From Paracoccaceae bacterium (GTDB lineage Bacteria > Pseudomonadota > Alphaproteobacteria > Rhodobacterales > Rhodobacteraceae): a stretch of DNA of 64,000 nucleotides. The notes under the pieces were generated by a model. The model made no database searches. It had not been told where the DNA came from and was given only the letters and a program-made list of their open reading frames with translations. The stretch covers positions 1-64,000 of the forward strand of contig JAPUEK010000015.1 of the NCBI GenBank assembly GCA_027492585.1. Reading direction: 5' to 3'. The position numbers and the translations under genes are program-made. Below are positions 1 to 64,000 of this stretch, one piece after another (the stretch's first letter is position 1; each line of letters opens with the position of its first letter).

Positions 1-40
<40 letters not shown>

Positions 41-89
41 CCCGCCACGGGGCGCAACATCCGCCGGATGTCGGTCGTGACCCAGGCAG

Positions 90-3000
90 TCACGCCCGCC
101 TTTCCCCGCGCAGCAGCACATAGATCGCCGGGATCACCAGCACCGTCAGCAGGGTCGAGGACGCCAGCCCGAACAGGAGCGAGATCGCCAGCCCCTGAAA
201 GATCGGGTCTGTCAGGATCGTCACCGCCCCGATGATCGCGGCAAGGGCGGTCAGCAGGATCGGCTTGAAGCGGATCGCCCCGGCCTCCAGCAGGATATCG
301 GGAAGGCTCCGTCCCTCCTTCGGGGCGTGGCGGATGAAATCGACCAGCAGGATGGAGTTCCGCACGATGATCCCCGCAAGTGCGATGAAGCCGATCATCG
401 AGGTCGCCGAGAAGGGTGCGCCGAAGATCCAGTGGCCGAGCAGGATGCCGATGAGCGTCAGCGGCACCGGCGTCAGGATCACCAGCGGCAGCTTGAACGA
501 TCCGAACTGCATGACGACGAGGATGTAGATCCCGACAAGCGCCACGCCGAAGGCGGCCCCCATGTCGCGGAAGGTCACCCAGGTCACATCCCATTCGCCG
601 TCCCACAGAAGGACGGGGCGGGTGGTCTCCTCCGGCTGGCCGTGCTGGCGGATCTCGGGTTTCGGCACCGTACCCCAATCGGCCTTGGCAATTGCCTCCG
701 CCACGGCAAGCTGACCATAAAGCGGTGCCTCGAAATCGCCGGCAAGCTCGGACGTGACCATCTCGGCCGGGGTGCCGTTGTGGCGGAAGATCGGGAAGGA
801 GGCCTTCTCGCGTCGCACCTCCACCACATCGCCGAGTTCCACCACATTGCGGTCGCCGGGCAGAAGATTGGCCGGAACCGGGGTGGCGAGCATCCTTTCG
901 TCGATCACCCGGTCGGCCTTGGCGGGGGCCAGCACGATGGGCAGCGGGCGGCGGCCTTCCTCCCTGTGCGAGTAGCCGACGGTCTGGCCACCGTAAAGCA
1001 GGCGGATCGTGTCGAAGACATCCCCCGGCTCGACCTTGAAAAGGTCCAGCTCCGCATCCTCCGGCACCAGACGGAGCCGCTCCGCCGGAGCGCCGTAGCT
1101 GTCGTCGATATCGACGATGTAGGGGACGGTCGCAAAGGTTTCGCGCACTTTCGCCGCGACGGCCCGTCGGGTTTCGGCATCCGGGCCGTAGATCTCGGCC
1201 AGAAGCGTCGCCATCACCGGCGGGCCGGGGGGCGGCTCCACCACCTTCACGACGCTGCCTTCGGGCAGGGTCAGGGCGGTGATCCTCTGGCGCAGGTCAA
1301 GGGCGATCTCATGGCTTTCGCGCGTCCGCTCCCCCTTGGGCGAAAGGTTGATCTGCAGATCCCCCATCTGCGGTTCGGCCCGCAGATAGGCGTGGCGCAC
1401 CAGCCCGTTGAAGTTGAAGGGCGCCGCCGTTCCGGCATGGGACTGGATGGAGGTGATCTCCTCCACCGGGGCGAGGGCGGTTGCGATCTCCTGCAAACGC
1501 CGGTCTGTATCCTCGACGGAGGTGCCGCGCGGCAGGTCGAGCTGCACCGACAGCTCCGACTTGTTGTCGAAGGGCAGGAGCTTCACCGTCACCGCCTTGC
1601 TGGTGAAAAGCAGCATGGAGGTGCCGGTCGCCACCACCACCGCCAGAAGGAACAGGCCGGAGCGGCGGCGGGAGGCGAGGATCGGCGCTGCAACCCGGCG
1701 ATAGGCACGGCCGAGAACCCCGCCGTCGGCGGCGTCATGCGCCCCGCCATGCCCCCCGTGCGGCTTGCCGAATTTCAGCATCAGCCAGGGCGTGATGATC
1801 ACCGCCACGAAAAAGGAAAAAACCATGGCCGCCGAGGCATTGGCGGGGATCGGGCTCATGTAGGGACCCATCATCCCGGAGACGAAGAGCATCGGCAGCA
1901 GCGCCGCCACCACGGTCAGCGTGGCGACGATGGTGGGATTGCCGACCTCGCCCACGGCGTCGATGGCCGCCTGCCGGCGCGAGCGCCCGTCGCCCATGCC
2001 CCAGTGCCGGGCGATGTTTTCGATCACCACGATGGCGTCATCGACAAGGATGCCGATGGAGAAGATCAGCGCGAACAGGCTGACCCGGTTCAGCGTATAG
2101 CCCATGATCCGCGCCGCGAAGAGGGTGAGCAGGATCGTCACCGGAATGACGATCGCCACCACCAGAGCCTCCCGCCAGCCGATCGCCAGCCAGACGAGCG
2201 CGACGATGGACAGGGTGGCGAGCCCGAGGTGGAAGAGCAGCTCATTGGCCTTTTCATTGGCCGTCTCGCCATAGTCGCGCGGGATGGAGAGGGTGATGTC
2301 TTCCGGGATCACAGAGCCCTGCAACTTGTGGAGGGCGGCGCGGATCTCCTCGCCGATGGCCACGGCATTGGCGCCGGGACGCTTGGCTATGGCGAGCGTG
2401 ACGGCGGGGACGCGGGCAAAGCCGCCCTCGGCACGGGTGAGGTTGAAGACCCGAGCCTCGGTCGTATCGGTGTCGAGCGTCACATCCGCCACGTCGCGGA
2501 CATAGACGGGCCGACCGTCGCGGGTGGTGGCGAGAAGACCGCGGATTTCGGCCAGATCGGTCAGGGTCTTGCCCGCCGAAAGGCCGATCTGCCGGCCATC
2601 CTCGCGCAGCATCCCCACCGAAAAGGCGCTGTTGGCGCCCTGCACCTTGGCAGACAGCGCCTGAAGCGTCAGCCCGGCGGCGGCGAGCCGTTCGGGGTCG
2701 GGGCGGATGTGAATCTCCTCCGGCACCTCGCCCACAAGATAGGTCAGCCCGATCTCCGGGAGGGCGGCCACAGCCACCTGCACTTCCCTTGCCACCCGCG
2801 TCAGATCGGCGGAAGTCCAGCGGCCGGCCCGCTCGGGGAGAGGGGAAAGCGTGACGGTCATGATCGCCACGTCGTCGATGCCACGGCTGACGATCAACGG
2901 CTCCGGGATGCCCTTGGGGATGCGGTCGGCATTGGCGCGCAGCTTTTCATGGACGCGCAGGATGGCGGCATCGGCCTCGGTTCCGACCAGGAAGCGCGCC

Positions 3001-3323
3001 GTCACCATCACCGCATCGTCGCGGGTCTGGGAATAGACATGCTCCACCCCCGGAATGGATTTGACGATGGTTTCCAGGGGTTCGGTGACCAGCTTCACCG
3101 CATCTTCGGCGCGCAGCCCATCGGCCTGCACATGAATATCCACCATCGGGACGGAGATCTGCGGCTCCTCCTCCCTCGGCAGGGTCAGCAGCGCCACGAC
3201 GCCGAGCACGAGGGCGGCGAACAGGAAGAGCGGCGTCAGAGGCGAGGTGATGAAGCTGCGGGTCAGCGCCCCGGCGATCCCGGCGCGCGGGGAGCCGGTC
3301 AGGGTTTCGGGCGGATGGCTCAT
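90..3323 (-). CDS. RND efflux transporter permease subunit (AcrB/CzcA-like)
   Basis: Inner-membrane proton-driven pump subunit of 1077 aa, full length for the RND family. The N-terminus has the usual cytoplasmic tail and first membrane helix (about residues 28-48), followed by a large periplasmic loop. The TM4 region carries the acidic pair in GILVDDAIVVIEN, expected for proton relay. A second helix bundle is at about 925-1070. Its start overlaps the stop of the adaptor gene by 4 bp, so the two form a translationally coupled pump. No TolC-type outer-membrane gene is adjacent. It lies downstream of a sulfide:quinone oxidoreductase on the same strand, so the pump may be co-expressed with sulfide detoxification. 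The substrate is not predictable from sequence. Confidence 0.9.
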   Translation of the reverse strand: MSHPPETLTGSPRAGIAGALTRSFITSPLTPLFLFAALVLGVVALLTLPREEEPQISVPMVDIHVQADGLRAEDAVKLVTEPLETIVKSIPGVEHVYSQTRDDAVMVTARFLVGTEADAAILRVHEKLRANADRIPKGIPEPLIVSRGIDDVAIMTVTLSPLPERAGRWTSADLTRVAREVQVAVAALPEIGLTYLVGEVPEEIHIRPDPERLAAAGLTLQALSAKVQGANSAFSVGMLREDGRQIGLSAGKTLTDLAEIRGLLATTRDGRPVYVRDVADVTLDTDTTEARVFNLTRAEGGFARVPAVTLAIAKRPGANAVAIGEEIRAALHKLQGSVIPEDITLSIPRDYGETANEKANELLFHLGLATLSIVALVWLAIGWREALVVAIVIPVTILLTLFAARIMGYTLNRVSLFALIFSIGILVDDAIVVIENIARHWGMGDGRSRRQAAIDAVGEVGNPTIVATLTVVAALLPMLFVSGMMGPYMSPIPANASAAMVFSFFVAVIITPWLMLKFGKPHGGHGGAHDAADGGVLGRAYRRVAAPILASRRRSGLFLLAVVVATGTSMLLFTSKAVTVKLLPFDNKSELSVQLDLPRGTSVEDTDRRLQEIATALAPVEEITSIQSHAGTAAPFNFNGLVRHAYLRAEPQMGDLQINLSPKGERTRESHEIALDLRQRITALTLPEGSVVKVVEPPPGPPVMATLLAEIYGPDAETRRAVAAKVRETFATVPYIVDIDDSYGAPAERLRLVPEDAELDLFKVEPGDVFDTIRLLYGGQTVGYSHREEGRRPLPIVLAPAKADRVIDERMLATPVPANLLPGDRNVVELGDVVEVRREKASFPIFRHNGTPAEMVTSELAGDFEAPLYGQLAVAEAIAKADWGTVPKPEIRQHGQPEETTRPVLLWDGEWDVTWVTFRDMGAAFGVALVGIYILVVMQFGSFKLPLVILTPVPLTLIGILLGHWIFGAPFSATSMIGFIALAGIIVRNSILLVDFIRHAPKEGRSLPDILLEAGAIRFKPILLTALAAIIGAVTILTDPIFQGLAISLLFGLASSTLLTVLVIPAIYVLLRGERRA

Positions 3324-4297
3324 GGCAGCACCACCGCGTCACCGGCGCGCAGGCCGGAGAGGATTTCGCGCTGCGGTCCGGCGGGGGTGTCCACCAGAGG
3401 ACCCGGCACCACCGTCACCTCCTGCACCCCGTCTCCGCTGCGGAGCGTGACCAGATCCAGCCCCGCGCTGCGCCGGATCGCCTGCTGCGGCACGGCAAGT
3501 GCCGCACGCGCGCCGATCGGCACGCGCACCAGCACACGCTTGCCGACGAAGCCGTCGTCCAGTCCTTCGACCGCAACATCGACCGTCACCCGGCCGTCCT
3601 CGATCAGGGGGTAGATCTTCTCGATCCGTCCCGTCCTGGTGGCGCCGTCCTCGCCGATGGAGACGGCGGCCCCTTCCTCCAGCCCCTGCCCATGCCGTTC
3701 CGGCAGTTCGAGGCGCAGGAACATGCTGCCTCCGGCGATGGTGGCGACGGCCTCTCCGGGCATCACCACCTCGCCCGGACGGATCGGGACGGAGATCACC
3801 CGGCCGGCGGCGGGGGCGGTCAGCGCCCCTTCCTCCATCTGCTGCACGATGACCTGACGCGCAGCCTCCCCCTCGGCCACGGTGTTCTGCGCCACGCTGA
3901 GCGTGGTGCGGATCTGGTCCATCCGCTGCGCGGTGGTGGCGCCGCGGGCCAGCAATTCCTCGTTGCGGGTCAGCTCCGTCCGCGCATTGTCGAGCTGGCT
4001 TTGCGCGGCGCGCAGCCGCGCTTCGGCGGCGGCGAGTTGCAGTTCCAGCTTTTCATCGGCGACGCGGCCGATCACCTGCCCGGCGGTCACGGGGCTGCCC
4101 TCCGCCACGTCGAGCCGTACCAGCGTGCCGCCGATCCGGGACCGGGCAGGGACGGTGAAGCGGCTTTCGATCTTTCCGAAAAGCGCTTTCATCTCCGTGA
4201 CTTCGACCGGCTGCACCACGATCTCCGTGGCAGGGGCGGCAAAGGGCAGGGTGGCGAAAGCCAGCCCGAAAGCTGCTGCGAGAGGCAGGCGCGGCAT
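3320..4297 (-). CDS. RND efflux periplasmic adaptor subunit
   Basis: Membrane fusion protein of 325 aa that would link the RND pump to an outer-membrane channel. A signal peptide is visible (MPRLPLAAAFGLAFATLPFA). It is followed by a biotinyl-lipoyl-like half (IGGTLVRLDVAEGSPVTAGQVIG), an alpha-helical hairpin rich in Ala, Gln, Leu and Glu (about 80-150), the second lipoyl half (TAPAAGRVISVPIRPGEVV) and a beta-barrel with a membrane-proximal domain. It is somewhat shorter than AcrA because the hairpin is short. It overlaps the permease gene by 4 bp. The DUF2892 gene ends 36 bp upstream on the same strand, consistent with one operon. Confidence 0.88.
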   Translation of the reverse strand: MPRLPLAAAFGLAFATLPFAAPATEIVVQPVEVTEMKALFGKIESRFTVPARSRIGGTLVRLDVAEGSPVTAGQVIGRVADEKLELQLAAAEARLRAAQSQLDNARTELTRNEELLARGATTAQRMDQIRTTLSVAQNTVAEGEAARQVIVQQMEEGALTAPAAGRVISVPIRPGEVVMPGEAVATIAGGSMFLRLELPERHGQGLEEGAAVSIGEDGATRTGRIEKIYPLIEDGRVTVDVAVEGLDDGFVGKRVLVRVPIGARAALAVPQQAIRRSAGLDLVTLRSGDGVQEVTVVPGPLVDTPAGPQREILSGLRAGDAVVLP

Positions 4298-4333
4298 GGT
4301 GAGGTCCTCGTGGTGGTCAGGTGTGGAGGCGGA

Positions 4334-4534
4334 TCAGGAAGCGGGACCGCTGCGGAAGCCCATGCGACGGAAGACCGAGGCAGCCGGGCAGAAGCCGGTG
4401 AAGGCCGATTGCAGCAGGTTCGCCCCGACAAAGGCGGTCAGCGCCAGGAACCAGGGCGAGACCGCCCAGGCGAGCGCCAGCGACAGCAGCACCATGAAGC
4501 CCGCAAAGGCTTGGACGGCTTGGGAAATGGTCAT
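4334..4534 (-). CDS. DUF2892 (YgaP-like) inner-membrane protein
   Basis: A 66-aa protein with one long hydrophobic hairpin (about residues 8-45) and the short pattern GANLLQSAFTGFCPAASVFRRMG. This matches DUF2892, the membrane part of YgaP-type rhodanese proteins. The conserved Cys in TGFCPA is present. Small DUF2892 proteins commonly accompany sulfide and sulfane-sulfur oxidation genes. Here it sits 16 bp downstream of the sulfide:quinone oxidoreductase, supporting a role in sulfur metabolism at the membrane. The biochemical role is unproven. Confidence 0.85.
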   Translation of the reverse strand: MTISQAVQAFAGFMVLLSLALAWAVSPWFLALTAFVGANLLQSAFTGFCPAASVFRRMGFRSGPAS

Positions 4535-4550
4535 GGCAGGGTCCTTTCGG

Positions 4551-5834
4551 TCATTCGGTATGGGTCTGTTTCAGCTTGTCGATGCCAAGCGCCTGCAGGG
4601 CGAGGCGCTCATAGAAGGGTTCCGATTTGCCGAGCCGGATCTTGCGGAGGAAATATTTCTCGAAGCCGATCTTGGCGTAATGGACCCACTTGCCTTCCGA
4701 GGACCAGTTGACGTTGCGCGGCGGGATCTGCGGCTGGGCGACGAACGCCACGCCTCCGTCGCCGAAATCGGCAAGGCAGACGGCATTCCAGGTGCCGACC
4801 TCCGATGGCTCGCGCCCCTTCAGAAGCGAGGCGATGTTCTGCGCCGTGGCCGTCACCATGCTTTCGATCATGAAGCCGGTCTTCGGCACGCCGATCGGCA
4901 CCGGCGTCGGTCCCATCGGGGGAATCGCCACGCCGACGCCCACGGCAAAGACGTTCCGGAAGGTCGGGTTGCGCTGATACTTGTCCACGAGGATGAAGCC
5001 GCGGGGGTTTGTCAGCCCCTCCACCCCGCGCACGGCAGGGACACCGCGAAAGGCCGGCAGCAGCATCGAGAAGGCAAAGGGCAGGTCATGCGGCCGCTTC
5101 ACGCTGCCGTCCTCGGCGATCTCCTCGACATGCATCAGGCCGGCCTCGACCGATTTCAGCCGCGCATTGGTGATCCATTTGATGTGATGCTCCCGCATCT
5201 GGCTTTCGAGCAGGCCCTTGGTGTCGCCCACCCCGTCAAGACCGAGATGGCCGATATAGGGCTCCGAGGTCACGAAGGTCATCGGCACACGGTCGCGCAC
5301 CTTCGCCTTGCGGAGCGCGGTTTCGAGGATGAAGAGGAACTCGTAGGCGGGGCCGAAGCAGCTTGCCCCCTGAGCCGCGCCCACGATCACCGGGCCAGGT
5401 TTTTCAACGAGTTGCCGGAAGGCGCGTTCGGCCTGAAGCGCGTGGTCGACATGGCAGACGGATTGGGTGTGGTGTTCCGGCCCGAAGCCCTCGATCTCGT
5501 CGAAGGCAAGGTCGGGGCCGGTGGCGATCACCAGATAGTCGTAGCTCACCGATTGCCCGTCGGTCAGCTCCACCCGGTTTTCGGCGGGATGCACCCGCGC
5601 CGCGCCCTGCGGCATCAGCGTGATGTCGCGGCGGCGCATGACCTCGGTGAGATCGACCTCGATCTCCTCCTGCTTGCGCCAGCCGACCGCCACCCAGGGG
5701 TTGGAGGGGACGAAGCTGTAGCTCGTTCCCTTGCTGATCACCGTCAGCCGGTCGCCCTGGCCGAGATGGTCTTTCATCTCGTAGGCCATGATGACCCCGC
5801 CAAGTCCTGCGCCGAGTACAACCACATGCGCCAT
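4551..5834 (-). CDS. sqr: Sulfide:quinone oxidoreductase-like flavoprotein
   Basis: FAD-dependent oxidoreductase of 427 aa that would oxidise sulfide and pass electrons to quinone at the inner membrane. The N-terminal Rossmann motif VVVLGAGLGGVIMA begins at residue 4. Three cysteines, C127 (QSVCHVD), C159 (GASCFGP) and C353 (NAVCLAD), fall at the positions I recall as essential in Rhodobacter capsulatus SQR. The C-terminal tail has amphipathic and aromatic residues suited to membrane association. The start is preceded by a strong GGGGGAGGAG ribosome site. An ATTC-N8-GAAT box lies 64-79 bp upstream. Downstream are DUF2892 and an RND pump. Relatives such as flavocytochrome c subunits are less likely given the cysteine pattern. 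Confidence 0.87.
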   Translation of the reverse strand: MAHVVVLGAGLGGVIMAYEMKDHLGQGDRLTVISKGTSYSFVPSNPWVAVGWRKQEEIEVDLTEVMRRRDITLMPQGAARVHPAENRVELTDGQSVSYDYLVIATGPDLAFDEIEGFGPEHHTQSVCHVDHALQAERAFRQLVEKPGPVIVGAAQGASCFGPAYEFLFILETALRKAKVRDRVPMTFVTSEPYIGHLGLDGVGDTKGLLESQMREHHIKWITNARLKSVEAGLMHVEEIAEDGSVKRPHDLPFAFSMLLPAFRGVPAVRGVEGLTNPRGFILVDKYQRNPTFRNVFAVGVGVAIPPMGPTPVPIGVPKTGFMIESMVTATAQNIASLLKGREPSEVGTWNAVCLADFGDGGVAFVAQPQIPPRNVNWSSEGKWVHYAKIGFEKYFLRKIRLGKSEPFYERLALQALGIDKLKQTHTE

Positions 5835-5897
5835 TTCCGTCTCCTCCCCCTGATGTTGTCGATTCTCCGGGGCAGACTCCTCCGTCGCCCGTAAAGT

Positions 5898-5913
5898 ATT
5901 CCGCCTTTAGAAT
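5898..5913 (-). promoter_or_regulatory. Candidate SqrR/BigR operator upstream of sqr
   Basis: Perfect inverted repeat ATTC-N8-GAAT, 64-79 bp upstream of the sqr start. This is the spacing I recall for the ArsR-family persulfide sensors SqrR/BigR. No arsR-type gene is in the window, so the regulator would be encoded elsewhere. The rest of the 434-bp gap 5835-6268 holds an AT-rich stretch (about 5915-5950), probably promoter DNA, and a dispersed repeat at its far end. Confidence 0.6.
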
Positions 5914-6199
5914 GTGTATTGAATTCAGGAAATGCAATATGAAAAGATGAATATGTTTGGGAAGGAGAAAGGGGAGGGGCTGCGAACGGTGCAGAGGGGA
6001 GGTGAGGCGGCGCGGAGCCCCTGCGGGAGGGAAGAACGCGCGCAGGGCAGGGTCGTGCAATCCCCTGCCAGAGGACGGGATAGCGTAAAGCCGTTAAGCA
6101 ATCGCAAACGGGGCTTTCCCCTACGCGCGCCCTGTCGGGTCAGGGCCAATCAACAGTCGGACGGAGGCGCCGAGCCCGTGCGGCGCCCCCTGCTTCCTT

Positions 6200-6262
6200 G
6201 TATTTTCTGTCTGAAAATATCCTGCGGAGAGGTCCGGCGGGGTGCAAAACCTCTCCGGCACC
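6200..6262. repeat. Dispersed intergenic hairpin repeat, copy A
   Basis: Contains the core AATATCCTGCGGAGAGG and an imperfect stem (CCGGCGGGGT / ACCTCTCCGG, loop GCAAA). It lies immediately 3' of the sulfotransferase-like gene, whose stop begins at 6271. It is in reverse orientation relative to the copies at 8170, 26021 and 55211. Confidence 0.8.
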
Positions 6263-6268
6263 CCAAAG

Positions 6269-6985
6269 CTAGAGCTTCAGGGCAGCCAGGCGCTGGAAAT
6301 AGGGCAGGGCCTGATCGGCAAGCCGCTGATAGTCGGCGGGAAGGTCGGGGAGCGGGCCTTCGGGGTCTTCGAAGCCGGAGGATTTGTGGACGGCATTGTA
6401 CCAATGCGGCGCCCAGACCCCATCATAGGGCTTTGGCCCGACAGGCCAGTGCAGCATCGCTTCGGTAAAGGGGATGCCGAGGGCAGCGCAGAGTTTCCCC
6501 AAGGTTTCCCGTGGGTTGTCTCGTATATCGGCGGAATCCACCACCAGCGGCGCACGGCCGAGCCAACCCGCCACCTCGTCGAAGAGCTCCGCCTGCTGGA
6601 CGAAGCCGATGTCGGCAAGGGTCGGCCCTTCGCGCTTCTTGGCATAGCTGGCCACCACCCGCGCCGGATGGCGGATCAGGAAGACATTCTCCATCTCCCG
6701 CAGGAAGCCGCGCGGAAATTCCGGGATCATGTGCAGCGTCATATGCTTCTGATAGGAAAGGGTTTTCCCATCCGCCACAGGCCCGATGCACCGCGCCGCG
6801 ACCACCGCAGGATCGGTCGGCTGGGAGGCGATCACCTCCGCCGCCATCGGATGCGGAAGGCCCGTGGCCGCCAGATAGGCGCCGTAGAACGGCTCATCCA
6901 CCACGGCGCAATCGCCCCGTGCGGCGAAGGAATAGAGCATCGCGGTCGAGAGGTTCCGCGGGCCGCTCCACATGGCTATTTTCAT
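6269..6985 (-). CDS. Sulfotransferase family protein
   Basis: A 238-aa protein with a PAPS-binding-like loop at residues 7-15 (SGPRNLSTA) and a second conserved segment ENVFLIRHPARVVASYAK, resembling the 3'-phosphate-binding motif of sulfotransferases. It has no signal peptide and is probably cytoplasmic. It is short for a sulfotransferase but covers the P-loop-like core. The class IV aminotransferase gene starts its stop 86 bp upstream on the same strand. In some alphaproteobacteria related aminotransferase and sulfotransferase-like modules are fused, which suggests a joint pathway. The acceptor is unknown. Confidence 0.75.
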   Translation of the reverse strand: MKIAMWSGPRNLSTAMLYSFAARGDCAVVDEPFYGAYLAATGLPHPMAAEVIASQPTDPAVVAARCIGPVADGKTLSYQKHMTLHMIPEFPRGFLREMENVFLIRHPARVVASYAKKREGPTLADIGFVQQAELFDEVAGWLGRAPLVVDSADIRDNPRETLGKLCAALGIPFTEAMLHWPVGPKPYDGVWAPHWYNAVHKSSGFEDPEGPLPDLPADYQRLADQALPYFQRLAALKL

Positions 6986-7071
6986 CGTCTTCCTTCCGTC
7001 TTCGCGGCGTCTTCTTTGCGTATGCGTTCCGTATGCGCTTTGTAACTACATCCGGCGGGGCCGGAGCGGCC

Positions 7072-7971
7072 TCAGCCGCCGACCATCGCCTTGTAAAGCC
7101 CGCGCAGCCGTTCGGTCATCGGACCCATCTGGCCGGTGCCGATCACCCGCCCGTCGATCATGCCCACCGGGGTCTGCGCGCCGAAGGTGCCGGTGAGGAA
7201 GGCCTCCTCCGCGCCATAGGTGTCCACGAGGGAGAAGTTGCGCTCGAAGACCGGGATGCCGTTGGCCTTGCACAGGTCGATCACCTTGCGGCGGGTGATG
7301 CCGTTCATGCAGTAGTCTCCGGTGGAGGTCCAAACCTCCCCCTTCCGCACGATGAAGAAGTTGCAGGCGTTGGTGGTGTTCACGAAGCCATGCACATCGA
7401 GCATCAGCGCCTCGTCCGCGCCGGCCTTTTCGGCAGCGATGCAGGCGAGGATGCAGTTGAGCTTGGAATGGGAGTTGAGCTTGGGGTCCTGGGTCATCGG
7501 CAGGCCGCGCAGATGCGGAACGGTGGCGAGCCGGATCGGCCGGGGGAGCTTCTGGCGGCTGTGCTCCATGATGATCACCATGGTCGGGCCGCGCTGGCTG
7601 AGCTTGGGGTGCTGGAAGGGCCGGGTCTTGACCCCGCGCGTCACCATCAGCCGCGCATGGGCGTCGGTTTCCATGCCGTTGGCCCTCTGCGTGTCATGGA
7701 CGGCGGCGATGACCTGCGCGGGGGTGAGGCCGATGTCGAGGTCGATGGCCTTTGCCGCCTCGAACAGGCGCTCGATATGTTCGTCGAGGAAGCTCCAGCG
7801 GCCATTGTAGAGCCGGATCCCCTCCCAGACGCCATCGCCGAGCATGAAACCCGAATCGTAGACGGAGACCATGGCCTCGGCCTTTGGCACGATGCGGCCG
7901 TTGACGTAGATCAGGATGGCCTCGTTGCGGGCATCCTCTTCGGCCTGATGGGTGGAAACATGGTCGGTCAT
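7072..7971 (-). CDS. Class IV PLP aminotransferase (D-amino-acid / branched-chain type)
   Basis: Fold-type IV aminotransferase of 299 aa from the chosen ATG at 7971 (MTDHVSTHQ); a GGAAGAGA ribosome site precedes it. A longer reading to 8187 adds low-complexity, repeat-derived residues and is rejected. The fold-IV start pattern VYDSGFMLGDGVWEGIR is at 38-53. Aligning with E. coli IlvE places the PLP lysine at K164 (DPKLNSHSK). The glutamate that contacts the PLP ring nitrogen in IlvE (E193) aligns with N198 in GFVNTTNACNFF, an unusual substitution. The enzyme probably transaminates a branched-chain or D-amino acid. The neighbouring sulfotransferase-like gene suggests a specialised substrate. 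Confidence 0.82.
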   Translation of the reverse strand: MTDHVSTHQAEEDARNEAILIYVNGRIVPKAEAMVSVYDSGFMLGDGVWEGIRLYNGRWSFLDEHIERLFEAAKAIDLDIGLTPAQVIAAVHDTQRANGMETDAHARLMVTRGVKTRPFQHPKLSQRGPTMVIIMEHSRQKLPRPIRLATVPHLRGLPMTQDPKLNSHSKLNCILACIAAEKAGADEALMLDVHGFVNTTNACNFFIVRKGEVWTSTGDYCMNGITRRKVIDLCKANGIPVFERNFSLVDTYGAEEAFLTGTFGAQTPVGMIDGRVIGTGQMGPMTERLRGLYKAMVGG

Positions 7972-8169
7972 GGGGTCTCTTCCGGCGTCGGGGATCGGTT
8001 GGGTCAGGTCTAGCATCCCCGGCGGAGCGGCGTCATCAGGGGATTGGGGGAAGGCCGGCCGGCTTCTGCCGGATCGCCCGCCCCTCCCCCAAACAAAGGG
8101 GGGGCTGGCAAAGGGGCTGCGCGCGCGAGGGCCAACCGACTTTCGGCGGAACTTGCGCCCGGCTGTGAC

Positions 8170-8230
8170 CCCGGAGGGGGTTTGCATCCCTCCGGGCCTC
8201 CCCGCAGGATATTTTCCAACCGAAAATGGA
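8170..8230. repeat. Dispersed intergenic hairpin repeat, copy B
   Basis: Stem CCGGAGGG / CCCTCCGG at 8171-8195, followed by CCCCGCAGGATATTTT and an A-rich tail. It lies 3' of the MarR gene and occupies the middle of the 317-bp gap 7972-8288. I see no gene in the rest of that gap. Confidence 0.82.
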
Positions 8231-8288
8231 GGGGAAGGCGAGGCTATCCTTTCGGGTTGGCCACGCCCGGTGCTGAGGCCGGGTGGGC

Positions 8289-8792
8289 TTAATCCTCCGC
8301 CTCGTCCTCCGCCGATTGTGCGGCGAGAAGGCGCAGCAGGCGGTCCAGTTCCTTTGCCTGTTCTTCCCCCAGCATCCCGCGCAGGGTGCGGTCATAGGTC
8401 AGGGCGTGCTGGCCGAGGTCGTCGAAGATCCCCCGGCCCTTGTCGGTCAGCGACAGGATCTCCGCCCGGCCATCCTCGGCGCTGCGCTGGCGCGAGAGGA
8501 GGCCCTCGCCCTCCAGGGCGGAAACCGAGCGGCTGACCTTGGTTTTCTCGATATGGGAGATCTGGCAGATGCGGCTGGCCGTCATCGCCCCGAAGCGGCC
8601 GAGATTGGCCAGCACCCGCCATTGCGTCCGGGTCATGCCGTAGCGGCTGCGGTAGCTGGCCTGAAAGGAGCGGGAGGTCGCCTCCGCCGCCTGATTGAGC
8701 AGGTAGGGCAGGAAATGGTCGAGGTCGAAGGCGGGTTTGCCGCCCCGGTCGGTCTTGTCGCCCCCCGCTCCGTCCCCCGTCCCGTCCTGCAT
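8289..8792 (-). CDS. MarR family transcriptional regulator
   Basis: Winged-helix regulator of 167 aa. The core runs from [16 protein letters not shown] through [16 protein letters not shown], the recognition region [28 protein letters not shown] and the wing [17 protein letters not shown]. An upstream GTG at 8828 is in frame but lacks a ribosome site; the ATG at 8792 has AGGCGG at suitable spacing, so it is preferred. The gene is divergent from hmgA. A perfect palindrome in the hmgA promoter is the likely operator, so this is probably the local repressor of homogentisate breakdown. The inducer is unknown; homogentisate or an upstream aromatic acid is a reasonable guess. Confidence 0.87.
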
Positions 8793-8908
8793 TGCGCCGC
8801 CTGTCTGGTGTCTGGCCAAGACTGGCACAGGCGGCGGCGGGTGTCACGGGGGGGAGCCGGTGAAGTCGGGGTTCGGCCCATTCCCTATATCCGGGGCGCA
8901 GGTTTTTC

Positions 8909-8936
8909 TTGACTTGGTTGCAAGTGCAACTATTAA
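8909..8936 (+). promoter_or_regulatory. hmgA promoter with embedded palindromic operator
   Basis: A TTGACT -35 (8909-8914) and TATTAA -10 (8931-8936) are separated by 16 bp. The spacer contains the perfect palindrome GTTGCA-AG-TGCAAC (8917-8930). A repressor bound here would block RNA polymerase directly. The divergent MarR gene is the obvious candidate. Confidence 0.75.
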
Positions 8937-8970
8937 TTCTGCCCGACAGGCAGGCTCAAGGGAGGCAACC

Positions 8971-10332
8971 ATGACCGCACTCGATTTGCCGAAAGGAATG
9001 ATCCGCGCCGTTTCCATGGCCGGGCCACATGAGGGCTACATGCCCGGCTTCGGCAATGACTTCGAGACGGAGGCCCTGCCGGGCGCCCTGCCGCAGGGCA
9101 TGAACAGCCCGCAGAAGTGCAATTACGGGCTTTATGGCGAGCAGCTTTCCGGCACGGCCTTCACCGCGCCCTCCCATCAGAACGAGCGGACCTGGTGCTA
9201 CCGCATCCGGCCTTCGGTGAAGCACACGCATCGGTTCAGGAAGATCGCGGTGCCGGAGTGGACATCGGCGCCCTGCATCGACCCGGAGATCGTCAGCCTC
9301 GGCCAGTATCGCTGGGACCCGGTGGGGGTCCCCGATCAGCCCCTGACCTGGATCACGGGGATGCGGACCATGACGACGGCGGGGGATGTGAACACCCAGA
9401 CCGGAATGGCGAGCCATATGTATCTGGTGAACCAGTCGATGCAGGACGAGTATTTCTTCTCCGCCGACGGGGAGCTGCTGGTCGTCCCGCAGGAGGGGCG
9501 GCTGCGGTTCTGCACCGAGCTTGGCATCATCGACCTTGAACCGAAGGAGATCGCCATCCTGCCCCGCGGGCTGGTCTATCGGGTCGAGGTTCTGGAAGGA
9601 CCGGCGCGAGGCTTCGTCTGCGAGAATTACGGGCAGAAGTTCATGCTGCCGGGGCGCGGGCCGATCGGGGCCAACTGCATGGCGAACCGGCGGGATTTCA
9701 AGACCCCGGTGGCGGCTTTCGAGGACCGCGAGGTGCCGTCGCGGGTGGTGGTGAAATGGTGCGGGCAGTTCCATGAGACGCGGATCGGCCACAGCCCTCT
9801 GGACGTGGTGGCCTGGCATGGCAATTACGCCCCGGTGAAATACGATCTGCGGACCTATTGCCCGGTGGGGGCGATCCTGTTCGATCACCCCGATCCGAGC
9901 ATCTTCACCGTGCTGACCGCGCCTTCGGGGGTCGAGGGGACGGCGAACATCGACTTCGTGCTGTTCCGCGAGCGCTGGATGGTGGCGGAAAACACCTTCC
10001 GCCCGCCGTGGTATCACAAGAACGTCATGTCCGAGATGATGGGCAATATCTATGGCGTCTATGATGCCAAGCCCAAAGGCTTCGTGCCGGGCGGGATGAG
10101 CCTGCACAACTGCATGTTGCCGCATGGGCCGGACCGCAATGCCTTCGAGGGCGCGTCCAATGCCGAGCTGAAGGCGGAGAAGCTGGACGAGACCATGAGT
10201 TTCATGTTCGAGACCCGCTTTCCGCAGCACCTGACGCGCTGGGCGGTGCAGGCAGGGCATTTGCAGGAGGATTACATCGACTGCTGGGGTTCGCTGGAGA
10301 AGAAATTCGACGGCACGCCGGGGGTGAAGTGA
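8971..10332 (+). CDS. hmgA: Homogentisate 1,2-dioxygenase
   Basis: Cytosolic non-heme iron dioxygenase of 453 aa that opens the ring of homogentisate to maleylacetoacetate. The family hallmarks [23 protein letters not shown] (written in parts: [13 protein letters not shown], then LPQGMNSPQ) and [16 protein letters not shown] are near the N-terminus. The metal-site region includes [16 protein letters not shown] and [16 protein letters not shown]. The length is normal. The ATG at 8971 follows GGGAGG; longer in-frame extensions run through the promoter and are rejected. It heads an operon with fahA, an MBL-fold protein, a flavin hydroxylase and DUF2783. A maleylacetoacetate isomerase gene (maiA) is not seen in the window. 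Confidence 0.96.
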
Positions 10333-10364
10333 CTGCCACCGGAGCAGGGGCGGGGACGGCGGGA

Positions 10365-10411
10365 GCGGGGGCCGGCCCCCGCGCCCCCGGGATACTTGTA
10401 AAGAGAAGAAA
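10365..10411. repeat. Variant intergenic repeat with perfect GC palindrome, copy F
   Basis: A perfect 18-bp palindrome GCGGGGGCC/GGCCCCCGC (10365-10382) is followed by CCCCCGGGATACTTG and an AGAGAAGAAAG tail. This is a diverged relative of the 8170, 26021 and 55211 elements. It follows the hmgA stop. The rest of the 330-bp gap 10333-10662 shows nothing I can name. Confidence 0.65.
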
Positions 10412-10662
10412 GCCGGGGGGCTGAAGGGCGTCCCCTGTGCAGCAGAGAGCCGGCGGAGGCGCGGCCGGGGACTGAAGCAGGGGGCCGCTCCGGGGAGTGG
10501 TCCGTCCGGCACGTTGCACGGCGGTGAGGGGCGGGGGTCCTTGCTGCCGGGCGGATGGGGCGGATTGAAGGATGGGGCCGGAGCTCTGCCGGGATGCCCT
10601 GATGTGGTGCGGCCCGGAAGGCGGAGTTTCGGGCGGGTTGGAATGGAAAGGAAGGGCCGAGG

Positions 10663-11916
10663 ATGGCGTTGATCCGGTCATGGCTGGCGGCGGCGAATGT
10701 GCCGGAGGGGGAGTTCCCCCTCAACAACCTGCCCTGCGGGGTGTTCTCGCAGGCGGGGGGCGAGCCGCGCTGCGGGGTGGCGATCGGCGACAGGATTCTG
10801 GACGTGGCCGGGCTGGAGGAGGCGGGGCTGCTGGTGCTGGAGGGCGGGCCTTACCTCGACGTGCCGTTCTGGAACGACCTGATGGAGGCGGGGCCGGCGG
10901 TCTGGGCGGCGCTGCGGGCGCGGCTTGCGGCGCTTCTGGCGGAGGGGGCGGCGGAGCGGGCGGCGGTTGAGCCGTTCCTTGTGCCGATGGCAGGGGCGGA
11001 GTTGCATCTGCCCTTCCTCGTCAGCGAATACACCGATTTCTATGCCGGGCGGCATCATGCCACCAATGTCGGCACCATGTTCCGGGGGGCGGAAAATGCC
11101 CTGCCGCCGAACTGGCTGCACATTCCCATCGGCTACAACGGCCGGGCCTCTTCGGTGGTCGTCTCCGGTACGCCGGTCCGGCGGCCCTGGGGGCAGGTGA
11201 AGGGGCCGGAGGAGGCGATGCCGCGCTTTGCGCCCTCGGCCCGGTTCGATATCGAGCTGGAGATGGGCGCGGTGGTCGGCTGCGCCTCGGACGGGCCGGT
11301 GACGGTGGCCGAAGCCGATGCGATGATCTTCGGCTATGTGCTTTTGAACGACTGGTCGGCGCGGGACATCCAGGCCTGGGAATATCAGCCGCTCGGCCCC
11401 TTCCAGGCCAAGGCGACGGCGACGACGATCAGCCCCTGGATCGTGATGAAGGCGGCGCTGGAGCCGTTCCGGGTGGCGACGCCGCCGCGCGAGGTGCCGC
11501 TGCTGCCGCATCTGAGGGAGCCGGGGCCGATGCTCTACGACATCGCGCTTGAGGTCGGGCTGACCCCGGAGGGCGGGGCGGAGACGGTGATCAGCCGCAC
11601 GAACTACGCGGAGATGTATTACTCCGCCGCGCAGCAGCTTGCCCACCACAGCACCTGCGGCTGCCCGATGAATGTCGGCGATCTTCTCGGCTCCGGCACG
11701 ATTTCGGGGCCGGAGAAGCAGAGCCGGGGCAGCCTGCTGGAACTGAGCTGGGGAGGGAAGGAGCCGTTCCCGGTCGCGGGCGGCACCCGCAGTTTCATTC
11801 AGGACAATGACACCCTGACCCTGCGCGGGGCTGCGCGGGGGGCGGGATTCACCATCGGGTTCGGCTCGTGCAGCGGCAAGGTTCTTGCCGCGCTGGCCGA
11901 CCCTTACGCACGATAA
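10663..11916 (+). CDS. fahA: Fumarylacetoacetase
   Basis: Last enzyme of homogentisate breakdown, cleaving fumarylacetoacetate to fumarate and acetoacetate; 417 aa, normal length. The N-terminal FAA domain contains PLNNLPCGVF. The catalytic domain has DFYAGRHHATNVG, PPNWLHIPIGYNGRASS and the metal-binding stretch LNDWSARDIQAWEYQPLGPF. The substrate-pocket region STCGCPMNVGDLLGSGTISG is near the C-terminus. It starts at ATG 10663 after GAGG. It lies 330 bp after hmgA, a gap occupied partly by a repeat, so an additional promoter is possible. Confidence 0.96.
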   Translation: MALIRSWLAAANVPEGEFPLNNLPCGVFSQAGGEPRCGVAIGDRILDVAGLEEAGLLVLEGGPYLDVPFWNDLMEAGPAVWAALRARLAALLAEGAAERAAVEPFLVPMAGAELHLPFLVSEYTDFYAGRHHATNVGTMFRGAENALPPNWLHIPIGYNGRASSVVVSGTPVRRPWGQVKGPEEAMPRFAPSARFDIELEMGAVVGCASDGPVTVAEADAMIFGYVLLNDWSARDIQAWEYQPLGPFQAKATATTISPWIVMKAALEPFRVATPPREVPLLPHLREPGPMLYDIALEVGLTPEGGAETVISRTNYAEMYYSAAQQLAHHSTCGCPMNVGDLLGSGTISGPEKQSRGSLLELSWGGKEPFPVAGGTRSFIQDNDTLTLRGAARGAGFTIGFGSCSGKVLAALADPYAR

Positions 11917-11927
11917 GGAACAGGACC

Positions 11928-12878
11928 ATGGCCAAGGCGTTCGCATCGCAAGGCGATCTTGCGGAGAAGACAATCAGCTTCGTGGAGATCGGCGAGGGGC
12001 TTTATGCCTTTACCGCCGAGGGCGACCCGAATTCGGGGGTGATCATCGGCGATGAGAGCGTGATGGTCGTGGAGGCACAGGCGACGCCGCGGCTGGCGCA
12101 GAAGGTGATCGACTGCATCCGGGGGGTCACTGACAAGCCGATCTCCCATGTGGTGCTGACCCATTACCATGCGGTGCGGGTGCTGGGCGCTTCGGCCTTC
12201 GGGGCCGGGCAGGTCATCATGTCGGAGGCGGCGCGGGCCATGGTGGTGGAGCGCGGGCAGGAAGACTGGGACAGCGAGTTCCAGCGGTTCCCCCGGCTTT
12301 TCCAGGGGCATGAGAGCATCCCCGGCCTGACCTGGCCGACGACGACCTTTCAGGGCGCGATGAGCGTGTTTCTCGGCAAGCGGCGGGTGGACCTGCGCCA
12401 GCTTGGCCGCGCGCATACGGCGGGGGATGCGGTGATCCATGTGCCGGATGCCAATGTGATGTTCACCGGCGACATCGTGGAGGCCCATTCGGCCTGCTAT
12501 TGCGGCGACGGCCATTTCGGCGACTGGGGCGCCACGCTGGAGGCGATCCGGGCCTATGACCTCGATGCCATCGCGCCGGGGCGGGGGGATGCGGTGATCG
12601 GGCGGGCGGCGGTCAATGCCGCGCTCGACCGGACGAAGGATTTCGTGGACAGCACATATCGGCCGGTGGCGCGGGTGGCGGCACGGGGCGGCAGCCTGCG
12701 CGAGGCGTGGCAGGCGATGCGGGCGGAATGCGATCCGAAGTTCCGCGACTATGCGATCTACGAGCACTGCCTGCCCTTCAACGTCGCCCGTGCCTATGAC
12801 GAGGCGCGCGGCATCGACACGCCGCGCATCTGGACGGCGGCGCGCGACCTGCAGATGTGGGCGGATCTGCAGGGCTGA
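11928..12878 (+). CDS. MBL-fold metallo-hydrolase-like protein, atypical metal site
   Basis: A 316-aa metallo-beta-lactamase-fold protein starting at ATG 11928, 11 bp after the fahA stop (AAGGAACAGG precedes it). The canonical metal motif HxHxDH reads HYHAVR, so the Asp and last His are replaced by Val and Arg. Later elements are kept: AHTAGDAVIHVPDANVMFTGD and a Cys/His-rich CYCGDGHFGDW. It may therefore bind one metal, bind metal differently, or act as a non-hydrolytic member. Its place inside a homogentisate operon suggests a role with aromatic intermediates or thioesters. The actual substrate is unknown. Confidence 0.8.
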   Translation: MAKAFASQGDLAEKTISFVEIGEGLYAFTAEGDPNSGVIIGDESVMVVEAQATPRLAQKVIDCIRGVTDKPISHVVLTHYHAVRVLGASAFGAGQVIMSEAARAMVVERGQEDWDSEFQRFPRLFQGHESIPGLTWPTTTFQGAMSVFLGKRRVDLRQLGRAHTAGDAVIHVPDANVMFTGDIVEAHSACYCGDGHFGDWGATLEAIRAYDLDAIAPGRGDAVIGRAAVNAALDRTKDFVDSTYRPVARVAARGGSLREAWQAMRAECDPKFRDYAIYEHCLPFNVARAYDEARGIDTPRIWTAARDLQMWADLQG

Positions 12879-12904
12879 CGGGGGCTTGGGGGAGGATGAA
12901 GGAT

Positions 12905-14518
12905 ATGGTCGAACGGCGCTATGAGCTGGCCTTTGAGCTTTACCCCTACCGGCAGGTGCCGGATCAGGCGGCGGAGGCGCCGGTGCGGCATCCCGTGGTG
13001 ATCGTCGGCGGCGGCCCGGTCGGGCTTGCCACGGCGCTCGACCTCGGGCGGCGGGGGGTGCCGGTGGTGGTCCTCGACGACAACGAGGGGGCAGGGCTCG
13101 GCAGCCGGGCGATCTGCTTTTCCAAGCGCACGCTGGAGATCTGCGACCGGCTCGGCGCGGCGGAGCCGATGGTCGGCAAGGGGGTCGTGTGGAATGTCGG
13201 CAAGGTCTTTCACGAAGACCGCCTGCTCTACGAATTCAACCTTCTGCCGGAGGGGGGCCATGCGCTTCCGGCCTTCGTCAACCTCCAGCAGCCGTGGTTC
13301 GAGAAATTCCTGCATGACGCCATCCAGAAGGCCCGCTCCGGGGGGGCGCAGATCGAGATCCGGGGGCGCAACCGGGTCGATGCGGTGAGGCCGGCGGCGG
13401 ATCACGTCGCACTGGAGATCGCAACGCCGGATGGCCCCTACAAGCTGGAGGCGGAGTGGCTGATCGCCTGTGACGGCGCGCGCAGCCCGTTGCGGGGGAT
13501 GCTCGGCCTCGCCTTCGACGGGCGGGTGTTCGAGGACAATTTCCTGATCGCCGATGTGAAGATGACGGCGGATTTTCCGACCGAACGCTGGTTCTGGTTC
13601 GAGCCGCATTTCAAATCCGGCGATTCCGCCCTTCTGCACAAGCAGCCCGACGGGATCTGGCGCATCGACTTCCAGCTTGGCTGGAACATCGACCGCAAGG
13701 CGGAACTGGAACCGGCCCGCATCCGCGCCCGCGTCGATGCGATGCTGGGACCGGGGGTGGAGTATGAACTCGACTGGTGCTCCATCTACACCTTCCAGTG
13801 CCGCCGGATGGAGCATTTCCGCCACGGCCGCGTGCTGTTCGCCGGGGATGCCGCGCATCAGGTGTCGCCCTTCGGCGCGCGCGGCGCGAATTCGGGGATG
13901 CAGGATGCCGACAACCTCGGCTGGAAGCTGGCACTGGTGCTGGAGGGGACCGCGCCGGACAGCCTCCTTGACAGCTATGATGCCGAGCGGGTCCAGGGGG
14001 CGGAGGAAAACATCCTCAATTCCACCCGCGCCACCGATTTCATCACGCCGAAATCGCCGGTCTCGAAGCTGTTCCGCAATGCTGTGCTGGATCTGGCGGG
14101 GGATCTGCCCTTCGCGCGGGTGCTGGTGAATTCCGGGCGGCTGTCGCTGCCTTGCATCTATGACGGGTCCCGGCTGAACGGGCCGGATCATCCGGCCATG
14201 CCGGCGCGGAGCCGGCCCGGTGCGGTCTGCCCGGATGCGGCGCTGTCGGAGGGCTGGCTGTTGCGGAGCCTCTCCGATGGCTTCACCCTTCTGACCCTCG
14301 ATGCCGAGGCCCCGGAGGAGATGGAAGCCCATGGCGTGCGGATGAAGCGGCTGGCGCTCACGGCGAAAGGGAATGAGCCCCTGCGGGAGCGCTATCTCGG
14401 CGGGGCGGCGGGGGCGGTCTATCTGATCCGCCCCGACCAGCATGTCGCGGCCCGCTGGGACGCTTTCGATGGCAGTGCCGTGCGGGCCGCCGTCGCCCGC
14501 GCCATCGGGAAGGAGTGA
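12905..14518 (+). CDS. FAD-dependent aromatic hydroxylase (MhpA-like)
   Basis: Class A flavoprotein monooxygenase of 537 aa. The FAD fingerprint VVIVGGGPVGLATALDLG is near residue 33, and the second FAD motif LFAGDAAHQVSPFGARGAN is in the middle. Relatives such as MhpA hydroxylate 3-hydroxyphenyl acids with NAD(P)H. The start at 12905 has GGAGG 9 bp upstream; an ATG at 12896 abuts that site too closely. In this operon, downstream of hmgA and fahA, it probably makes homogentisate from a hydroxyphenylacetate-type substrate. That assignment rests on context. Confidence 0.84.
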   Translation: MVERRYELAFELYPYRQVPDQAAEAPVRHPVVIVGGGPVGLATALDLGRRGVPVVVLDDNEGAGLGSRAICFSKRTLEICDRLGAAEPMVGKGVVWNVGKVFHEDRLLYEFNLLPEGGHALPAFVNLQQPWFEKFLHDAIQKARSGGAQIEIRGRNRVDAVRPAADHVALEIATPDGPYKLEAEWLIACDGARSPLRGMLGLAFDGRVFEDNFLIADVKMTADFPTERWFWFEPHFKSGDSALLHKQPDGIWRIDFQLGWNIDRKAELEPARIRARVDAMLGPGVEYELDWCSIYTFQCRRMEHFRHGRVLFAGDAAHQVSPFGARGANSGMQDADNLGWKLALVLEGTAPDSLLDSYDAERVQGAEENILNSTRATDFITPKSPVSKLFRNAVLDLAGDLPFARVLVNSGRLSLPCIYDGSRLNGPDHPAMPARSRPGAVCPDAALSEGWLLRSLSDGFTLLTLDAEAPEEMEAHGVRMKRLALTAKGNEPLRERYLGGAAGAVYLIRPDQHVAARWDAFDGSAVRAAVARAIGKE

Positions 14519-14522
14519 GGCC

Positions 14523-14723
14523 ATGCTGATCACCACGCCGAACCTCGGCAATGCCGATGAGGCCTATGCCCGGCTGATCGCCGCGCATGACGGCCTGAGC
14601 GAGGAGGCCAGCCACGCGATGAACGCGCGGCTGGTGCTGATCCTGATGAACCATATCGGCAATGCCGCCGTGCTGGCGGAGGCCTTGCGCCTTGCCCGCC
14701 CGAAGGCCGATCAGCCGATATAG
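14523..14723 (+). CDS. DUF2783 small protein
   Basis: A 66-aa soluble protein: MLITTPNLGNADEAYARL, then AHDGLSEEASHAMNARLVLILMNHIG. This matches the DUF2783 family, whose members often follow homogentisate-type flavin hydroxylases. It starts 4 bp after the hydroxylase stop, so it is translationally linked and may be an accessory subunit or stabiliser. Its 3' end overlaps the convergent mannitol dehydrogenase gene by 13 bp. Confidence 0.83.
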   Translation: MLITTPNLGNADEAYARLIAAHDGLSEEASHAMNARLVLILMNHIGNAAVLAEALRLARPKADQPI

Positions 14724-16159
14724 GCGCGCAGGGTTTCGGCCACGCCCCTTGACCACAGGCTTTCGAGCGCGGCCTTGAAGGCGGTGCGGAAGGCGGGATG
14801 ATCGGCGGTCTCGCCATAGACATCGCGCAGGTCGAGCCAGGCCAGCGGTTCCTGCCGCGCGCGGCGGGCGAGGGGCTGCAACACGTCCCAGTTCGGATCG
14901 TTCGGCGCGATCTCCCGCCCGCTTTCGCTTTCGCCGTAGCAGTAACGGCACCAGAGCGCGGAGACGAGCGCCAGACCCTCCGGCACGCGGCCCATGGCCA
15001 GCACGTCACGCAGCGGCGGGACGATGAACTTCGGCTGGCGGTTGGAGCCGTCGAGGCAGAGCCGCCGTTCGGTATCGGCCACCTCGGGGTTGGAGAAGCG
15101 CCCGACGATCAGGTCGTAATAGGCGCCGAGGTCGGTATCCGGGACGGGGGCGACGGTCGGGATGATCTCCTCCCGCTCCACCTTGTCCAGGAGGCCGAGG
15201 ATCAGGGGATGGGCCATGGCCTCATGCACATATTCGATGTCCAGAAGCCCACCCGGATAGGCGATGGTCGCATGGCCGCCGTTGAGGATGCGGATCTTCA
15301 TCGCCTCATAGGCATGGACATGGGGGGTGAAGGTCACGCCGACCTTTTCGAGCGGCGGGCGCCCGGCGGGGAAATTGTCCTCCAGCACCCATTGGCGGAA
15401 GGGTTCGCAGGTGACGGGGACCGGATCGGCGACGAGGCCGAAGCTTGCGGCCATCTCGCGCTCACGCGGGCCGGTGGCGGGGGTGATGCGGTCCACCATG
15501 CCGTTCGGGAAGGCGACGGTCGCGTCCACCCAATCGGCGAGGGCGGGGTCGGAAAGGCGGGCGAGGCCGGCGACGGCGGCGCGGGTCACATGGCCGTTGC
15601 CGGGAAGGTTGTCGCAGGACATGACGGTGAAGGGCGGGGTGCCTGCGGCGCGCCGCGCCTTCAGTGCCGCAAGGATGGCGCCGAAAGCGGTGCCGGGCGC
15701 AGCGGGATTGGCGGCATCGGCCGCGATCTCGGCCGCGGTCGGGTCGAACTGTCCGGTGGCGGGATTGATGAAATAGCCCCCCTCCGTCACCGTCAGCGAG
15801 ACGATGCGGATGGCCGGATCGGTCATGGCGGCGATCAGGGCGGCATTGTCGGGCTGCACCTCGATAAAGCCGGTCATCGCGCCGATGCGGCGGGCGGATT
15901 TGCCGCGCGGGTCCAGCTCGATCACGGTGGAAAGGCAATCCTGCGCCATCAGCGCCTCGCGCATCCGGGCGTCGCCCGCCCGCACGCCCGCACCGAGGAT
16001 CGCCCAGTCATGGCCTTCCCCGAGGGCAAAGAGGTCGTCGAGATAGACCGCCATATGGGCGCGGTGAAAATTGCCGAGGCCGATATGGACGATGCCGGGG
16101 GTAAGCCGGCTGCGGTCATAGGCGGGAAGCGAGGGGGCGGGAAGCGCGGGAGTATTCAT
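14711..16159 (-). CDS. mtlK: Mannitol 2-dehydrogenase
   Basis: Polyol-specific long-chain dehydrogenase of 482 aa, oxidising D-mannitol (and related polyols) to fructose with NAD. The N-terminal Rossmann region is GIVHIGLGNFHRAHMAVY. The catalytic K-x4-N-x2-H motif is intact in KIRILNGGH, and the conserved SCDNLPGNG is upstream of it. It is the last gene of the smo operon, 1 bp after the smoS stop. The order matches the sorbitol/mannitol operon known from Rhodobacter sphaeroides. Confidence 0.94.
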   Translation of the reverse strand: MNTPALPAPSLPAYDRSRLTPGIVHIGLGNFHRAHMAVYLDDLFALGEGHDWAILGAGVRAGDARMREALMAQDCLSTVIELDPRGKSARRIGAMTGFIEVQPDNAALIAAMTDPAIRIVSLTVTEGGYFINPATGQFDPTAAEIAADAANPAAPGTAFGAILAALKARRAAGTPPFTVMSCDNLPGNGHVTRAAVAGLARLSDPALADWVDATVAFPNGMVDRITPATGPREREMAASFGLVADPVPVTCEPFRQWVLEDNFPAGRPPLEKVGVTFTPHVHAYEAMKIRILNGGHATIAYPGGLLDIEYVHEAMAHPLILGLLDKVEREEIIPTVAPVPDTDLGAYYDLIVGRFSNPEVADTERRLCLDGSNRQPKFIVPPLRDVLAMGRVPEGLALVSALWCRYCYGESESGREIAPNDPNWDVLQPLARRARQEPLAWLDLRDVYGETADHPAFRTAFKAALESLWSRGVAETLRAYIG

Positions 16160-16160
16160 G

Positions 16161-16927
16161 TCAGGCCATCCAGTTGCCGCCGTCCACGCCGAAGCATTGG
16201 GCGACGATGTAATCCGCCTCGGGCGTGGCGAGAAAGACCGCCATGCCGATCAGGTCCTGCGCCGTCCCCATCCGCCCGAAAGGCACGGCGGCGCCGACGA
16301 CGCGCTTCTTCTCGCCCAGCGGGCGGTTCTCGTATTTCGCAAAGAAGGCGTCCACGCCATCCCAATGCTCGCCGTCCACCACGCCGGGGGCGATGGCGTT
16401 GACGTTGATGCCATGAGCGATGAGGTTCAGCCCCGCGCTCTGGGTCAGGCTGATCACGGCGGCCTTGGTGGCGCAATAGACGGCGACCAGGCTTTCGCCC
16501 CGCCGCCCCGCCTGCGAGGCCATGTTGATGATCTTGCCGCCCTCCCCGCGGGCGATCATGTGCCGCGCCGCCGCCTGCATGGCAAAGAGCGTGCCGGAGA
16601 CGTTGACGGCAAAGAGCCGGTCGTAATCGGCGCGGGTGATCTCGGCGAGCGGCGCGGCGGAGAAGAGCGCGGCATTGTTGACGAGGATGTCGAGCTTGCC
16701 CATGTGGCTGACGGCTTCGGCAAAACCCGCGTCGATGCTGTCCTGACGGGTCACATCCATCTGAAGCGCATGGGCTTTCGGGCCAAGCTCGGCCACGGCG
16801 CGGGCAAGCGCCTCGGCGTTGATGTCCGCAAGCGCGACTTCCGCCCCCTCGGCGATATAGGCGCGGGCGAATTCGAAACCGATTCCGCGGGCGGCGCCGG
16901 TGATCAGGGCGGTCTTTCCGGCCAGTC

Positions 16928-16931
<4 letters not shown>
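16161..16931 (-). CDS. smoS: Sorbitol dehydrogenase (SDR family)
   Basis: Short-chain dehydrogenase of 256 aa, the length I recall for Rhodobacter SmoS, oxidising sorbitol (D-glucitol) to fructose with NAD. It has the cofactor loop TGAARGIG, the NNAALFS segment, the catalytic Ser in [12 protein letters not shown], and the YCATK Tyr/Lys pair. It overlaps smoK by 4 bp (ATGA). With mtlK downstream, both hexitols would be converted to fructose. Confidence 0.92.
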
Positions 16932-17926
<995 letters not shown>

Positions 17927-17933
17927 GGGAACC

Positions 17934-18770
17934 TCACTTCACCGCGCCGAAGGTCAGGCCGCGGACGAGTTGCTTCTGGCTGAACCAGCCAAGGATCAGG
18001 ATCGGGGCGATGGCCATGGTGCTGGCTGCGCTGAGTTTGGCGTAGAAGAGACCCTCCGGCGACGAATAGCTGGCGATGAACTGCGTCAGCGGCGCGGCCT
18101 TGGAGGTGGTCAGTTGCAGGGTCCAGAACGCCTCGTTCCAGGCGAGGATGATGTTCAGGAGCATGGTGGAGGCGATGCCGGGAACCGCCATCGGCGTCAG
18201 GACATAGAGGATCTCGGAGCGCAGCGAGGCGCCGTCCATCCGGCTGGCTTCGAGGATCTCGCCGGGGATTTCCTTGAAGTAGGTGTAGAGCATCCAGATC
18301 ACGATGGGCAGGTTGATCAGCGTCAGCACGCCGACAAGGCCGATGCGGCTGTCGAGAAGGCCGAGATCGCGGAACATCAGATACATCGGCACGAGGACGC
18401 CCACGGCGGGCATCATCTTGGTCGAAAGCATCCACATCAGCAGATCCTTCGTCCGCTTGCCCGGCACGAAGGCCATGGCCCAGGCGGCCGGAATGGCGAT
18501 CAGGAGCGCCAGCAGGGTGGAGCCGAGCGACAGCACCACCGAATTCCAGAAGTGGAGCGCGTAGTTGGAGCGGGCCTGCACCTCGCCATAACTTTCCAGC
18601 GTCCAGGGCGAGGAGAGCATGGCCAGCGGCGCCTTGATGGCATCGCCCTCGGATTTGAAGCTCATCAGGATGGTCCACAGGATCGGGAAGAAGATCACGA
18701 TCCCGATGAGCCATGCCGCGATGGTGACGACGGCCTTGCGGGTCTGTGTGGTTTTACGGGCCATGTTCAT
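17934..18770 (-). CDS. smoG: Polyol ABC transporter permease
   Basis: Binding-protein-dependent permease of 278 aa with six predicted membrane helices. The first is [19 protein letters not shown]. The EAA loop that docks the ATPase is [20 protein letters not shown]. It overlaps the smoF stop by ATGA, indicating translational coupling, and would pair with SmoF. Confidence 0.92.
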
Positions 18771-19639
18771 GCATCCAGATTCTTGCCGATCATCCGCATC
18801 AGGAAGAAGGCAACGATGTTGGCGAGGATGACGGCAACGATGCCACCGGCGGACCCGCCGCCCACGTCGAAATTCAGCAGCGACTGGGCATAGACGAGAT
18901 AGGGGATGTTGGTCGAAGCCGTGCCGGGGCCGCCGTTGGTGGTCACGAGGATCTCGGCAAAGACCGACAGCAGGAAGATCGTCTGGATCAGCACGACCAC
19001 GGTGATGGAGCGGGTCAGGTGCGGCACGGTCAGATACCAGAACCGCGCCAGAACCGAGGCGCCATCCATCTCCGCCGCTTCCTGCTGCTCGCGGTCCAGC
19101 GATTGCAGGGCGGTCAGCAGGATCAGCGTGGCGAAGGGCAGCCAGCTCCAGGCGACGATCAGGATGATCGAGGCGAGCGGCGCCTGCGACAGGAAGTCGA
19201 AGGGCTGGAGGCCGAGCGATTTGGCGATATGGGCGAAGACGCCGTTCACGGGGTTCATGAACATGTTCTTCCAGACGAGCGCCGAAACCGTGGGCATCAC
19301 GAAGAAGGGCGCGATCACCAGCACCCGGACGATGCCCTGCCCCCAGAAGGGCTGGTCGAGCAGAAGCGCAAGGGCGATGCCTCCGAAGACGGTGATGACC
19401 AGCACGCCGACGACGAGGGTGACGGTGTTGATCAGCGCATCCCAGAAGGCGGCATTGGTCAGGAAGTAGTAGTAATTGTCGAAGCCCGCGAAGGTTTCCA
19501 TGCCGGGGTTCAGCAGGTTGTAGCGCAGGAAAGAGAAATAGATCGTCATGCCCAGCGGCACGATCATCCAGAGAAACAGCAGGATGACGGCGGGGGAGAC
19601 CATGAGGCGCGCGGCTGTCCGGGAATGCTCGGTGGCCAT
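18767..19639 (-). CDS. smoF: Polyol ABC transporter permease
   Basis: Permease of 290 aa with six hydrophobic helices, beginning with SPAVILLFLWMIVPLGMTIYF. The EAA motif is EAAEMDGASVLARFWYLTVP. It is the first permease after the binding protein, with a 114-bp gap after the smoE stop containing no repeat of the dispersed family. It acts with SmoG and SmoK to import sorbitol or mannitol. Confidence 0.92.
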   Translation of the reverse strand: MATEHSRTAARLMVSPAVILLFLWMIVPLGMTIYFSFLRYNLLNPGMETFAGFDNYYYFLTNAAFWDALINTVTLVVGVLVITVFGGIALALLLDQPFWGQGIVRVLVIAPFFVMPTVSALVWKNMFMNPVNGVFAHIAKSLGLQPFDFLSQAPLASIILIVAWSWLPFATLILLTALQSLDREQQEAAEMDGASVLARFWYLTVPHLTRSITVVVLIQTIFLLSVFAEILVTTNGGPGTASTNIPYLVYAQSLLNFDVGGGSAGGIVAVILANIVAFFLMRMIGKNLDA

Positions 19640-19753
19640 GGCGGGTCCTTCGGGAAAGGGGGCGGGAAAGGGGAAACCGGGGCCGCCATGAGGGGCGGGC
19701 CGGAGAAAAGCGGCAGGGCCAGTCGGGAGGCCAGCCCTGCCAGGGAGGACCGC

Positions 19754-21064
19754 TTACTTGATGTAACCGGCTTTCGTCATTTCGGTCTTGACCAGTTCCT
19801 GCGCCGCGGCGAGAGCGTCATCCGCCGAGGTGCTGCCGGCAAGCGCCGCCGAGAACTGCTGGCCGACCGCCGTTGCGAAGCCCTGGAATTCCGGGATCGC
19901 CACGAACTGCACGCCGGTATAGGGAACCGGGTCCACGGTGGGATGGGTCGGGTCCGCCGCGTTGATGCTGTCCAGCGTCATCTTGGCGAAGGGGACCTTC
20001 GCATATTCCGGGTTCGCATAGAGCGAGGCGCGGGTTCCCGGAGGCACGTTCGCCCAGCCTTCCTTGGAGGCGACGAGTGCGGCATAGTCCTTGTTGGTCG
20101 CCCAGTTGATGAAGGCCTTCGCCGCATCGACCTTCTGCGAGCCGGCCGGGATCGCCAGCGACCAGGCCCAGAGCCAGTTGCCGCGCTTGCCGAGGCCGTT
20201 GTCCGGCGCAAGCGCGAAGCCCACCTTGTCGGCCACGGTCGAATCCTTGCCCGTCACGAAAGAGGCCGCCACCGTGGCGTCGATCCACATCCCGCAATGG
20301 CCTTGCTGGAAGAGCGCCAGATTCTCGTTGAAGCCGTTGTTGGAGGCACCGGGCGGGCCGTAGTTGTTCATCAGGTCGAGGTAGAAATCGAGCGTGTCCT
20401 TCCACGGCTTCTGGTCGAACTGCGGGTTCCAGTTCTCGTCGAACCACTTCGCGCCAAAGGAGTTGGACATGGCGGTCAGGAAGGCCATGTTCTCGCCCCA
20501 GCCGGCCTTGCCGCGCAGGCAGATGCCGTATTGCTCTTTCGACTTGTCGGTCATCGCGGCGGCCGCGGTCTTGATGTCGGCCCAGGTGGGCGCGTCGGGC
20601 ATGGTCAGGCCGGCGGCTTCCATCAGGTCCTTTCGATACATCACCATCGAGCTTTCGCCGTAGAAGGGCGAGGCATAGAGGTTGCCGTCGACGGTAAGGC
20701 CGCCTGCGATCGCTGGCAGCAGATCGGCGGCGTCATAATCCGCCGGCAGGTCGTTCAGCGAGACGAGCCAGCCGGCCTTGCCCCAGATCGGAACCTCGTA
20801 GGTGCCGATGGTCAGCACGTCGAACTGGCCGCCCTTGGTGGCGATGTCGGTGGTGACTTTCTGGCGCAGGACGTTCTCTTCCAGCGTGACCCATTCGACC
20901 TTGATGTCGGGGTTCTTGGCGTAGAAATCGTCCATCAGCCCTTGCATACGGATCATGTCGCCGTTGTTCACGGTGGCGACGGTGATCGTGGTTTCGGCAT
21001 TTGCGGCACCCATCAGGGTAAGCAAAGCCGTCGCGCCCAAGAGCGCGCGAATGGTGGTGGTCAT
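19754..21064 (-). CDS. smoE: Polyol ABC transporter substrate-binding protein
   Basis: Periplasmic family 1 solute-binding protein of 436 aa. A Sec signal peptide (MTTTIRALLGATALLTLMGA, cleavage near ANA-ET) supports the start at 21064, which also has GGGAGGA just upstream. An extension to 21160 would run through the promoter and is rejected. The mature part contains TTDIATKGGQFDVLTIGTYE and GYFSP-type closing segments characteristic of MalE-like proteins. It would capture sorbitol, mannitol or arabitol. Confidence 0.92.
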   Translation of the reverse strand: MTTTIRALLGATALLTLMGAANAETTITVATVNNGDMIRMQGLMDDFYAKNPDIKVEWVTLEENVLRQKVTTDIATKGGQFDVLTIGTYEVPIWGKAGWLVSLNDLPADYDAADLLPAIAGGLTVDGNLYASPFYGESSMVMYRKDLMEAAGLTMPDAPTWADIKTAAAAMTDKSKEQYGICLRGKAGWGENMAFLTAMSNSFGAKWFDENWNPQFDQKPWKDTLDFYLDLMNNYGPPGASNNGFNENLALFQQGHCGMWIDATVAASFVTGKDSTVADKVGFALAPDNGLGKRGNWLWAWSLAIPAGSQKVDAAKAFINWATNKDYAALVASKEGWANVPPGTRASLYANPEYAKVPFAKMTLDSINAADPTHPTVDPVPYTGVQFVAIPEFQGFATAVGQQFSAALAGSTSADDALAAAQELVKTEMTKAGYIK

Positions 21065-21112
21065 CAGTATCCTCCCTCGGCAGCGAATGAGCATTTCATC
21101 GCTTGGTGGGCA

Positions 21113-21141
21113 ATTACTCATACACGGACCCGTGTCGTCAA
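21113..21141 (-). promoter_or_regulatory. smoE promoter with embedded palindrome
   Basis: Read on the minus strand, TTGACG (-35, 21136-21141) and AGTAAT (weak -10, 21113-21118) are 17 bp apart. The spacer holds the perfect palindrome ACACGG-GT-CCGTGT (21122-21135). Further downstream an ATGAGYAWTT inverted pair (21087-21096 and 21112-21121) is also visible. The adjacent SorC-type regulator is the likely binder. Confidence 0.6.
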
Positions 21142-21171
21142 GCCCCCTCTTCCGCTGCACCTGCGAAGAGA

Positions 21172-22125
21172 TCAGCGGGCCAGAAGCGCCCTTGCCGTGG
21201 GCTCGTCCGTGACCAAGCCATTGATGATGTGGGATTTCAGCGCCGCAGCGATGGCCGGCACCTTGGAGGGTCCGGCGGCGATGCCGATGGCGGGCCGATC
21301 CAGACCGGGCATGACGCGGACCCCGCCCGTGCGGCGGTTGGTGCCGACATCGAGGTAGATCCCCGACGAATCATAGACCCAGCCGGCGACCTCGCCGACC
21401 GCCCCCGCCGCCTGCATCTCATCGAGCTCGGCGCGGGTCACGAAACCGTCCGCCAGAAGCGGCGCGTCGTTCGACATCTGCCCGACGCCGACGAAGTTCA
21501 CATCCGCCGCCCGCGCCAGATCGACGACCTTGCGGACCGGGCCGAGCGCGTGAAAGGCCAGATTCTCCTCCGGCGTGGTGGAGATCACGGGGACGGGCAT
21601 GGGGTAATGCGGCGCACGCACCTTGTCGGCGATCCGCATGACGACATCGAAGAAGCTCGCCGAGCCATCCGGGGCGATATTGCCGATCAGCGAGACGAGG
21701 CGGTGCTGCTCGGCCACCATCGGCTCAAGCGCATCGACCATGCCGCGCAGCGCCCTCCCGGTGCCGAGGGCTATCACCGAGGGCTCCGCCATCCGCAGGA
21801 ACCGCTCCAGCTCCATCGCCGCGGCGGGGGAGATCGCCCTCACCGGGTCCGCCCCGGCGCCAAGACCGGGGGCGACGCGGCAGCGGGTCAGGCCGAAACG
21901 GTCCACCAGCGCCGCCTCCAGATCGAGGCAGGCGCCGATCCGGTGGTTCAAACGCACATGGATCAGCCCTTCGGCCATGGCCCGGCTGACCAGCCTTTGC
22001 GCCCGTTGGCGGCTGACGCCCAGTTCGGAGGCGATCTGGTCCTGGGTCATGCCGCCGACATAGTAGAGCCAGCCGGCGCGGGCGGCTTCGTCATGCAGGC
22101 TCGGTTCGGTGTCTATGCGGCTCAT
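21172..22125 (-). CDS. SorC/DeoR-type sugar-binding transcriptional regulator
   Basis: A 317-aa regulator. The N-terminal helix-turn-helix is MTQDQIASELGVSRQRAQRLVSRA (shown here as TQDQIASELGVSRQRAQ). The rest is a sugar-isomerase-like effector domain of the SorC family (LGTGRALRGMVDAL, GVGQMSNDAPLL, GIAAGPSKVPAI). It lies directly upstream of smoE and overlaps the HAD phosphatase gene by ATGA. It probably senses a phosphorylated or free polyol and controls the smo operon from the palindrome just downstream of its own stop. Confidence 0.88.
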   Translation of the reverse strand: MSRIDTEPSLHDEAARAGWLYYVGGMTQDQIASELGVSRQRAQRLVSRAMAEGLIHVRLNHRIGACLDLEAALVDRFGLTRCRVAPGLGAGADPVRAISPAAAMELERFLRMAEPSVIALGTGRALRGMVDALEPMVAEQHRLVSLIGNIAPDGSASFFDVVMRIADKVRAPHYPMPVPVISTTPEENLAFHALGPVRKVVDLARAADVNFVGVGQMSNDAPLLADGFVTRAELDEMQAAGAVGEVAGWVYDSSGIYLDVGTNRRTGGVRVMPGLDRPAIGIAAGPSKVPAIAAALKSHIINGLVTDEPTARALLAR

Positions 22126-22790
22126 GGGGAGACTTTCAGGGCAGGGTCGATCCGGTAGAAATCCGCGAAGGAGGAAAAGCGCAGATGGGGCCGGGCGTCT
22201 TCCGGTTCTTCCGGCAGGTCTTCGGCCATATGGCTGCCGCCGACGAAGCGCCAGACGGTCATGCCCGCCGCCAGCCCGGCGCGGATGCCGTTCAGGCTGT
22301 CTTCGATGACGAGGCAGCGCGCGGGCGCTGCGCCCATCGTGCGGGCGGCAAATTGAAAGAGGTCGGGGGCGGGTTTGCCATGGGCAACCATGGTGGAGGT
22401 GAAGAGCCCCGCCCCGATCAGCTCCGCCAGCCCGACGATTTCAAGCGAGCGTTGCGCCCGGCGCGGGCTGGAGGAGGTGGCGACGCAGAAGGGCAGGCGC
22501 AGCCCCTCCAGTACGTCGCGGACATGGGGCATGATCCGAAGCCCGGTTTCGAAGGCGGCCAGCAGGCGGTTGCGGTATTGCTCCTCGAAGGCGGGCGGCA
22601 GGTCCAGCCCGAACTCCCGCCGGATCTGCGCCATCACCGTCGGATAGCTGCGGCCCAGAAAATGCCGGGACACATAGGCGAGGTCGATATGGACGCCGAG
22701 CCCGGCCAGTTCCTCGATCAGCATCCGGGCAGAGATGATCTCGCTGTCGATCAGCACCCCGTCACAATCGAAGATCACAAGATCGAACAT
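22122..22790 (-). CDS. HAD-superfamily phosphatase / phosphoglucomutase-like
   Basis: HAD hydrolase of 222 aa from the ATG at 22790. Motif I is FDCDGVLIDSE, motif II VATSSSPRRA, the motif III lysine is in HGKPAPDLF, and motif IV is CLVIEDSLNGIRAG. The helical cap after motif I suggests a small phosphosugar or polyol-phosphate substrate. It is the first gene of the smo transcription unit, coupled by a 4-bp overlap to the SorC regulator. It may remove inhibitory polyol phosphates. The open frame continues upstream to 23630, but that stretch is antisense to the next gene and not coding. Confidence 0.86.
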   Translation of the reverse strand: MFDLVIFDCDGVLIDSEIISARMLIEELAGLGVHIDLAYVSRHFLGRSYPTVMAQIRREFGLDLPPAFEEQYRNRLLAAFETGLRIMPHVRDVLEGLRLPFCVATSSSPRRAQRSLEIVGLAELIGAGLFTSTMVAHGKPAPDLFQFAARTMGAAPARCLVIEDSLNGIRAGLAAGMTVWRFVGGSHMAEDLPEEPEDARPHLRFSSFADFYRIDPALKVSP

Positions 22791-22976
22791 CGGAAGTCCC
22801 TGAGGCCGCCTGCCCCTTGCGCCCTGACCATCGGCGCTTCGCCGGGCTGCGTAAAGGGGGGGTGCCGCGGGTTTTTGCGGCGGCCGGGGTTCCATTCTTT
22901 GCCGATCTGGCACACGGAGCGGAGATTCCCATTGCCTGCGCGCCATTTCGCTCCACATTACAGGTTCGGTTTGTTG

Positions 22977-24908
22977 ATGAGTGGACAGATGGCCCCCATG
23001 ATCACGGCTCAGACGGAACGCGGTCCGGACGGCTCGCCCCGGCGGATCACGCTGCCGCGGCTGGCCACCATCGTTGCCGTCGCGGCGGTTCTGGCGCTGG
23101 CGCAGGATGTGTTCCTGCCGCTGGCGATCGCCATGCTGATCGCCTTTGCCCTGTCGCCTCTGGTCGATGCGCTGCGCCGCCGGGGCCTGCCGATGCTGTG
23201 GTCGGTGCTGGTGGTGGTGGCGCTGGCCTTCTGCGCCATCGCCTTCTTCCTGCTGGTGGTCATGGGGCAGCTGGCCGAGCTCGCCCAGAACATGCCGACC
23301 TTTCAGGCCAATATTCTCGCCAAGCTCGAAAGCCTGAAATCGGCGGGGGACGGCAGCGGCATCGCCTCGCGCCTGTCGGGGATGATTGCCGCGATCAATG
23401 CCGAGATCGGCTCCGCCTTTGCCAGCGGCGAGGGGGCGGAGAATGCGCCGATGGCGGTGGAAGTGGTCGAGCGGACCAACATCCTGCAAATGCTTCAGGA
23501 TCTGGTGCTGCCGGTGATCAGCCCGGTGGCGACGGCGGGGCTTGTCGTCGTGGTCGTGATCTTCATGCTCTTGGAGCGCGAGCAGCTGCGCGACCGCTTC
23601 ATCCGGCTTGTGGGGTCGAACGACATCCACCGCACCACGCAGGTGCTGGAAGATGCCGGCTCCCGCGTGACCAACTATCTGCTGATCCAGCTTCTGGTGA
23701 ACATCATCTATGCGGTTCCCATCGGCATCGGCCTCTGGCTGATCGGGGTTCCGAATGCGACGCTCTGGGGGATGCTGACGCTGGTGCTGCGTTTCGTTCC
23801 CTATATCGGCTCGGCGCTGTCGGCGGCCTTTCCGCTGTTTCTGGCCTTTGCCGTTTCGCCCGACTGGTCGGCCGTGCTGTGGACGGCGGGGCTGTTCATC
23901 GCGGTGGAGCTGATCACCTCCAACGTGGTGGAGCCCTGGCTTTACGGCTCGCGCACCGGGGTCAGCCCGCTGGCCATCATCGTGGCGGCGATCTTCTGGA
24001 CCTTCCTCTGGGGGCCTCTCGGCCTTGTGCTATCGACGCCGCTGACGGTGTGCCTCGTTGTGCTCGGCCGCCATATCCCGCAGTTCGAGCTTTTCGACAT
24101 CCTGTTCGGCGATGAGCCGCTGCTGACCCCTTCGGCGCAGCTTTACCAGCGGCTGCTGGCGGGGGATGCCATCGAGGCGACCTTCCGCGCCGAGGAGGCG
24201 CTGGAGGAGGAGGATCTGGCCGACTACTACCAGAGCACCGCCATTCCCGCGCTGCTTCAGGCCCAGAACGACCGCGATCGCGGCGTGCTGACCCGCGCGC
24301 AGGAGGAGCGGCTTGCCGGGGTGGCGCAGACCATGGTGTCGAATCTGGCGGAAACCGTGGCCGAAGAAGTCGAAGAGGCCGTGGCCGGAACGGAGGGCGG
24401 GGCGGAGACCTTGCCGGGCAAGGGTTTCCGCATCGCCGTCGTCGGCGGCCGCTGGGACATCGACGATGTGTCGGCCGCGATGCTCGCCCAGCTTCTGCAG
24501 GTGGAGGGCGCCACGGCCCGCGCCCATCCCCATGGCGATCTGGCCCCGGCCCGCATGGCCGCCCTTGAGGCCGGGGCCTGCGACTGCCTGATCCTGTGCT
24601 TCCTCGACCCGGCCCCGACCCGCGCCTCGCTGCTGCATGTGCGGCGGCTGAAGCAGGCGGCCAAGGGGCTGCGGGTCGGCGTCGTCGTCTGGCAGATGCC
24701 GGCGGGCGCGGTCACGGAGGAGGAGGATCGCGCCATGCCTGATCTTTCCCCCGAGAAACGCAAGGAAATAGAAGAGATCGGCGCTGACTTCGTGGCTACG
24801 GATTTCGATGCCGCGATGGAACAGGCCCTCACCCGCGCCGAGCCTCGCAAGGTTCCCGCACCGACCAAACCCACCCCCCGCAAGCGCAAGACCGCTGCGG
24901 CGACCTGA
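22977..24908 (+). CDS. AI-2E family transporter with long C-terminal extension
   Basis: A 643-aa membrane protein of the PerM/YdiK/TqsA (AI-2E) family. Hydrophobic helices fill residues 30-105 and 175-370, with the family stretch RFVPYIGSALSAAFPLFLAFA. It is far longer than the usual 350-400 aa. About 250 C-terminal residues form a soluble domain containing an RIAVVGGRWDIDDVSAAMLAQLL segment that looks Rossmann-like. The start is uncertain among ATGs at 22977, 22989 and 22998, as none has a strong ribosome site. Substrates of this family vary, and autoinducer export is not implied. The DUF883 gene follows after 18 bp. Confidence 0.83.
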   Translation: MSGQMAPMITAQTERGPDGSPRRITLPRLATIVAVAAVLALAQDVFLPLAIAMLIAFALSPLVDALRRRGLPMLWSVLVVVALAFCAIAFFLLVVMGQLAELAQNMPTFQANILAKLESLKSAGDGSGIASRLSGMIAAINAEIGSAFASGEGAENAPMAVEVVERTNILQMLQDLVLPVISPVATAGLVVVVVIFMLLEREQLRDRFIRLVGSNDIHRTTQVLEDAGSRVTNYLLIQLLVNIIYAVPIGIGLWLIGVPNATLWGMLTLVLRFVPYIGSALSAAFPLFLAFAVSPDWSAVLWTAGLFIAVELITSNVVEPWLYGSRTGVSPLAIIVAAIFWTFLWGPLGLVLSTPLTVCLVVLGRHIPQFELFDILFGDEPLLTPSAQLYQRLLAGDAIEATFRAEEALEEEDLADYYQSTAIPALLQAQNDRDRGVLTRAQEERLAGVAQTMVSNLAETVAEEVEEAVAGTEGGAETLPGKGFRIAVVGGRWDIDDVSAAMLAQLLQVEGATARAHPHGDLAPARMAALEAGACDCLILCFLDPAPTRASLLHVRRLKQAAKGLRVGVVVWQMPAGAVTEEEDRAMPDLSPEKRKEIEEIGADFVATDFDAAMEQALTRAEPRKVPAPTKPTPRKRKTAAAT

Positions 24909-24926
24909 CTGGAAAGGACAATCGAC

Positions 24927-25340
24927 ATGGCCAGAACGCCCCGCTCCGCCGTTGAGGAAACGCTGGAAGGCATCGACCCCAAGGCGACAGCCGATCTTCA
25001 GGCGCAGATCGACAGTCTGAAGGGAGATATTTCCGAAATCCTCGCCACGCTGAAGAAGCTCGGCTCCGCCACGATGGAGGCGGCGGAAGAGGAAGGCGCC
25101 GAACGCCTTGCCGCGCTGCGTGCGCGGGTTGGCGATGCGGTGGACAGCGCCCGCAGCCGGATCAGCGACGGCCTCGGCGAGGCGCGGGCGCGGCTCGACA
25201 GCGGGCTTGGCGATGCCCGCGCCAAGGTTGCCGACACCCGGCACGACATCGAGGATTACGCGCAGCGCAAGCCCGTGCAGGCCATGGGCATCTCCGCCGG
25301 GATCGGGTTGCTGATCGGTCTGGTTCTGGCGCGGAGGTAG
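24927..25340 (+). CDS. DUF883 (ElaB/YqjD-like) membrane-anchored protein
   Basis: A 137-aa protein. A long alpha-helical, coiled-coil-prone region (residues about 15-105, rich in Ala, Asp, Arg and Leu with DARAKVADTRHDIEDYAQ) is followed by a single C-terminal membrane helix MGISAGIGLLIGLVLARR. This is the ElaB/YqjD architecture; E. coli members associate with ribosomes in stationary phase. GGAAAGGAC precedes the start. It is followed 2 bp later by a holin-like gene, a common pairing (YqjD-YqjE). Confidence 0.88.
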   Translation: MARTPRSAVEETLEGIDPKATADLQAQIDSLKGDISEILATLKKLGSATMEAAEEEGAERLAALRARVGDAVDSARSRISDGLGEARARLDSGLGDARAKVADTRHDIEDYAQRKPVQAMGISAGIGLLIGLVLARR

Positions 25341-25342
25341 GG

Positions 25343-25750
25343 ATGTCCGCGCCTTTGTCGCTGGTCTCCACCCTTGTCCGGCTGTCGCTGCGTGACACGC
25401 GGCGACGGCTGTTCCGGACGGCGCTTTTCGGCGGTCTGGCGGCGGGGCTGGCGCTGATCGCGCTTCTCTGCCTCGGGCTGGCGCTGTGGCTCTGGCTATG
25501 CACGAAGATGACGCCGATCCATGCGGCGCTGGTGCTGGCCGGAGTGTCGGCGGTACTGGCGCTGATCGCCGGGCTCTGCGCGGCGCTGAACGCGCGGAGC
25601 CGTTCGCCCTTGCAGCGCGAGCTGGGCGATCAGGCGGTGGCGCTGAAGACCGCGCTCAAGGCCGATCTGGCGGAGGTTCCGGTGGGGCTGCCGCTGGCCG
25701 GGGCGGGGCTTCTGGGCCTCGTGCTGGGGCTGAAGCTGTTCGGGAAGTGA
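25343..25750 (+). CDS. YqjE/holin-superfamily membrane protein
   Basis: A 135-aa protein with two strong membrane helices (about residues 32-55 and 60-82) after a short basic N-terminus, and a further hydrophobic segment at the C-terminus (LPLAGAGLLGLVLGLKLF). It resembles the phage holin family/YqjE proteins that accompany DUF883 genes. No phage genes are nearby, so a lysis role is not suggested. Confidence 0.78.
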   Translation: MSAPLSLVSTLVRLSLRDTRRRLFRTALFGGLAAGLALIALLCLGLALWLWLCTKMTPIHAALVLAGVSAVLALIAGLCAALNARSRSPLQRELGDQAVALKTALKADLAEVPVGLPLAGAGLLGLVLGLKLFGK

Positions 25751-26020
25751 GAGGGCTGCCTCGGGCGGATCAGGGAACGCATTGCGTTTGCCCGCCCGCG
25801 TGGGAACGGCTCCGCTGGACCGCCGGTCTCGCAAAACGTCAGAGGCCGGCTCCCGCCCTTCGGGGGGCGGGGGCCGGCCGGCCCTTGGGGCCACTGGCGG
25901 AGGGTTGCACGTTCATCGCATGGCAGAGGCGGTGGCCGCTGCCGGATCGGGCGGCCTTCCCCCTCCCTGCCCCATGCAGGGAGGGGATCGCCATTGGGTG
26001 AGGCTGCGCGTGGTGGCGGC

Positions 26021-26080
26021 CCCGGAGGGGTCTTGCACCCCTCCGGACCTCCCCGCAGGATATTTGAGGCAAGATGAAAA
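26021..26080. repeat. Dispersed intergenic hairpin repeat, copy C
   Basis: A perfect 10-bp stem (CCGGAGGGGT / ACCCCTCCGG, loop CTTGC, 26022-26046), then CCCCGCAGGATATTTGAGG and an AGATGAAAA tail. It lies between two convergent genes, in the 447-bp gap 25751-26197, where I see nothing else of note. The position fits a bidirectional terminator. Confidence 0.85.
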
Positions 26081-26197
26081 GAGGCGCGTAAGCGTGCGCT
26101 TTCCGGTCTGGCTGTCGATTGGTTCCGGGGTGGAAGCGGCGCTTGCGTAAGGCGCTCCGTTGCCGTTCCGGCCCCCTTTGTCGGGGAGGGGTTGCCC

Positions 26198-27070
26198 CTA
26201 GCCTGCCGGCACCACGTCCACCGATTGCTTGCTCGTCTGGTCGCCGGAGCCGCGCAGGATGCCCTTGATCGGCGGCACGTCCGAATAATCGCGGCCATGG
26301 GCGACGGTGATGTGGTCGGCATCGGCCATCTTATCGTTGGTCGGATCGAATTCCAGCCAGCCCGCCTCCGGGCCGCACCAGGCCCGCACCCAGGCGTGCA
26401 TCGCATCCGCCCCTTCGAGCCGCGGCTTGCCGGGCGGCGGCAGGGTCCTGAGGAAGCCGCTCACATAGCCTGCCGGAATCCCGAGACCGCGCAGGCAGGT
26501 GATCAGGATATGCGAGAAATCCTGACAGACGCCCTGACGCAGTTCGAAGGCCTTTGCGGCGGGGGTGTCCACCGTCGTCGCCTTGGCGTCGAAGCGCATG
26601 TAGCCATGCAGCGCCCGGCCCACGGCAATCACCGCCTCGGCCGTGGTCAGGCCGGGGTGCAGGGCCGCGCGGGCGAAGGCCGCCATCCCCGCATGGCGCG
26701 GCACCCGCACCGAGGGCGACAGGAAATGCAGCGGCGATCCCGGTGAGAGATCGGCGGTCCGCGACAGCGCCTCCGGCAGGGCGGCGAGCGGCAGGGAAGG
26801 ACCGGCGGGCGCGGGGGCAAGACGCTCCACCCGCGCCTGAAGGGTCAGGGCCACGCCTTCATGCGGGGCGCGCAGCGCGAATTCCGTTACCGGATTGCCG
26901 AAGAAATCGCTGCGGTCCACCCGCTCCTCCGGCTGGGGCGCAAGGGAGAGAAGGCCCGCGATCACCCGCTGGCCGCCGCCCTCCATCGGCATCACGCAGG
27001 CCAGATGGCGGCCGTTCACCGCCGGGCTCGCGTAATCATAGGTGATGCGGAGCTTGATGTCGTAGATCAT
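26198..27070 (-). CDS. Transglutaminase-like cysteine protease
   Basis: A 290-aa bacterial transglutaminase-family protein. The N-terminal beta domain begins MIYDIKLRITYDYASPA. The papain-like core has catalytic C182 (RQGVCQDFSH), H225 (DAMHAWVRA) and D242 (LEFDPTND). There is no signal peptide. It follows the ATP-grasp/alpha-E gene after 5 bp and is the last gene of a three-gene unit, a set predicted in the literature to make or edit amide-linked peptides. A proteasome-like Anbu gene often found with this set is absent here. Confidence 0.9.
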   Translation of the reverse strand: MIYDIKLRITYDYASPAVNGRHLACVMPMEGGGQRVIAGLLSLAPQPEERVDRSDFFGNPVTEFALRAPHEGVALTLQARVERLAPAPAGPSLPLAALPEALSRTADLSPGSPLHFLSPSVRVPRHAGMAAFARAALHPGLTTAEAVIAVGRALHGYMRFDAKATTVDTPAAKAFELRQGVCQDFSHILITCLRGLGIPAGYVSGFLRTLPPPGKPRLEGADAMHAWVRAWCGPEAGWLEFDPTNDKMADADHITVAHGRDYSDVPPIKGILRGSGDQTSKQSVDVVPAG

Positions 27071-27075
27071 GGGGG

Positions 27076-29481
27076 TCAGTGCATGAAGGTCGCGTTCAGC
27101 GCCAGCGACAGATCGAGGATGCGCCCCTGCAAAAGCCGCAGCGCCCCGGTATCGAGGCTGGCGACGGAATGGAGCGCCAGATCGGTTTGAAGCGCCAGCA
27201 CCCGCCGCTGGAAATCGCTGAGCGTGCCGCCGGAGCCGCCGGTGATCTCATCCACCCGCTTGCGGATCACGTCGAGATGGAAGCGCACGGCGCGCGGGTT
27301 GGATTCATCGAGCGCCAGAAGGTCGATCACCGAGGCGCGGCTGGTGATCACCGCATAGCGCTGCCGGTGGACCATGAGGCTGTCGCCGACCTCGATGGCC
27401 AGTTCGAGCGCCCCTTCCGCCGCCGCCGGATCGGCGAGCACCGCGAGAAGGTCGGTCATCATCGCCGCCCGTTCGAGAGAGCGTCCGATGGTCAGGAACT
27501 GCCAGCCCGCCGCGCGGTACATGTTCTCATGCACCAGCCCGGAAAATCCGGCGATCTTGCGGAGCATCACGCTCATCACCAAAGCCGCATCCATGCCGGT
27601 TTCGGCGGTGCGGGCGATGCGGGACATGGATTTCTCCATATCCTTCAGCGCCGCCCATCCATCGACGGAAAAGCGGTCGCGGATCTGGCTGGCCGAATAG
27701 ACGGCGGAACCGAGGGTGGCCTGCAAGCCTTTCGGCAGCGGCTCCTTCGGGTCGATGCCATAGGTGGCCAGTCGCGCCCGCAGCGCGGTGAGGAGCGGGC
27801 GGCTCGCGGCCTCGTGCAGGCGGCTGTTGTAGGCACGCAGGAGGCGCAGAAGCCCCTCCGTCCGCTCCGTATAGCGGCCGAGCCAGAAGAGGTTGTCGGC
27901 GGCCCGGCTCGGCAGGGGGCCGGGTTCGGCGCGCAGGAAAGGACCGGCGACCGGACCGAGCATAGTGACGGGTTCGACCGGGGCGGGACTGATCACCCAG
28001 ACATCGGCGACCGAGCCGCCGTTCCGCATCGAGATCGCGGTGGTATCGGCGGAGGAGCCGATGCGGGCGAAGCCGCCGGGCATCACCTCCCAGCCGCGGG
28101 AGGTGCGGGCGAGGAAGACGCGGATGGTCATCGGGCGCGGCACGAGGGCGCCGTCCTCGTAGACGGGGGTGGTGGAGAGCGTCACCAATTCCTTGCCCAT
28201 CAGCCCCGCGGCATTGTCGGTCAGCCAGTCGTGCAGGTCGGCATCGTCGCCGGCCTGCGCCCCTCCTCCCCGCATCTGCCCGCCGATGGCATGGCGGGCG
28301 GAGGTTTCATAGGGCATCCGGGTGGACATGGCCGGGCCGATCATCATGCGCCCGGCATTGGCGCGGACATGGGCCAGCTCCCCCGGCTGGCCGCACCACC
28401 ATGTCGCCACATTCGGCAGGCTGAGCGGGCGGCCGGTCTGCACCTCGGAAATGGCGGGAAGGAAGGCCATCAGCGCCTGCGTCTCCAGCACGCCGACGCC
28501 GAGCGCGTTGACCATGGCGACATGGCCCTGCCGCACCGCCGACAAAAGGCCGGGCGTGCCGAGCTGGCTGTCCTCGCGCAGTTCCAGGGGATCGGCCCAG
28601 ATCCCGTCCATCCGCCGCCAGAGCACATCGACGGGCGCCAGCCCCTTCACCGTGCGGATGCGGAGCTGGCCGTTCTCCACCGTCAGATCCTCGCCTTCCA
28701 GCAGCGAAAGGCCGAGATAGCGGGCGATATAGGCCTGTTCGTAATAGGTGTCGGTCAGAGGGCCGGGGGTGAGGATGCCGACGCGGGAGGCGGGATCGCA
28801 CCGCAGCCGGTCGAGCGCATCGCGGAAGGAGCGGAAGAAGCCCGCAAGCCGGTGGACATTGGTGCGGTTGTAAAGATCGGGGAAGACGCGGGTGGTCGCC
28901 ACCCGGTTTTCAAGCGCGAACCCGGCGCCGGAGGGGGCGTCGGTGCGGTCCGACAGCACCCACCAGCGGCCATCCGGGCCGCGCCCGATCTCGAAGGCCA
29001 TGAAATGCAGGAAATGGCCGGAGCGCGGCACGACGCCGACCATGGGCCGCAGCCATTCGGGGTTTTCGGCGATGAGGGGGGCGGGCAGATGGCCTTCCGC
29101 CACCAGCCGGTTCGGGCCGTAAAGGTCGGCCACCACCTGTTCCAGCAGGTCGGCCCGCTGGATCAGCCCGGCTTCGATCGCCCGCCATTCCTGTTCTGGC
29201 AGCAGGATCGGCACCGGGCTGAACGGCCAGTCGCGGGTGGCGATGGTCGGATCGCCGTATTTGCGGAAGAACACCCCGGCATCGGCCAGATGCTGTTCGC
29301 CGCGGGCGAAATCCTGCGCGACCTCGGCAGGCGCCAGGGCGGAGAGATGGGCGATCAGCCCCTCCCATCCCGGCCGCATGAACCCGGCAGCATCGACCAA
29401 TTCGTCCGGCACGCCCGGAAGCGGCTGGTAGCGGTCGAACAATCTGCTGTCCTGGGGCTTGGCTCTTGCCTTGCGGACCAT
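27076..29481 (-). CDS. Circularly permuted ATP-grasp plus alpha-E domain fusion
   Basis: An 801-aa fusion. The first ~470 residues are the circularly permuted ATP-grasp type 2 (DUF404/DUF407) domain, with FFRKYGDPTIATRDWPFSP, PRSGHFLHFMAFEIGRGPDG and GILTPGPLTDTYYEQAYIA. The rest is the all-helical alpha-E (DUF403) domain with ADNLFWLGRYTERTEGLLR. The two are separate genes in many bacteria, so this is a natural fusion. The start at 29481 overlaps the previous stop by 1 nt (TGATG); the longer frame to 29577 is rejected because it is inside the upstream gene. Predicted to form amide bonds on a peptide or protein. Confidence 0.9.
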   Translation of the reverse strand: MVRKARAKPQDSRLFDRYQPLPGVPDELVDAAGFMRPGWEGLIAHLSALAPAEVAQDFARGEQHLADAGVFFRKYGDPTIATRDWPFSPVPILLPEQEWRAIEAGLIQRADLLEQVVADLYGPNRLVAEGHLPAPLIAENPEWLRPMVGVVPRSGHFLHFMAFEIGRGPDGRWWVLSDRTDAPSGAGFALENRVATTRVFPDLYNRTNVHRLAGFFRSFRDALDRLRCDPASRVGILTPGPLTDTYYEQAYIARYLGLSLLEGEDLTVENGQLRIRTVKGLAPVDVLWRRMDGIWADPLELREDSQLGTPGLLSAVRQGHVAMVNALGVGVLETQALMAFLPAISEVQTGRPLSLPNVATWWCGQPGELAHVRANAGRMMIGPAMSTRMPYETSARHAIGGQMRGGGAQAGDDADLHDWLTDNAAGLMGKELVTLSTTPVYEDGALVPRPMTIRVFLARTSRGWEVMPGGFARIGSSADTTAISMRNGGSVADVWVISPAPVEPVTMLGPVAGPFLRAEPGPLPSRAADNLFWLGRYTERTEGLLRLLRAYNSRLHEAASRPLLTALRARLATYGIDPKEPLPKGLQATLGSAVYSASQIRDRFSVDGWAALKDMEKSMSRIARTAETGMDAALVMSVMLRKIAGFSGLVHENMYRAAGWQFLTIGRSLERAAMMTDLLAVLADPAAAEGALELAIEVGDSLMVHRQRYAVITSRASVIDLLALDESNPRAVRFHLDVIRKRVDEITGGSGGTLSDFQRRVLALQTDLALHSVASLDTGALRLLQGRILDLSLALNATFMH

Positions 29482-32400
29482 CAGATCCCCGGAGCGCGGC
29501 GCAGGTCTAGGGTCATCGGGAACTCGGGATGCGGGATTTCGGTCTGCAACGGATAGGAACCCGCAGTATGGCCCCATGGCTCGAAGCGGGCAAGGCGGCG
29601 CGCTTCGGCTTCGTTTGCATTGACGGGGAAGGTGTCATAATTGCGCCCGCCGGGATGGGCGACGTGATAGGTGCAGCCGCCAAGGGCGCGGCCCGTCCAG
29701 CGGTCGTAGATGTCGAAGGTCAGCGGCGCGTTGACCGGCAGCACCGGATGCAGCGCCAGCGGCGGCTGCCAGGCCTTGTAGCGCAGGCCCGCGACCGCAA
29801 CCCCGGCCCCCACGGCCTGCAAGGGCAAAGCGCGGCGGTTGCAGGTGACGGTATAGCGCGTGGGATCGGCGGCGGTCAGCTTCGCCTGCAACCGCTCCAC
29901 CGAGCTGTCGGTGTAGCGCACCGTGCCGCCGATGGCCCCGGTCTCGCCCATGACATGCCAGGGTTCGAGCGCCTGGCGGAGTTCCAGCTTCACCCCCTCC
30001 ACCTCGATCTCGCCGCAGAAGGGGAAGCGGAACTCGGCCTGTGCCTCGAACCACGCGGGATCGAGCGCGAAACCGTGGTGGCGCAGATCGGTCAGCACGT
30101 CGAGGAAATCGGCCCAGACGAAATGCGGCAGCATGAAGCGGTCGGCGAGCTGCGTTCCCCAGCGGGTGAGATTGCCCTTGAGCGGCGCCTTCCACATCCG
30201 CGCGATGATCGCCCGGATCAGGAGCTGCTGGGCAAGGCTCATCCGCGCATTGGGCGGCATCTCGAAGCCGCGGAATTCCACAAGGCCGAGCCGCCCGGTC
30301 GGGCCGTCGGGGGAATAGAGCTTGTCGATGCAGATCTCTGCCCGGTGGGTGTTGCCGGTCACGTCGATCAGAAGATTGCGGAAGAGCCGGTCCACCAGCC
30401 AGGCCGGCGGGGCCATCCCCTGACCGGGCAGCGGCACCTGCGCGAGGGCGATTTCCAGTTCGTAAAGCGAATCCATCCGGCCTTCGTCGATCCGGGGTGC
30501 CTGGCTCGTCGGGCCGATGAAGAGGCCGGAGAAAAGGTAGCTGAGCGCCGGGTGGCGCTGCCAGTAGAGCACGAGCGAGGCGAGAAGATCGGGCCGGCGC
30601 AGGAAGGGGCTGTCGGCGGGGGTGATGCCGCCCACGACCACATGGTTGCCGCCGCCGGTGCCGGTATGCTTGCCGTCGATCATGAACTTGTCGGCGCCGA
30701 GCCGCATCTGGCGGGCTTCCTCATAGACGGCTTCGGTGGTGGCCACGCAATCTTCCCAGCTGTGGGCGGGGTGAATGTTCACCTCGATCACGCCGGGATC
30801 GGGGGCGACGCGGATCACGTTCAGCCGGGGGTCGTTCGGCGGGCCGTAGCCCTCGATATGCACGGGGAGGTTTTGCGCGCGGGCCGCAGCTTCGGCGGCG
30901 GCGACGAGTTCCAGATAATCCTCCACCCGTTCGACCGGGGGCATGAAGATGCAGAGCCGGCCATCGCGGGCCTCGACCGAAATGGCGGTGCGGACGAAAC
31001 CTGCCAGCTCGGACAACACCTGTTCACGCCGGTCCTGCCCGGCGGTGGCGGGGGTGAAGGAGGCGCGGGCCTGCTCAGGACCGGGGCTTGCCGGTCCGGG
31101 GGCGAAATCCGGCAGGGACGGGCGATCCTCCAGCGGGTCGGCGGGGTGGATATGGGGGTAGTTCACCGCCGGCACATGCGGCAGGGAGCCGAGCGGCAGG
31201 CGGTAACCCACCGGGCTGTCCCCCGGCACGAGGAAGAGATGCCCGCGCCGCAGCGACCATTTCTCCGACAGCCAGGTCTTGCCGGCCCGCGATTGCCAGC
31301 GTTGCACCGGCAGCACGAAACCCGACGGCTCGGTCAGGCCGCGCCCGAAGACGCGGGCGATGCGGTTGCGTTCTTCCGGGTCCTTCAGCTTCGAGTTTTC
31401 CGGCGTCACATTCTCCGGCAGGTTGCTTTCCTTGACGATCCATTCCGCCGGGTCCTCATAGGCGGGCAGGACGTTTTCGGCGGGCAGGCCGAGCGTTTCC
31501 GCCATGCTGCCCATCAGCGCCGCCGCCTGTTCCGCCGTCGCCTTGGCGGTGGAAACCTCCGGCGCTATCAGGTCGGGGTCGTGCCAGATCGGCTTGCCGT
31601 CGCGGCGCCAGTAGAGGCTAAAGGTCCAGCGGGGCAGGGTCTCGCCGGGATACCACTTGCCCTGCCCGTAATGCAGGAACCCCCCCGGCGCGAAGCGGGC
31701 CTGAAGGCGGCGGATCAGCCCGTCGGCAAAGGCGCGCTTGGTCGGCCCGACGGCATCGGAGTTCCACTCCCCCGCCTCGAAATCGTCGATGGAAACGAAG
31801 GTCGGCTCGCCGCCCATGGTCAGGCGCACATCGGCGGCTTCAAGCTCCGCATCGACCTTGCGGCCGAGCGCGTTCAGCTCCTCCCATGCGGCATCGGAGA
31901 AGGGCCTGGTGATGCGGGGATGCTCGGCGGTGCGGGTGACGGTCATGTCGAAGTCGAAGGTGACTTCGGCAAAGCTCGCCATGCCCGAGATCGGGGCGGC
32001 ATTGCGGAAATGCGGGGTGGCGGCGAGCGGGATATGGCTTTCCCCGGTCAGGAGGCCCGAGGTCGGGTCCAGCCCGATCCAGCCGGCGCCGGGCAGATAG
32101 ACCTCGCACCAGGCGTGAAGATCTGTGAAATCGACCGAGGTGCCGGGCGGACCGTCGAGCGCCACGAGATCGGGTTTGAGCTGGATGAGATAGCCCGAGA
32201 CGAAGCGTGCCGCGAGCCCGAGATGGCGCAGAAGCTGTACCAGAAGCCAGGAGGTATCGCGGCAGGAGCCTTTCGCCAGCCCCAGCGTCTCCTCCGGGGT
32301 CTGCACGCCGGGTTCCAGCCGGATGACATAGCCGATCTCCCGCGAGAGCCTTGCGTTCAGACCGACGATGAAATCCACCGTCCGCTCCGCCGTCTTCGGC

Positions 32401-32801
32401 ACCGAGGCGAGGAGCCGCTGGAGCAGCGGCCCGGCGGGTTCGGGGGTGCGGTAGATCACCAGATCTTCGGCGATCTCTTCGGGATAGGCGAAGGGGAAGG
32501 CCTCGGCACTCGCCTCCACGAAGAAGTCGAAGGGGTTGTAGACGGTCATGTCGGCGGTCAGATCGACCTCGATCTTCAGCTCCGTAACCGGGTTCGGAAA
32601 GACATAGCGGGCCAGCCAGTTGCCGTAAGGGTCCTGCTGGTAGTTCACGAAGTGGTCGGCCGGCGTGACCTTCAGCGAATGGGAGACGACGCGCGTGCGG
32701 CTGTGCGGCGCGGGGCGCAGGCGGATCACCTGCGGGCCGAGCGTGACCGGGCGGTCGTATTTGTAATGCGTCAGGTGGTGGATGCTGGCGAGAATGGACA
32801 T
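29481..32801 (-). CDS. Transglutaminase-DUF2126 fusion protein
   Basis: A 1106-aa cytoplasmic protein. The N-terminal transglutaminase N domain starts [19 protein letters not shown]. The catalytic triad is C180 ([10 protein letters not shown]), H229 ([10 protein letters not shown]) and D245 (GLDPTSG). The C-terminal two thirds are DUF2126, with [17 protein letters not shown] and [17 protein letters not shown] 32801 is used because residues before it are low-complexity. It is the first gene of the unit with the ATP-grasp/alpha-E and second transglutaminase genes. The role is inferred from gene-neighbourhood literature (amidoligase/peptide modification), not proven. Confidence 0.9.
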
Positions 32802-32953
32802 GGGAGGTCTTTCCGGGGCTTCACCTATCTTTTGTCCCATGGCCTGCGGTTTTGCTCCACCCAAAACTGCGGGAGGCGGGGCTGGTTTGCCACTTATCCG
32901 GACATCTGCCTGATTGTTGGGCAGGTGATGGTGGTGGCGACTTCTGAAATCTG

Positions 32954-32971
32954 ATTGACAGACCAGTCAAT
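32954..32971 (+). promoter_or_regulatory. TetR-type palindrome upstream of the 33-46 kb unit
   Basis: Perfect inverted repeat ATTGAC-N6-GTCAAT, 43 bp upstream of the aminotransferase ATG. It overlaps the likely promoter; an AATAAT -10 candidate lies at its 3' edge. This pattern resembles TetR-family operators. No regulator gene is adjacent. The site could also serve the divergent transglutaminase operon. Confidence 0.5.
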
Positions 32972-33013
32972 AATGCGGACGCTCAGGCATCCGTAACAGA
33001 GCCTGAGTCCCGC

Positions 33014-34378
33014 ATGACGACGCAGAACCCCATGACCCCACGCCGCGATCTGACGAAATCCAACGCGCAGTTCCGCAAGGCGGTGGAGCGCCTGCCGCTC
33101 GGCGTATCCTCCACCTTCCGGTACTGGGGCGATGACCGGACGATCTATGTCCATCACGGCAAGGGCGGGCGGACATGGGACATCGACGGCAACGGCTATG
33201 TGGACTACCGGCTGGGTTACGGCCCTGCGATCCTCGGCTATGCCGATGACCGGGTGGATGCGGCCGCCCGCAAGGGGATGGAGGTCGGCGGCGTCTTCGC
33301 GCTTTCGACGGAGAAGGAGCTGACCGTCGCCGACCGCATCGCCAAGATGGTGCCGGCGGCGGAGCTGGTGCGCTTTTCCAATTCCGGCACGGAGGCGGTG
33401 ATGGCGGCGCTGCGGCTGGCCCGCGCCTATACCGGGCGGGAAAGCTATCTGCTGGTCGAGGGCGGTTATCACGGGCTTTTCGATGCGGCCATGTGGATGG
33501 CGAACCTTGAGGAATGGGACCACCGCTCCAACAAGGACCCGGAGATGGTTCCCTATGGCAAGGGCATCCCGAATACGGTCAAGCAACTCGCCCATCTTGT
33601 GCCGATGAACGACCTGCAACGGCTGGAGGATACGTTCCGCAAGCATGGTGACCAGCTTGCCGCCATGCTGATCGAACCCATTCAGGGCAATTGCTGCGGG
33701 ATCATGGCGCGGGTGGAATATGTCCAGCTCGCCCGCCAGCTTTGCGATCAATACGGGGTGCTCCTGATCATCGACGAGGTGAAGACCGGCTTCCGCGTCG
33801 GCAAGGGCGGTATTCAGGGGATCATGGGGGTGACGCCCGACATCACCACCTTCGCCAAGGCGGTGGCCAACGGCTATCCGATCTCCGTCATCGCCGGGCG
33901 CGAGGAGGTGATGCGGACCTTCCGCTATGGCGGGGCGAGCCATGGCGGCACCTATACCGCCCATTCGGTCAGCCTTGCCGCCGCCGAGGAATGTCTGCGG
34001 ATCCTCGACGAGACCCCGGCACTGGAGACGCTGGCAGGCCATGGCCGCAACCTGATGACGGGGATTTCCCGTATCCTCGATGCGCGCGGGATCGTCCATT
34101 CCTACACCGGGCATCCGTCGATGTTCGGCCTGTTCTTCGCCGAAAAGGCCCCGGACAACTACCGGGACTGGAAGACCTCCGACTATACCTTCTACGACAC
34201 GATGGCGCATTACCTCCATGACCTCGGCATCATCGTGGAGCCGGACAGCCGTGAGCCGTGGTTCATGTGCGAGGCGCACGGCCTTGATCCCTCCTGCCTT
34301 GCGGATACGCTGAAGGCGGTGGAGCAGGCGGTGGACCTGACCATGGAACAGCTCGAAGCGGAGGCGAAAACCGCATGA
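33014..34378 (+). CDS. Class III PLP aminotransferase (HemL-like)
   Basis: A 454-aa fold-type I, class III aminotransferase. Key residues are D254 in LLIIDEVKTGFR and the PLP lysine K282 in TTFAKAVANGYP. The conserved FSNSGTEAVMAALRLARAYTGR binds phosphate. It resembles glutamate-1-semialdehyde aminomutase in the N-terminal half, but the context is catabolic, so an amino-acid or diamine substrate is more likely. It is first in the eleven-gene unit, downstream of the TetR-like palindrome, and overlaps the next gene by 4 bp. The ATG at 33014 has no good ribosome site; 33032 is an alternative. Confidence 0.85.
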   Translation: MTTQNPMTPRRDLTKSNAQFRKAVERLPLGVSSTFRYWGDDRTIYVHHGKGGRTWDIDGNGYVDYRLGYGPAILGYADDRVDAAARKGMEVGGVFALSTEKELTVADRIAKMVPAAELVRFSNSGTEAVMAALRLARAYTGRESYLLVEGGYHGLFDAAMWMANLEEWDHRSNKDPEMVPYGKGIPNTVKQLAHLVPMNDLQRLEDTFRKHGDQLAAMLIEPIQGNCCGIMARVEYVQLARQLCDQYGVLLIIDEVKTGFRVGKGGIQGIMGVTPDITTFAKAVANGYPISVIAGREEVMRTFRYGGASHGGTYTAHSVSLAAAEECLRILDETPALETLAGHGRNLMTGISRILDARGIVHSYTGHPSMFGLFFAEKAPDNYRDWKTSDYTFYDTMAHYLHDLGIIVEPDSREPWFMCEAHGLDPSCLADTLKAVEQAVDLTMEQLEAEAKTA

Positions 34379-35988
34379 CCCATGATGCCGTGATCATCGG
34401 GGCGGGGCATAACGGGCTGGTGACGGCCTGTTACCTTGCACGGGCGGGGCTGAAGGTCTGCGTCGTGGAGAAGAACGACTGGATCGGCGGGGCGGCGGTC
34501 AGCCGCGAGCTTTACCCCGGCTTCACCTATTCCAACTGCTCCTATGTCGCCTCGCTGTTCCGGCCGGAGATCATGCGCGATCTGGAGCTGCCGAAACATG
34601 GGTTGCAGATCCTGCCCTATGAGGGCGGCGCGGTCTTCAAGGAGGATGGCGGCTATCTCGGCATGTTCCGCGACCACGACGCGAACCGCCGCGAATTCGC
34701 CCGTCATTCCAAACGCGATGCCGAGGCCTATGACCGCTATTCGCGCGACGTGCTGCGGTTCTGCCGCTTCATCCGGCCGATGCTGTTGCGGACCCCGCCG
34801 GACCCTTCCACCTTCCGGCCGCGCGACCTGTCGGAGCTGATGTGGCTCGGCCGCAAGATGGGCGAGATGTCGGAGCGCCAGATCGCGGAGACGGTGCGCT
34901 TCTGGACGATGAGCATTTCGGACTATCTGGACGAATATTTCGAAAGCCCGGTGATCAAGGGCTATCTGGCGGTTTCCGCGATCATCGGCACGGCGCTTGG
35001 CCCTATGTCGCCGGGCTCGGCCTATGTGCTGCTGCATCACTACATGGGGGATGTGGACGGCAATGTCGGCGCCTGGGGCTATGCGCGCGGCGGCATGGGG
35101 TCGATCACCAGGGCGCTGACCCAAAGCCTGCTGGCGGCGGGCGGAGAAGTGCGGGCCGGCACCGGGGTGGAGCAGATCCTCGTCTCCGGCGGGCGCGCGA
35201 CGGGGGTGGTGCTGTCCAATGGCGACGTGATCAAGGGGCGGCGCGTCATTTCCAACATGGATGTGAAGCGGACCTTCCTGAAGCATGTCCCGGAGGCCGA
35301 GCTGCCCGGCGATTTCGTCAAGCGGGTGAAGGCGTTCAAGATCCGCGGCTCCTCGGGGAAGCTGAACATCGCGCTCGACAGCGCGCCGGTCTTTCCCGCC
35401 CTGCCGGAGGGCGCGCCGAACATCCGCGGCGACCTCCACTTCACCGATTCCGTCGAGAAGATGGAGCGGGCCTATGACGACTGGAAGGCCGGGCAGTTCA
35501 GCCGCGATCCCTTCCAGGATTGCATGATCCCGACGATGATCGACCCGACGATGACCCCGCCGGGCAAGCATTTCATGTCCTGCTTCGTGCAGTATGCCCC
35601 GCCGAAGATCGAGGGCCGCGACTGGACCGATGCCGATCGGGACGCCTTCGGGCAGACCTGCCTTGACCAGATCGCGCGCTATTCGCCGGGCTTCAAGGAT
35701 CGGGTGCTGCATGTCGAGGTCCGCACTCCGCGCGAGCTGGAGGCCGAGGTCGGGCTGACGGAGGGCAATATCTTTCAGGGCGAGCTGACCTTCGACCAGT
35801 TGCTCTTCAACCGTCCGGTGCCGGGCTATGCCCAGTATCGCAGCCCGATCCGCGATCTGTGGATGTGCGGCTCCTCCACCCATCCGGGCGGCGGGGTGAT
35901 GGGCGCGCCGGGCCGCAATGCCGCCGCCGAAGTGCTGCGCGAGATGAAACACCCCAGTGGAATGAGCGAAGCCTATGCCGTCATTTGA
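34375..35988 (+). CDS. NAD(P)/FAD-dependent oxidoreductase, phytoene-desaturase-like (first paralogue)
   Basis: A 537-aa flavoprotein. The dinucleotide-binding fingerprint AVIIGAGHNGLVTACYLARAG begins at residue 5, followed by VVEKNDWIGGAAVS. The C-terminal motif LWMCGSSTHPGGGVMGAPGRNAA closes the FAD site. This is the CrtI/PYROXD2-type superfamily. Carotenoid genes are absent, so carotenogenesis is unlikely. It overlaps the next gene, its own paralogue, by 14 bp. The likely role is oxidation of an amine or alcohol intermediate of the pathway; this is inference from context. Confidence 0.87.
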   Translation: MTHDAVIIGAGHNGLVTACYLARAGLKVCVVEKNDWIGGAAVSRELYPGFTYSNCSYVASLFRPEIMRDLELPKHGLQILPYEGGAVFKEDGGYLGMFRDHDANRREFARHSKRDAEAYDRYSRDVLRFCRFIRPMLLRTPPDPSTFRPRDLSELMWLGRKMGEMSERQIAETVRFWTMSISDYLDEYFESPVIKGYLAVSAIIGTALGPMSPGSAYVLLHHYMGDVDGNVGAWGYARGGMGSITRALTQSLLAAGGEVRAGTGVEQILVSGGRATGVVLSNGDVIKGRRVISNMDVKRTFLKHVPEAELPGDFVKRVKAFKIRGSSGKLNIALDSAPVFPALPEGAPNIRGDLHFTDSVEKMERAYDDWKAGQFSRDPFQDCMIPTMIDPTMTPPGKHFMSCFVQYAPPKIEGRDWTDADRDAFGQTCLDQIARYSPGFKDRVLHVEVRTPRELEAEVGLTEGNIFQGELTFDQLLFNRPVPGYAQYRSPIRDLWMCGSSTHPGGGVMGAPGRNAAAEVLREMKHPSGMSEAYAVI

Positions 35989-37492
35989 TGCGATCCTGAT
36001 CGGAGGCGGGGTGAACGGGCTGGCCTGTGCCGCGCGGCTGGCGGGCAAGGGGCGGCGGGTGCTGCTCTTGGAGGCCAAGGCGCAGCCGGGCGGCGGGGCC
36101 GGAACGGTGGAGTTTGCGCCGGGCTTCCATGTGCCGGCTCTGGCGCAGACCACGCAGGGACTTGACCCGCGGGTGATGGCCGGGATGGGGCTGGAGCGGC
36201 ACGGGCTGGCCTTTCACCCGGCGCTGACCACCACGGCGCTGTCGGCGACGGGCGATCATCTGATCGTCTCGGGCGGCAGGGCGGGCGGACCGGATGCGGA
36301 GGCCTTCGCGGCGCTGCACCGCAAGCTTGCGGATTTCGCCCGCGTTCTGGCGCCCTTTCGCGGCATCGCCCCGCCACGTCTGACCAACAAGGGGAATGAG
36401 TGGGGCAAGCTCGCGCGCTATGGGCTTGGCATCCGGGCGCTCGGGCAGGCGGAGTTCCGGGAATTCCTGCGGATGATCCTGATCAACGTCTATGACGTGG
36501 TGCAGGATGAGCTGACGGATGACCGGCTGAAAGGGCTGATCGCCTTCGACACCACGCTCGGCAGCTGGCTCGGGCCGCGCTCGCCGAATTCGCTGATCCT
36601 CTATCTCAACCGTCTGGCCGTGGGCGCGGACCCGCTTCTGCCGAAGGGCGGGATGGGCGCGCTTGCGGCGGCGATGGCACGCGCCGCGCAGGCGGCGGGG
36701 GTGGAGATCCGCAGCGCCTCCCCGGTCGCGCGGGTGCTGGTCGAGGGTGACCGCGCCACCGGCGTGGTGACGGAAGCGGGGGAGGAGCTGCGCGCCGGGC
36801 TGGTGGTTTCTGCCATCAACCCGCGGCTGACCTTCCAACGGCTCGTCGGGCCGCGGCATCTGGATGCGGGGTTCTTCACCCGCACCCATCACATCCGCTC
36901 CCGCGGGGCGGCGGCCAAGCTGCATCTGGCGCTGAAAGGCGTGCCGGAGTTCCGGGGCGCCGATCTGCGCTCCCGCCTTGTGATCGCGCCCTCGGTGGAA
37001 GCGGTGGAGGCCTGCTTCAACCCCGGCAAATATGGCGAGGTGCCGAAGGCCCCGGTGCTGGAGGCGATCCTCCCCTCCGCCCATGAGCCGGGTCTGGCGC
37101 CGGCGGGGCAGCATTGCCTTTCGGCCATCGTGCAATTCGCGCCCCATAGCCCCAAGGCGGGGGTGGAGGCCGCGCGGGCGGAGATGCTGGAGAACACGCT
37201 GGCGGTGCTGGAGGCGCACGCCCCCGGCCTGCGCGCGCTGATCACCCATGCCGAGATGCTGATGCCGCAGGACATCGAGGCGCGCTTCGGCATGGTCGGC
37301 GGCAACTGGCACCATGGGGAACTGGCGGTGGAACAGATGCTCTTCAACCGTCCGCTGCGCGAGGCGGCGCAATATGCGACCCCGCTGCCGGGTCTCTGGC
37401 TCGCCGGGGCGGGCAGCCATCCAGGTGGCGGGATCAACGGCGCCTCCGGCTGGAACGCGGCGGAGCGGATTCTGGCGGAGGGCCGGGCATGA
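35975..37492 (+). CDS. NAD(P)/FAD-dependent oxidoreductase, phytoene-desaturase-like (second paralogue)
   Basis: A 505-aa paralogue of the preceding protein. The FAD fingerprint is AILIGGGVNGLACAARLAGKG. The C-terminus aligns closely with its neighbour: GELAVEQMLFNRP and LWLAGAGSHPGGGINGASGWNAA correspond to GELTFDQLLFNRP and LWMCGSSTHPGGGVMGAPGRNAA. The pair may form a heterodimer or act on successive intermediates. It overlaps the GcvT-like gene by 4 bp. Confidence 0.87.
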   Translation: MPSFDAILIGGGVNGLACAARLAGKGRRVLLLEAKAQPGGGAGTVEFAPGFHVPALAQTTQGLDPRVMAGMGLERHGLAFHPALTTTALSATGDHLIVSGGRAGGPDAEAFAALHRKLADFARVLAPFRGIAPPRLTNKGNEWGKLARYGLGIRALGQAEFREFLRMILINVYDVVQDELTDDRLKGLIAFDTTLGSWLGPRSPNSLILYLNRLAVGADPLLPKGGMGALAAAMARAAQAAGVEIRSASPVARVLVEGDRATGVVTEAGEELRAGLVVSAINPRLTFQRLVGPRHLDAGFFTRTHHIRSRGAAAKLHLALKGVPEFRGADLRSRLVIAPSVEAVEACFNPGKYGEVPKAPVLEAILPSAHEPGLAPAGQHCLSAIVQFAPHSPKAGVEAARAEMLENTLAVLEAHAPGLRALITHAEMLMPQDIEARFGMVGGNWHHGELAVEQMLFNRPLREAAQYATPLPGLWLAGAGSHPGGGINGASGWNAAERILAEGRA

Positions 37493-38688
37493 TCGCAACC
37501 TCGAAGACCCCGCTCGACCATTTCCGCACGCCGCTCCTGCAAACGCCGTTCCACGCAAGGACCGCGCCCGCGAACCGGCTGAACCACTGGGGGCCATGGG
37601 CGGGCTACATGACCGCGCTCTGCTATGGCGACAGCGACATGGAATATACCGCCATCCGCAACGGGGCTTCGGTCTATGACCTTTGTCCGATGGTGAAATA
37701 TGCGGTGCGGGGTCGGGAGGCGGCGGCGTATCTGAACCGCCTGACCATCCGCAATGCCGCCAAGCTGTCGGTCGGCGGGGTGCATTACACGGTCTGGTGC
37801 GACGATGCCGGCAAGATCCTCGATGACGGGACGCTCTTCCGCCATGCCGAGGATCACTACGTGATCTGCTGTCAGGAGCGGCATCTGGGCTGGCTGCTGG
37901 ACAGTGCGGAGGGCTTCGAGGTCACGGTGGAGGAGATCACCGAAGACATCGCCGCCCTGTCGCTGCAAGGCCCCTGCTCCGCGACGGTGCTGGGGGCGGC
38001 GGGGTTCGACGTGTCGGCGCTGAAGCCCTTCCGCATGGCGCGTTTCCCCTTTGAGGGCGGAGAGATCACCGTCTCCCGCACCGGCTTCACCGGCGATCTC
38101 GGCTATGAGCTGTGGATGGCGCCCGATCAGGCGCTGCCGTTCTGGGATCACCTCTTTGCCGCCGGGGCGCCGTGGAACATCCGGCCGATCGGCACGGATG
38201 CGCTGAACCTCGCACGGATCGAGGCGGGGTTTATCATCACCAACATGGATTTCATCCCCGCCGATCAGGCCCTGCGCGAGGATCGCCCGCGCAGCCCGCT
38301 GGAGATGGGTCTCGACTGGATGATCGACTGGGAGAAGGGCCATTTCACCGGCCGCCGGGCGCTGCTGGCGGAGCGGGAGAAGGGTTCGGACTGGGCCTTG
38401 ATCGGGCTGGAGGTGCCGGGGAACATCTCCGCCGAAGGTTCGATCCTTTATTACGGCAAGAAGGTGGAGGCGGGCTTCATCACCGCCGCCGCCTGGTCGC
38501 CTTCGGTCAAGAAATCCATCGCCTTGGCGCAGGTGCCGGCGCGGCACCGGGGCGGGCATGACCTTTGGGTGGAGATCTATGCGCTGCGCGAGCTGCAATA
38601 TGTGAAGCTGATGCTGCCGGTGACGGTGGTGGAGCGGCCGTTCTTCAATCCGGCCCGCAAGCGGGCGACGCCGCCGGGGCGGGTGTGA
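37489..38688 (+). CDS. GcvT-like folate-dependent aminomethyl/methyltransferase
   Basis: A 399-aa member of the glycine-cleavage T-protein family, which also includes the DMSP demethylase DmdA and demethylating folate enzymes. Motifs are GKILDDGTLFRH (the catalytic Asp region), TVSRTGFTGDLGYELW and GTDALNLARIEAGF. There are no glycine-cleavage P or H genes nearby, so it is not the housekeeping T-protein. It is placed between flavin oxidoreductases and Rieske oxygenases, which suggests it passes a methyl or formaldehyde-level C1 unit to tetrahydrofolate. It overlaps the next stop and start as TGATG. Confidence 0.86.
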   Translation: MIATSKTPLDHFRTPLLQTPFHARTAPANRLNHWGPWAGYMTALCYGDSDMEYTAIRNGASVYDLCPMVKYAVRGREAAAYLNRLTIRNAAKLSVGGVHYTVWCDDAGKILDDGTLFRHAEDHYVICCQERHLGWLLDSAEGFEVTVEEITEDIAALSLQGPCSATVLGAAGFDVSALKPFRMARFPFEGGEITVSRTGFTGDLGYELWMAPDQALPFWDHLFAAGAPWNIRPIGTDALNLARIEAGFIITNMDFIPADQALREDRPRSPLEMGLDWMIDWEKGHFTGRRALLAEREKGSDWALIGLEVPGNISAEGSILYYGKKVEAGFITAAAWSPSVKKSIALAQVPARHRGGHDLWVEIYALRELQYVKLMLPVTVVERPFFNPARKRATPPGRV

Positions 38689-39836
38689 TGGAGCCGCACC
38701 CCTCCTCCCCCCATCCGTCTTCCCCGCGTCTGGACCATTGCCCGGAGGGGCTGCCCAAGGCGGCCTATCTCTCCGCCGACTGGTTCGCGCGGGAGATGAA
38801 GACGGTCTTTGCCCGGCAATGGATCTGTGCGGGGCGGGCGGAGGATCTGGCGCGCGGCAGGATGCGGCGAGTGCGGCTTGGTCAGGCGGAGGTGGTGCTG
38901 TGCCGCGCCGAGGACGGGGCGCTGACCGCCTATCACAACGCCTGCCGGCATCGCGGCTCGGAGCTGTGCCGCGCGCCGGAAGAACCGCTCGGCAAGCTGA
39001 TCCGCTGCCCCTATCACGCCTGGGCCTATGCGGCGGCGGAGGGGCGGCTGGTGGCGACGGGGCCGGCGAAGCCCACGGCGGATTTCGACCGGGACGCCTA
39101 TGGGCTGGTGCCGGTGGCGCTGCGGGTCTGGGCGGGCTTCGTCTTTCTGAACGCTGCCGCCCGACCGGGGGAGATCGGCTCGGATGTGCCTTTGTCCACG
39201 CTCGACAACTGGCCGATGGCCGGGCTGGTCACCGGGCATCGCTGGGAAACCGGGATCGCCTGCAACTGGAAATCCTTTTGGGAGAATTACTCCGAATGCC
39301 TGCATTGCCCCGGCATCCACCCGGAGCTGTGCGACATGGTGCCTGTTTACCGGACCGGGGTGATGGCGCCGTCCGAAGCGCCCGGCTGGACGCCGGAGGT
39401 GCCGGTGGGGCGCAACCTGAAACCGGGGGCGGAGACATGGACCCTGACCGGCGCCCCCTGCGGCCCGGTCTTTGCGGGCCTGAGCGCGGCGGAGCGGGAG
39501 GCGGGTTATACCTTTGTCACCCTCTGGCCCTCGGCTTATGTGGTGGCGCATGTGGATCATGTCCGCTCCGTCCGGCTGGAGCCGCTGGGGCCGGAGCGGA
39601 CGCGGCTCATCGCCGAATGGCATTTCCCGCCCGAGACGCTGGCGCAGCCCGATTTCGACGCCGCCGAAGTCGCGGCTTTTGCGAAGATCGTGATGGAGCA
39701 GGACGGCGCCGCGGCGGAGATGAACCAGCGGGGCCTGCGCTCGCCCTCTTTCACGGCGGCGCGGCTGATGCCCGAGGAATATGAAATCCACCGCTTTCAG
39801 AACTGGGTCCGCAGGCAGATGGAGAAGGTGCCATGA
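38688..39836 (+). CDS. Rieske oxygenase alpha subunit (Stc2/GbcA-like)
   Basis: A 382-aa ring-hydroxylating-type oxygenase. Rieske cluster ligands are C86 and H88 (ACRHRG), then C107 and H110 (RCPYHAW). The mononuclear iron region NWKSFWENYSECLHCPGIHPE provides H206 and H211. The ENYxECxHCPxxHP pattern is shared with the N-demethylating enzymes for glycine betaine (GbcA) and stachydrine (Stc2) rather than true aromatic dioxygenases. Methyl removal from a quaternary amine is therefore plausible. No dedicated reductase gene is adjacent. The ATG at 38688 overlaps the previous stop by 1 nt. Confidence 0.87.
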   Translation: MEPHPSSPHPSSPRLDHCPEGLPKAAYLSADWFAREMKTVFARQWICAGRAEDLARGRMRRVRLGQAEVVLCRAEDGALTAYHNACRHRGSELCRAPEEPLGKLIRCPYHAWAYAAAEGRLVATGPAKPTADFDRDAYGLVPVALRVWAGFVFLNAAARPGEIGSDVPLSTLDNWPMAGLVTGHRWETGIACNWKSFWENYSECLHCPGIHPELCDMVPVYRTGVMAPSEAPGWTPEVPVGRNLKPGAETWTLTGAPCGPVFAGLSAAEREAGYTFVTLWPSAYVVAHVDHVRSVRLEPLGPERTRLIAEWHFPPETLAQPDFDAAEVAAFAKIVMEQDGAAAEMNQRGLRSPSFTAARLMPEEYEIHRFQNWVRRQMEKVP

Positions 39837-41062
39837 CCGACCAGACCCCCGCAACCATCCCCGTCCCGGAGGAATGGGACCGGCGCGGCCTGCCCGCCTG
39901 GACCTATCATTCGCAGGCGATGTTCGAGCTGGAAAAGGAGGAGGTCTTTCTCAACCACTGGCAGGTCGTCTGCCATGTGAACGACATCTCGGCCCCCGGC
40001 GACTGGCGCAGCTTCGATCTGCTGGGGGAGAGGGCCTTTGCCGTCCGTGGGCAGGACGGGGTGGTGCGGGCCTTTCACAACCTCTGCCGGCATCGCGGGG
40101 CGCGGGTGGTGGACGGGATTTCCGGCCATTGCCGGGGGGCGATGATCTGCCCGTTCCATGGCTGGGTCTACAACCTCGACGGCTCCCTGCGCGGCGCGGC
40201 GCGGCCGGAGACCTTCGGCGGCATGGACCGGACGAAATTCGGCCTGAAACCCATCGAGATGGAGATCTGGCAGGGCTTCGTCTTCATCCGCTTCAAGCCC
40301 GGCCCGCAGCCCTCGGTGGCGGAGTGTCTGCAACCCTATGGGCAGGACTTCACCGATTTCCGCTCCGAAGGGCTGCTGCCCATCGGCGACAGCGGCCTTT
40401 GGGGTGCCGCTCCGGTGAACTGGAAGTCGGTCTGCGACGTGGACAACGAGGGGTATCACGTCGCCTTTGCCCATCCCTCCCTGCAGGAGCTTTACGGGCG
40501 CAGCTATACCGACATCCTGCATGAGAACGGGCTGTTCCAGTCCAATGCCACCTATGGCGACCGTCCGGGGCGCAACTGGTCGGTGCGGAACTATGTCAGG
40601 CACTCCCCCCGGCAGGACTGGCTGCCGGAAAGGCTCCAGCGGGCGTGGAACTATTACGGGCTGTTTCCCAATACCGTGTTCACCTTCACGCCCGAGACCG
40701 TGCAATACTATGCCGAAATCCCGCTTGAGGTGGGCAGGACCGAGATGACCTATGCGCTTTACCGCCAGCCGGAAGAAACGCGGGAGATCCGCGCGGCGCG
40801 CTATCTCGGCAACCGGATCGACCGGCATACTTCGGCAGAGGACCAGCAACTGACGATCTGGTCGAACGAGTCGATGAAATCCTCGGCCTTCGACGGGTTC
40901 CATCTGTCGGATCTGGAATTCGGGCTCCGGCAGCATCACGACAAGCTGCGCCGGCTCCTGCCGGTAATGCGAATGGAGACCGCCCCGCCCGAAGCGGACA
41001 TCGCGGCGCTCAATCAGGAAATGCTTGGCAGAGCCGCTGCGGCGCGCGACCCTCACCCATGA
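39833..41062 (+). CDS. Rieske oxygenase alpha subunit (second)
   Basis: A 409-aa Rieske protein, distinct from its neighbour. Ligands are C85 and H87 (LCRHRG), then C106 and H109 (ICPFHGW). The non-heme iron region is CDVDNEGYHVAFAHPS, with H209 and H214. The variation before the first His (DVDNEGYH versus ENYSECLH) indicates a different subfamily, so the two enzymes probably act on different steps or form a mixed oligomer. It overlaps the first Rieske gene by 4 bp. Confidence 0.87.
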   Translation: MTDQTPATIPVPEEWDRRGLPAWTYHSQAMFELEKEEVFLNHWQVVCHVNDISAPGDWRSFDLLGERAFAVRGQDGVVRAFHNLCRHRGARVVDGISGHCRGAMICPFHGWVYNLDGSLRGAARPETFGGMDRTKFGLKPIEMEIWQGFVFIRFKPGPQPSVAECLQPYGQDFTDFRSEGLLPIGDSGLWGAAPVNWKSVCDVDNEGYHVAFAHPSLQELYGRSYTDILHENGLFQSNATYGDRPGRNWSVRNYVRHSPRQDWLPERLQRAWNYYGLFPNTVFTFTPETVQYYAEIPLEVGRTEMTYALYRQPEETREIRAARYLGNRIDRHTSAEDQQLTIWSNESMKSSAFDGFHLSDLEFGLRQHHDKLRRLLPVMRMETAPPEADIAALNQEMLGRAAAARDPHP

Positions 41063-41102
41063 CGATGCGCCGGCAGGCGCGGATCAACAGCGGAGAAGCT
41101 CC

Positions 41103-42218
41103 ATGACCCTTTCCCTGAAACTCAGCCGGCGCGCGACCCTGACGGCGCTTGGCGGCGCGCTTGCCCTTCCCTATGTCCGCCCCTCCTGGGCGCAGGCCGG
41201 AAGCGTCAATGTCTACAACTGGTCCGATTACATCGGCGAAACCACCGTCGCCGATTTCGAGGCGGAAACCGGGATCGGGGTGGTCTACGATCTTTACGCG
41301 TCGTCGGAGGAAATGCAGGCCAAGATGCTGGCCGGATCGACCGGCTATGACGTGGTGCTGCAAACGGGTCTGGCGCTCAACAAGTTCATCGCGGCGGGGG
41401 TCTACCAGAAGCTCGACCGCACGAAGATCCCCGGCTGGTCGAATTACGATCCAGCGATCCTGAAGATCATCGAGGGCTTTGATCCCGGCAACCTTTATGG
41501 CGCGCCCTACATGTGGGGGTCGGTGGGGATCACCTACAACCTCGACATGGTGAAGGAGCGGCTGCCGGAGGCCGATCTCGATTCGCTCGACACGCTGATG
41601 AAGCCGGAGAATGCGGCGAAGCTGGCCGATTGCGGGATTTCCTTCCTCGACAGCCCGACCGATGGCGGCTTCATGGTGATGAAGTACCTCGGCATCGACC
41701 CGGATACGGCAGGGCCGGCGGAATATGCGAAGATGGCCGAGGCGATGGGCAAGATCCGCCAGTATATCGCCACCTTCGACAATGCGAATTACCTGACCAC
41801 CATCCCCAATGGCGAGGTCTGCGCGGTCAATACCTGGTCGGGCGATTACAGCGTCGCCAAGGCCCGCGCGGCCGAGGCGGGGATTGCGATGAACCTTTCC
41901 TATCATGTGCCGAAGACCGGCGCGCCTGCGTGGTTCGATCTGTGGTGCATCCCGTCCGACGCCCCGAATGTCGAGAACGCTTATCGCTTCATCGACTATC
42001 TGACCCGCCCGGAGGTGATCGCCGCCTGCACGAACTTCACCGGCTATGCCAATGCCAACAAGGCGGCGACGGCCTTCGTGGACCCGGCCGTGGCCTCGGA
42101 CCCGGCGATCTATCCCGATGCTGCAACTCTGGCGCGGATGTATACGCCGAAGCCGCAGACGGCGGGGCAGGAAAGCGAGCTGACCCGGATCTGGACCGCG
42201 ATCAAGACCGGGGGTTGA
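41103..42218 (+). CDS. PotD/PotF-like substrate-binding protein
   Basis: A 371-aa periplasmic binding protein of the polyamine type. A twin-arginine-like signal (SRRATLTALGGALALPYVRP) precedes the mature N-terminus SVNVYNWSDYI. This is the hallmark of PotF/SpuD-type putrescine or spermidine binders, as is AKMLAGSTGYDVVLQTG. GGAGAAG lies upstream of the ATG at 41103. It heads the transporter block and probably binds a linear cationic substrate; whether it is putrescine or an N-methylated analogue is not determinable by eye. Confidence 0.9.
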   Translation: MTLSLKLSRRATLTALGGALALPYVRPSWAQAGSVNVYNWSDYIGETTVADFEAETGIGVVYDLYASSEEMQAKMLAGSTGYDVVLQTGLALNKFIAAGVYQKLDRTKIPGWSNYDPAILKIIEGFDPGNLYGAPYMWGSVGITYNLDMVKERLPEADLDSLDTLMKPENAAKLADCGISFLDSPTDGGFMVMKYLGIDPDTAGPAEYAKMAEAMGKIRQYIATFDNANYLTTIPNGEVCAVNTWSGDYSVAKARAAEAGIAMNLSYHVPKTGAPAWFDLWCIPSDAPNVENAYRFIDYLTRPEVIAACTNFTGYANANKAATAFVDPAVASDPAIYPDAATLARMYTPKPQTAGQESELTRIWTAIKTGG

Positions 42219-42219
42219 G

Positions 42220-43353
42220 ATGGAAGCGGTCGTGACGGGAGCCGCGCCCGCCGCGGAAACGGAGACCCCCTTCATCCGCATCGAGGGCGTGTCGAAGACC
42301 TTCGGCACCTTTCAGGCCGTGCGCGACGTGAACCTGACGATCCGGCGGGGAGAGATCTTCTCGCTCCTTGGCGGGTCGGGCTGCGGCAAGACCACGCTCC
42401 TGCGGATGCTCGCGGGGTTCGAGGAACCGACGGCGGGGCGCATCTTCATCGACGGGCAGGATATGGCCGGGGTGCCGGCCTATGACCGCCCGGTGCATAT
42501 GATGTTCCAGAGCTATGCGCTTTTCCCCCATATGAGCGTGGAGAAGAACATCGGCTACGGGCTGAAGCACGAGGCGATGAGCAAGGCGCAACGCGAGGCC
42601 CGCGTGCGCGAGATGCTGGAACTGGTGCAGCTTGCCCCCTTCGCCACCCGCAAGCCGCATCAGATCTCCGGCGGGCAGCGGCAAAGGGTGGCTCTGGCCC
42701 GCGCCCTTGCCCGGCAGCCGAAGCTTCTGCTGCTCGATGAGCCGCTGGCGGCGCTCGACAAGAAGCTGCGCGAGCATACCCAGTTCGAGCTGATGTCCAT
42801 TCAGGAACGGACCGGCGTGACCTTCATGGTCGTCACCCATGATCAGGAGGAGGCGATGACCCTCTCCGACCGGATTGCGGTGATGGACAAGGGGCAGGTG
42901 AAGCAGGTCGGCTCGCCGACCGAAATCTACGAATTCCCGCAGAGCCGCTTCGTGGCGGGCTTCATCGGCTCCATCACCGCTTTCGAGGCGAAGGTGGTTT
43001 CGGTGACGGGGGAGACGGCGGAGGTGGAGGTGCCGGCCTTTGCCGCCACGATCACCGCGCGGGCGGTGCCGGGGCTGGTCGCGGGGCAGAAGGTGACGCT
43101 GGCGATCCGGCCCGAAAAGCTGACGATCCGGCAGGAGCGTCCGGCGGCGGGCAATGTCGTCGAAGGTACGGTCAAGGATCTGGCCTATTTCGGCAAGGAC
43201 AGCCTTTACCGCATCACCCTGCCCTCGGGCGATCTCGTGGCGGTCCATGCCGTCAACGCCAAACGGGGAACGGAGGCGCTGCGGGTCGCCGACTGGTATG
43301 ACCGCGTCTGGCTCAGCTTCGAGCCGGGTGCCGCCATCCTGCTGGTGGAATAG
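42220..43353 (+). CDS. PotA/PotG-like ABC ATP-binding protein
   Basis: A 377-aa ABC ATPase. Walker A is GGSGCGKTT, signature [14 protein letters not shown], Walker B LLLLDEPLAALD, and the switch His is in VTHDQEEAMTLSD. The C-terminal TOBE domain contains VTLAIRPEKLTIRQ. It starts 1 bp after the binding-protein stop and precedes two permeases, giving a complete PotFGHI-type importer. Confidence 0.93.
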   Translation: MEAVVTGAAPAAETETPFIRIEGVSKTFGTFQAVRDVNLTIRRGEIFSLLGGSGCGKTTLLRMLAGFEEPTAGRIFIDGQDMAGVPAYDRPVHMMFQSYALFPHMSVEKNIGYGLKHEAMSKAQREARVREMLELVQLAPFATRKPHQISGGQRQRVALARALARQPKLLLLDEPLAALDKKLREHTQFELMSIQERTGVTFMVVTHDQEEAMTLSDRIAVMDKGQVKQVGSPTEIYEFPQSRFVAGFIGSITAFEAKVVSVTGETAEVEVPAFAATITARAVPGLVAGQKVTLAIRPEKLTIRQERPAAGNVVEGTVKDLAYFGKDSLYRITLPSGDLVAVHAVNAKRGTEALRVADWYDRVWLSFEPGAAILLVE

Positions 43354-43356
43354 CAG

Positions 43357-44271
43357 ATGCGCGCGCGTCTCGCCGGATGGTTTCACCGCAGGGGATGGTC
43401 CGACCTGATGGTGGCGCTGCCCTATCTGTGGCTGGTGCTGCTGTTCCTGATCCCCTTCCTGCTCGTCGTCGCCATGAGCGTGGCGACCAAGACCCCGACC
43501 GCCCCGCCCTTCAGCTTCGGCGGGGAGTATCCGCTGGTCAGCTTTGCCGATTACGCGCGGCTTATGCAGGATGATCTCTACATCCGCGCCTTCCTGACCT
43601 CGATCGGCAATGCCACCCTTGCGATGGTGCTGTGCCTGCTGCTCGGCTATCCGATGGCGCTTGGCCTGACGCGGGTGTCGCGGAGCTGGCGCAATGTGCT
43701 CCTCATGCTGGTGATCCTGCCGTTCTGGACCTCGTTCCTTCTGCGCGTCTATGCGTGGATGGGGCTGATGGGCAAGAATAGCTGGTTCAACGGGCTGCTG
43801 ACCGAGGGCTGGAATACGGTCGTGCCGGCAAGCTGGGCCGTCACCTCGATCCCGATGATGAATTCCAACTTCGCGGTCGTGCTGGTCATGGTCTACACCT
43901 ACCTGCCCTTCATGATCCTGCCGCTTTATGCCAGCCTGGAGCGGCTCGATCCGGTGCTGGACGAGGCGGCGATGGACCTCGGCTCCCGCCCGTTCCGGGT
44001 GTTCCTGGACGTGACCCTGCCGCAGAGCGTGCCGGGGATCATCGCGGGCGGGATGCTGGTCTTCATCCCGGCGGCGGGGGAACTGGTGATCCCGACACTG
44101 GTCGGCAATGCCGCCGACCCGATGATCGGGCGGGTGATCTCGGACGAGTTTTCGGTGGCGACCGACTGGCCCATGGCCTCGGCGGTGGCGGTGGCGCTGT
44201 TGCTGCTCATGGTCGTGCCGATGATGGTCTACAGCCATTATCAGGCCCGCTCCGAAGGGGGCGAGCGATGA
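43357..44271 (+). CDS. PotB/PotH-like ABC permease
   Basis: A 304-aa inner-membrane permease with six hydrophobic helices, the first being LPYLWLVLLFLIPFLLVVAMS. The ATPase-docking EAA region is DEAAMDLGSRPFRVFLDVTLP. It follows the ATPase after 3 bp and overlaps the second permease by 4 bp. It imports the compound bound by the upstream PotF-like protein. Confidence 0.92.
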   Translation: MRARLAGWFHRRGWSDLMVALPYLWLVLLFLIPFLLVVAMSVATKTPTAPPFSFGGEYPLVSFADYARLMQDDLYIRAFLTSIGNATLAMVLCLLLGYPMALGLTRVSRSWRNVLLMLVILPFWTSFLLRVYAWMGLMGKNSWFNGLLTEGWNTVVPASWAVTSIPMMNSNFAVVLVMVYTYLPFMILPLYASLERLDPVLDEAAMDLGSRPFRVFLDVTLPQSVPGIIAGGMLVFIPAAGELVIPTLVGNAADPMIGRVISDEFSVATDWPMASAVAVALLLLMVVPMMVYSHYQARSEGGER

Positions 44272-45107
44272 GACGCCGGCCGATCTTCCTTATCACCGTG
44301 CTCTGCTTCGGCTTTGCCTTCTTCTACATCCCGATCCTGTCGATGATGGTCTATTCCTTCAACGGCTCCCGTCTGGCGACGGTCTGGGGCGGGTTTTCGA
44401 CGAAATGGTATGTCTCGCTCTTCAACAACCGGCAGATGATGGCGGCCCTTCTGCTGTCGCTGAAGATCGCCGTGGTCTCGGCCACCTGCGCCACGATCCT
44501 CGGCACCATGGCGGGGATCGCCCTTGCCCGCTTTCGCCGCTTCCGGGGGAGGACGCTCTTTTCCGGGCTGGTGACGGCGCCACTGATCATGCCCGATGTG
44601 ATCACCGGGATTTCCTCGCTGATCTTCTTCATCCTTCTGGCGCAATGGATCGGCTGGCCCGCGCAGCGCGGCTTCACCACGATCACGCTGGCCCATATCA
44701 CCTTCTCCATGGTCTATGTGACGACCGTGGTGCAGGCCCGGATGAGCCAGGCCGACCGCTCCATCGAGGAGGCGGCGATGGATCTCGGCTCGAAGCCCTG
44801 GCAGGTGATGTGGGATGTGACCCTGCCGGTGATCAGCCCGGCGATCCTGTCGGGGTGGCTGCTGGCCTTCACGATTTCGATGGACGAGGTGGTGATCACC
44901 TCCTTCACCACCGGGCCGGGCAGCACGACGCTGCCGCTCTTGATCTGGTCGAAGGTGAAGCTCGGCGTGACCCCGGATGTGAACGCGCTGGCGACGCTGA
45001 CCGTGCTGGTTGTGGGGGTGGGCGTGGCGGTGGCGGGCTGGGTGCTGAACCGGGCCGAGCGGCGGCGCGACGAGGATGCGCGCCTCGCCTATCGGGCCAA
45101 CGAATGA
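44268..45107 (+). CDS. PotC/PotI-like ABC permease
   Basis: A 279-aa permease, six helices beginning RPIFLITVLCFGFAFFYIPIL. The EAA motif is EEAAMDLGSKPWQVMWDVTLP. It completes the heterodimeric permease. Its stop overlaps the start of the cupin gene as ATGA, tying the last gene to the transporter. Confidence 0.92.
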   Translation: MRRRPIFLITVLCFGFAFFYIPILSMMVYSFNGSRLATVWGGFSTKWYVSLFNNRQMMAALLLSLKIAVVSATCATILGTMAGIALARFRRFRGRTLFSGLVTAPLIMPDVITGISSLIFFILLAQWIGWPAQRGFTTITLAHITFSMVYVTTVVQARMSQADRSIEEAAMDLGSKPWQVMWDVTLPVISPAILSGWLLAFTISMDEVVITSFTTGPGSTTLPLLIWSKVKLGVTPDVNALATLTVLVVGVGVAVAGWVLNRAERRRDEDARLAYRANE

Positions 45108-45961
45108 GCCGGGGCCTGCTTGGTGTGCCTTTGGGGGAGCCGGGATCGGGACGGGAGCGTTATGCCCGCGCCATGGAGCTTTATCAGACGGGGGCGATCA
45201 GCGCCGCGGTGCTGGAGGCCTACCGCGTGGCCGCCGCGCGTGACGCGCAGCCGCCGGAGCCGGTGCTGGCGGAGCGAGGCCTGCCTGTGCCGGAGGTGCT
45301 GCCGCTTGCCCCCGAAAACACCATCCGGGCGCTGATCGCGGCGGCGGATCTCTATCTCGCCGGCCTCCCCGGCCCCGGCATCTCCGAGGTCCGTCAAGGC
45401 ATCGCCGCTGCCCGCCACGGCCCGGTAAGCCTCGTTGCAGCGGAGCCGAACCCGGTCGTGGACCGCCATCTGCCGGAGGCTTTGCGCGCCCTTGCCGCCA
45501 CCCATCCCGGCCTTGCCGCTGCCATTGCCGCCGCCCGCCCCCATCTGCGCTGGATCACCTATAACGGCTATCCGCGCGCGGAAATCGGCGAGGGCTTCGC
45601 CACCGGCCATGCCTTCGCCTCGATCCTCGGCGAGGAGGCGAGCCTGCCCGCCGCGGATTTCGACTTCGGTCTCTTCCTGATCGCGCCGCAGGTGCTCTAC
45701 CGCGACCACCACCATGCCGCGCCGGAGCTTTACGCGCCGCTGACCGGCCCGCATGGCTGGCGCTTTGGCCCGGATCAGCCGCTGCTGCTCCGTCCCGCCC
45801 ATGTGCCGGTCTGGAACCCGCCGCATCAGCCGCATCTGACCAAGGTCGGCGCGCTGCCCTTCCTCTGCCTCTTCGGCTGGACCCGTGACGCCCAGTCGCC
45901 CGCGCAGGTGATCCCAGCCCGTGACTGGGCGGAGCTGGAGGCTTTGCGTCTTGCCCACTGA
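45104..45961 (+). CDS. Cupin of the DMSP-lyase-like (DLL) superfamily
   Basis: A 285-aa protein with an N-terminal helical region and a C-terminal cupin. The metal motif in HHHAAPELY has H-x3-E-x-Y spacing, and a final His cluster follows (PPHQPHL) 37-40 residues on. This matches the His/Glu/Tyr/His zinc set I recall for DddQ. The rest includes GWRFGPDQP and LPFLCLFGWTRD. Many DLL cupins are not DMSP lyases, so lyase activity is unproven. It may process another sulfonium or amine substrate imported by the coupled transporter. It is the last gene of the unit. Confidence 0.72.
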   Translation: MSRGLLGVPLGEPGSGRERYARAMELYQTGAISAAVLEAYRVAAARDAQPPEPVLAERGLPVPEVLPLAPENTIRALIAAADLYLAGLPGPGISEVRQGIAAARHGPVSLVAAEPNPVVDRHLPEALRALAATHPGLAAAIAAARPHLRWITYNGYPRAEIGEGFATGHAFASILGEEASLPAADFDFGLFLIAPQVLYRDHHHAAPELYAPLTGPHGWRFGPDQPLLLRPAHVPVWNPPHQPHLTKVGALPFLCLFGWTRDAQSPAQVIPARDWAELEALRLAH

Positions 45962-45985
45962 GACGCCCGGATCGTCGATCGCCAT

Positions 45986-46690
45986 ATCCGCAGCTGTTCC
46001 CGCGCCGATGCGGCGGGAAAGCCGACGTTGCGGGTCACCGGGCCTGCCTTGTGGCGGCTTCCGATGCGGCGGGCGGCAAGGCTCCGCTGATGTTCCCGTC
46101 CGGGCAGAGCGCCCTGCCGTTTACGGCCCCGGATCGGGAGCGGTTCCATATCCTTGCAGCGGCGATGCCGCCACCCGTGCGGTGCTCGATGGTGTCGCGG
46201 CGGATCTGCCGCGCTTTGCCGAACTGGGGGGAGGATGGCGACTATCCAGCCGCTCCGGGCCTGTTGCGATCCGGGCAGTCCCGACGAGACGATGGCGATG
46301 ATCGGCGCGGAGCGTTTTGGCGGCACCAATGCCTTCCGTCGCCTGCCGGATGCCGGAGCGCTGTTGCGTGAAATCCGGCCGGGCGGTGACGACGCTGAAC
46401 CCGTTCGAGATCATCGGCACGGCCGTTGCCCGCGATCCCCGTGCCACCGCGGACGGGCGGAGGTCCTTCTACCGGAGGAGAGGCTGGAGGAGGCCGTGAC
46501 CGGCCATGCCACCGGCGCGGCAGCCGCCTGCTGGCGCGGGGGTTTCAGCGGGCGTCTGGCTCCGGGCTTTTCGGCCCATCTCCTCCTGCCCGACCGCGAT
46601 ATCTTCGGCTGCGATCCCATGAGATTGCGGAAAGACAGGTGCTTCTGGCGCTTTTGAAAGGGCCGGGGCGTTCATCGGGCCGAGGGGGTC
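45986..46690 (+). pseudogene. Possible decayed coding sequence, unidentified
   Basis: Coding-like segments switch among all three plus-strand frames: RFHILAAAMPPPVR, then VLDGVAADLPRFAELG, then IGAERFGGTNAFRRLPDAG, then LNPFEIIGTAVARDP, then GHATGAAAACWRGGFSG. No single frame is protein-like throughout. The family could not be named. It may be a frameshifted pseudogene. Together with the pseudogene at 47387-48515, it makes 45962-48700 a degraded stretch. Confidence 0.3.
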
Positions 46691-46736
46691 TGACGATCAC
46701 TTCCGTGTGGGGTTCAGTAGGGCTTGTTGGCTGATC

Positions 46737-46765
46737 TTGAAAATGTTCATACTTTGTTCTATATC
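46737..46765 (+). promoter_or_regulatory. Promoter with LexA (SOS) box
   Basis: TTGAAA (-35, 46737-46742) and TATATC (-10, 46760-46765) are 17 bp apart. The spacer ends in GTTC-ATACTTT-GTTC (46745-46759), an exact match to the alphaproteobacterial LexA box GTTC-N7-GTTC. LexA would occlude the promoter until DNA damage. The start codon of the small gene is 31 bp after the -10. Confidence 0.72.
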
Positions 46766-46795
46766 ATGAGTCATGTTCCCTGTGGAGGTGACGCC

Positions 46796-47089
46796 ATGGA
46801 AGAGACCACATTCACCCTGCCAGCGACCGAACGGCAACTTGCCTATGCCCGCTCGCTTGCCCTTCGCAACCAGACGCTCCTGCCCTGGGCCGTCCAGCAG
46901 GACCGCCGCGACCTGAGCCGCTGGATCGAGGAACAATCGAAGCTCCGCCCGGCTGCCCCCGACCCGCGTCCGAGCTCCAAACAGGTGGCCTTTGCCGAGC
47001 GCCTTGCCCGGATCAAGCGCCGGGCGGTGCCGGATGAGTGTTTCCGGGACCGCCAGATGCTGTCGCGCTGGATCGACAGCAATCGGTGA
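46796..47089 (+). CDS. Small two-repeat protein, SOS-type promoter
   Basis: A 97-aa, charged, soluble protein made of two related halves. Half 1 runs ERQLAYARSLALRNQTLLP to DRRDLSRWIEEQ; half 2 runs SKQVAFAERLARIKRRAVP to DRQMLSRWIDSN. The pattern resembles short DUF3072-like repeats, but the family call is tentative. The ATG at 46796 has GGAGG upstream; an earlier TTG start at 46724 lies inside the promoter and is rejected. The LexA box indicates DNA-damage induction. The tidy reading frame amid decayed DNA argues for selection. Confidence 0.68.
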   Translation: MEETTFTLPATERQLAYARSLALRNQTLLPWAVQQDRRDLSRWIEEQSKLRPAAPDPRPSSKQVAFAERLARIKRRAVPDECFRDRQMLSRWIDSNR

Positions 47090-47090
47090 G

Positions 47091-47140
47091 GGGGCGGCCG
47101 GGGGAGCCTCCGGCGGGGATATTTGGGCCAGTATGAAAGG
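47091..47140. repeat. Dispersed intergenic repeat, degenerate copy G
   Basis: Shares GGCGGGGATATTTGGGC and a GTATGAAAGG tail with the other copies; the stem is weak. It lies directly after the stop of the small SOS-type gene. Confidence 0.55.
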
Positions 47141-47386
47141 GCTGCGGAGTTTCGGGGAGGCTTTGCAGGTTTTGAGCAGCCCATCCCGGAAGCACGTGGT
47201 TGCCGTCATGAGCCGGTGTGCCGGGATGGCGGCAAACGGCGGCGGTGGGGATGTTTTCGCAGAGATGGAAAGCGGATGGCGCGTGGTCGGGAAGGTCGTG
47301 GCACAGGTTTTCCGGCCCCGCGGCAGGGGTTCCGAAAACCCTCCAATCATTATGAACGACTATTCGTAGTGGAGCCCGGCAGAGAC

Positions 47387-48515
47387 TCAGACCTGCCCGC
47401 CTTTCCGGGCCGGCCGGTCTGTATCCGTTTTCGGGTGGGACAGATCGGCGTTCAGGGTCCACCCGCCTCCTCCGGCAGCTTCGCCGCCAGTTCGGGATCG
47501 AACTTCCGCTTCTCGGAGTGATCGGCACAGCCGGTGGCCGTCCTGGCGAGGATCAAGGTCGCCTGCGGGGAATTGACCGAGAAGATCGTCTCCACGATCT
47601 TCTCGGTATCGGTTGCATGAAACAGCACCTGCCGCACCCGCCCATCCGCCACCAGGGGTTCCTGGGCCGGAACACAACGGAATTGTTCACTCCGCGCGTC
47701 GAGGGTGCATAAAGGTGATAGCCCGCCTCGGTGATCCCGGCCTCGCTGCCCGGACAGAAGCGCCCCGATCCGCGCGGAATCCTCCGGCATCGCCAGAATC
47801 CTTACTTCATCGACGTTGGCCCGCCCTGCTGCTCAAGGCTCTTCGGCGCCGGTTGTAGTTTTCCGCGCTTTCAGGACGATCTCGCGGCCGTGGGGGGCGC
47901 TGACCGCCCTGAAAGCGCCCGAGTCGATGACGAGGGCGGAATCGCCCGGCCCATCGAATTTCCGCGCCAGCGTCGCAGGCACCACGAGGCAGGGGCCGAT
48001 CACCGTTCCTTGCAGGAAGCCGGGCGAGGGGGCTTGATGGTGAATTTCACCGTAAGCGGGTTGATGGTCTCGCTGAGGCCGCAATTGTTGGCGACCTCGG
48101 CGGGGTGGAGATTCTGGTCCGGTCTGCGGAGCCCGAAGCTGTGGAAATTCGCCGCGATCGTCGCCGCATCAAGGGGCGTGCCATCCGAAACGGTCACGCC
48201 GGGGCGGAGTTTGAAGGTGCCTCCGGTCTTTCCGGCGTTGACCCCCCAGCTTTCGGCGATTCAGGGTTCCACTTCCAGCGTCTCGGGGTTCTGCCAGGTC
48301 AGCTCGTCGGTGATCTGGTTGAGAACGCCCGGATTGACGGTAAAGCCGCCGGAGGGTGGATGGAGCGCGGTATGGGCCTTGCCGGTCGAGGCAGATCGGC
48401 GTGCCGCCCTTGCGCGGTGCCTCGACGGCGCGGGCGAGGCCGATGAAGCCGGGGGGGCGAGAAGCGTGGTCAGCGCCAAAAACACGCGGCGCGCGAGGTC
48501 GGAAGGTCGGGTCAT
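47387..48515 (-). pseudogene. Decayed family 5 solute-binding protein (oligopeptide type)
   Basis: The minus strand reads as a periplasmic binding protein with several lesions. From ATG 48515, a signal-like N-terminus leads to NQITDELTWQNPETLEVEP, followed by TGA at 48263-48261 where the family has Trp (PWIAESW). The frame then continues with IAESW, SDGTPLDAATIAANF and PLTVKFTIKPP. It then shifts near 48030 to the frame giving PSPGFLQGTVIG and VPATLARKFDG, hits another stop at 47833, and resumes as EDSARIGALLSGQ and VADGRVRQVLFHATDTEKI. A further shift gives GWTLNADLSHPKTD and the C-terminus is missing. The permease and ATPase partners are absent. Confidence 0.75.
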
Positions 48516-48630
48516 GGCGCAGTTCCTCAGGAGGACCGGCGCGCGGCGGTGAGGGCAGACTGGCAGGATTTCCGCCAAATGGCGATAAAACGGGACGCGC
48601 TTGCGGAGCTATGCCGGAAGAGGAACCATC

Positions 48631-48655
48631 GGCGGGGCGGGGCGGGGCGGGGCGG
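48631..48655. repeat. Short tandem repeat (GGCGG)x5
   Basis: Five perfect 5-bp GGCGG units in a row, between the solute-binding pseudogene and the NnrR-type box. It is upstream of the proposed promoter of the membrane gene, so an effect on translation is not expected from the start chosen here. Confidence 0.8.
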
Positions 48656-48730
48656 AAAGGCATATGCCGCGAAACGCCCGGTTCCTGCGAAAGATGCCAC
48701 GATTCGGACGCCGCGCCTCTTTCGCGGAAT

Positions 48731-48744
48731 TTGTGCCATCGCAA
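48731..48744 (+). promoter_or_regulatory. Candidate NnrR box for the 48.8 kb membrane gene
   Basis: TTGTG-CCAT-CGCAA, one mismatch from the perfect palindrome TTGCG-N4-CGCAA used by NnrR-type Crp/Fnr regulators. Its centre is 61 bp upstream of the proposed GTG start; a class II activator position (-41.5) puts transcription start near 48779. Confidence 0.6.
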
Positions 48745-48798
48745 AGACGGGCGGGCGGCGTTCCCGCAAGGTCGGCGAAACCCTGGGGGGATGGCGCG

Positions 48799-50106
48799 GT
48801 GGGACAGCAGCTTTCACGCTGGACAATGGCATGGTTTGCGACGGCGCTCGGCTTTCTGCTCGCGGCGCTGATGGCGCTTGTCGCGGGGTGGGCGGGGCCG
48901 GACGCCGGACAGAACGGGTTGGCGCTGGCGGCCGTGCATCTTTTCGCGCTGGGCTGGCTCGGGCAGATGATGCTGGGCGCCCTGATCCAGTTCGTGCCGG
49001 TTCTGGTGGCGCAGCCTCTGGCCTTTCCGCGTCTGGCCCTGCCGGCGCTTGGCCTTTGCGTGACGGGCGTGGGGACCCTCGTCGCAGGCTTTGCCGGGCT
49101 GGCCGGGTGGGAGCCGGGTCTGGCTTTCCTGTCGCTCGGACCGCTGCTTCTGGGCGGAGGATTCGCTCTGGTGGCGCTGATGCTCGGCGCCACGATCCTG
49201 CGGGCGAAGGCCTGGCGGCAGGGGGCGGGGCGTTCGGTGCTGCTGGCGCTTTTCGGTCTGGCCGGGCTTTGGGCGACGGGTGCGGGCATGGCGGAGGCTC
49301 TGGCGGGGCAGGGGATCGGGGTCGCTCTCGTGCCTGACGGGCTGCCGTTCCACATTCTGCTGGGACTTGGCCTGTGGCTCAGCCTTGCGGCCTTTGGCGT
49401 CAGCTACAAGCTCTTCCCGATGTTCCTCCTCGCCTCCGAGGCCGATGGTCGGCTGCGGGCGCTGACCTTCACGGCGGCCCTTCTGGCGGCGGCCCTGGTG
49501 CTGGTCGGCCTGCTGGCGGTGCTGCGCGGGCAGGACTTTCCGCTCTGGCTGCCGGTCCTGCCGATGCTGGCGGCGGCGAGCCTCTACCTCGTCGATATCG
49601 CCGCGATCTGGCGGTCGCGCAAACGGCCCCGGCCCGAGGTCAACATGCTCATGAGCCGCGCGGCCCTCGCCTTTCTGGTGCTGGCCGCCCTGCTCATCCT
49701 GCCTGCGATGCGGTTCGGCGGCAGATGGGCGGAAGCGACGGTTTTCGCCGCCGCCGCCGGCTGGCTCTCCATGCTCACCCTGGCGCAACTGGTGAAGATC
49801 ACCAGCTTTCTGACCTGGATCCAGGTCTTTGCCACCCGGATCGGCCGGGCGCCGGTGCCGATGGTGCAGGATCTGACCGATGCCCATGCGGTGCGGCTCT
49901 GGCTCTGGCTCTGGTGTCTTGGGGCGGGGGGTGGCACGCTGGCGTTGCTTGCCGGTGCGCCCCTGATGTTCCGCTGCGCGGCCCTCGCCCTGCTGATCGC
50001 GGCTCTGGGCCTCGTGCGGGAGGTCCATGCCATCCGCCGCCTTGTCCATCTGCCGGTGGCCAGGCGGCCCGGCACCCTGCCGCCCCTGATCCTTCCTGTC
50101 CTGTGA
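48799..50106 (+). CDS. Polytopic membrane protein of the denitrification cluster
   Basis: A 435-aa protein with about 12 membrane helices. The segment AVHLFALGWLGQMMLGALIQFVPVL near residue 45 has the His-plus-glycine helix pattern seen in heme-copper-oxidase-like and NnrS-like proteins; FHILLGLGLWLSLAAFGVSYKLFPMF follows. The frame is open to 48601, but residues before 48799 are Arg-rich and contain the NnrR box, so GTG 48799 (after GGGGGGA) is preferred. It is followed by DUF2249 and DUF59 genes. A role in NO or nitrite handling is inferred from context. Confidence 0.72.
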   Translation: MGQQLSRWTMAWFATALGFLLAALMALVAGWAGPDAGQNGLALAAVHLFALGWLGQMMLGALIQFVPVLVAQPLAFPRLALPALGLCVTGVGTLVAGFAGLAGWEPGLAFLSLGPLLLGGGFALVALMLGATILRAKAWRQGAGRSVLLALFGLAGLWATGAGMAEALAGQGIGVALVPDGLPFHILLGLGLWLSLAAFGVSYKLFPMFLLASEADGRLRALTFTAALLAAALVLVGLLAVLRGQDFPLWLPVLPMLAAASLYLVDIAAIWRSRKRPRPEVNMLMSRAALAFLVLAALLILPAMRFGGRWAEATVFAAAAGWLSMLTLAQLVKITSFLTWIQVFATRIGRAPVPMVQDLTDAHAVRLWLWLWCLGAGGGTLALLAGAPLMFRCAALALLIAALGLVREVHAIRRLVHLPVARRPGTLPPLILPVL

Positions 50107-50114
50107 GTGATGCC

Positions 50115-50633
50115 ATGACCCGACCGACCCGCGACCTTGACGTTCGCCCCCTCCTTGCCGAAGGGCAGGAGCCTTTTGCCGCCATCATGGCCGCAACCGA
50201 TGCCCTGGCCCCCGGCGAGAGCCTGCGCCTGATCGCCCCGTTCCGGCCGGTGCCGCTGTTCGGGGTGATGGCCAAGCGCGGCTTTATCGCCAGCGACCGG
50301 GCGCTTGGCGGCGGCGACTGGGAAGTGATCTTTTCCCCCGCCTGTGAGGAGCCGTCGGGACCCGAAGGCCAAGGCGTCACCGATGCCGCGCTCTGGCCCG
50401 ATCCGTCGCAGATGCTGGATCTGGAGGGGCTGATGCCGCCGGAACCGATGGTGAGGATTCTCGAAACACTGGAAGAGATGCGGGTGGGAGAGGTGCTTTT
50501 TGCCGCTCTCGGCCGGGAGCCGGTGTTTCTCTTTCCCGAGCTTGCGGCGCGCGGCCATGAATGGGCGGGCGGGTTCAGCAGCGACGGGGCGACCTATCGG
50601 CTCATGGTGCGGCGGGGGGCGGGTGATGCCTGA
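50115..50633 (+). CDS. DUF2249 protein, two-domain
   Basis: A 172-aa protein with two DUF2249-like halves. The first runs LDVRPLLAEGQEPFAAIM, then LAPGESLRLIAPFRPVPLFGVMAKRG. The second runs LDLEGLMPPEPMVRILETL, then VLFAALGREPVFLFPELAARGHEW. DUF2249 resembles TusA-like sulfur-carrier folds and often accompanies denitrification genes. It starts 8 bp after the membrane gene and overlaps the next gene by 8 bp. Function is unproven. Confidence 0.8.
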   Translation: MTRPTRDLDVRPLLAEGQEPFAAIMAATDALAPGESLRLIAPFRPVPLFGVMAKRGFIASDRALGGGDWEVIFSPACEEPSGPEGQGVTDAALWPDPSQMLDLEGLMPPEPMVRILETLEEMRVGEVLFAALGREPVFLFPELAARGHEWAGGFSSDGATYRLMVRRGAGDA

Positions 50634-50922
50634 TCCCCGCCTTGCCGCCGTCACCACCGCCCTGCGCGGCATCCTCGACCCGGAAACCGGGCGGGATCTG
50701 GTGGCCATGGGGTTGATCTATGAGGTCGGGATCACCGGCGACCGGGCGGAGGTGGTGATGACCACCACCACCCGCGGCTGCCCCTTGACAGAAATGCTGC
50801 GGCTCGGCGCGGAAACCGCGGTGCTGTCCGTTCCTGGCATCCGCTCCGCCGAGGTGCGTCTCACTTGGGAGCCGCACTGGACGCCCGACCGGATGGAGCC
50901 GCTCCAGGACCTCTCCCGGTAG
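50626..50922 (+). CDS. DUF59/PaaD-like metal-sulfur cluster assembly protein
   Basis: A 98-aa MIP18/DUF59 protein. It contains LRGILDPETGRDLVAMGLIYEVGI, TTTTRGCPLTEMLR and the closing VRLTWEPHWTPDRM. Proteins of this class help mature iron-sulfur enzymes. The preceding DUF2249 and membrane genes suggest a joint role in building or repairing a nitrogen-oxide reductase. The frame from 50500 is longer, but the stretch before 50626 lies within the DUF2249 gene. Confidence 0.83.
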   Translation: MPDPRLAAVTTALRGILDPETGRDLVAMGLIYEVGITGDRAEVVMTTTTRGCPLTEMLRLGAETAVLSVPGIRSAEVRLTWEPHWTPDRMEPLQDLSR

Positions 50923-50927
50923 CCCCC

Positions 50928-50986
50928 TTTCATCTTGCCATAAATATCCTGCGGGGAGGTCCGGAGGGGTGCAAAACCCCTCCGGC
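50928..50986. repeat. Dispersed intergenic hairpin repeat, copy D
   Basis: TTTCATCTTG tail, AAATATCCTGCGGGGAGG core, then a perfect stem CCGGAGGGGT / ACCCCTCCGG (loop GCAAA, 50961-50985). It lies between convergent genes, again 3' of both. Confidence 0.85.
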
Positions 50987-51017
50987 GCCAGCAGGGGGCG
51001 CACCGCAGAATATTCCC

Positions 51018-52226
51018 CTACTCCGCCCCCCGCGGCTTGCGCCGGGCCAAGATCAGCATCGGCGCATGTTCGGCAAGGAACAGCCCGAAGGCCGCAATCC
51101 ACAGCGCGCCCGCCGCCTCCATCAGTCCCAGTCCGCCGGTCAGGTCGGCGAGGGGACGGGCGAGTGCCGCGGCAAAGAGGCTCAGATAGGCGGCCTTGGT
51201 GAGGGCGGAGGCGCTCAGCGCCCGCCCGGTATGTCCGCGCGTCGCCCGCGTCATCACGGCGAGCATGGTGCAGCCGATCACCCCCACGGTGAAGACATGC
51301 AGGGCGGAGGCGGGTGTCACCAACCCGGCCTGCGCGGCCGCGAGGGCCAGAAAGCCCAGCGGCACAAGCGCATAGGCGGCGTGCAGGACGAAAAGCAGCG
51401 CCTCCGGCCAGGTTGCCAGCCCGCGCCAGCGGGCCAGCCGCGCGGCGTTCAGCCCGGCGGCGATCAGGGCGGCGAAGGCGGTCAGACGCGCCTCCGGTGC
51501 CACCACCCAGAGCAGGAGCGTTGCGGCACTCGCCCCGATCACCCCCATGTCGAAGCGGTTGTAGGGGGTGGGAAAGCGGCTCTCTCCCCGCTGGTTCAGC
51601 CAGTTGCGGGTGAAGCTCGGGATGATCCTGCCGCCGATGATCAGCACAAGAAGGACATAACCCGCGACAGCCGCCCGCAGCGCCAGCACCGGATCTCCGC
51701 CCCAGAGAAGGGTGGCGTGAAAGCCGAGATTGCCAAGCATCACCGCCGTCACGCCGCCCAGAACCTTCAGGTCGTTCCACTTCTTCCCGGCGACGATCTC
51801 GCGCGCTGCAATCGCCAGAAGGCCCGGCAGGAAGACGGCATCGACGAGGGCCGCAGGCTCCATCCCGATCACTCCCGCCGCGGCCATCGCCAATCGTCCC
51901 GCCAGCCACAAAGCGACCAGCCCGGCCAGAGGCGCGCCGGAGACCGGCAAGCTTCCGGTCCAGTTCGGGATGGCGGTCAGCAGAAAGCCCGCCAGAACCG
52001 CCGGGGCAAATCCGAAGACCATCTCATGCGCGTGCCAGAGCGCCGCGCCGTAATCGCCGCCAAGCGGCAGCCCCGTCGCAAGGGCGGCGATCCAGAGCGC
52101 CATGGCCAGGGGCGCCCAGATCGCCGCCCCCAGAAAGAACGGCCGGAACCCGTAGGACAGGATCGCCGGCCCGTCCTGTTTCAACCCGCGCGGCACCCGC
52201 CTGCGCTTCGTCTCTGTCTCGCTCAT
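51018..52226 (-). CDS. nnrS: NnrS family heme/copper membrane protein
   Basis: A 402-aa membrane protein with about 12 helices. The N-terminus has FRPFFLGAAIWAPLAMALW and ALWHAHEMVFGFAPAVLAGFLLTAIPNWTG, the His-containing family signature, and HVFTVGVIGCTMLAVMTRATRGHTG is near the C-terminus. NnrS is linked to resistance to nitric-oxide stress during denitrification. The ATG at 52226 follows AAAGGA; residues before it are not protein-like. It is divergent from nirK with two NnrR-type boxes between them. Confidence 0.93.
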   Translation of the reverse strand: MSETETKRRRVPRGLKQDGPAILSYGFRPFFLGAAIWAPLAMALWIAALATGLPLGGDYGAALWHAHEMVFGFAPAVLAGFLLTAIPNWTGSLPVSGAPLAGLVALWLAGRLAMAAAGVIGMEPAALVDAVFLPGLLAIAAREIVAGKKWNDLKVLGGVTAVMLGNLGFHATLLWGGDPVLALRAAVAGYVLLVLIIGGRIIPSFTRNWLNQRGESRFPTPYNRFDMGVIGASAATLLLWVVAPEARLTAFAALIAAGLNAARLARWRGLATWPEALLFVLHAAYALVPLGFLALAAAQAGLVTPASALHVFTVGVIGCTMLAVMTRATRGHTGRALSASALTKAAYLSLFAAALARPLADLTGGLGLMEAAGALWIAAFGLFLAEHAPMLILARRKPRGAE

Positions 52227-52277
52227 CGTCCGATCCTTTCGTTTCCCCGAGCCATAGGCGGGCAAAACGCCCGCTCT

Positions 52278-52291
52278 TTGCGCTGCCGCAA
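52278..52291 (-). promoter_or_regulatory. NnrR box, nnrS side
   Basis: Perfect palindrome TTGCG-CTGC-CGCAA in the divergent nnrS-nirK region. Its centre is 58 bp from the nnrS ATG, so a class II position puts transcription start near 52243. Confidence 0.75.
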
Positions 52292-52317
52292 GGAGCGGAA
52301 CGATTGCGCGGCGAAGG

Positions 52318-52331
52318 TTGTTCCGGCGCAA
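52318..52331 (+). promoter_or_regulatory. NnrR-like box, nirK side
   Basis: TTGTT-CCGG-CGCAA, one intact half-site plus a degenerate one, centred 83 bp from the nirK ATG. A TCTAGT -10 candidate (52352-52357) sits 40 bp upstream-proximal of the expected start near 52364, fitting a class II activated promoter. Confidence 0.6.
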
Positions 52332-52407
52332 AGAGGGCGGGGGCGGCAAGGTCTAGTCCAAGGGCAACCCGGCGGGAGCAACCGCCGGAGAGCCGAAAGG
52401 AAAAGAG

Positions 52408-53532
52408 ATGTCCGAATTCGCAATCAGCCGCCGCACGATCCTTGCCGGGGCCGCCCTTGCAGGGGCCTTCACTCAGGTCCGTGCCGGGGCGGCACAGGCG
52501 CAGGAGGTGCTGACCCCGGTTTCCGCCCAGGCCGCCGAGGCGCTGCCCCGCGTCAAGGTCAAGCTCGTCGATCCGCCCTTCGTGCATGAGCATGAGCAGG
52601 TGGCGACCGACGGCCCGAAAGTCGTCGAATTCGAGATGACCATCCACGAGAAGAAGATCGTGCTCGATGACGATGGCACCGAGACCTTCGCCTTCACCTT
52701 CAATGGCACCGTTCCCGGCCCGCTGATGGTGGTGCATGAAGGCGATTATGTGGAGCTGACGCTGATCAACGCGCCGGAGAACGAGCTTCTGCACAACATC
52801 GACTTCCACAGCTCCACCGGGGCGCTTGGCGGCGGCGGGCTGACGCAGGTCAATCCCGGCGAAAAGACCATCCTGCGGTGGAAGGCCACCAAGCAAGGCG
52901 TCTTCGTCTATCACTGCGCCCCGCCCGGCATGGTTCCCTGGCATGTGACCGCCGGCATGAACGGCGCGATCATGGTGCTGCCGCGCGACGGGCTGAAGGA
53001 TCACGAAGGCAAGCCGCTGAGCTATGACCGCATCTACTATGTCGGCGAGCAGGATTTCTATGTGCCGCGCGACGAGACCGGAGCCTACAAGAAATACGAG
53101 TCGGTGGGCGACAGCTATGACGACGCCCTGAAGGCGATGCGGACGCTGACGCCGACGCATATCGTCTTCAACGGCAAGGTCGGCGCGCTGACCGGCGACA
53201 ATGCCATGACGGCGAAGGTCGGTGAGACGGTGCTGATCATCCACAGCCAGGCCAACCGCGACACGCGGCCCCACCTCATCGGCGGCCATGGCAACTATGT
53301 CTGGGCGACGGGCAAGTTCCGCAATCCGCCGCAGCTCGATCAGGAAACCTGGTTCATTCCGGGCGGCACGGCGGGGGCGGCGATCTATACCTTCGAGCAG
53401 CCGGGCATCTACGCCTATGTGAACCACAACCTGATCGAGGCCTTCGAGCTTGGCGCTGCCGCCCACTTCAAGGTCGAGGGCGACTGGAACGACGATCTGA
53501 TGAAACAGGTCCTCGCCCCCTCGCCGATCTGA
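52408..53532 (+). CDS. nirK: Copper-containing nitrite reductase
   Basis: Periplasmic enzyme of 374 aa reducing nitrite to nitric oxide. It has a twin-arginine-type signal ([19 protein letters not shown]). The type 1 copper ligands are H129, C170, H179 and M184. The type 2 ligands H134 and H169 are in HNIDFH and FVYHCAPPG, with the third His in [12 protein letters not shown] and catalytic D132. These match the Achromobacter numbering by a constant +34. A GGAAAAG site precedes the ATG. It is followed by nirV and an NnrR-type regulator. Confidence 0.97.
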
Positions 53533-53587
53533 TCTCAGCCCCTTGCCGCCCCCGGTGTCCGGGGGCGGCGCTTTCGGAGGGTTTCCG

Positions 53588-54406
53588 ATGCGTTTTCTTC
53601 CCTTCGCCCTTTCGCTGGCGGCGCTTCCTGCGGCCGCCCTTGCCGCCGAGCCGCTGACCGTCCGCCTTGACCCCGCGCCGTTCGAGCATCGGCTTGATGG
53701 CGACTGGCGGCGGGCGGGCCGCAATACCGACGCGCCCAAAGCCGTGGTGCAGATCCCGGCGCCGGTGGAGATCATGGCCCAGCCGGTGTCGGTCGGGGAG
53801 TACATGCTCTGCGTCGCCGATCACGCCTGCGATGCGCCGGGCGGGCCGACGGACCGGGCGGATCTGCCGGTGGTGGGGGTGAACTGGCTCGACGCCAATG
53901 CCTATGCGGCTTGGCTTTCGGCACAGACCGGCGGCACCTGGCGCCTGCCGTCCGATGCCGAATGGGCGCAGGCGGCGGGCTCTCTCTGGCGCGACGATGC
54001 GCTTGGCATCGAGGATGATCCGGCCAATCCCGCTGTCCGCTGGCTTGCCGAATACGAGGCGGAGGCCGCCCGGTCCCGCGACCGCGACCGCGAGCTGCGC
54101 CCGGTCGGTAGCCTCAACGTCAATGAACTCGGCGTGCATGACATCGGCGGGGCGGTCTGGGAATGGACCTCCACCTGCCTGCGCCGGGTGGAGATGGATG
54201 CGGCCGGCGTTATCCTTTCGGAAGAACCGGCCTGCGGCATCTACATCGCGGAGGGACGCCATCGTGCCGCCCTGACGCTGTTCGAGCGCGACCCGCGCAC
54301 CGGGGGCTGTTCGGTCGGCACGCCGCCCGACAATATGGGTTTCCGGCTGGTGCGGGAGGTGCCGCAGGGCCTGCTCGGTCGGGTTTCCCGCTGGCTTTTG
54401 GGCTAG
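53588..54406 (+). CDS. nirV: NirV, formylglycine-generating-enzyme-like protein
   Basis: Periplasmic protein of 272 aa, with signal peptide MRFLPFALSLAALPAAALA, following GGAGGG. The FGE/SUMF fold segments are VSVGEYMLCVADHAC, VVGVNWLDANAYAAWLS, GGTWRLPSDAEWAQAA, LGVHDIGGAVWEWTS and MGFRLVRE. NirV is commonly paired with nirK and is thought to help nitrite reductase maturation. The exact chemistry is unknown. The start at 53588 is chosen for the signal peptide; the frame opens earlier at 53543. Confidence 0.9.
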   Translation: MRFLPFALSLAALPAAALAAEPLTVRLDPAPFEHRLDGDWRRAGRNTDAPKAVVQIPAPVEIMAQPVSVGEYMLCVADHACDAPGGPTDRADLPVVGVNWLDANAYAAWLSAQTGGTWRLPSDAEWAQAAGSLWRDDALGIEDDPANPAVRWLAEYEAEAARSRDRDRELRPVGSLNVNELGVHDIGGAVWEWTSTCLRRVEMDAAGVILSEEPACGIYIAEGRHRAALTLFERDPRTGGCSVGTPPDNMGFRLVREVPQGLLGRVSRWLLG

Positions 54407-54478
54407 AAGGCGCCGCCGGCTCTTTGCTTGCGCGCCCTTTTGAGGCACCAAGGGCGGGGCAGGAGCAAAGGAGGCTTC

Positions 54479-55177
54479 ATGGCGATCGAGCCGGCACTGG
54501 TGCGAAATCTGCCGCTGTTCCAGCGGCTGACCGAGGCGGAACTGGCCCGGCTGATGGTCCGCGCCACCTCGCGCCGGGTGGCGCAAGGCGAGACGGTCTT
54601 CGAGCAGGGGGCGGTGGCGAGCACCTTCTACCTGCTGCTGCACGGGCGGCTGAAGGTCAGCCAGGTCACGCCGGACGGCCAGCAGGTCATGGTCCGGGTG
54701 GTGCATCCCGGCGATCTTTTCGGCTTTGCCCGCGCGCTGAACCGCGCCGATTATCCCGGTACGGCCCGCGCGGCGGTGGATTGCGTGGTTGTCGGCTGGC
54801 CGATGTCGGATTGGGACGCCGTGGTGGAAACCAATCCGCGGCTGGCGATCAATGCCATGCAGACCATCGGTCAGCGGCTGGATGAGGCGCATACCCGGCT
54901 GCGCGAGATGTCCACGCAGGAGGTGGAGCGGCGGGTGGCCAATACCGTCCTGCGGCTGGCCGAAAAGGCCGGCCGCAAGGAGGCGGCGGGGATGCGGATC
55001 GACTTTCCGATCACCCGTCAGGACATTGCCGAGATGACGGGAACCACGCTGCACACCGTGTCGCGCATCCTCTCCGCCTGGGAGGCGCAGGGGCTGGTCG
55101 AGGGCGGGCGCCAGAAGCTGACGCTCTGCGATGCCGAGGGGCTCGCACGGATCGCGGAGCCGCCTGCGGAGGGATAG
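54479..55177 (+). CDS. nnrR: Crp/Fnr family regulator, NnrR-type
   Basis: A 232-aa regulator. A cyclic-nucleotide-binding-like domain (VFEQGAVASTFYLLLHGRLKVSQVTPDGQQVMVRV) leads into a dimer helix and a C-terminal HTH: ITRQDIAEMTGTTLHTVSRILSAWEAQGLV. It lacks the N-terminal cysteine cluster of Fnr, so it is not oxygen-sensing by iron-sulfur; NnrR proteins respond to NO. AAAGGAGG precedes the ATG at 54479. The boxes at 48731, 52278 and 52318 are likely targets. Confidence 0.86.
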   Translation: MAIEPALVRNLPLFQRLTEAELARLMVRATSRRVAQGETVFEQGAVASTFYLLLHGRLKVSQVTPDGQQVMVRVVHPGDLFGFARALNRADYPGTARAAVDCVVVGWPMSDWDAVVETNPRLAINAMQTIGQRLDEAHTRLREMSTQEVERRVANTVLRLAEKAGRKEAAGMRIDFPITRQDIAEMTGTTLHTVSRILSAWEAQGLVEGGRQKLTLCDAEGLARIAEPPAEG

Positions 55178-55210
55178 GCCGGCCATTCGGCGGGGGTGCG
55201 CCCTATGGTG

Positions 55211-55272
55211 GCGCCGGAGGGGTCTTGCACCCCTCCGGACCTCCCCGCAGGATATTTGAGAAGAGAAGAAAG
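55211..55272. repeat. Dispersed intergenic hairpin repeat, copy E
   Basis: Perfect stem CCGGAGGGGT / ACCCCTCCGG (loop CTTGC, 55214-55238), then CCCCGCAGGATATTTGAG and an AAGAGAAGAAAGG tail. It lies 3' of the nnrR gene. Its CCCGCAGG is also the junction of the adjacent 388-bp duplication. Confidence 0.88.
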
Positions 55273-56019
55273 GAGGGGGGCTGGTCTGCGCTGGCTGGGT
55301 CGGGGCAGGGGAGGGGGCTTGCCTCAGGCGGGCAGCTTCTCGATCACATCGCCGATCCGCGCCGCGCCGTCCTCCTCCACGGCGCAGAGGATGCCGCGCA
55401 GCCGCAGCGGCGGATGGCCGGGCGCCACGATCCAGTCCTTTGCATCCTTGCCGTAGCGGGCTTTCCACTTCACGCAGCCGTCGTTGAAGACGGAAGAGAC
55501 GCGCAGAACCGCCGTGCCGACCCGGAGGAGCGTGCCTTCGGGCAGGTTTTCTTCCGAAGTGTCGAGATCGGCGATGACCGGATCGCCGGGGTGGGGCGTG
55601 GCGATCCGGTCGCGCCAGACCAGATCCATGACCCGCAGGATATTTGAGAAGAGAAGAAAGGAGGGGGGCTGGTCTGCGCTGGCTGGGTCGGGGCAGGGGA
55701 GGGGGCTTGCCTCAGGCGGGCAGCTTCTCGATCACATCGCCGATCCGCGCCGCGCCGTCCTCCTCCACGGCGCAGAGGATGCCGCGCAGCCGCAGCGGCG
55801 GATGGCCGGGCGCCACGATCCAGTCCTTTGCATCCTTGCCGTAGCGGGCTTTCCACTTCACGCAGCCGTCGTTGAAGACGGAAGAGACGCGCAGAACCGC
55901 CGTGCCGACCCGGAGGAGCGTGCCTTCGGGCAGGTTTTCTTCCGAAGTGTCGAGATCGGCGATGACCGGATCGCCGGGGTGGGGCGTGGCGATCCGGTCG
56001 CGCCAGACCAGATCCATGA
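55244..56019. repeat. 388-bp tandem duplication across the MOSC gene 3' end
   Basis: Copy 1 is 55244-55631 and copy 2 is 55632-56019. The two appear identical over the sequence read. Each copy begins at CCCGCAGG: in copy 1 this belongs to the dispersed repeat, and after copy 2 the same eight bases occur inside the MOSC gene (56020 onward). This is an 8-bp microhomology junction. The event left one complete gene (ending at 55712) and a 3' gene fragment. Confidence 0.9.
55324..55629 (-). pseudogene. MOSC 3' fragment from tandem duplication
   Basis: Identical to the last 101 codons of the intact MOSC gene, beginning at an internal Met (MDLVWRDRIATPH). The upstream MOSC part is missing because the copy boundary falls just ahead of it. 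Without a ribosome site it is probably not expressed as a functional protein. Confidence 0.85.
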
Positions 56020-56278
56020 CCCGCAGGGGCAGGATCGAGACCTGGATGCGCGGATCGGGAGAGCCGTCGGCCAGCTTCATCCAGGGCGTATTCAGCCAGC
56101 GGCCGCCGTCGCCGGGAACGCCCTCGGCCCGCGTCATCTCCAGCCGTTCGGGGAAGAGCCGGTGGTTGTAGCCGGGCCGCAGGCAAAGACCCGCGACCGT
56201 CGTGCGCTCTTTCGGCGCGGACAGGACATGCGGCAGGGCAGCCATCAGTTCGGCGGTGGTGACGGGCTCAGAGACCAT
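55712..56278 (-). CDS. MOSC domain-containing protein
   Basis: A 188-aa protein from ATG 56278. It contains VAGLCLRPGYNHRLFPERLEMT, the WLNTPWMKLADGSPDPRIQ segment and the Cys-containing VFNDGCVKWKARYGKDA, consistent with the MOSC beta-barrel (molybdenum-cofactor sulfurase C-terminal-like). Standalone MOSC proteins often act in sulfur or molybdenum cofactor chemistry. Its start overlaps the stop of the lytic transglycosylase gene by 11 bp. The tandem duplication leaves its 3' end intact. Confidence 0.84.
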   Translation of the reverse strand: MVSEPVTTAELMAALPHVLSAPKERTTVAGLCLRPGYNHRLFPERLEMTRAEGVPGDGGRWLNTPWMKLADGSPDPRIQVSILPLRVMDLVWRDRIATPHPGDPVIADLDTSEENLPEGTLLRVGTAVLRVSSVFNDGCVKWKARYGKDAKDWIVAPGHPPLRLRGILCAVEEDGAARIGDVIEKLPA

Positions 56279-57443
56279 CGAGCAATTCCTTTGTCGGCCA
56301 GGCATCGGCGGGCAGGCCGAGGCGGGTCTGTTCCTTCTGGATGGCGCTGCGGGTCGCGGCCCCGAGGATGCCGTCGATCTTGCCGACATCATGGCCGCGC
56401 GCCGTCAGCTTTTCCTGAAGGGCCACCATCTGATCGCCCGAAAGGGCGGGGTCCGGATGGCCCGGCGCATAGGCGGCGGCCCCTTCGAGCCGCGTGGCGA
56501 AATAGGCGGCGGTCGTCACATAGACGAAGCTCTTGTTCCACTCGAACAGGGTCTTGAAATTGTCAAAGGCCAGAAAGGCCGGCCCCTTGCGCCCTTGCGG
56601 CAGCAGCAGCGAGGCGGGCAGATCGGCAAAGGCCCCTTCGCGCGGTTTCACCCCCATCGCCGCCCAGTCGGAGGCAGGATAGGCCTGATCCAGCCCGGAC
56701 TTCGCCCAATCGAGCGTCTCGGCGTTCAAAGTTTCGGGCAGGATCACTTCCTGCAACCACGGCTCGCCCGCGCGCCAGCCGTGGTGGTGCAGCATCGCGG
56801 CCCCCGACAGGATCGCATCGGCGGCGGAGGTCTTGAGCGTGATCAGCCCGTCGCCATCGCCATCGACCCCGCGCTCCAGAATGTCCTTGGGCAGCATCTG
56901 GACCATGCCGATCTCTCCCGCCCAGGCGCCGGTGGTGCGGGCCGGGTCGAAATCGCCCATGCCGGTCAGGGTGATGGCAGCCAGCACCTGCGGCTGGAAA
57001 ATCTCCGGCCGGCGGCAATCCTGTGCGAGGGTCAGCAGCGCGTTGCGGGTGTTGAAATTGCCCTGCACCGCGCCGAAATCGGTCTCGAAAGCCCAGAAGG
57101 CCAGCAGGATGCCTCGCGGCACGCCGTAGTCGGCTTCGGCGCGGGCGAAGATGCTGTCCAGCTCCCGCGATTTCGCAAGGCCGTTTTGCAGGCGGTTTTT
57201 CGAGATCAGGCTTTTGGAGAACTCCAGAAAGGTCTTGCGGAAGACCCCTTGCGCGCGGTCGGCCTTCAGCACCGCCGGGTCCTGTGTGGCGCCCTTGAAG
57301 AAGCGGGTGATAGCCTCCTCCGGCGCGCCGGCCGCGCGGGCCTCTGCGGCCATCGCGGTGAGGAAGGCCGGAAAATCGCCGCCGCAGGGCGCGGAAAGGG
57401 CCGGGCTCACGGCAAGGCACAGGCTGAGGGTGATGGCGCGCAT
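56268..57443 (-). CDS. Lytic murein transglycosylase (MltB-like)
   Basis: A 391-aa periplasmic enzyme with signal peptide MRAITLSLCLAVSPALSA. The catalytic Glu is E120 in FWAFETDFGAVQG, as in MltB. GEIGMVQMLPKDIL and GVDGDGDGLITLKTSAADAI form the SLT core, and a C-terminal peptidoglycan-binding domain ends ILGAATRSAIQKEQTRLGLPAD. It cleaves glycan strands to 1,6-anhydroMurNAc. The cobD gene ends 21 bp upstream on the same strand. Confidence 0.91.
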   Translation of the reverse strand: MRAITLSLCLAVSPALSAPCGGDFPAFLTAMAAEARAAGAPEEAITRFFKGATQDPAVLKADRAQGVFRKTFLEFSKSLISKNRLQNGLAKSRELDSIFARAEADYGVPRGILLAFWAFETDFGAVQGNFNTRNALLTLAQDCRRPEIFQPQVLAAITLTGMGDFDPARTTGAWAGEIGMVQMLPKDILERGVDGDGDGLITLKTSAADAILSGAAMLHHHGWRAGEPWLQEVILPETLNAETLDWAKSGLDQAYPASDWAAMGVKPREGAFADLPASLLLPQGRKGPAFLAFDNFKTLFEWNKSFVYVTTAAYFATRLEGAAAYAPGHPDPALSGDQMVALQEKLTARGHDVGKIDGILGAATRSAIQKEQTRLGLPADAWPTKELLDGL

Positions 57444-57464
57444 GGCGGCTCCTTTTCCGGCAGG

Positions 57465-58382
57465 CTAGCAGGCGGTGATGGCGGCGACCAGCACGACAAG
57501 CGCCAGCATCGCCCCCCAGCCCCGCCAGAGCGCAGTGACCGTGCGGTCGATGTCGGCGGGGCCAGGGTCGCGCCGTCCCTCGGGCCAGACCCAGGGGAAA
57601 TCGCTCAGCTTGCCGTGATAGCTGCGCGGCCCGGAGATCGCCACGTCGAGCGCGATGGCCATCGCCGCTTCCGGCCAGCCGGCATTGGGGGAGCGGTGAA
57701 GCGGCGCATCGCGCAGGATCGGCGCGGGGTTCAGGATGCCATGCGTCACCGCGATCAGGAGCGCCGAAAGCCGGGCCGGGATCAGGTTCAAGAGGTCATC
57801 GAACCGCGCCGCCGCCCAGCCGAACTGCTCATGCCGGGGGGTTCGGTGGCCAATCATGCTGTCGGCGGTGTTGGCGATCTTGTAGATCAGCAACCCCGGC
57901 AGCCCAGCCACCAGAAACCAGAAAGCCGGCGCGATCACCCCGTCGGAGAAATTCTCGGCCGCGCTCTCGATCGCCGACCGCGCCACCCCGGCCTGATCGA
58001 GCGCCTTGGTATCGCGTCCAACGATCATCGCCACCGCGCGCCGTCCGTCACCGAGCGAAAGCCGCAGCGCATCGGCTACGGCCTGCACATGCTGCACGAG
58101 GCTGCGCTGCGCCAAAAGGATCGCCGCGACGATCACCTCTACCACCCCGCCATCGGGCAGAAGGTGGATGAGCCAGCCGAGCAGCCCCGCCCCCGCGACC
58201 AGCCCCGCCATCACCGCCACTCCCGTCGCGCGCCGATTGTCGCCGCGGTTGAACCGGGCATCCGCCCAACCGACCATGCGGCCCATCAGCACCGCCGGAT
58301 GGGGGTAGCGATCCCAGATCAGCTTCGGCTCGCCGAAGGCGGCGTCGAGCAGCAGGGCGGGAATCAGCAGGGCGGCGCTCAT
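57465..58382 (-). CDS. cobD: Adenosylcobinamide-phosphate synthase
   Basis: A 305-aa polytopic membrane protein of the CobD/CbiB family, attaching the aminopropanol arm to cobyric acid in cobalamin synthesis. The N-terminus [31 protein letters not shown] is typical, as are [18 protein letters not shown] and [18 protein letters not shown]. Length is normal. No other cob genes are in the window, so the gene stands apart from a main cobalamin operon. Confidence 0.92.
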
Positions 58383-58563
58383 GGTCAGGCTCCGGTCAGG
58401 GTGACCGAGAGAAAGCCGAAGCAGCGGCCCTTGGCAAGCGCCCCGCCCAAGCCGGTGTTATTGCGACATAATCGCCACGTCTGCCGAGGATTCCGGCAGT
58501 TTTCAGCACCTTGTCATATTCAAAGGCATTCCGCGTTTTATCCTTTCCGCGAGGGAGGTCGAC

Positions 58564-58914
58564 ATGCTGGAATTCTTGCCCAAGGAACTTCGTGAAGGGC
58601 TTGAGGCGGCGCGCAAGCGCAACCTGACCCGGAAATCCCGGCTGCGTGTGCAGGTGGGGGAAGCGGTTTTCCCCATCCTGCGCTTCTGGCAGGGCGGTTT
58701 TGCGCTTGATGCGGCGCTGACGCCGAACATGCGCGGTCTGGTCGATGTCTATGACGGGTCGCGGCATGTGTTCCAATGCCTGATCATCACCTCCACCAAC
58801 GAGAATGGCGAGCTGATCTGCGATTTCAAACGCTCCACCCCGATCCGGGACCGGGCGCCGCTGGATTACTGGCGGGATGAGAACGCGCCGGCGGGCTATC
58901 TGCCTAAGGCCTGA
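58564..58914 (+). CDS. Conserved hypothetical, possible PilZ-like barrel
   Basis: A 116-aa soluble protein: a basic N-terminus (ELREGLEAARKRNLTRKSRLRVQ), then beta-rich VFPILRFWQGGFALDAALTPNMRGLVDVYDGSRHVFQCLI. The arrangement vaguely resembles PilZ domains, but the c-di-GMP motifs RxxxR and DxSxxG are not clear. The family is not recognised. Its 3' end overlaps the convergent L,D-transpeptidase gene by 11 bp. Confidence 0.68.
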   Translation: MLEFLPKELREGLEAARKRNLTRKSRLRVQVGEAVFPILRFWQGGFALDAALTPNMRGLVDVYDGSRHVFQCLIITSTNENGELICDFKRSTPIRDRAPLDYWRDENAPAGYLPKA

Positions 58915-59437
58915 CCTCGACGAGCGTGCCGATGCCCGCGACCTGCCAGACCTCGCGCATCTGGGCATTGGTCAGCGCGATGCAGCCGGCCGTCCAGTCG
59001 CCTTTGACCATCATCCCTTCCGGCACCGCATTGGGTTGGCCGTGGATCATGATGTCGCCGCCGGGGGAATAGCCGCCCGCCTTCGCCCGCGCCCGATCCT
59101 CCGCCTGCGGATAGTCGAGGCCGAGCGACAGGTGATAGGCCGAACCCTCGTTCCGGCGGTCGATGCGGAAGGTGCCTTCGGGCGTGCGCCCGTCACCCTG
59201 CCGCTCCTTGTCGCCTTCCGGCGCGAAGCCGAGCGCGATGCGGTATTCGCGCACCGGCTTGCCGGCCTGAACAAGCACCATGCGGCGGGCGGCTTTCTCC
59301 ACGATGATCCGCTCCACCTGCCCGGCGAGGGGCGTCACCTCCGGCACCGGAACCGACCGCAGGTAAAGCGCCGCGAGGCCGAGGCCCAGCAGCGCCAGCA
59401 GGCAAAGGAGCGAGAAGAGCCGGGCCAGCCCCCGCAT
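58904..59437 (-). CDS. L,D-transpeptidase (YkuD family)
   Basis: A 177-aa cell-wall enzyme. An N-terminal signal anchor (LFSLLCLLALLGLGLAALYL) is followed by the YkuD core. Catalytic residues are H132 in IHGQPN and C152 in TAGCIAL. It cross-links peptidoglycan or tethers proteins to it. GDGRTPEGTFRIDRRNEGS is the usual preceding strand. Confidence 0.92.
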   Translation of the reverse strand: MRGLARLFSLLCLLALLGLGLAALYLRSVPVPEVTPLAGQVERIIVEKAARRMVLVQAGKPVREYRIALGFAPEGDKERQGDGRTPEGTFRIDRRNEGSAYHLSLGLDYPQAEDRARAKAGGYSPGGDIMIHGQPNAVPEGMMVKGDWTAGCIALTNAQMREVWQVAGIGTLVEVRP

Positions 59438-59447
59438 CAGCAGCCTG

Positions 59448-60620
59448 TCATTGCAGATCGGCGAAGGCTTCCTGCATCCGCTCCACCGCCTTCACCACAT
59501 TGCTGCGCGGCGTGGCGAGGTTGAAGCGCATGTAGCTTTCCCCGCCAAGGCCGAAGCTGCCGCCATGGTTCACCGCGATCCGCGCCCCTTTCTCGATCCG
59601 CTGGGCGATCTCGGGCTGCGCCATGCCGGTGCCGCCGAAATCGACCCAGGCGAGATAGGTCGCCTCCAGATCCATGGAGCGCAGGCCCGGAATGGTGTTC
59701 AGCCCGGCGTCGAAGACCTTGCGGTTGCCGTCGAGATAAAGCGTCAGCGCATCCACCCAATCCGCGCCTTCGGGCGAATAGGCGGCGGTCGCCATGAACA
59801 TGCCGAAGGAATTGGGGGAAATCCCCATGGCGTTCATCCGCTCGGCAAAGCGGGCGTGAAGGGCGGGGTCGTGGATGATGACATTGCCGGAATGGGCGCC
59901 GGCGATGTTGAAGGTCTTGGTGGTGGCCGACATGACCACCAGCCGGTCGGCCATCTCCGGCGCGACCTTGGCCATGACGTGATGTTTCTGGCCGGGCATC
60001 ACGAGATCATGGTGGATCTCGTCCGACACGAGCAGGAGGTTGTGGCGCTTGCAGAATTCCGCCACGGCGCGCAGTTCCGCCTCCGACCAGACGCGGCCGC
60101 CGGGGTTGTGGGGGGAGCAGAGGATCATCATCGTCTCGCGCCCGGTCAGCCTGGCATCCCATGCGGCGATGTCGAGCTCATAGCGGCCGTTCACCAGGGC
60201 GAGCGGACATTCCACCACCTCGCGGCCCGCGCCTTTGATGATGCGCGCAAAGGCGTGGTAGACCGGCGTCATCAGCACGATGCCGTCGCCGGGTTTGGTG
60301 AAGCTGTCGATGCACATGGCGGTGCCGTTCACCAGCCCATGCGTGGTGAAGATCGCCTTGGCATCCACCTGCCAGCCGTGACGGGTGGCCATCCACCACT
60401 GGATCGCCTCCAGATATTCCCGGTCGTCGCCGTAATAGCCGTAGATGCCATGTGCGAGCATCCCTTCGAGTGCGCGTTGCACGGCTTGCGGCGGACGGAA
60501 GTCCATGTCGGCCACCCACATGGCAATGCCATCCTTGGCGGAAACGCCATAGACGGCCTCCATCGCGTCCCATTTCACGGAATGGGTGCCGAAACGGTTG
60601 ATCGGGGTATCGAAGTCCAT
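59448..60620 (-). CDS. MalY/PatB-type cystathionine beta-lyase
   Basis: Fold-type I PLP enzyme of 390 aa. Family signatures are [15 protein letters not shown], the [14 protein letters not shown] segment, [10 protein letters not shown] and the lysine region [14 protein letters not shown]. It cleaves C-S bonds in cystathionine or related cysteine conjugates. The ATG at 60620 ([10 protein letters not shown]) is preferred; codons upstream to 60683 have no ribosome site. It is divergent from def, with an AT-rich control region between. Confidence 0.9.
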
Positions 60621-60654
60621 GATGCGCCTGTCAGGTGGATGCGGTAAGAAGTTC

Positions 60655-60745
60655 CGATTATCATTCATAAGTCGGGAAGTCATTCCTATTTACTTTAATA
60701 AATTGGAATAATATACTAATAGTACGACATTGCTTGGGAAATTGT
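60655..60745. promoter_or_regulatory. AT-rich divergent control region (malY-like / def)
   Basis: The 209-bp gap 60621-60829 contains a distinctly AT-rich block, unlike the GC-rich surroundings. It includes AATAATATACTAATAGTA and a TACTA-T-TAGTA inverted repeat. It is likely promoter and operator DNA for the divergent genes; no regulator family is assigned. Confidence 0.5.
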
Positions 60746-60829
60746 CGTGGCGCCGTATCCTGATGCCCCGCCGGCCCCGTTCTTGCCCCCCCTCTTGCAC
60801 CAAAGCAGGGCGCGCCGTAAATCCCGAAC

Positions 60830-61342
60830 ATGATCCGTCCCATCCTCCTCCACCCCGATCCGCGCCTCAAGAAGTCTTGCGATCCCGTCGCCGCGATCAC
60901 CGATGATCTGCGGCAGTTGGCGGCGGACATGCTTGAGACGATGTACGAAGCGCCGGGCATCGGCCTTGCCGCGCCGCAGATCGGCGTGATGAAGCGGGTG
61001 ATCGTGATGGATTGCATCAAGGACGGCCCGCCGCGCCCGATGGCGCTGTTCAACCCGGAGGTCATCTGGTCCTCGGAGGATCTGGCGACCTATGAGGAAG
61101 GGTGCCTCTCCATCCCCGACCATTATGCCGAGGTGAAGCGACCGGCGGTGGTGACGGTCCGCTGGACGGATCTCGACGGCGTGTCGCAGGAGGAGACCTT
61201 CGACAAGCTGTGGGCGACCTGCGTTCAGCATGAGATCGACCATCTGGATGGCAAGCTGTTCATCGACTACCTTGGCCCGCTGAAACGCCAGATGATCACC
61301 CGCAAGATGGAAAAGCTGAAGCGCGAGCGGGCGCGCGGCTGA
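60830..61342 (+). CDS. def: Peptide deformylase
   Basis: A 170-aa iron-dependent deformylase. All three motifs are intact: GIGLAAPQ (44-51), EGCLS with C92, and QHEIDH with H134, E135 and H138. It removes formyl groups from nascent proteins. It heads a run of three deformylase homologues and fmt, all overlapping by 1-4 bp, so the formylation cycle is one operon. Confidence 0.96.
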   Translation: MIRPILLHPDPRLKKSCDPVAAITDDLRQLAADMLETMYEAPGIGLAAPQIGVMKRVIVMDCIKDGPPRPMALFNPEVIWSSEDLATYEEGCLSIPDHYAEVKRPAVVTVRWTDLDGVSQEETFDKLWATCVQHEIDHLDGKLFIDYLGPLKRQMITRKMEKLKRERARG

Positions 61343-61818
61343 TGGAGCGGGCGATTCTCCGCTGGCCGGACCCGCGGCTTGCGATGCGTTGCGTGCCGGT
61401 GACCGGGGATGTCTCGGCCCTTGCCGCCGATATGCTGGAAACCATGTATGCCGCCCCCGGACGCGGTCTTGCCGCGCCGCAGGTGGGGGAGCTTCTGCGG
61501 CTTTTCGTCATGGACGTCACCTGGAAAGAGGGCCGCCGCGACCCGCAGGTTTTCATCAATCCGGAAATCCTCTGGCGGTCGGAGACCCGCAAGCGCGGGC
61601 CGGAGGGGTGCCTCTCCATCCCCGGTGTCACGGCGGAGGTGGAACGGTCGGTGGAACTGCGGATGCGCTGGGTCGATCTTTCCGGCACCCCCCGCGAAGA
61701 GACGCTGACCGGCTTTGCCGCCATCTGCGCGCAGCATGAGCATGACCATCTGGAGGGGATCGTGACCCTGGACCACCTGAGCCCCGAAGCGCGGGTCTTG
61801 GCGGAGGCCAGGCTGTGA
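61342..61818 (+). CDS. Peptide deformylase homologue (second)
   Basis: A 158-aa paralogue. Motifs are RGLAAPQ, EGCLSIPG with C90, and HEHDH with H132, E133 and H136 (Ile to His inside the third motif). Metal ligands and catalytic Glu are present, so activity is possible. It shares 1 nt with def and overlaps the next gene by 4 bp. Confidence 0.9.
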   Translation: MERAILRWPDPRLAMRCVPVTGDVSALAADMLETMYAAPGRGLAAPQVGELLRLFVMDVTWKEGRRDPQVFINPEILWRSETRKRGPEGCLSIPGVTAEVERSVELRMRWVDLSGTPREETLTGFAAICAQHEHDHLEGIVTLDHLSPEARVLAEARL

Positions 61819-62318
61819 CGGCCCGGACCTGCCTGCCCTGGCCCGCCGCCGTGCTGCGCTCTCCCGCCGCTGATGTGGACGCGATCACCGAAGAGGTGCG
61901 GGCGATCTGGGCCGACATGATCGACACGATGGAGGCGATGCCGGGCTATGGGCTTGCCGCGGTGCAGATCGGCGTGCCGCTGCGGCTTGCGGTCGTCGAT
62001 TGCTCCGAGGCGCGGGGGCAGGCGGTGCGGATGGCCAATCCGGAGGTGCTCCATGCCTCCATCCAGCCGCGTGAGCATGAGGAGGCCTCTCCGAACCTGC
62101 CGGGCGTTTCGGCGGTGATCAGCCGGCCGAGGGCGGTGACGGTGCGCTTCCTGAACGCCGAGGGCGTGGTGGAGGAGCGCGATTTCGTCGGTCTCTGGGC
62201 GACGAGTGTGCAGCATCAGATCGACCATCTGGCCGGCAAGATGTATTTCGACCATCTCTCGCCCTTGAAGCGGAAGATGCTTCTAGCCAAGGCGGCCAAG
62301 CTGGGCAAAAGAAAATGA
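61815..62318 (+). CDS. Peptide deformylase homologue (third), catalytic residues lost
   Basis: A 167-aa paralogue with altered sites: GYGLAAVQ (Pro to Val), EASPNLPG where EGCLSIPG is expected (metal Cys to Ser), and HQIDH where HEIDH is expected (catalytic Glu to Gln). Fold residues are otherwise kept, so it is probably an inactive or changed-function paralogue. It overlaps fmt by 4 bp. Confidence 0.9.
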
Positions 62319-63208
62319 AAATCATTTTCATGGGGACGCCGGACTTCTCGGTTCCCGTCTTGCAGGATTTGGCTCAACGCCATGAAATCCTTGCGGTTTA
62401 CTGTCAGCCACCCCGTCCCGCCGGGCGCGGCAAAGCGGACCGGAAAAGCGCTGTTCAGGACGCTGCCGAGGCGCTCCATTTGCCCGTCCGCCACCCGGTT
62501 TCGCTGCGCGGCGAAGAGGCGCAGCGAGACTTCGCGGCACTCGGCGCCGATGTGGCGGTGGTGGTGGCCTATGGGCTGATCCTGCCGCAGGCGGTGCTGG
62601 ATGCGCCGCGTCTGGGGTGCCTCAATATCCATGCCTCGCTGCTGCCCCGCTGGCGCGGGGCGGCGCCGATCCACCGGGCCATCCTGTCGGGGGATGCGGA
62701 AACCGGGGTCTGCATCATGCAGATGGAAGCGGGGCTGGATACCGGCCCGGTTCTGCTGCGCGAGGCCGTCACCATCGGCGCGGAGGAGACCACGGCGGAG
62801 CTGCATGACCGTCTGTCGGCCCTGGGCGCGCGTCTGATCGGCGAGGCGCTCGACCGTCTGCCGCTGCCCGCCGAGCCGCAGCCGGCGGAAGGCGTGACCT
62901 ATGCCGCCAAGATCGACAAGGCGGAGGCGCGGATCGACTGGACCCGCCCGGCCGTCGAGGTGGATCGGCAGATCCGCGGGCTATCCCCCTTTCCCGGCGC
63001 CTGGTGCGAGGTGGGGGGGGAGAGGGTGAAACTGCTCCGTTCGCGCCTCGCCACGGGCTCCGGTGCGCCGGGGCAGGTGCTGCACGGACTGACCATCGCC
63101 TGCGGCCAAGGCGCGGTGGAGGTCACGCTGGCGCAGCGCGAGGGCAAGCGCCCGATGGCGCCGGAGGCTTTCCTCAACGGCTTCGCCCTGCCGGAGACGC
63201 TCGGCTGA
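62315..63208 (+). CDS. fmt: Methionyl-tRNA formyltransferase
   Basis: A 297-aa enzyme transferring formyl from 10-formyl-THF to initiator Met-tRNA. Signatures are [17 protein letters not shown] at the start, [21 protein letters not shown] with the catalytic His/Asn region, and [18 protein letters not shown]. Length is slightly short but complete. It is coupled by a 4-bp overlap to the deformylase homologues. Confidence 0.96.
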
Positions 63209-63265
63209 TCCTGCCGCAAACTGTCAGGAGTGCGGGCTTATGCCGGGACGGGACAGGAGGCGAAG

Positions 63266-63745
63266 ATGACAGAGACCTATTGGGTTGTGACGGCTTCCGG
63301 CGATCATGCGGCCAACGGCCGGGCCTGGGGCATCGTGCAGGCCTGCCATGGCAAGGCTGCACCCTTGCGGCGGATGCGGCCGGGGGATGGCGTGGTGATC
63401 TATTCCTCCCGCGACCGCTTTCAGGGCGGGCTGCCGTTGCAGGCTTTCACCGCCATTGGCCGGATTGCCGAAGGCGCCGCCTATGAGCATGATATGGGCG
63501 GCGGTTTCATCCCGTGGCGGCGCGATGTGATCTGGCAGGAGGCGCAGCCGGTGCCGATCCGTCCGCTTCTCGACCGGCTGGAACTTACGCGCGGCCAACC
63601 CTCCTGGGGGATGGTGTTCCGCTACGGGCTGCGTCCGATCAGCCGCAGCGATTTCGCCCTGATCGCGCGGGCGATGCTGGGCCTTGCATCGGGGGCGCCG
63701 GATACCGATCTTCAGGCGAAAGGGCCGATGTCCGGCGCTGCCTGA
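63266..63745 (+). CDS. EVE domain-containing protein
   Basis: A 159-aa protein with EVE/PUA-like pattern: YWVVTASGDHAANG near the N-terminus, RMRPGDGVVIYSSRDRF in the middle and GFIPWRRDVIWQE later. EVE domains bind modified nucleic-acid bases. The ATG at 63266 is used with GGAGGCGAAG upstream. It is not linked to a restriction or defence gene here. Confidence 0.83.
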   Translation: MTETYWVVTASGDHAANGRAWGIVQACHGKAAPLRRMRPGDGVVIYSSRDRFQGGLPLQAFTAIGRIAEGAAYEHDMGGGFIPWRRDVIWQEAQPVPIRPLLDRLELTRGQPSWGMVFRYGLRPISRSDFALIARAMLGLASGAPDTDLQAKGPMSGAA

Positions 63746-63755
63746 GGAGAGACCC

Positions 63756-63992
63756 ATGGGGATTGTCCTGCTGATCATCGTCGGTGCTGCGGCCGGGTTT
63801 CTGGCAACCCGCCTGATGGGGATGGAAACGGATATCCCCACGACCATCGTTCTTGGGGTGGCCGGGGCGCTCGTGGGGGGCTTCGCGCTGCGGGCGCTCG
63901 TGATGATGGCCGGCTGGATGGCGGGTTTCGTCGGGGCGGTGATGGGCGCGCTGTTGCTCGTCTGGATCTGGAAGACCTGGGCGAGCCGCTAG
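63756..63992 (+). CDS. GlsB/YeaQ/YmgE-like small membrane protein
   Basis: A 78-aa protein with two or three membrane helices: GIVLLIIVGAAAGFLATRLMG, then TIVLGVAGALVGGFALRALV and FVGAVMGALLLVWIWKTW. The glycine-rich pattern matches the GlsB/YeaQ/YmgE family. The ATG at 63756 follows GAGGAGAG, and its start is 10 bp after the EVE gene stop. Confidence 0.8.
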   Translation: MGIVLLIIVGAAAGFLATRLMGMETDIPTTIVLGVAGALVGGFALRALVMMAGWMAGFVGAVMGALLLVWIWKTWASR

Positions 63993-64000
63993 GGCATCGC

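Follow-up and report, generated by a model that had tools for sequence, protein, structure and literature searches.

Organization of the operon

Eleven genes, A to K, occupy positions 33014-45961 of the window, the 64,000-nucleotide stretch of Paracoccaceae bacterium DNA that was analysed, and all lie on the + strand. From the ORF coordinates, overlaps occur at A/B (4 bp), B/C (14 bp), C/D (4 bp), D/E (1 bp), E/F (4 bp), I/J (4 bp), and J/K (4 bp), with intergenic gaps at F/G (40 bp, the widest), G/H (1 bp), and H/I (3 bp). These coordinates bear out a preliminary description of this DNA, which had reported eleven tightly packed, same-strand genes with a largest gap of 40 bp. The features are as follows.

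33014..34378, + strand: A, class III aminotransferase, GSAM/GntE-like, 454 aa (PF00202, 209 bits)
34375..35988, + strand: B, CrtO-like FAD protein 1, 537 aa (PF01593; NCBIfam CrtO, 283.9 bits)
35975..37492, + strand: C, CrtO-like FAD protein 2, related to B, 505 aa (PF01593, 70.8 bits)
37489..38688, + strand: D, GcvT-like protein, 399 aa (PF01571, 196 bits)
38688..39836, + strand: E, Rieske oxygenase alpha subunit with aromatic residue 203, 382 aa (PF00355 and PF00848)
39833..41062, + strand: F, Rieske oxygenase alpha subunit with Asp203, 409 aa (PF00355 and PF00848)
41103..42218, + strand: G, PotF-like periplasmic binding protein, 371 aa (NCBIfam PotF, 341.3 bits)
42220..43353, + strand: H, PotG/PotA-like ATPase, 377 aa (PF00005 and TOBE_2)
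43357..44271, + strand: I, PotH-like permease, 304 aa (PotH, 285.1 bits, cut-off 489)
44268..45107, + strand: J, PotI-like permease, 279 aa (PF00528, 64.5 bits; position and homology in relatives)
45104..45961, + strand: K, DddQ-like cupin fused to a small domain at its N-terminus, 285 aa (PF16867, 61.5 bits)
45104..45307, + strand: KN, the N-terminal part of K, a stand-alone protein elsewhere (45 records compared)
46226..46687, + strand: probable amidohydrolase remnant 3' of K (36% identity to residues 377-533 of the L028 protein)

Profile matches agree with the families assigned in the preliminary description, namely Aminotran_3, two FAD/amine-oxidase-type proteins, a protein with both GCV_T and GCV_T_C domains (D), and two proteins combining Rieske and Ring_hydroxyl_A domains. 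The same is true of the importer and the cupin, which match SBP_bac_8 (PotF-like), an ABC ATPase with TOBE_2, a PotH-like permease, BPD_transp_1, and DMSP_lyase. Profile searches identified no Rieske reductase among the eleven operon proteins, and no aldehyde dehydrogenase is encoded inside the operon. The TetR and methyltransferase genes carried by most relatives are absent beside the window's operon.

An amidohydrolase gene follows K in some relatives, and in the window a probable decayed remnant is found. The homology of this remnant extends beyond the stop of the ORF at 46154-46657, and its Amidohydro_3 score (20.4 bits) falls below the cut-off of 29.7.

Conservation and the two assemblies

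Of 394 genomes sampled from the window's family (Rhodobacteraceae), 39 have D. In all 39, B, C, and D are present in the same order on one strand, with B adjoining C. The window-type assembly surrounds this core in 17 of the 39 genomes, and a second assembly, with another aminotransferase and another binding protein, does so in 20; the identity thresholds behind these counts were chosen after loci of both types had been seen, with TetR accepted from 31% identity. The core also occurs with other partners in rhizobia, while pSymA of S. meliloti contains a relative of D at 34.5% identity only.

The gene order that the preliminary description proposed to look for elsewhere is indeed kept in other genomes, to a degree beyond chance. 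The full eleven-gene order recurs in 17 loci among the best 80 of 577 confirmed relatives, a selection that biases the count to near relatives, so that the 39-genome set is the fairer sample. Protein identities across the recurring loci are roughly 47-88%. One of the 17 loci (L043) is fragmented and another locus, L065, has the order with one inserted gene; records L029 and L063 represent one genome, and other locus records also overlap. An annotated plasmid of Fuscovulum ytuae carries all eleven genes in the same order. The culturable strain Fuscovulum blasticum DSM 2131 (L035) also has the full set of eleven. In the window-type copies L029/L063, L050, L051, and L055, A does not adjoin B.

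Among full-flank loci of relatives, 29 of 31 carry a TetR gene. The one tested is BetI-like, the class of TetR and methyltransferase having been checked on one relative each, with TetR also checked in the window genome. A gene of the trimethylamine/histamine dehydrogenase (TMADH) family is found in 10 cluster stretches of relatives; since such genes also occur elsewhere in these genomes, proximity to the core carries little weight. Four loci of relatives include a gene resembling PuuC/betaine-aldehyde dehydrogenase. Among the matches listed from open-licence PubMed Central literature, no description of the gene set or pathway was found.

The flavoproteins B and C and the GcvT-like protein D

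The two proteins previously termed FAD oxidoreductases are flavoproteins, and profile and structure comparison refines this to a CrtO/carotenoid-desaturase-like type. The scores of B and C (189.4 bits for C) against the CrtO model are far below its cut-off of 1000. An AlphaFold2 model of B (pLDDT = 84.1) was searched with Foldseek, and the top match was the carotenoid desaturase 4rep, with amine oxidases at 14-18% identity next. Sequence searches likewise returned carotenoid desaturases as the solved relatives of B. Human PYROXD2 presumably falls, like B and C, into one broad group of flavoproteins. Variants near PYROXD2 strongly affect plasma N6-methyl- and dimethyllysine (PMC8109053, in excerpt) and urinary trimethylamine (PMC3169529, in excerpt).

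The position equivalent to residue 97 of E. coli GcvT is Asp in 114 of 115 sequences of D. This is presumably a folate-site residue. With both GcvT domains and this Asp present, D is predicted to be a C1 transferase with tetrahydrofolate-dependent activity. Its closest named relative is the C-terminal GcvT-like part of trimethylamine N-oxide (TMAO) demethylase (233 bits; 156 bits to 9q59/9q5a), to which it aligns over residues 410-784 of 793; D differs in being a separate protein that lacks the N-terminal part, and it falls below the TMAO demethylase model cut-off of 1100. The DmdA model is a more distant match (109.7 bits, cut-off 410).

The Rieske oxygenases E and F

Excerpts of PMC7948474 describe the roles of the bridging Glu and of residue 203, where an aromatic residue marks quaternary-ammonium group Va and Asn marks group Vb. 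In the present comparison, the bridging Glu was tallied over all records and residue 203 over distinct sequences. All 64 E records carry the bridging Glu, which, like the His-His-Asp iron site, does not vary in a 22-row alignment with E. coli YeaW; residue 203 of E is Tyr in 40 and Phe in one of 41 distinct sequences. For F, the bridging Glu is present in all 57 records with letters at that position, and residue 203 is Asp in 48 of 50 distinct sequences, the others being one with Tyr and the L043 fragment, which yielded no motif. The Asp203 of F fits neither subclade described in the excerpts of PMC7948474 (Tyr/Phe in Va, Asn in Vb).

The closest solved structures to E are 3vca and 4qup (144 bits); CntA scores 107 bits with E and is the closest to F (114 bits). 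Both CntA/YeaW (Va) and Stc2 (Vb) have the common Rieske fold, the His-His-Asp site, and the bridging Glu. The aromatic residue 203 of E is a CntA feature, whereas by overall score E is nearer to Stc2, F has Asp203, and the CntB-like partner of CntA is absent from the operon. Against the GbcA model, E scores 161 bits and F 103.7 bits with a cut-off of 670. The preliminary description had drawn a parallel with GbcA and Stc2 (Vb); at residue 203, E has the aromatic residue of the carnitine/choline type (Va), F has Asp, and neither has the Asn of Vb.

The PotF-like binding protein G and its importer

Proteins G-H-I-J belong to the same family as E. coli PotFGHI in the same order, PotF-G-H-I, and G shares most pocket residues with PotF; all of the PotFGHI equivalog cut-offs are missed (636 for G). 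The ATPase H exceeds the cut-off of the potA subfamily model TIGR01187 (379.8 bits, cut-off 355.6). The closest solved structures to G are PotF and SpuD-type proteins.

The roles of the PotF residues are described in excerpts of PMC8666671, where E185 is at least 96% conserved in 250 homologues and F276W is common, occurring in one third of ordinary polyamine transporters. All of the 33 G proteins compared keep W37, D39, and Y40. The 32 that have sequence at the remaining positions all keep W244 and D278, and at D247 they have Asp (30) or Glu (two). The same 32 proteins all have Trp in place of F276 and Asp in place of E185; S87 is replaced in 31 and S85 in 23, and L348 is mostly Pro (29 of 32). 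At the position of S38, a proximal residue in PotF, 17 of the 33 have Ala and 14 have Ser. Relative to PotF, the G pocket keeps the three key acids and is altered on its distal side. In all 28 second-type binding proteins, D39 is replaced by Gly, D278 by Cys, and D247 by Thr, Ser, or Ala, while the aromatic box is kept. Since the amine-binding acids are gone, the substrates of the two assemblies may differ.

The fusion protein K

What had been described as a DLL cupin contains a DddQ-like cupin half, but the gene is a two-part fusion with KN. The PF16867 match spans residues 116-254 (cut-off 27), and a search of the AlphaFold2 model (pLDDT = 92.3) with Foldseek identified DddQ (4b29) as the best match (E = 1.3e-13). 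Residues H204, E208, Y210, and H244 are invariant in 20 of 20 sequences and align with 5cu1 and 4b29. The metal-binding residues are presumably among the conserved His/Glu/His. The cupin half thus has the fold, over about 211 columns, and the metal and tyrosine residues of a DddQ-type DMSP lyase, an activity that is putative here; the identity is only 20-21% and KN is extra. The cupin half is absent from L029/L063, L050, and L051, and is present in one of 15 full-flank second-type loci.

Of 45 records with KN (about 60 residues), 23 have it as a separate protein and 22 as part of a fusion, with many rhizobia among the carriers. No Pfam match was found up to E = 10 for three stand-alone copies or for the same region of K. 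A search of 289 genomes of the class returned the window's own copy only; as the sample included four family genomes, the window's own counted, and KN occurs elsewhere in many rhizobia, this says little about its spread.

Proposed function

Glycine betaine is converted to dimethylglycine and sarcosine by a Rieske step at the quaternary amine, followed by flavin-dependent and GcvT-type folate-dependent steps. The operon would follow the logic common to GbcAB, dimethylglycine dehydrogenase, and sarcosine oxidase, in which the Rieske step precedes flavin-dependent N-methyl oxidation with a GcvT-type acceptor; it differs by its CrtO-like flavoproteins, separate GcvT protein, class III aminotransferase, PotF-type importer, and KN and cupin domains, and by the lack of a reductase. 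We give about an even chance to the reading that the operon takes up a linear N-methylated amine, oxidises off its N-methyl groups step by step, and deaminates it. The most likely substrate would be diamine- or polyamine-like, one terminus being a free primary amine and the opposite one an ammonium that is methylated and probably quaternary.

In this scheme, G-H-I-J would bring the methylated amine into the cell. E, and perhaps F, would oxidise an N-methyl group at the quaternary nitrogen using a reductase encoded elsewhere. B and C would oxidise the remaining N-methyl groups and D would hand the C1 unit to tetrahydrofolate; B-C-D would therefore act like dimethylglycine dehydrogenase with another flavoprotein fold. 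A would transaminate the primary amine. KN may be an accessory of B-C-D, and the cupin half may act on some intermediate, possibly by elimination.

The N-demethylation reading is supported by the kept gene order and the second assembly of similar roles around B-C-D, by the G pocket residues, the aromatic residue 203 and bridging Glu of E, and the folate Asp of D, and by the BetI-like TetR, TMADH-family, and PuuC/betaine-aldehyde-dehydrogenase-like genes of relatives. Several points count against it. The operon encodes no Rieske reductase, some window-type copies have no A next to B, and by overall score E is nearer to Stc2 than to CntA. With the GntE model A reaches 439.8 bits (cut-off 525), with that of the GSAM subfamily 344.5 bits (cut-off 398), and its closest solved structures are GSAMs; it is nearer to this type than to polyamine transaminases. 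S38 is Ala in about half of the G proteins, F276W is common in polyamine transporters, and the second-type acids are lost. It is also hard to assign a step of the scheme to the cupin or to the methyltransferase found in relatives. The route of import, demethylation with C1 recovery, and transamination proposed earlier fits the gene order, PotF pocket, Rieske motifs, and GcvT Asp, as far as sequence comparison can indicate. To call it complete was an overstatement, given the missing Rieske reductase and aldehyde dehydrogenase and the absence of A or the cupin from some relatives.

Methylated amines make up a sizeable store of organic nitrogen and of C1 units. To our knowledge, the known aerobic routes serve only part of them. 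Tentatively, and with less confidence than the operon's overall role, B, C, D, and KN may represent a folate-coupled N-demethylase of a class not described before, based on flavoproteins that resemble carotenoid desaturases, working with the Asp203 Rieske protein F and allowing about one in ten sampled genera of the family and many rhizobia to feed on N-methylated amines. New here are KN, a small protein without a Pfam match, and a Rieske type outside the subclades in the excerpts of PMC7948474. The unit, found in 39 of 394 family genomes, suggests a function that can be tested for a group of flavoproteins on which there is little biochemistry. If the folate-coupled demethylase reading is correct, it would point to N-demethylation as what PYROXD2, an orphan protein in humans, does; were B and C methylamine oxidases, they would offer a bacterial model for this protein, whose variants affect methyllysine levels (PMC8109053, in excerpt).

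Alternative substrates

An omega-amino acid betaine (gamma-butyrobetaine, 5-aminovalerate betaine, or beta-alanine betaine) could be processed by the same chemistry, with A transaminating the free omega-amino acid that demethylation yields, although this is unlikely. Betaines are the substrates of the Rieske relatives CntA and Stc2, a BetI-like regulator is found in relatives, and second-type binding proteins, which retain the aromatic box without the three acids, match what a zwitterionic ligand or one with a single charge would require. In the window's G, however, D39, D247, and D278 are all retained and residue 185 is acidic, and such a site would suit a carboxylate poorly.

It is improbable that an N6-methylated lysine (trimethyllysine or its lower homologues) is demethylated to lysine and then transaminated, since we know of no PotF-type pocket that serves alpha-amino acids and the kinship of B and C with PYROXD2 is one that we presume. 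The effects of PYROXD2 variants on methyllysines (PMC8109053, in excerpt) and urinary trimethylamine (PMC3169529, in excerpt) would favor such a substrate.

Ordinary putrescine or spermidine uptake and oxidation, which would make the methyl reading wrong, is very unlikely. While G is nearest to PotF and SpuD with most binding residues kept, that pathway would need neither a quaternary-ammonium Rieske protein nor the folate Asp in a GcvT-like protein, nor the BetI-like regulator that relatives carry.

A sulfonium analogue (DMSP, DMSP-amine, or S-methylmethionine), an option raised in the preliminary description, would be demethylated by D and cleaved by the cupin. The invariant residues of the DddQ-like half and the DmdA superfamily membership of D agree with this, but D is nearer to TMAO demethylase than to DmdA, the two flavoproteins and the quaternary-ammonium Rieske protein would be superfluous, and L029/L063, L050, L051, and most second-type loci have no cupin half. 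By these scores and absences a sulfonium as the main role is weak, and we regard it as highly improbable.

A plain glycine betaine or stachydrine operon was rejected because the GbcA cut-off is missed, residue 203 of E is aromatic, the importer and flavoproteins are of other types, and no GbcB-type reductase is present. Rhizopine use might be suggested by the MocE-type ferredoxin and iolG found close to the core in Rhizobium sp. SL42, but this proximity is probably coincidental.

Organization of the operon

Eleven genes on the + strand at 33014-45961 overlap or are almost contiguous, the widest gap being 40 bp located 5' of the gene for the binding protein. The coordinates and family assignments bear out the eleven-gene unit of the preliminary description, which had proposed that it imports and demethylates or oxidizes a methylated compound. 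In order, the genes are:

A, + strand, class III aminotransferase
B and C, + strand, CrtO-like FAD proteins
D, + strand, GcvT-like protein
E and F, + strand, Rieske oxygenase alpha subunits
G to J, + strand, PotFGHI-type importer
K, + strand, cupin of the DMSP-lyase family

A pathway for the uptake, demethylation and nitrogen removal of a methylated amine is fairly well supported as a class, and we infer each chemical step within it. As judged from sequence, an N-methylated diamine-like compound ranks first among the candidate substrates, followed by an omega-amino-acid betaine and methyllysine. Searches of open-licence PubMed Central papers gave no description of this gene set among the matches listed.

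Nearby, a probable decayed C-terminal remnant of an amidohydrolase is present at 46226-46687; in some relatives, an amidohydrolase is the next gene after K. A bacterial transglutaminase-like protein is encoded upstream on the opposite strand (26198-27070, -), and an ORF of 419 aa at 49374-50633 contains two stretches of DUF2249 and matches TusA weakly.

Conservation of gene order

A search for the same gene order elsewhere, suggested as a check in the preliminary description, was successful. A profile search with D confirmed at least 577 relatives in named genomes, and among the best 80 of these, all eleven genes occur in the window order at 17 loci (L034, L035, L037, L040-L046, L049, L052, L054, L057, L058, L061 and L098). 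L065, also among the best 80, has this order with one extra gene directly before the cupin. A complete copy of the operon is found on a Fuscovulum ytuae plasmid. The L043 copy is fragmented; its record is titled as an Exiguobacterium profundum MAG, contains a Rhodobacter-type operon with broken frames, and is probably mislabelled or contaminated.

A second, fairer sample comprised 394 genomes of the window's family, one per genus, with D required at E <= 1e-80. D was present in 39 genomes, every one of which has B-C-D in order on a single strand. Two assemblies surround this core: the window type (17 loci) and a second type (20 loci), with two loci (L181, L182) showing too few parts to assign. 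The order from A to the cupin was identical in 10 of the 17 window-type loci. As for the remainder, three loci are on short contigs (L156, L159 and L169), and one of these, L159, additionally lacks E; L029 and L161 are without A and the cupin half; L162 is without F-J; and L185 is without E.

In the second type, B-C-D is flanked by a different class III aminotransferase and a different PotD/PotF-family binding protein. The best solved relative of this aminotransferase is the uncharacterised 3i5t (455 bits), followed by putrescine (337 bits) and polyamine:pyruvate (332 bits) transaminases amid many omega-transaminases. Over the 31 loci with full flanks, a TetR gene was present in 29, either aminotransferase in 27, either binding protein in 27, a methyltransferase gene in 24, and E or F in 23 (8 of the 15 second-type loci). 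Since distant parts of similar role have assembled twice around the same core, they appear to belong to one pathway; we consider this the best evidence.

The B-C-D core

The nearest relative of D is the C-terminal part of TMAO demethylase. The Asp at E. coli GcvT position 97, a residue with a role in folate chemistry, is retained in 114 of 115 sequences. The predicted structure of B best matches carotenoid desaturases; putrescine oxidase, nicotine oxidoreductase and monoamine oxidases come next, with identities of 14-18%. The pairing of two flavoproteins (B and C) with a folate carrier (D) resembles dimethylglycine dehydrogenase, and for this reason it is proposed that N-methyl groups would be oxidized by flavin in B and C and the C1 unit captured by D. 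The core may itself be a demethylase of a new class. Weighing against the proposed scheme, A is GSAM/GntE-like and not a known polyamine transaminase.

B and C presumably belong with PYROXD2. Two reports (PMC3169529, PMC8109053) associate human PYROXD2 variants with trimethylamine in urine and with dimethylamine and methylated lysines in plasma. Near the core at L116 (1-3550) of Rhizobium sp. SL42 are iolG and genes for a MocE-type ferredoxin and a fatty-acid-desaturase-family protein, which resemble rhizopine-use genes.

The Rieske oxygenases

In CntA, according to PMC7948474, Glu205 is the bridging residue and Tyr203 contacts the quaternary ammonium; position 203 is Tyr or Phe in group Va and Asn in group Vb (GbcA, Stc2). 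The bridging Glu is found in all 64 records of E, and position 203 is aromatic in 41 of 41 distinct sequences. Despite this Va-like residue, the best overall scores of E are with 3vca and 4qup (Stc2 type) rather than with CntA. F also has the bridging Glu, and position 203 is Asp in 48 of 50 distinct sequences, the exceptions being one Tyr and one unreadable fragment. As a guess, Asp203 could hold a charged, non-quaternary amine. No reductase is encoded among the eleven genes; elsewhere, the window's genome contains two more Rieske matches to E.

The importer and its binding pocket

PMC8666671 describes the PotF pocket as a proximal primary amine site (S38, D39, D247), an aromatic box (W37, W244, F276) and a distal side (S85, S87, A182, E185, D278, L348), with E185 at least 96% conserved over 250 homologues. 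Across the 33 G proteins compared, W37, D39 and Y40 never vary; at position 38, 14 carry Ser and 17 carry Ala. In the 32 that are readable further on, W244 and D278 are invariant, position 247 is Asp (30) or Glu (2), Trp replaces F276, Asp replaces E185, Ser replaces A182 in 31, and Ser is absent at position 87 in 31 and at position 85 in 23. Thus, G retains the acids of the primary-amine end and has an altered, less polar distal end, which would probably suit a methylated ammonium. F276W by itself is frequent among polyamine transporters (PMC8666671). The second-type binding proteins argue against an N-methylated-amine reading of the pocket: in all 28, positions 39 and 278 are Gly and Cys, position 247 is Thr, Ser or Ala, and the aromatic box is retained. 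Given these changes, the substrates may differ between the two types.

The cupin protein

K is composed of two units, a first part of about 60 residues (KN) and a cupin half. The latter is DddQ-like, and its H204, E208, Y210 and H244 do not vary among the 20 sequences compared. Of 45 records, 23 have KN as a separate protein of 66-91 aa and 22 have it fused to the cupin; the rhizobial stand-alone genes directly follow D. Neither three stand-alone copies nor the KN part of K matched any Pfam family up to E 10. L029/L063 (one genome) and L050 have B-J and KN without A or the cupin half, L051 has B-F and only KN from K, and L055 has an entire K without A. Thus, even within the window type, neither A nor the cupin is present throughout.

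Accompanying genes

The L065 gene between the importer and the cupin belongs to the histamine/trimethylamine-dehydrogenase family (634 and 510 bits), with relatives in nine more cluster stretches, some truncated at the stretch edge. Since the window's genome has two genes of this family located away from the operon on different contigs (at 52% and 46% identity), this co-location is modest evidence. A PuuC/betaine-aldehyde-dehydrogenase-like gene adjoins the core in L071, L104, L111 and L112 (564.8 bits, not reaching the PuuC cut-off of 850). Both kinds of gene are consistent with amine removal via an aldehyde.

The methyltransferase of the relatives is class I (e.g. L029 2205-2975, L035 20157-20948, L114 22018-22791), and the nearest model for the one copy tested is sarcosine/dimethylglycine N-methyltransferase (78.5 bits against a cut-off of 550). 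No close copy is found in the window's genome. The proposed scheme does not account for a gene of N-methyltransferase type next to genes for demethylation, which counts against it.

The one cluster TetR protein tested was BetI-like at 98.9 bits, below the equivalog cut-off of 201.3. On a different contig (G000:C81, locus L199 9349-19901), the window's genome encodes a BetI-like TetR protein that shares 64-65% identity with the cluster regulator. Genes close to it encode an HpaB-like monooxygenase, a Rieske protein and a trimethylamine/histamine-dehydrogenase-like protein.
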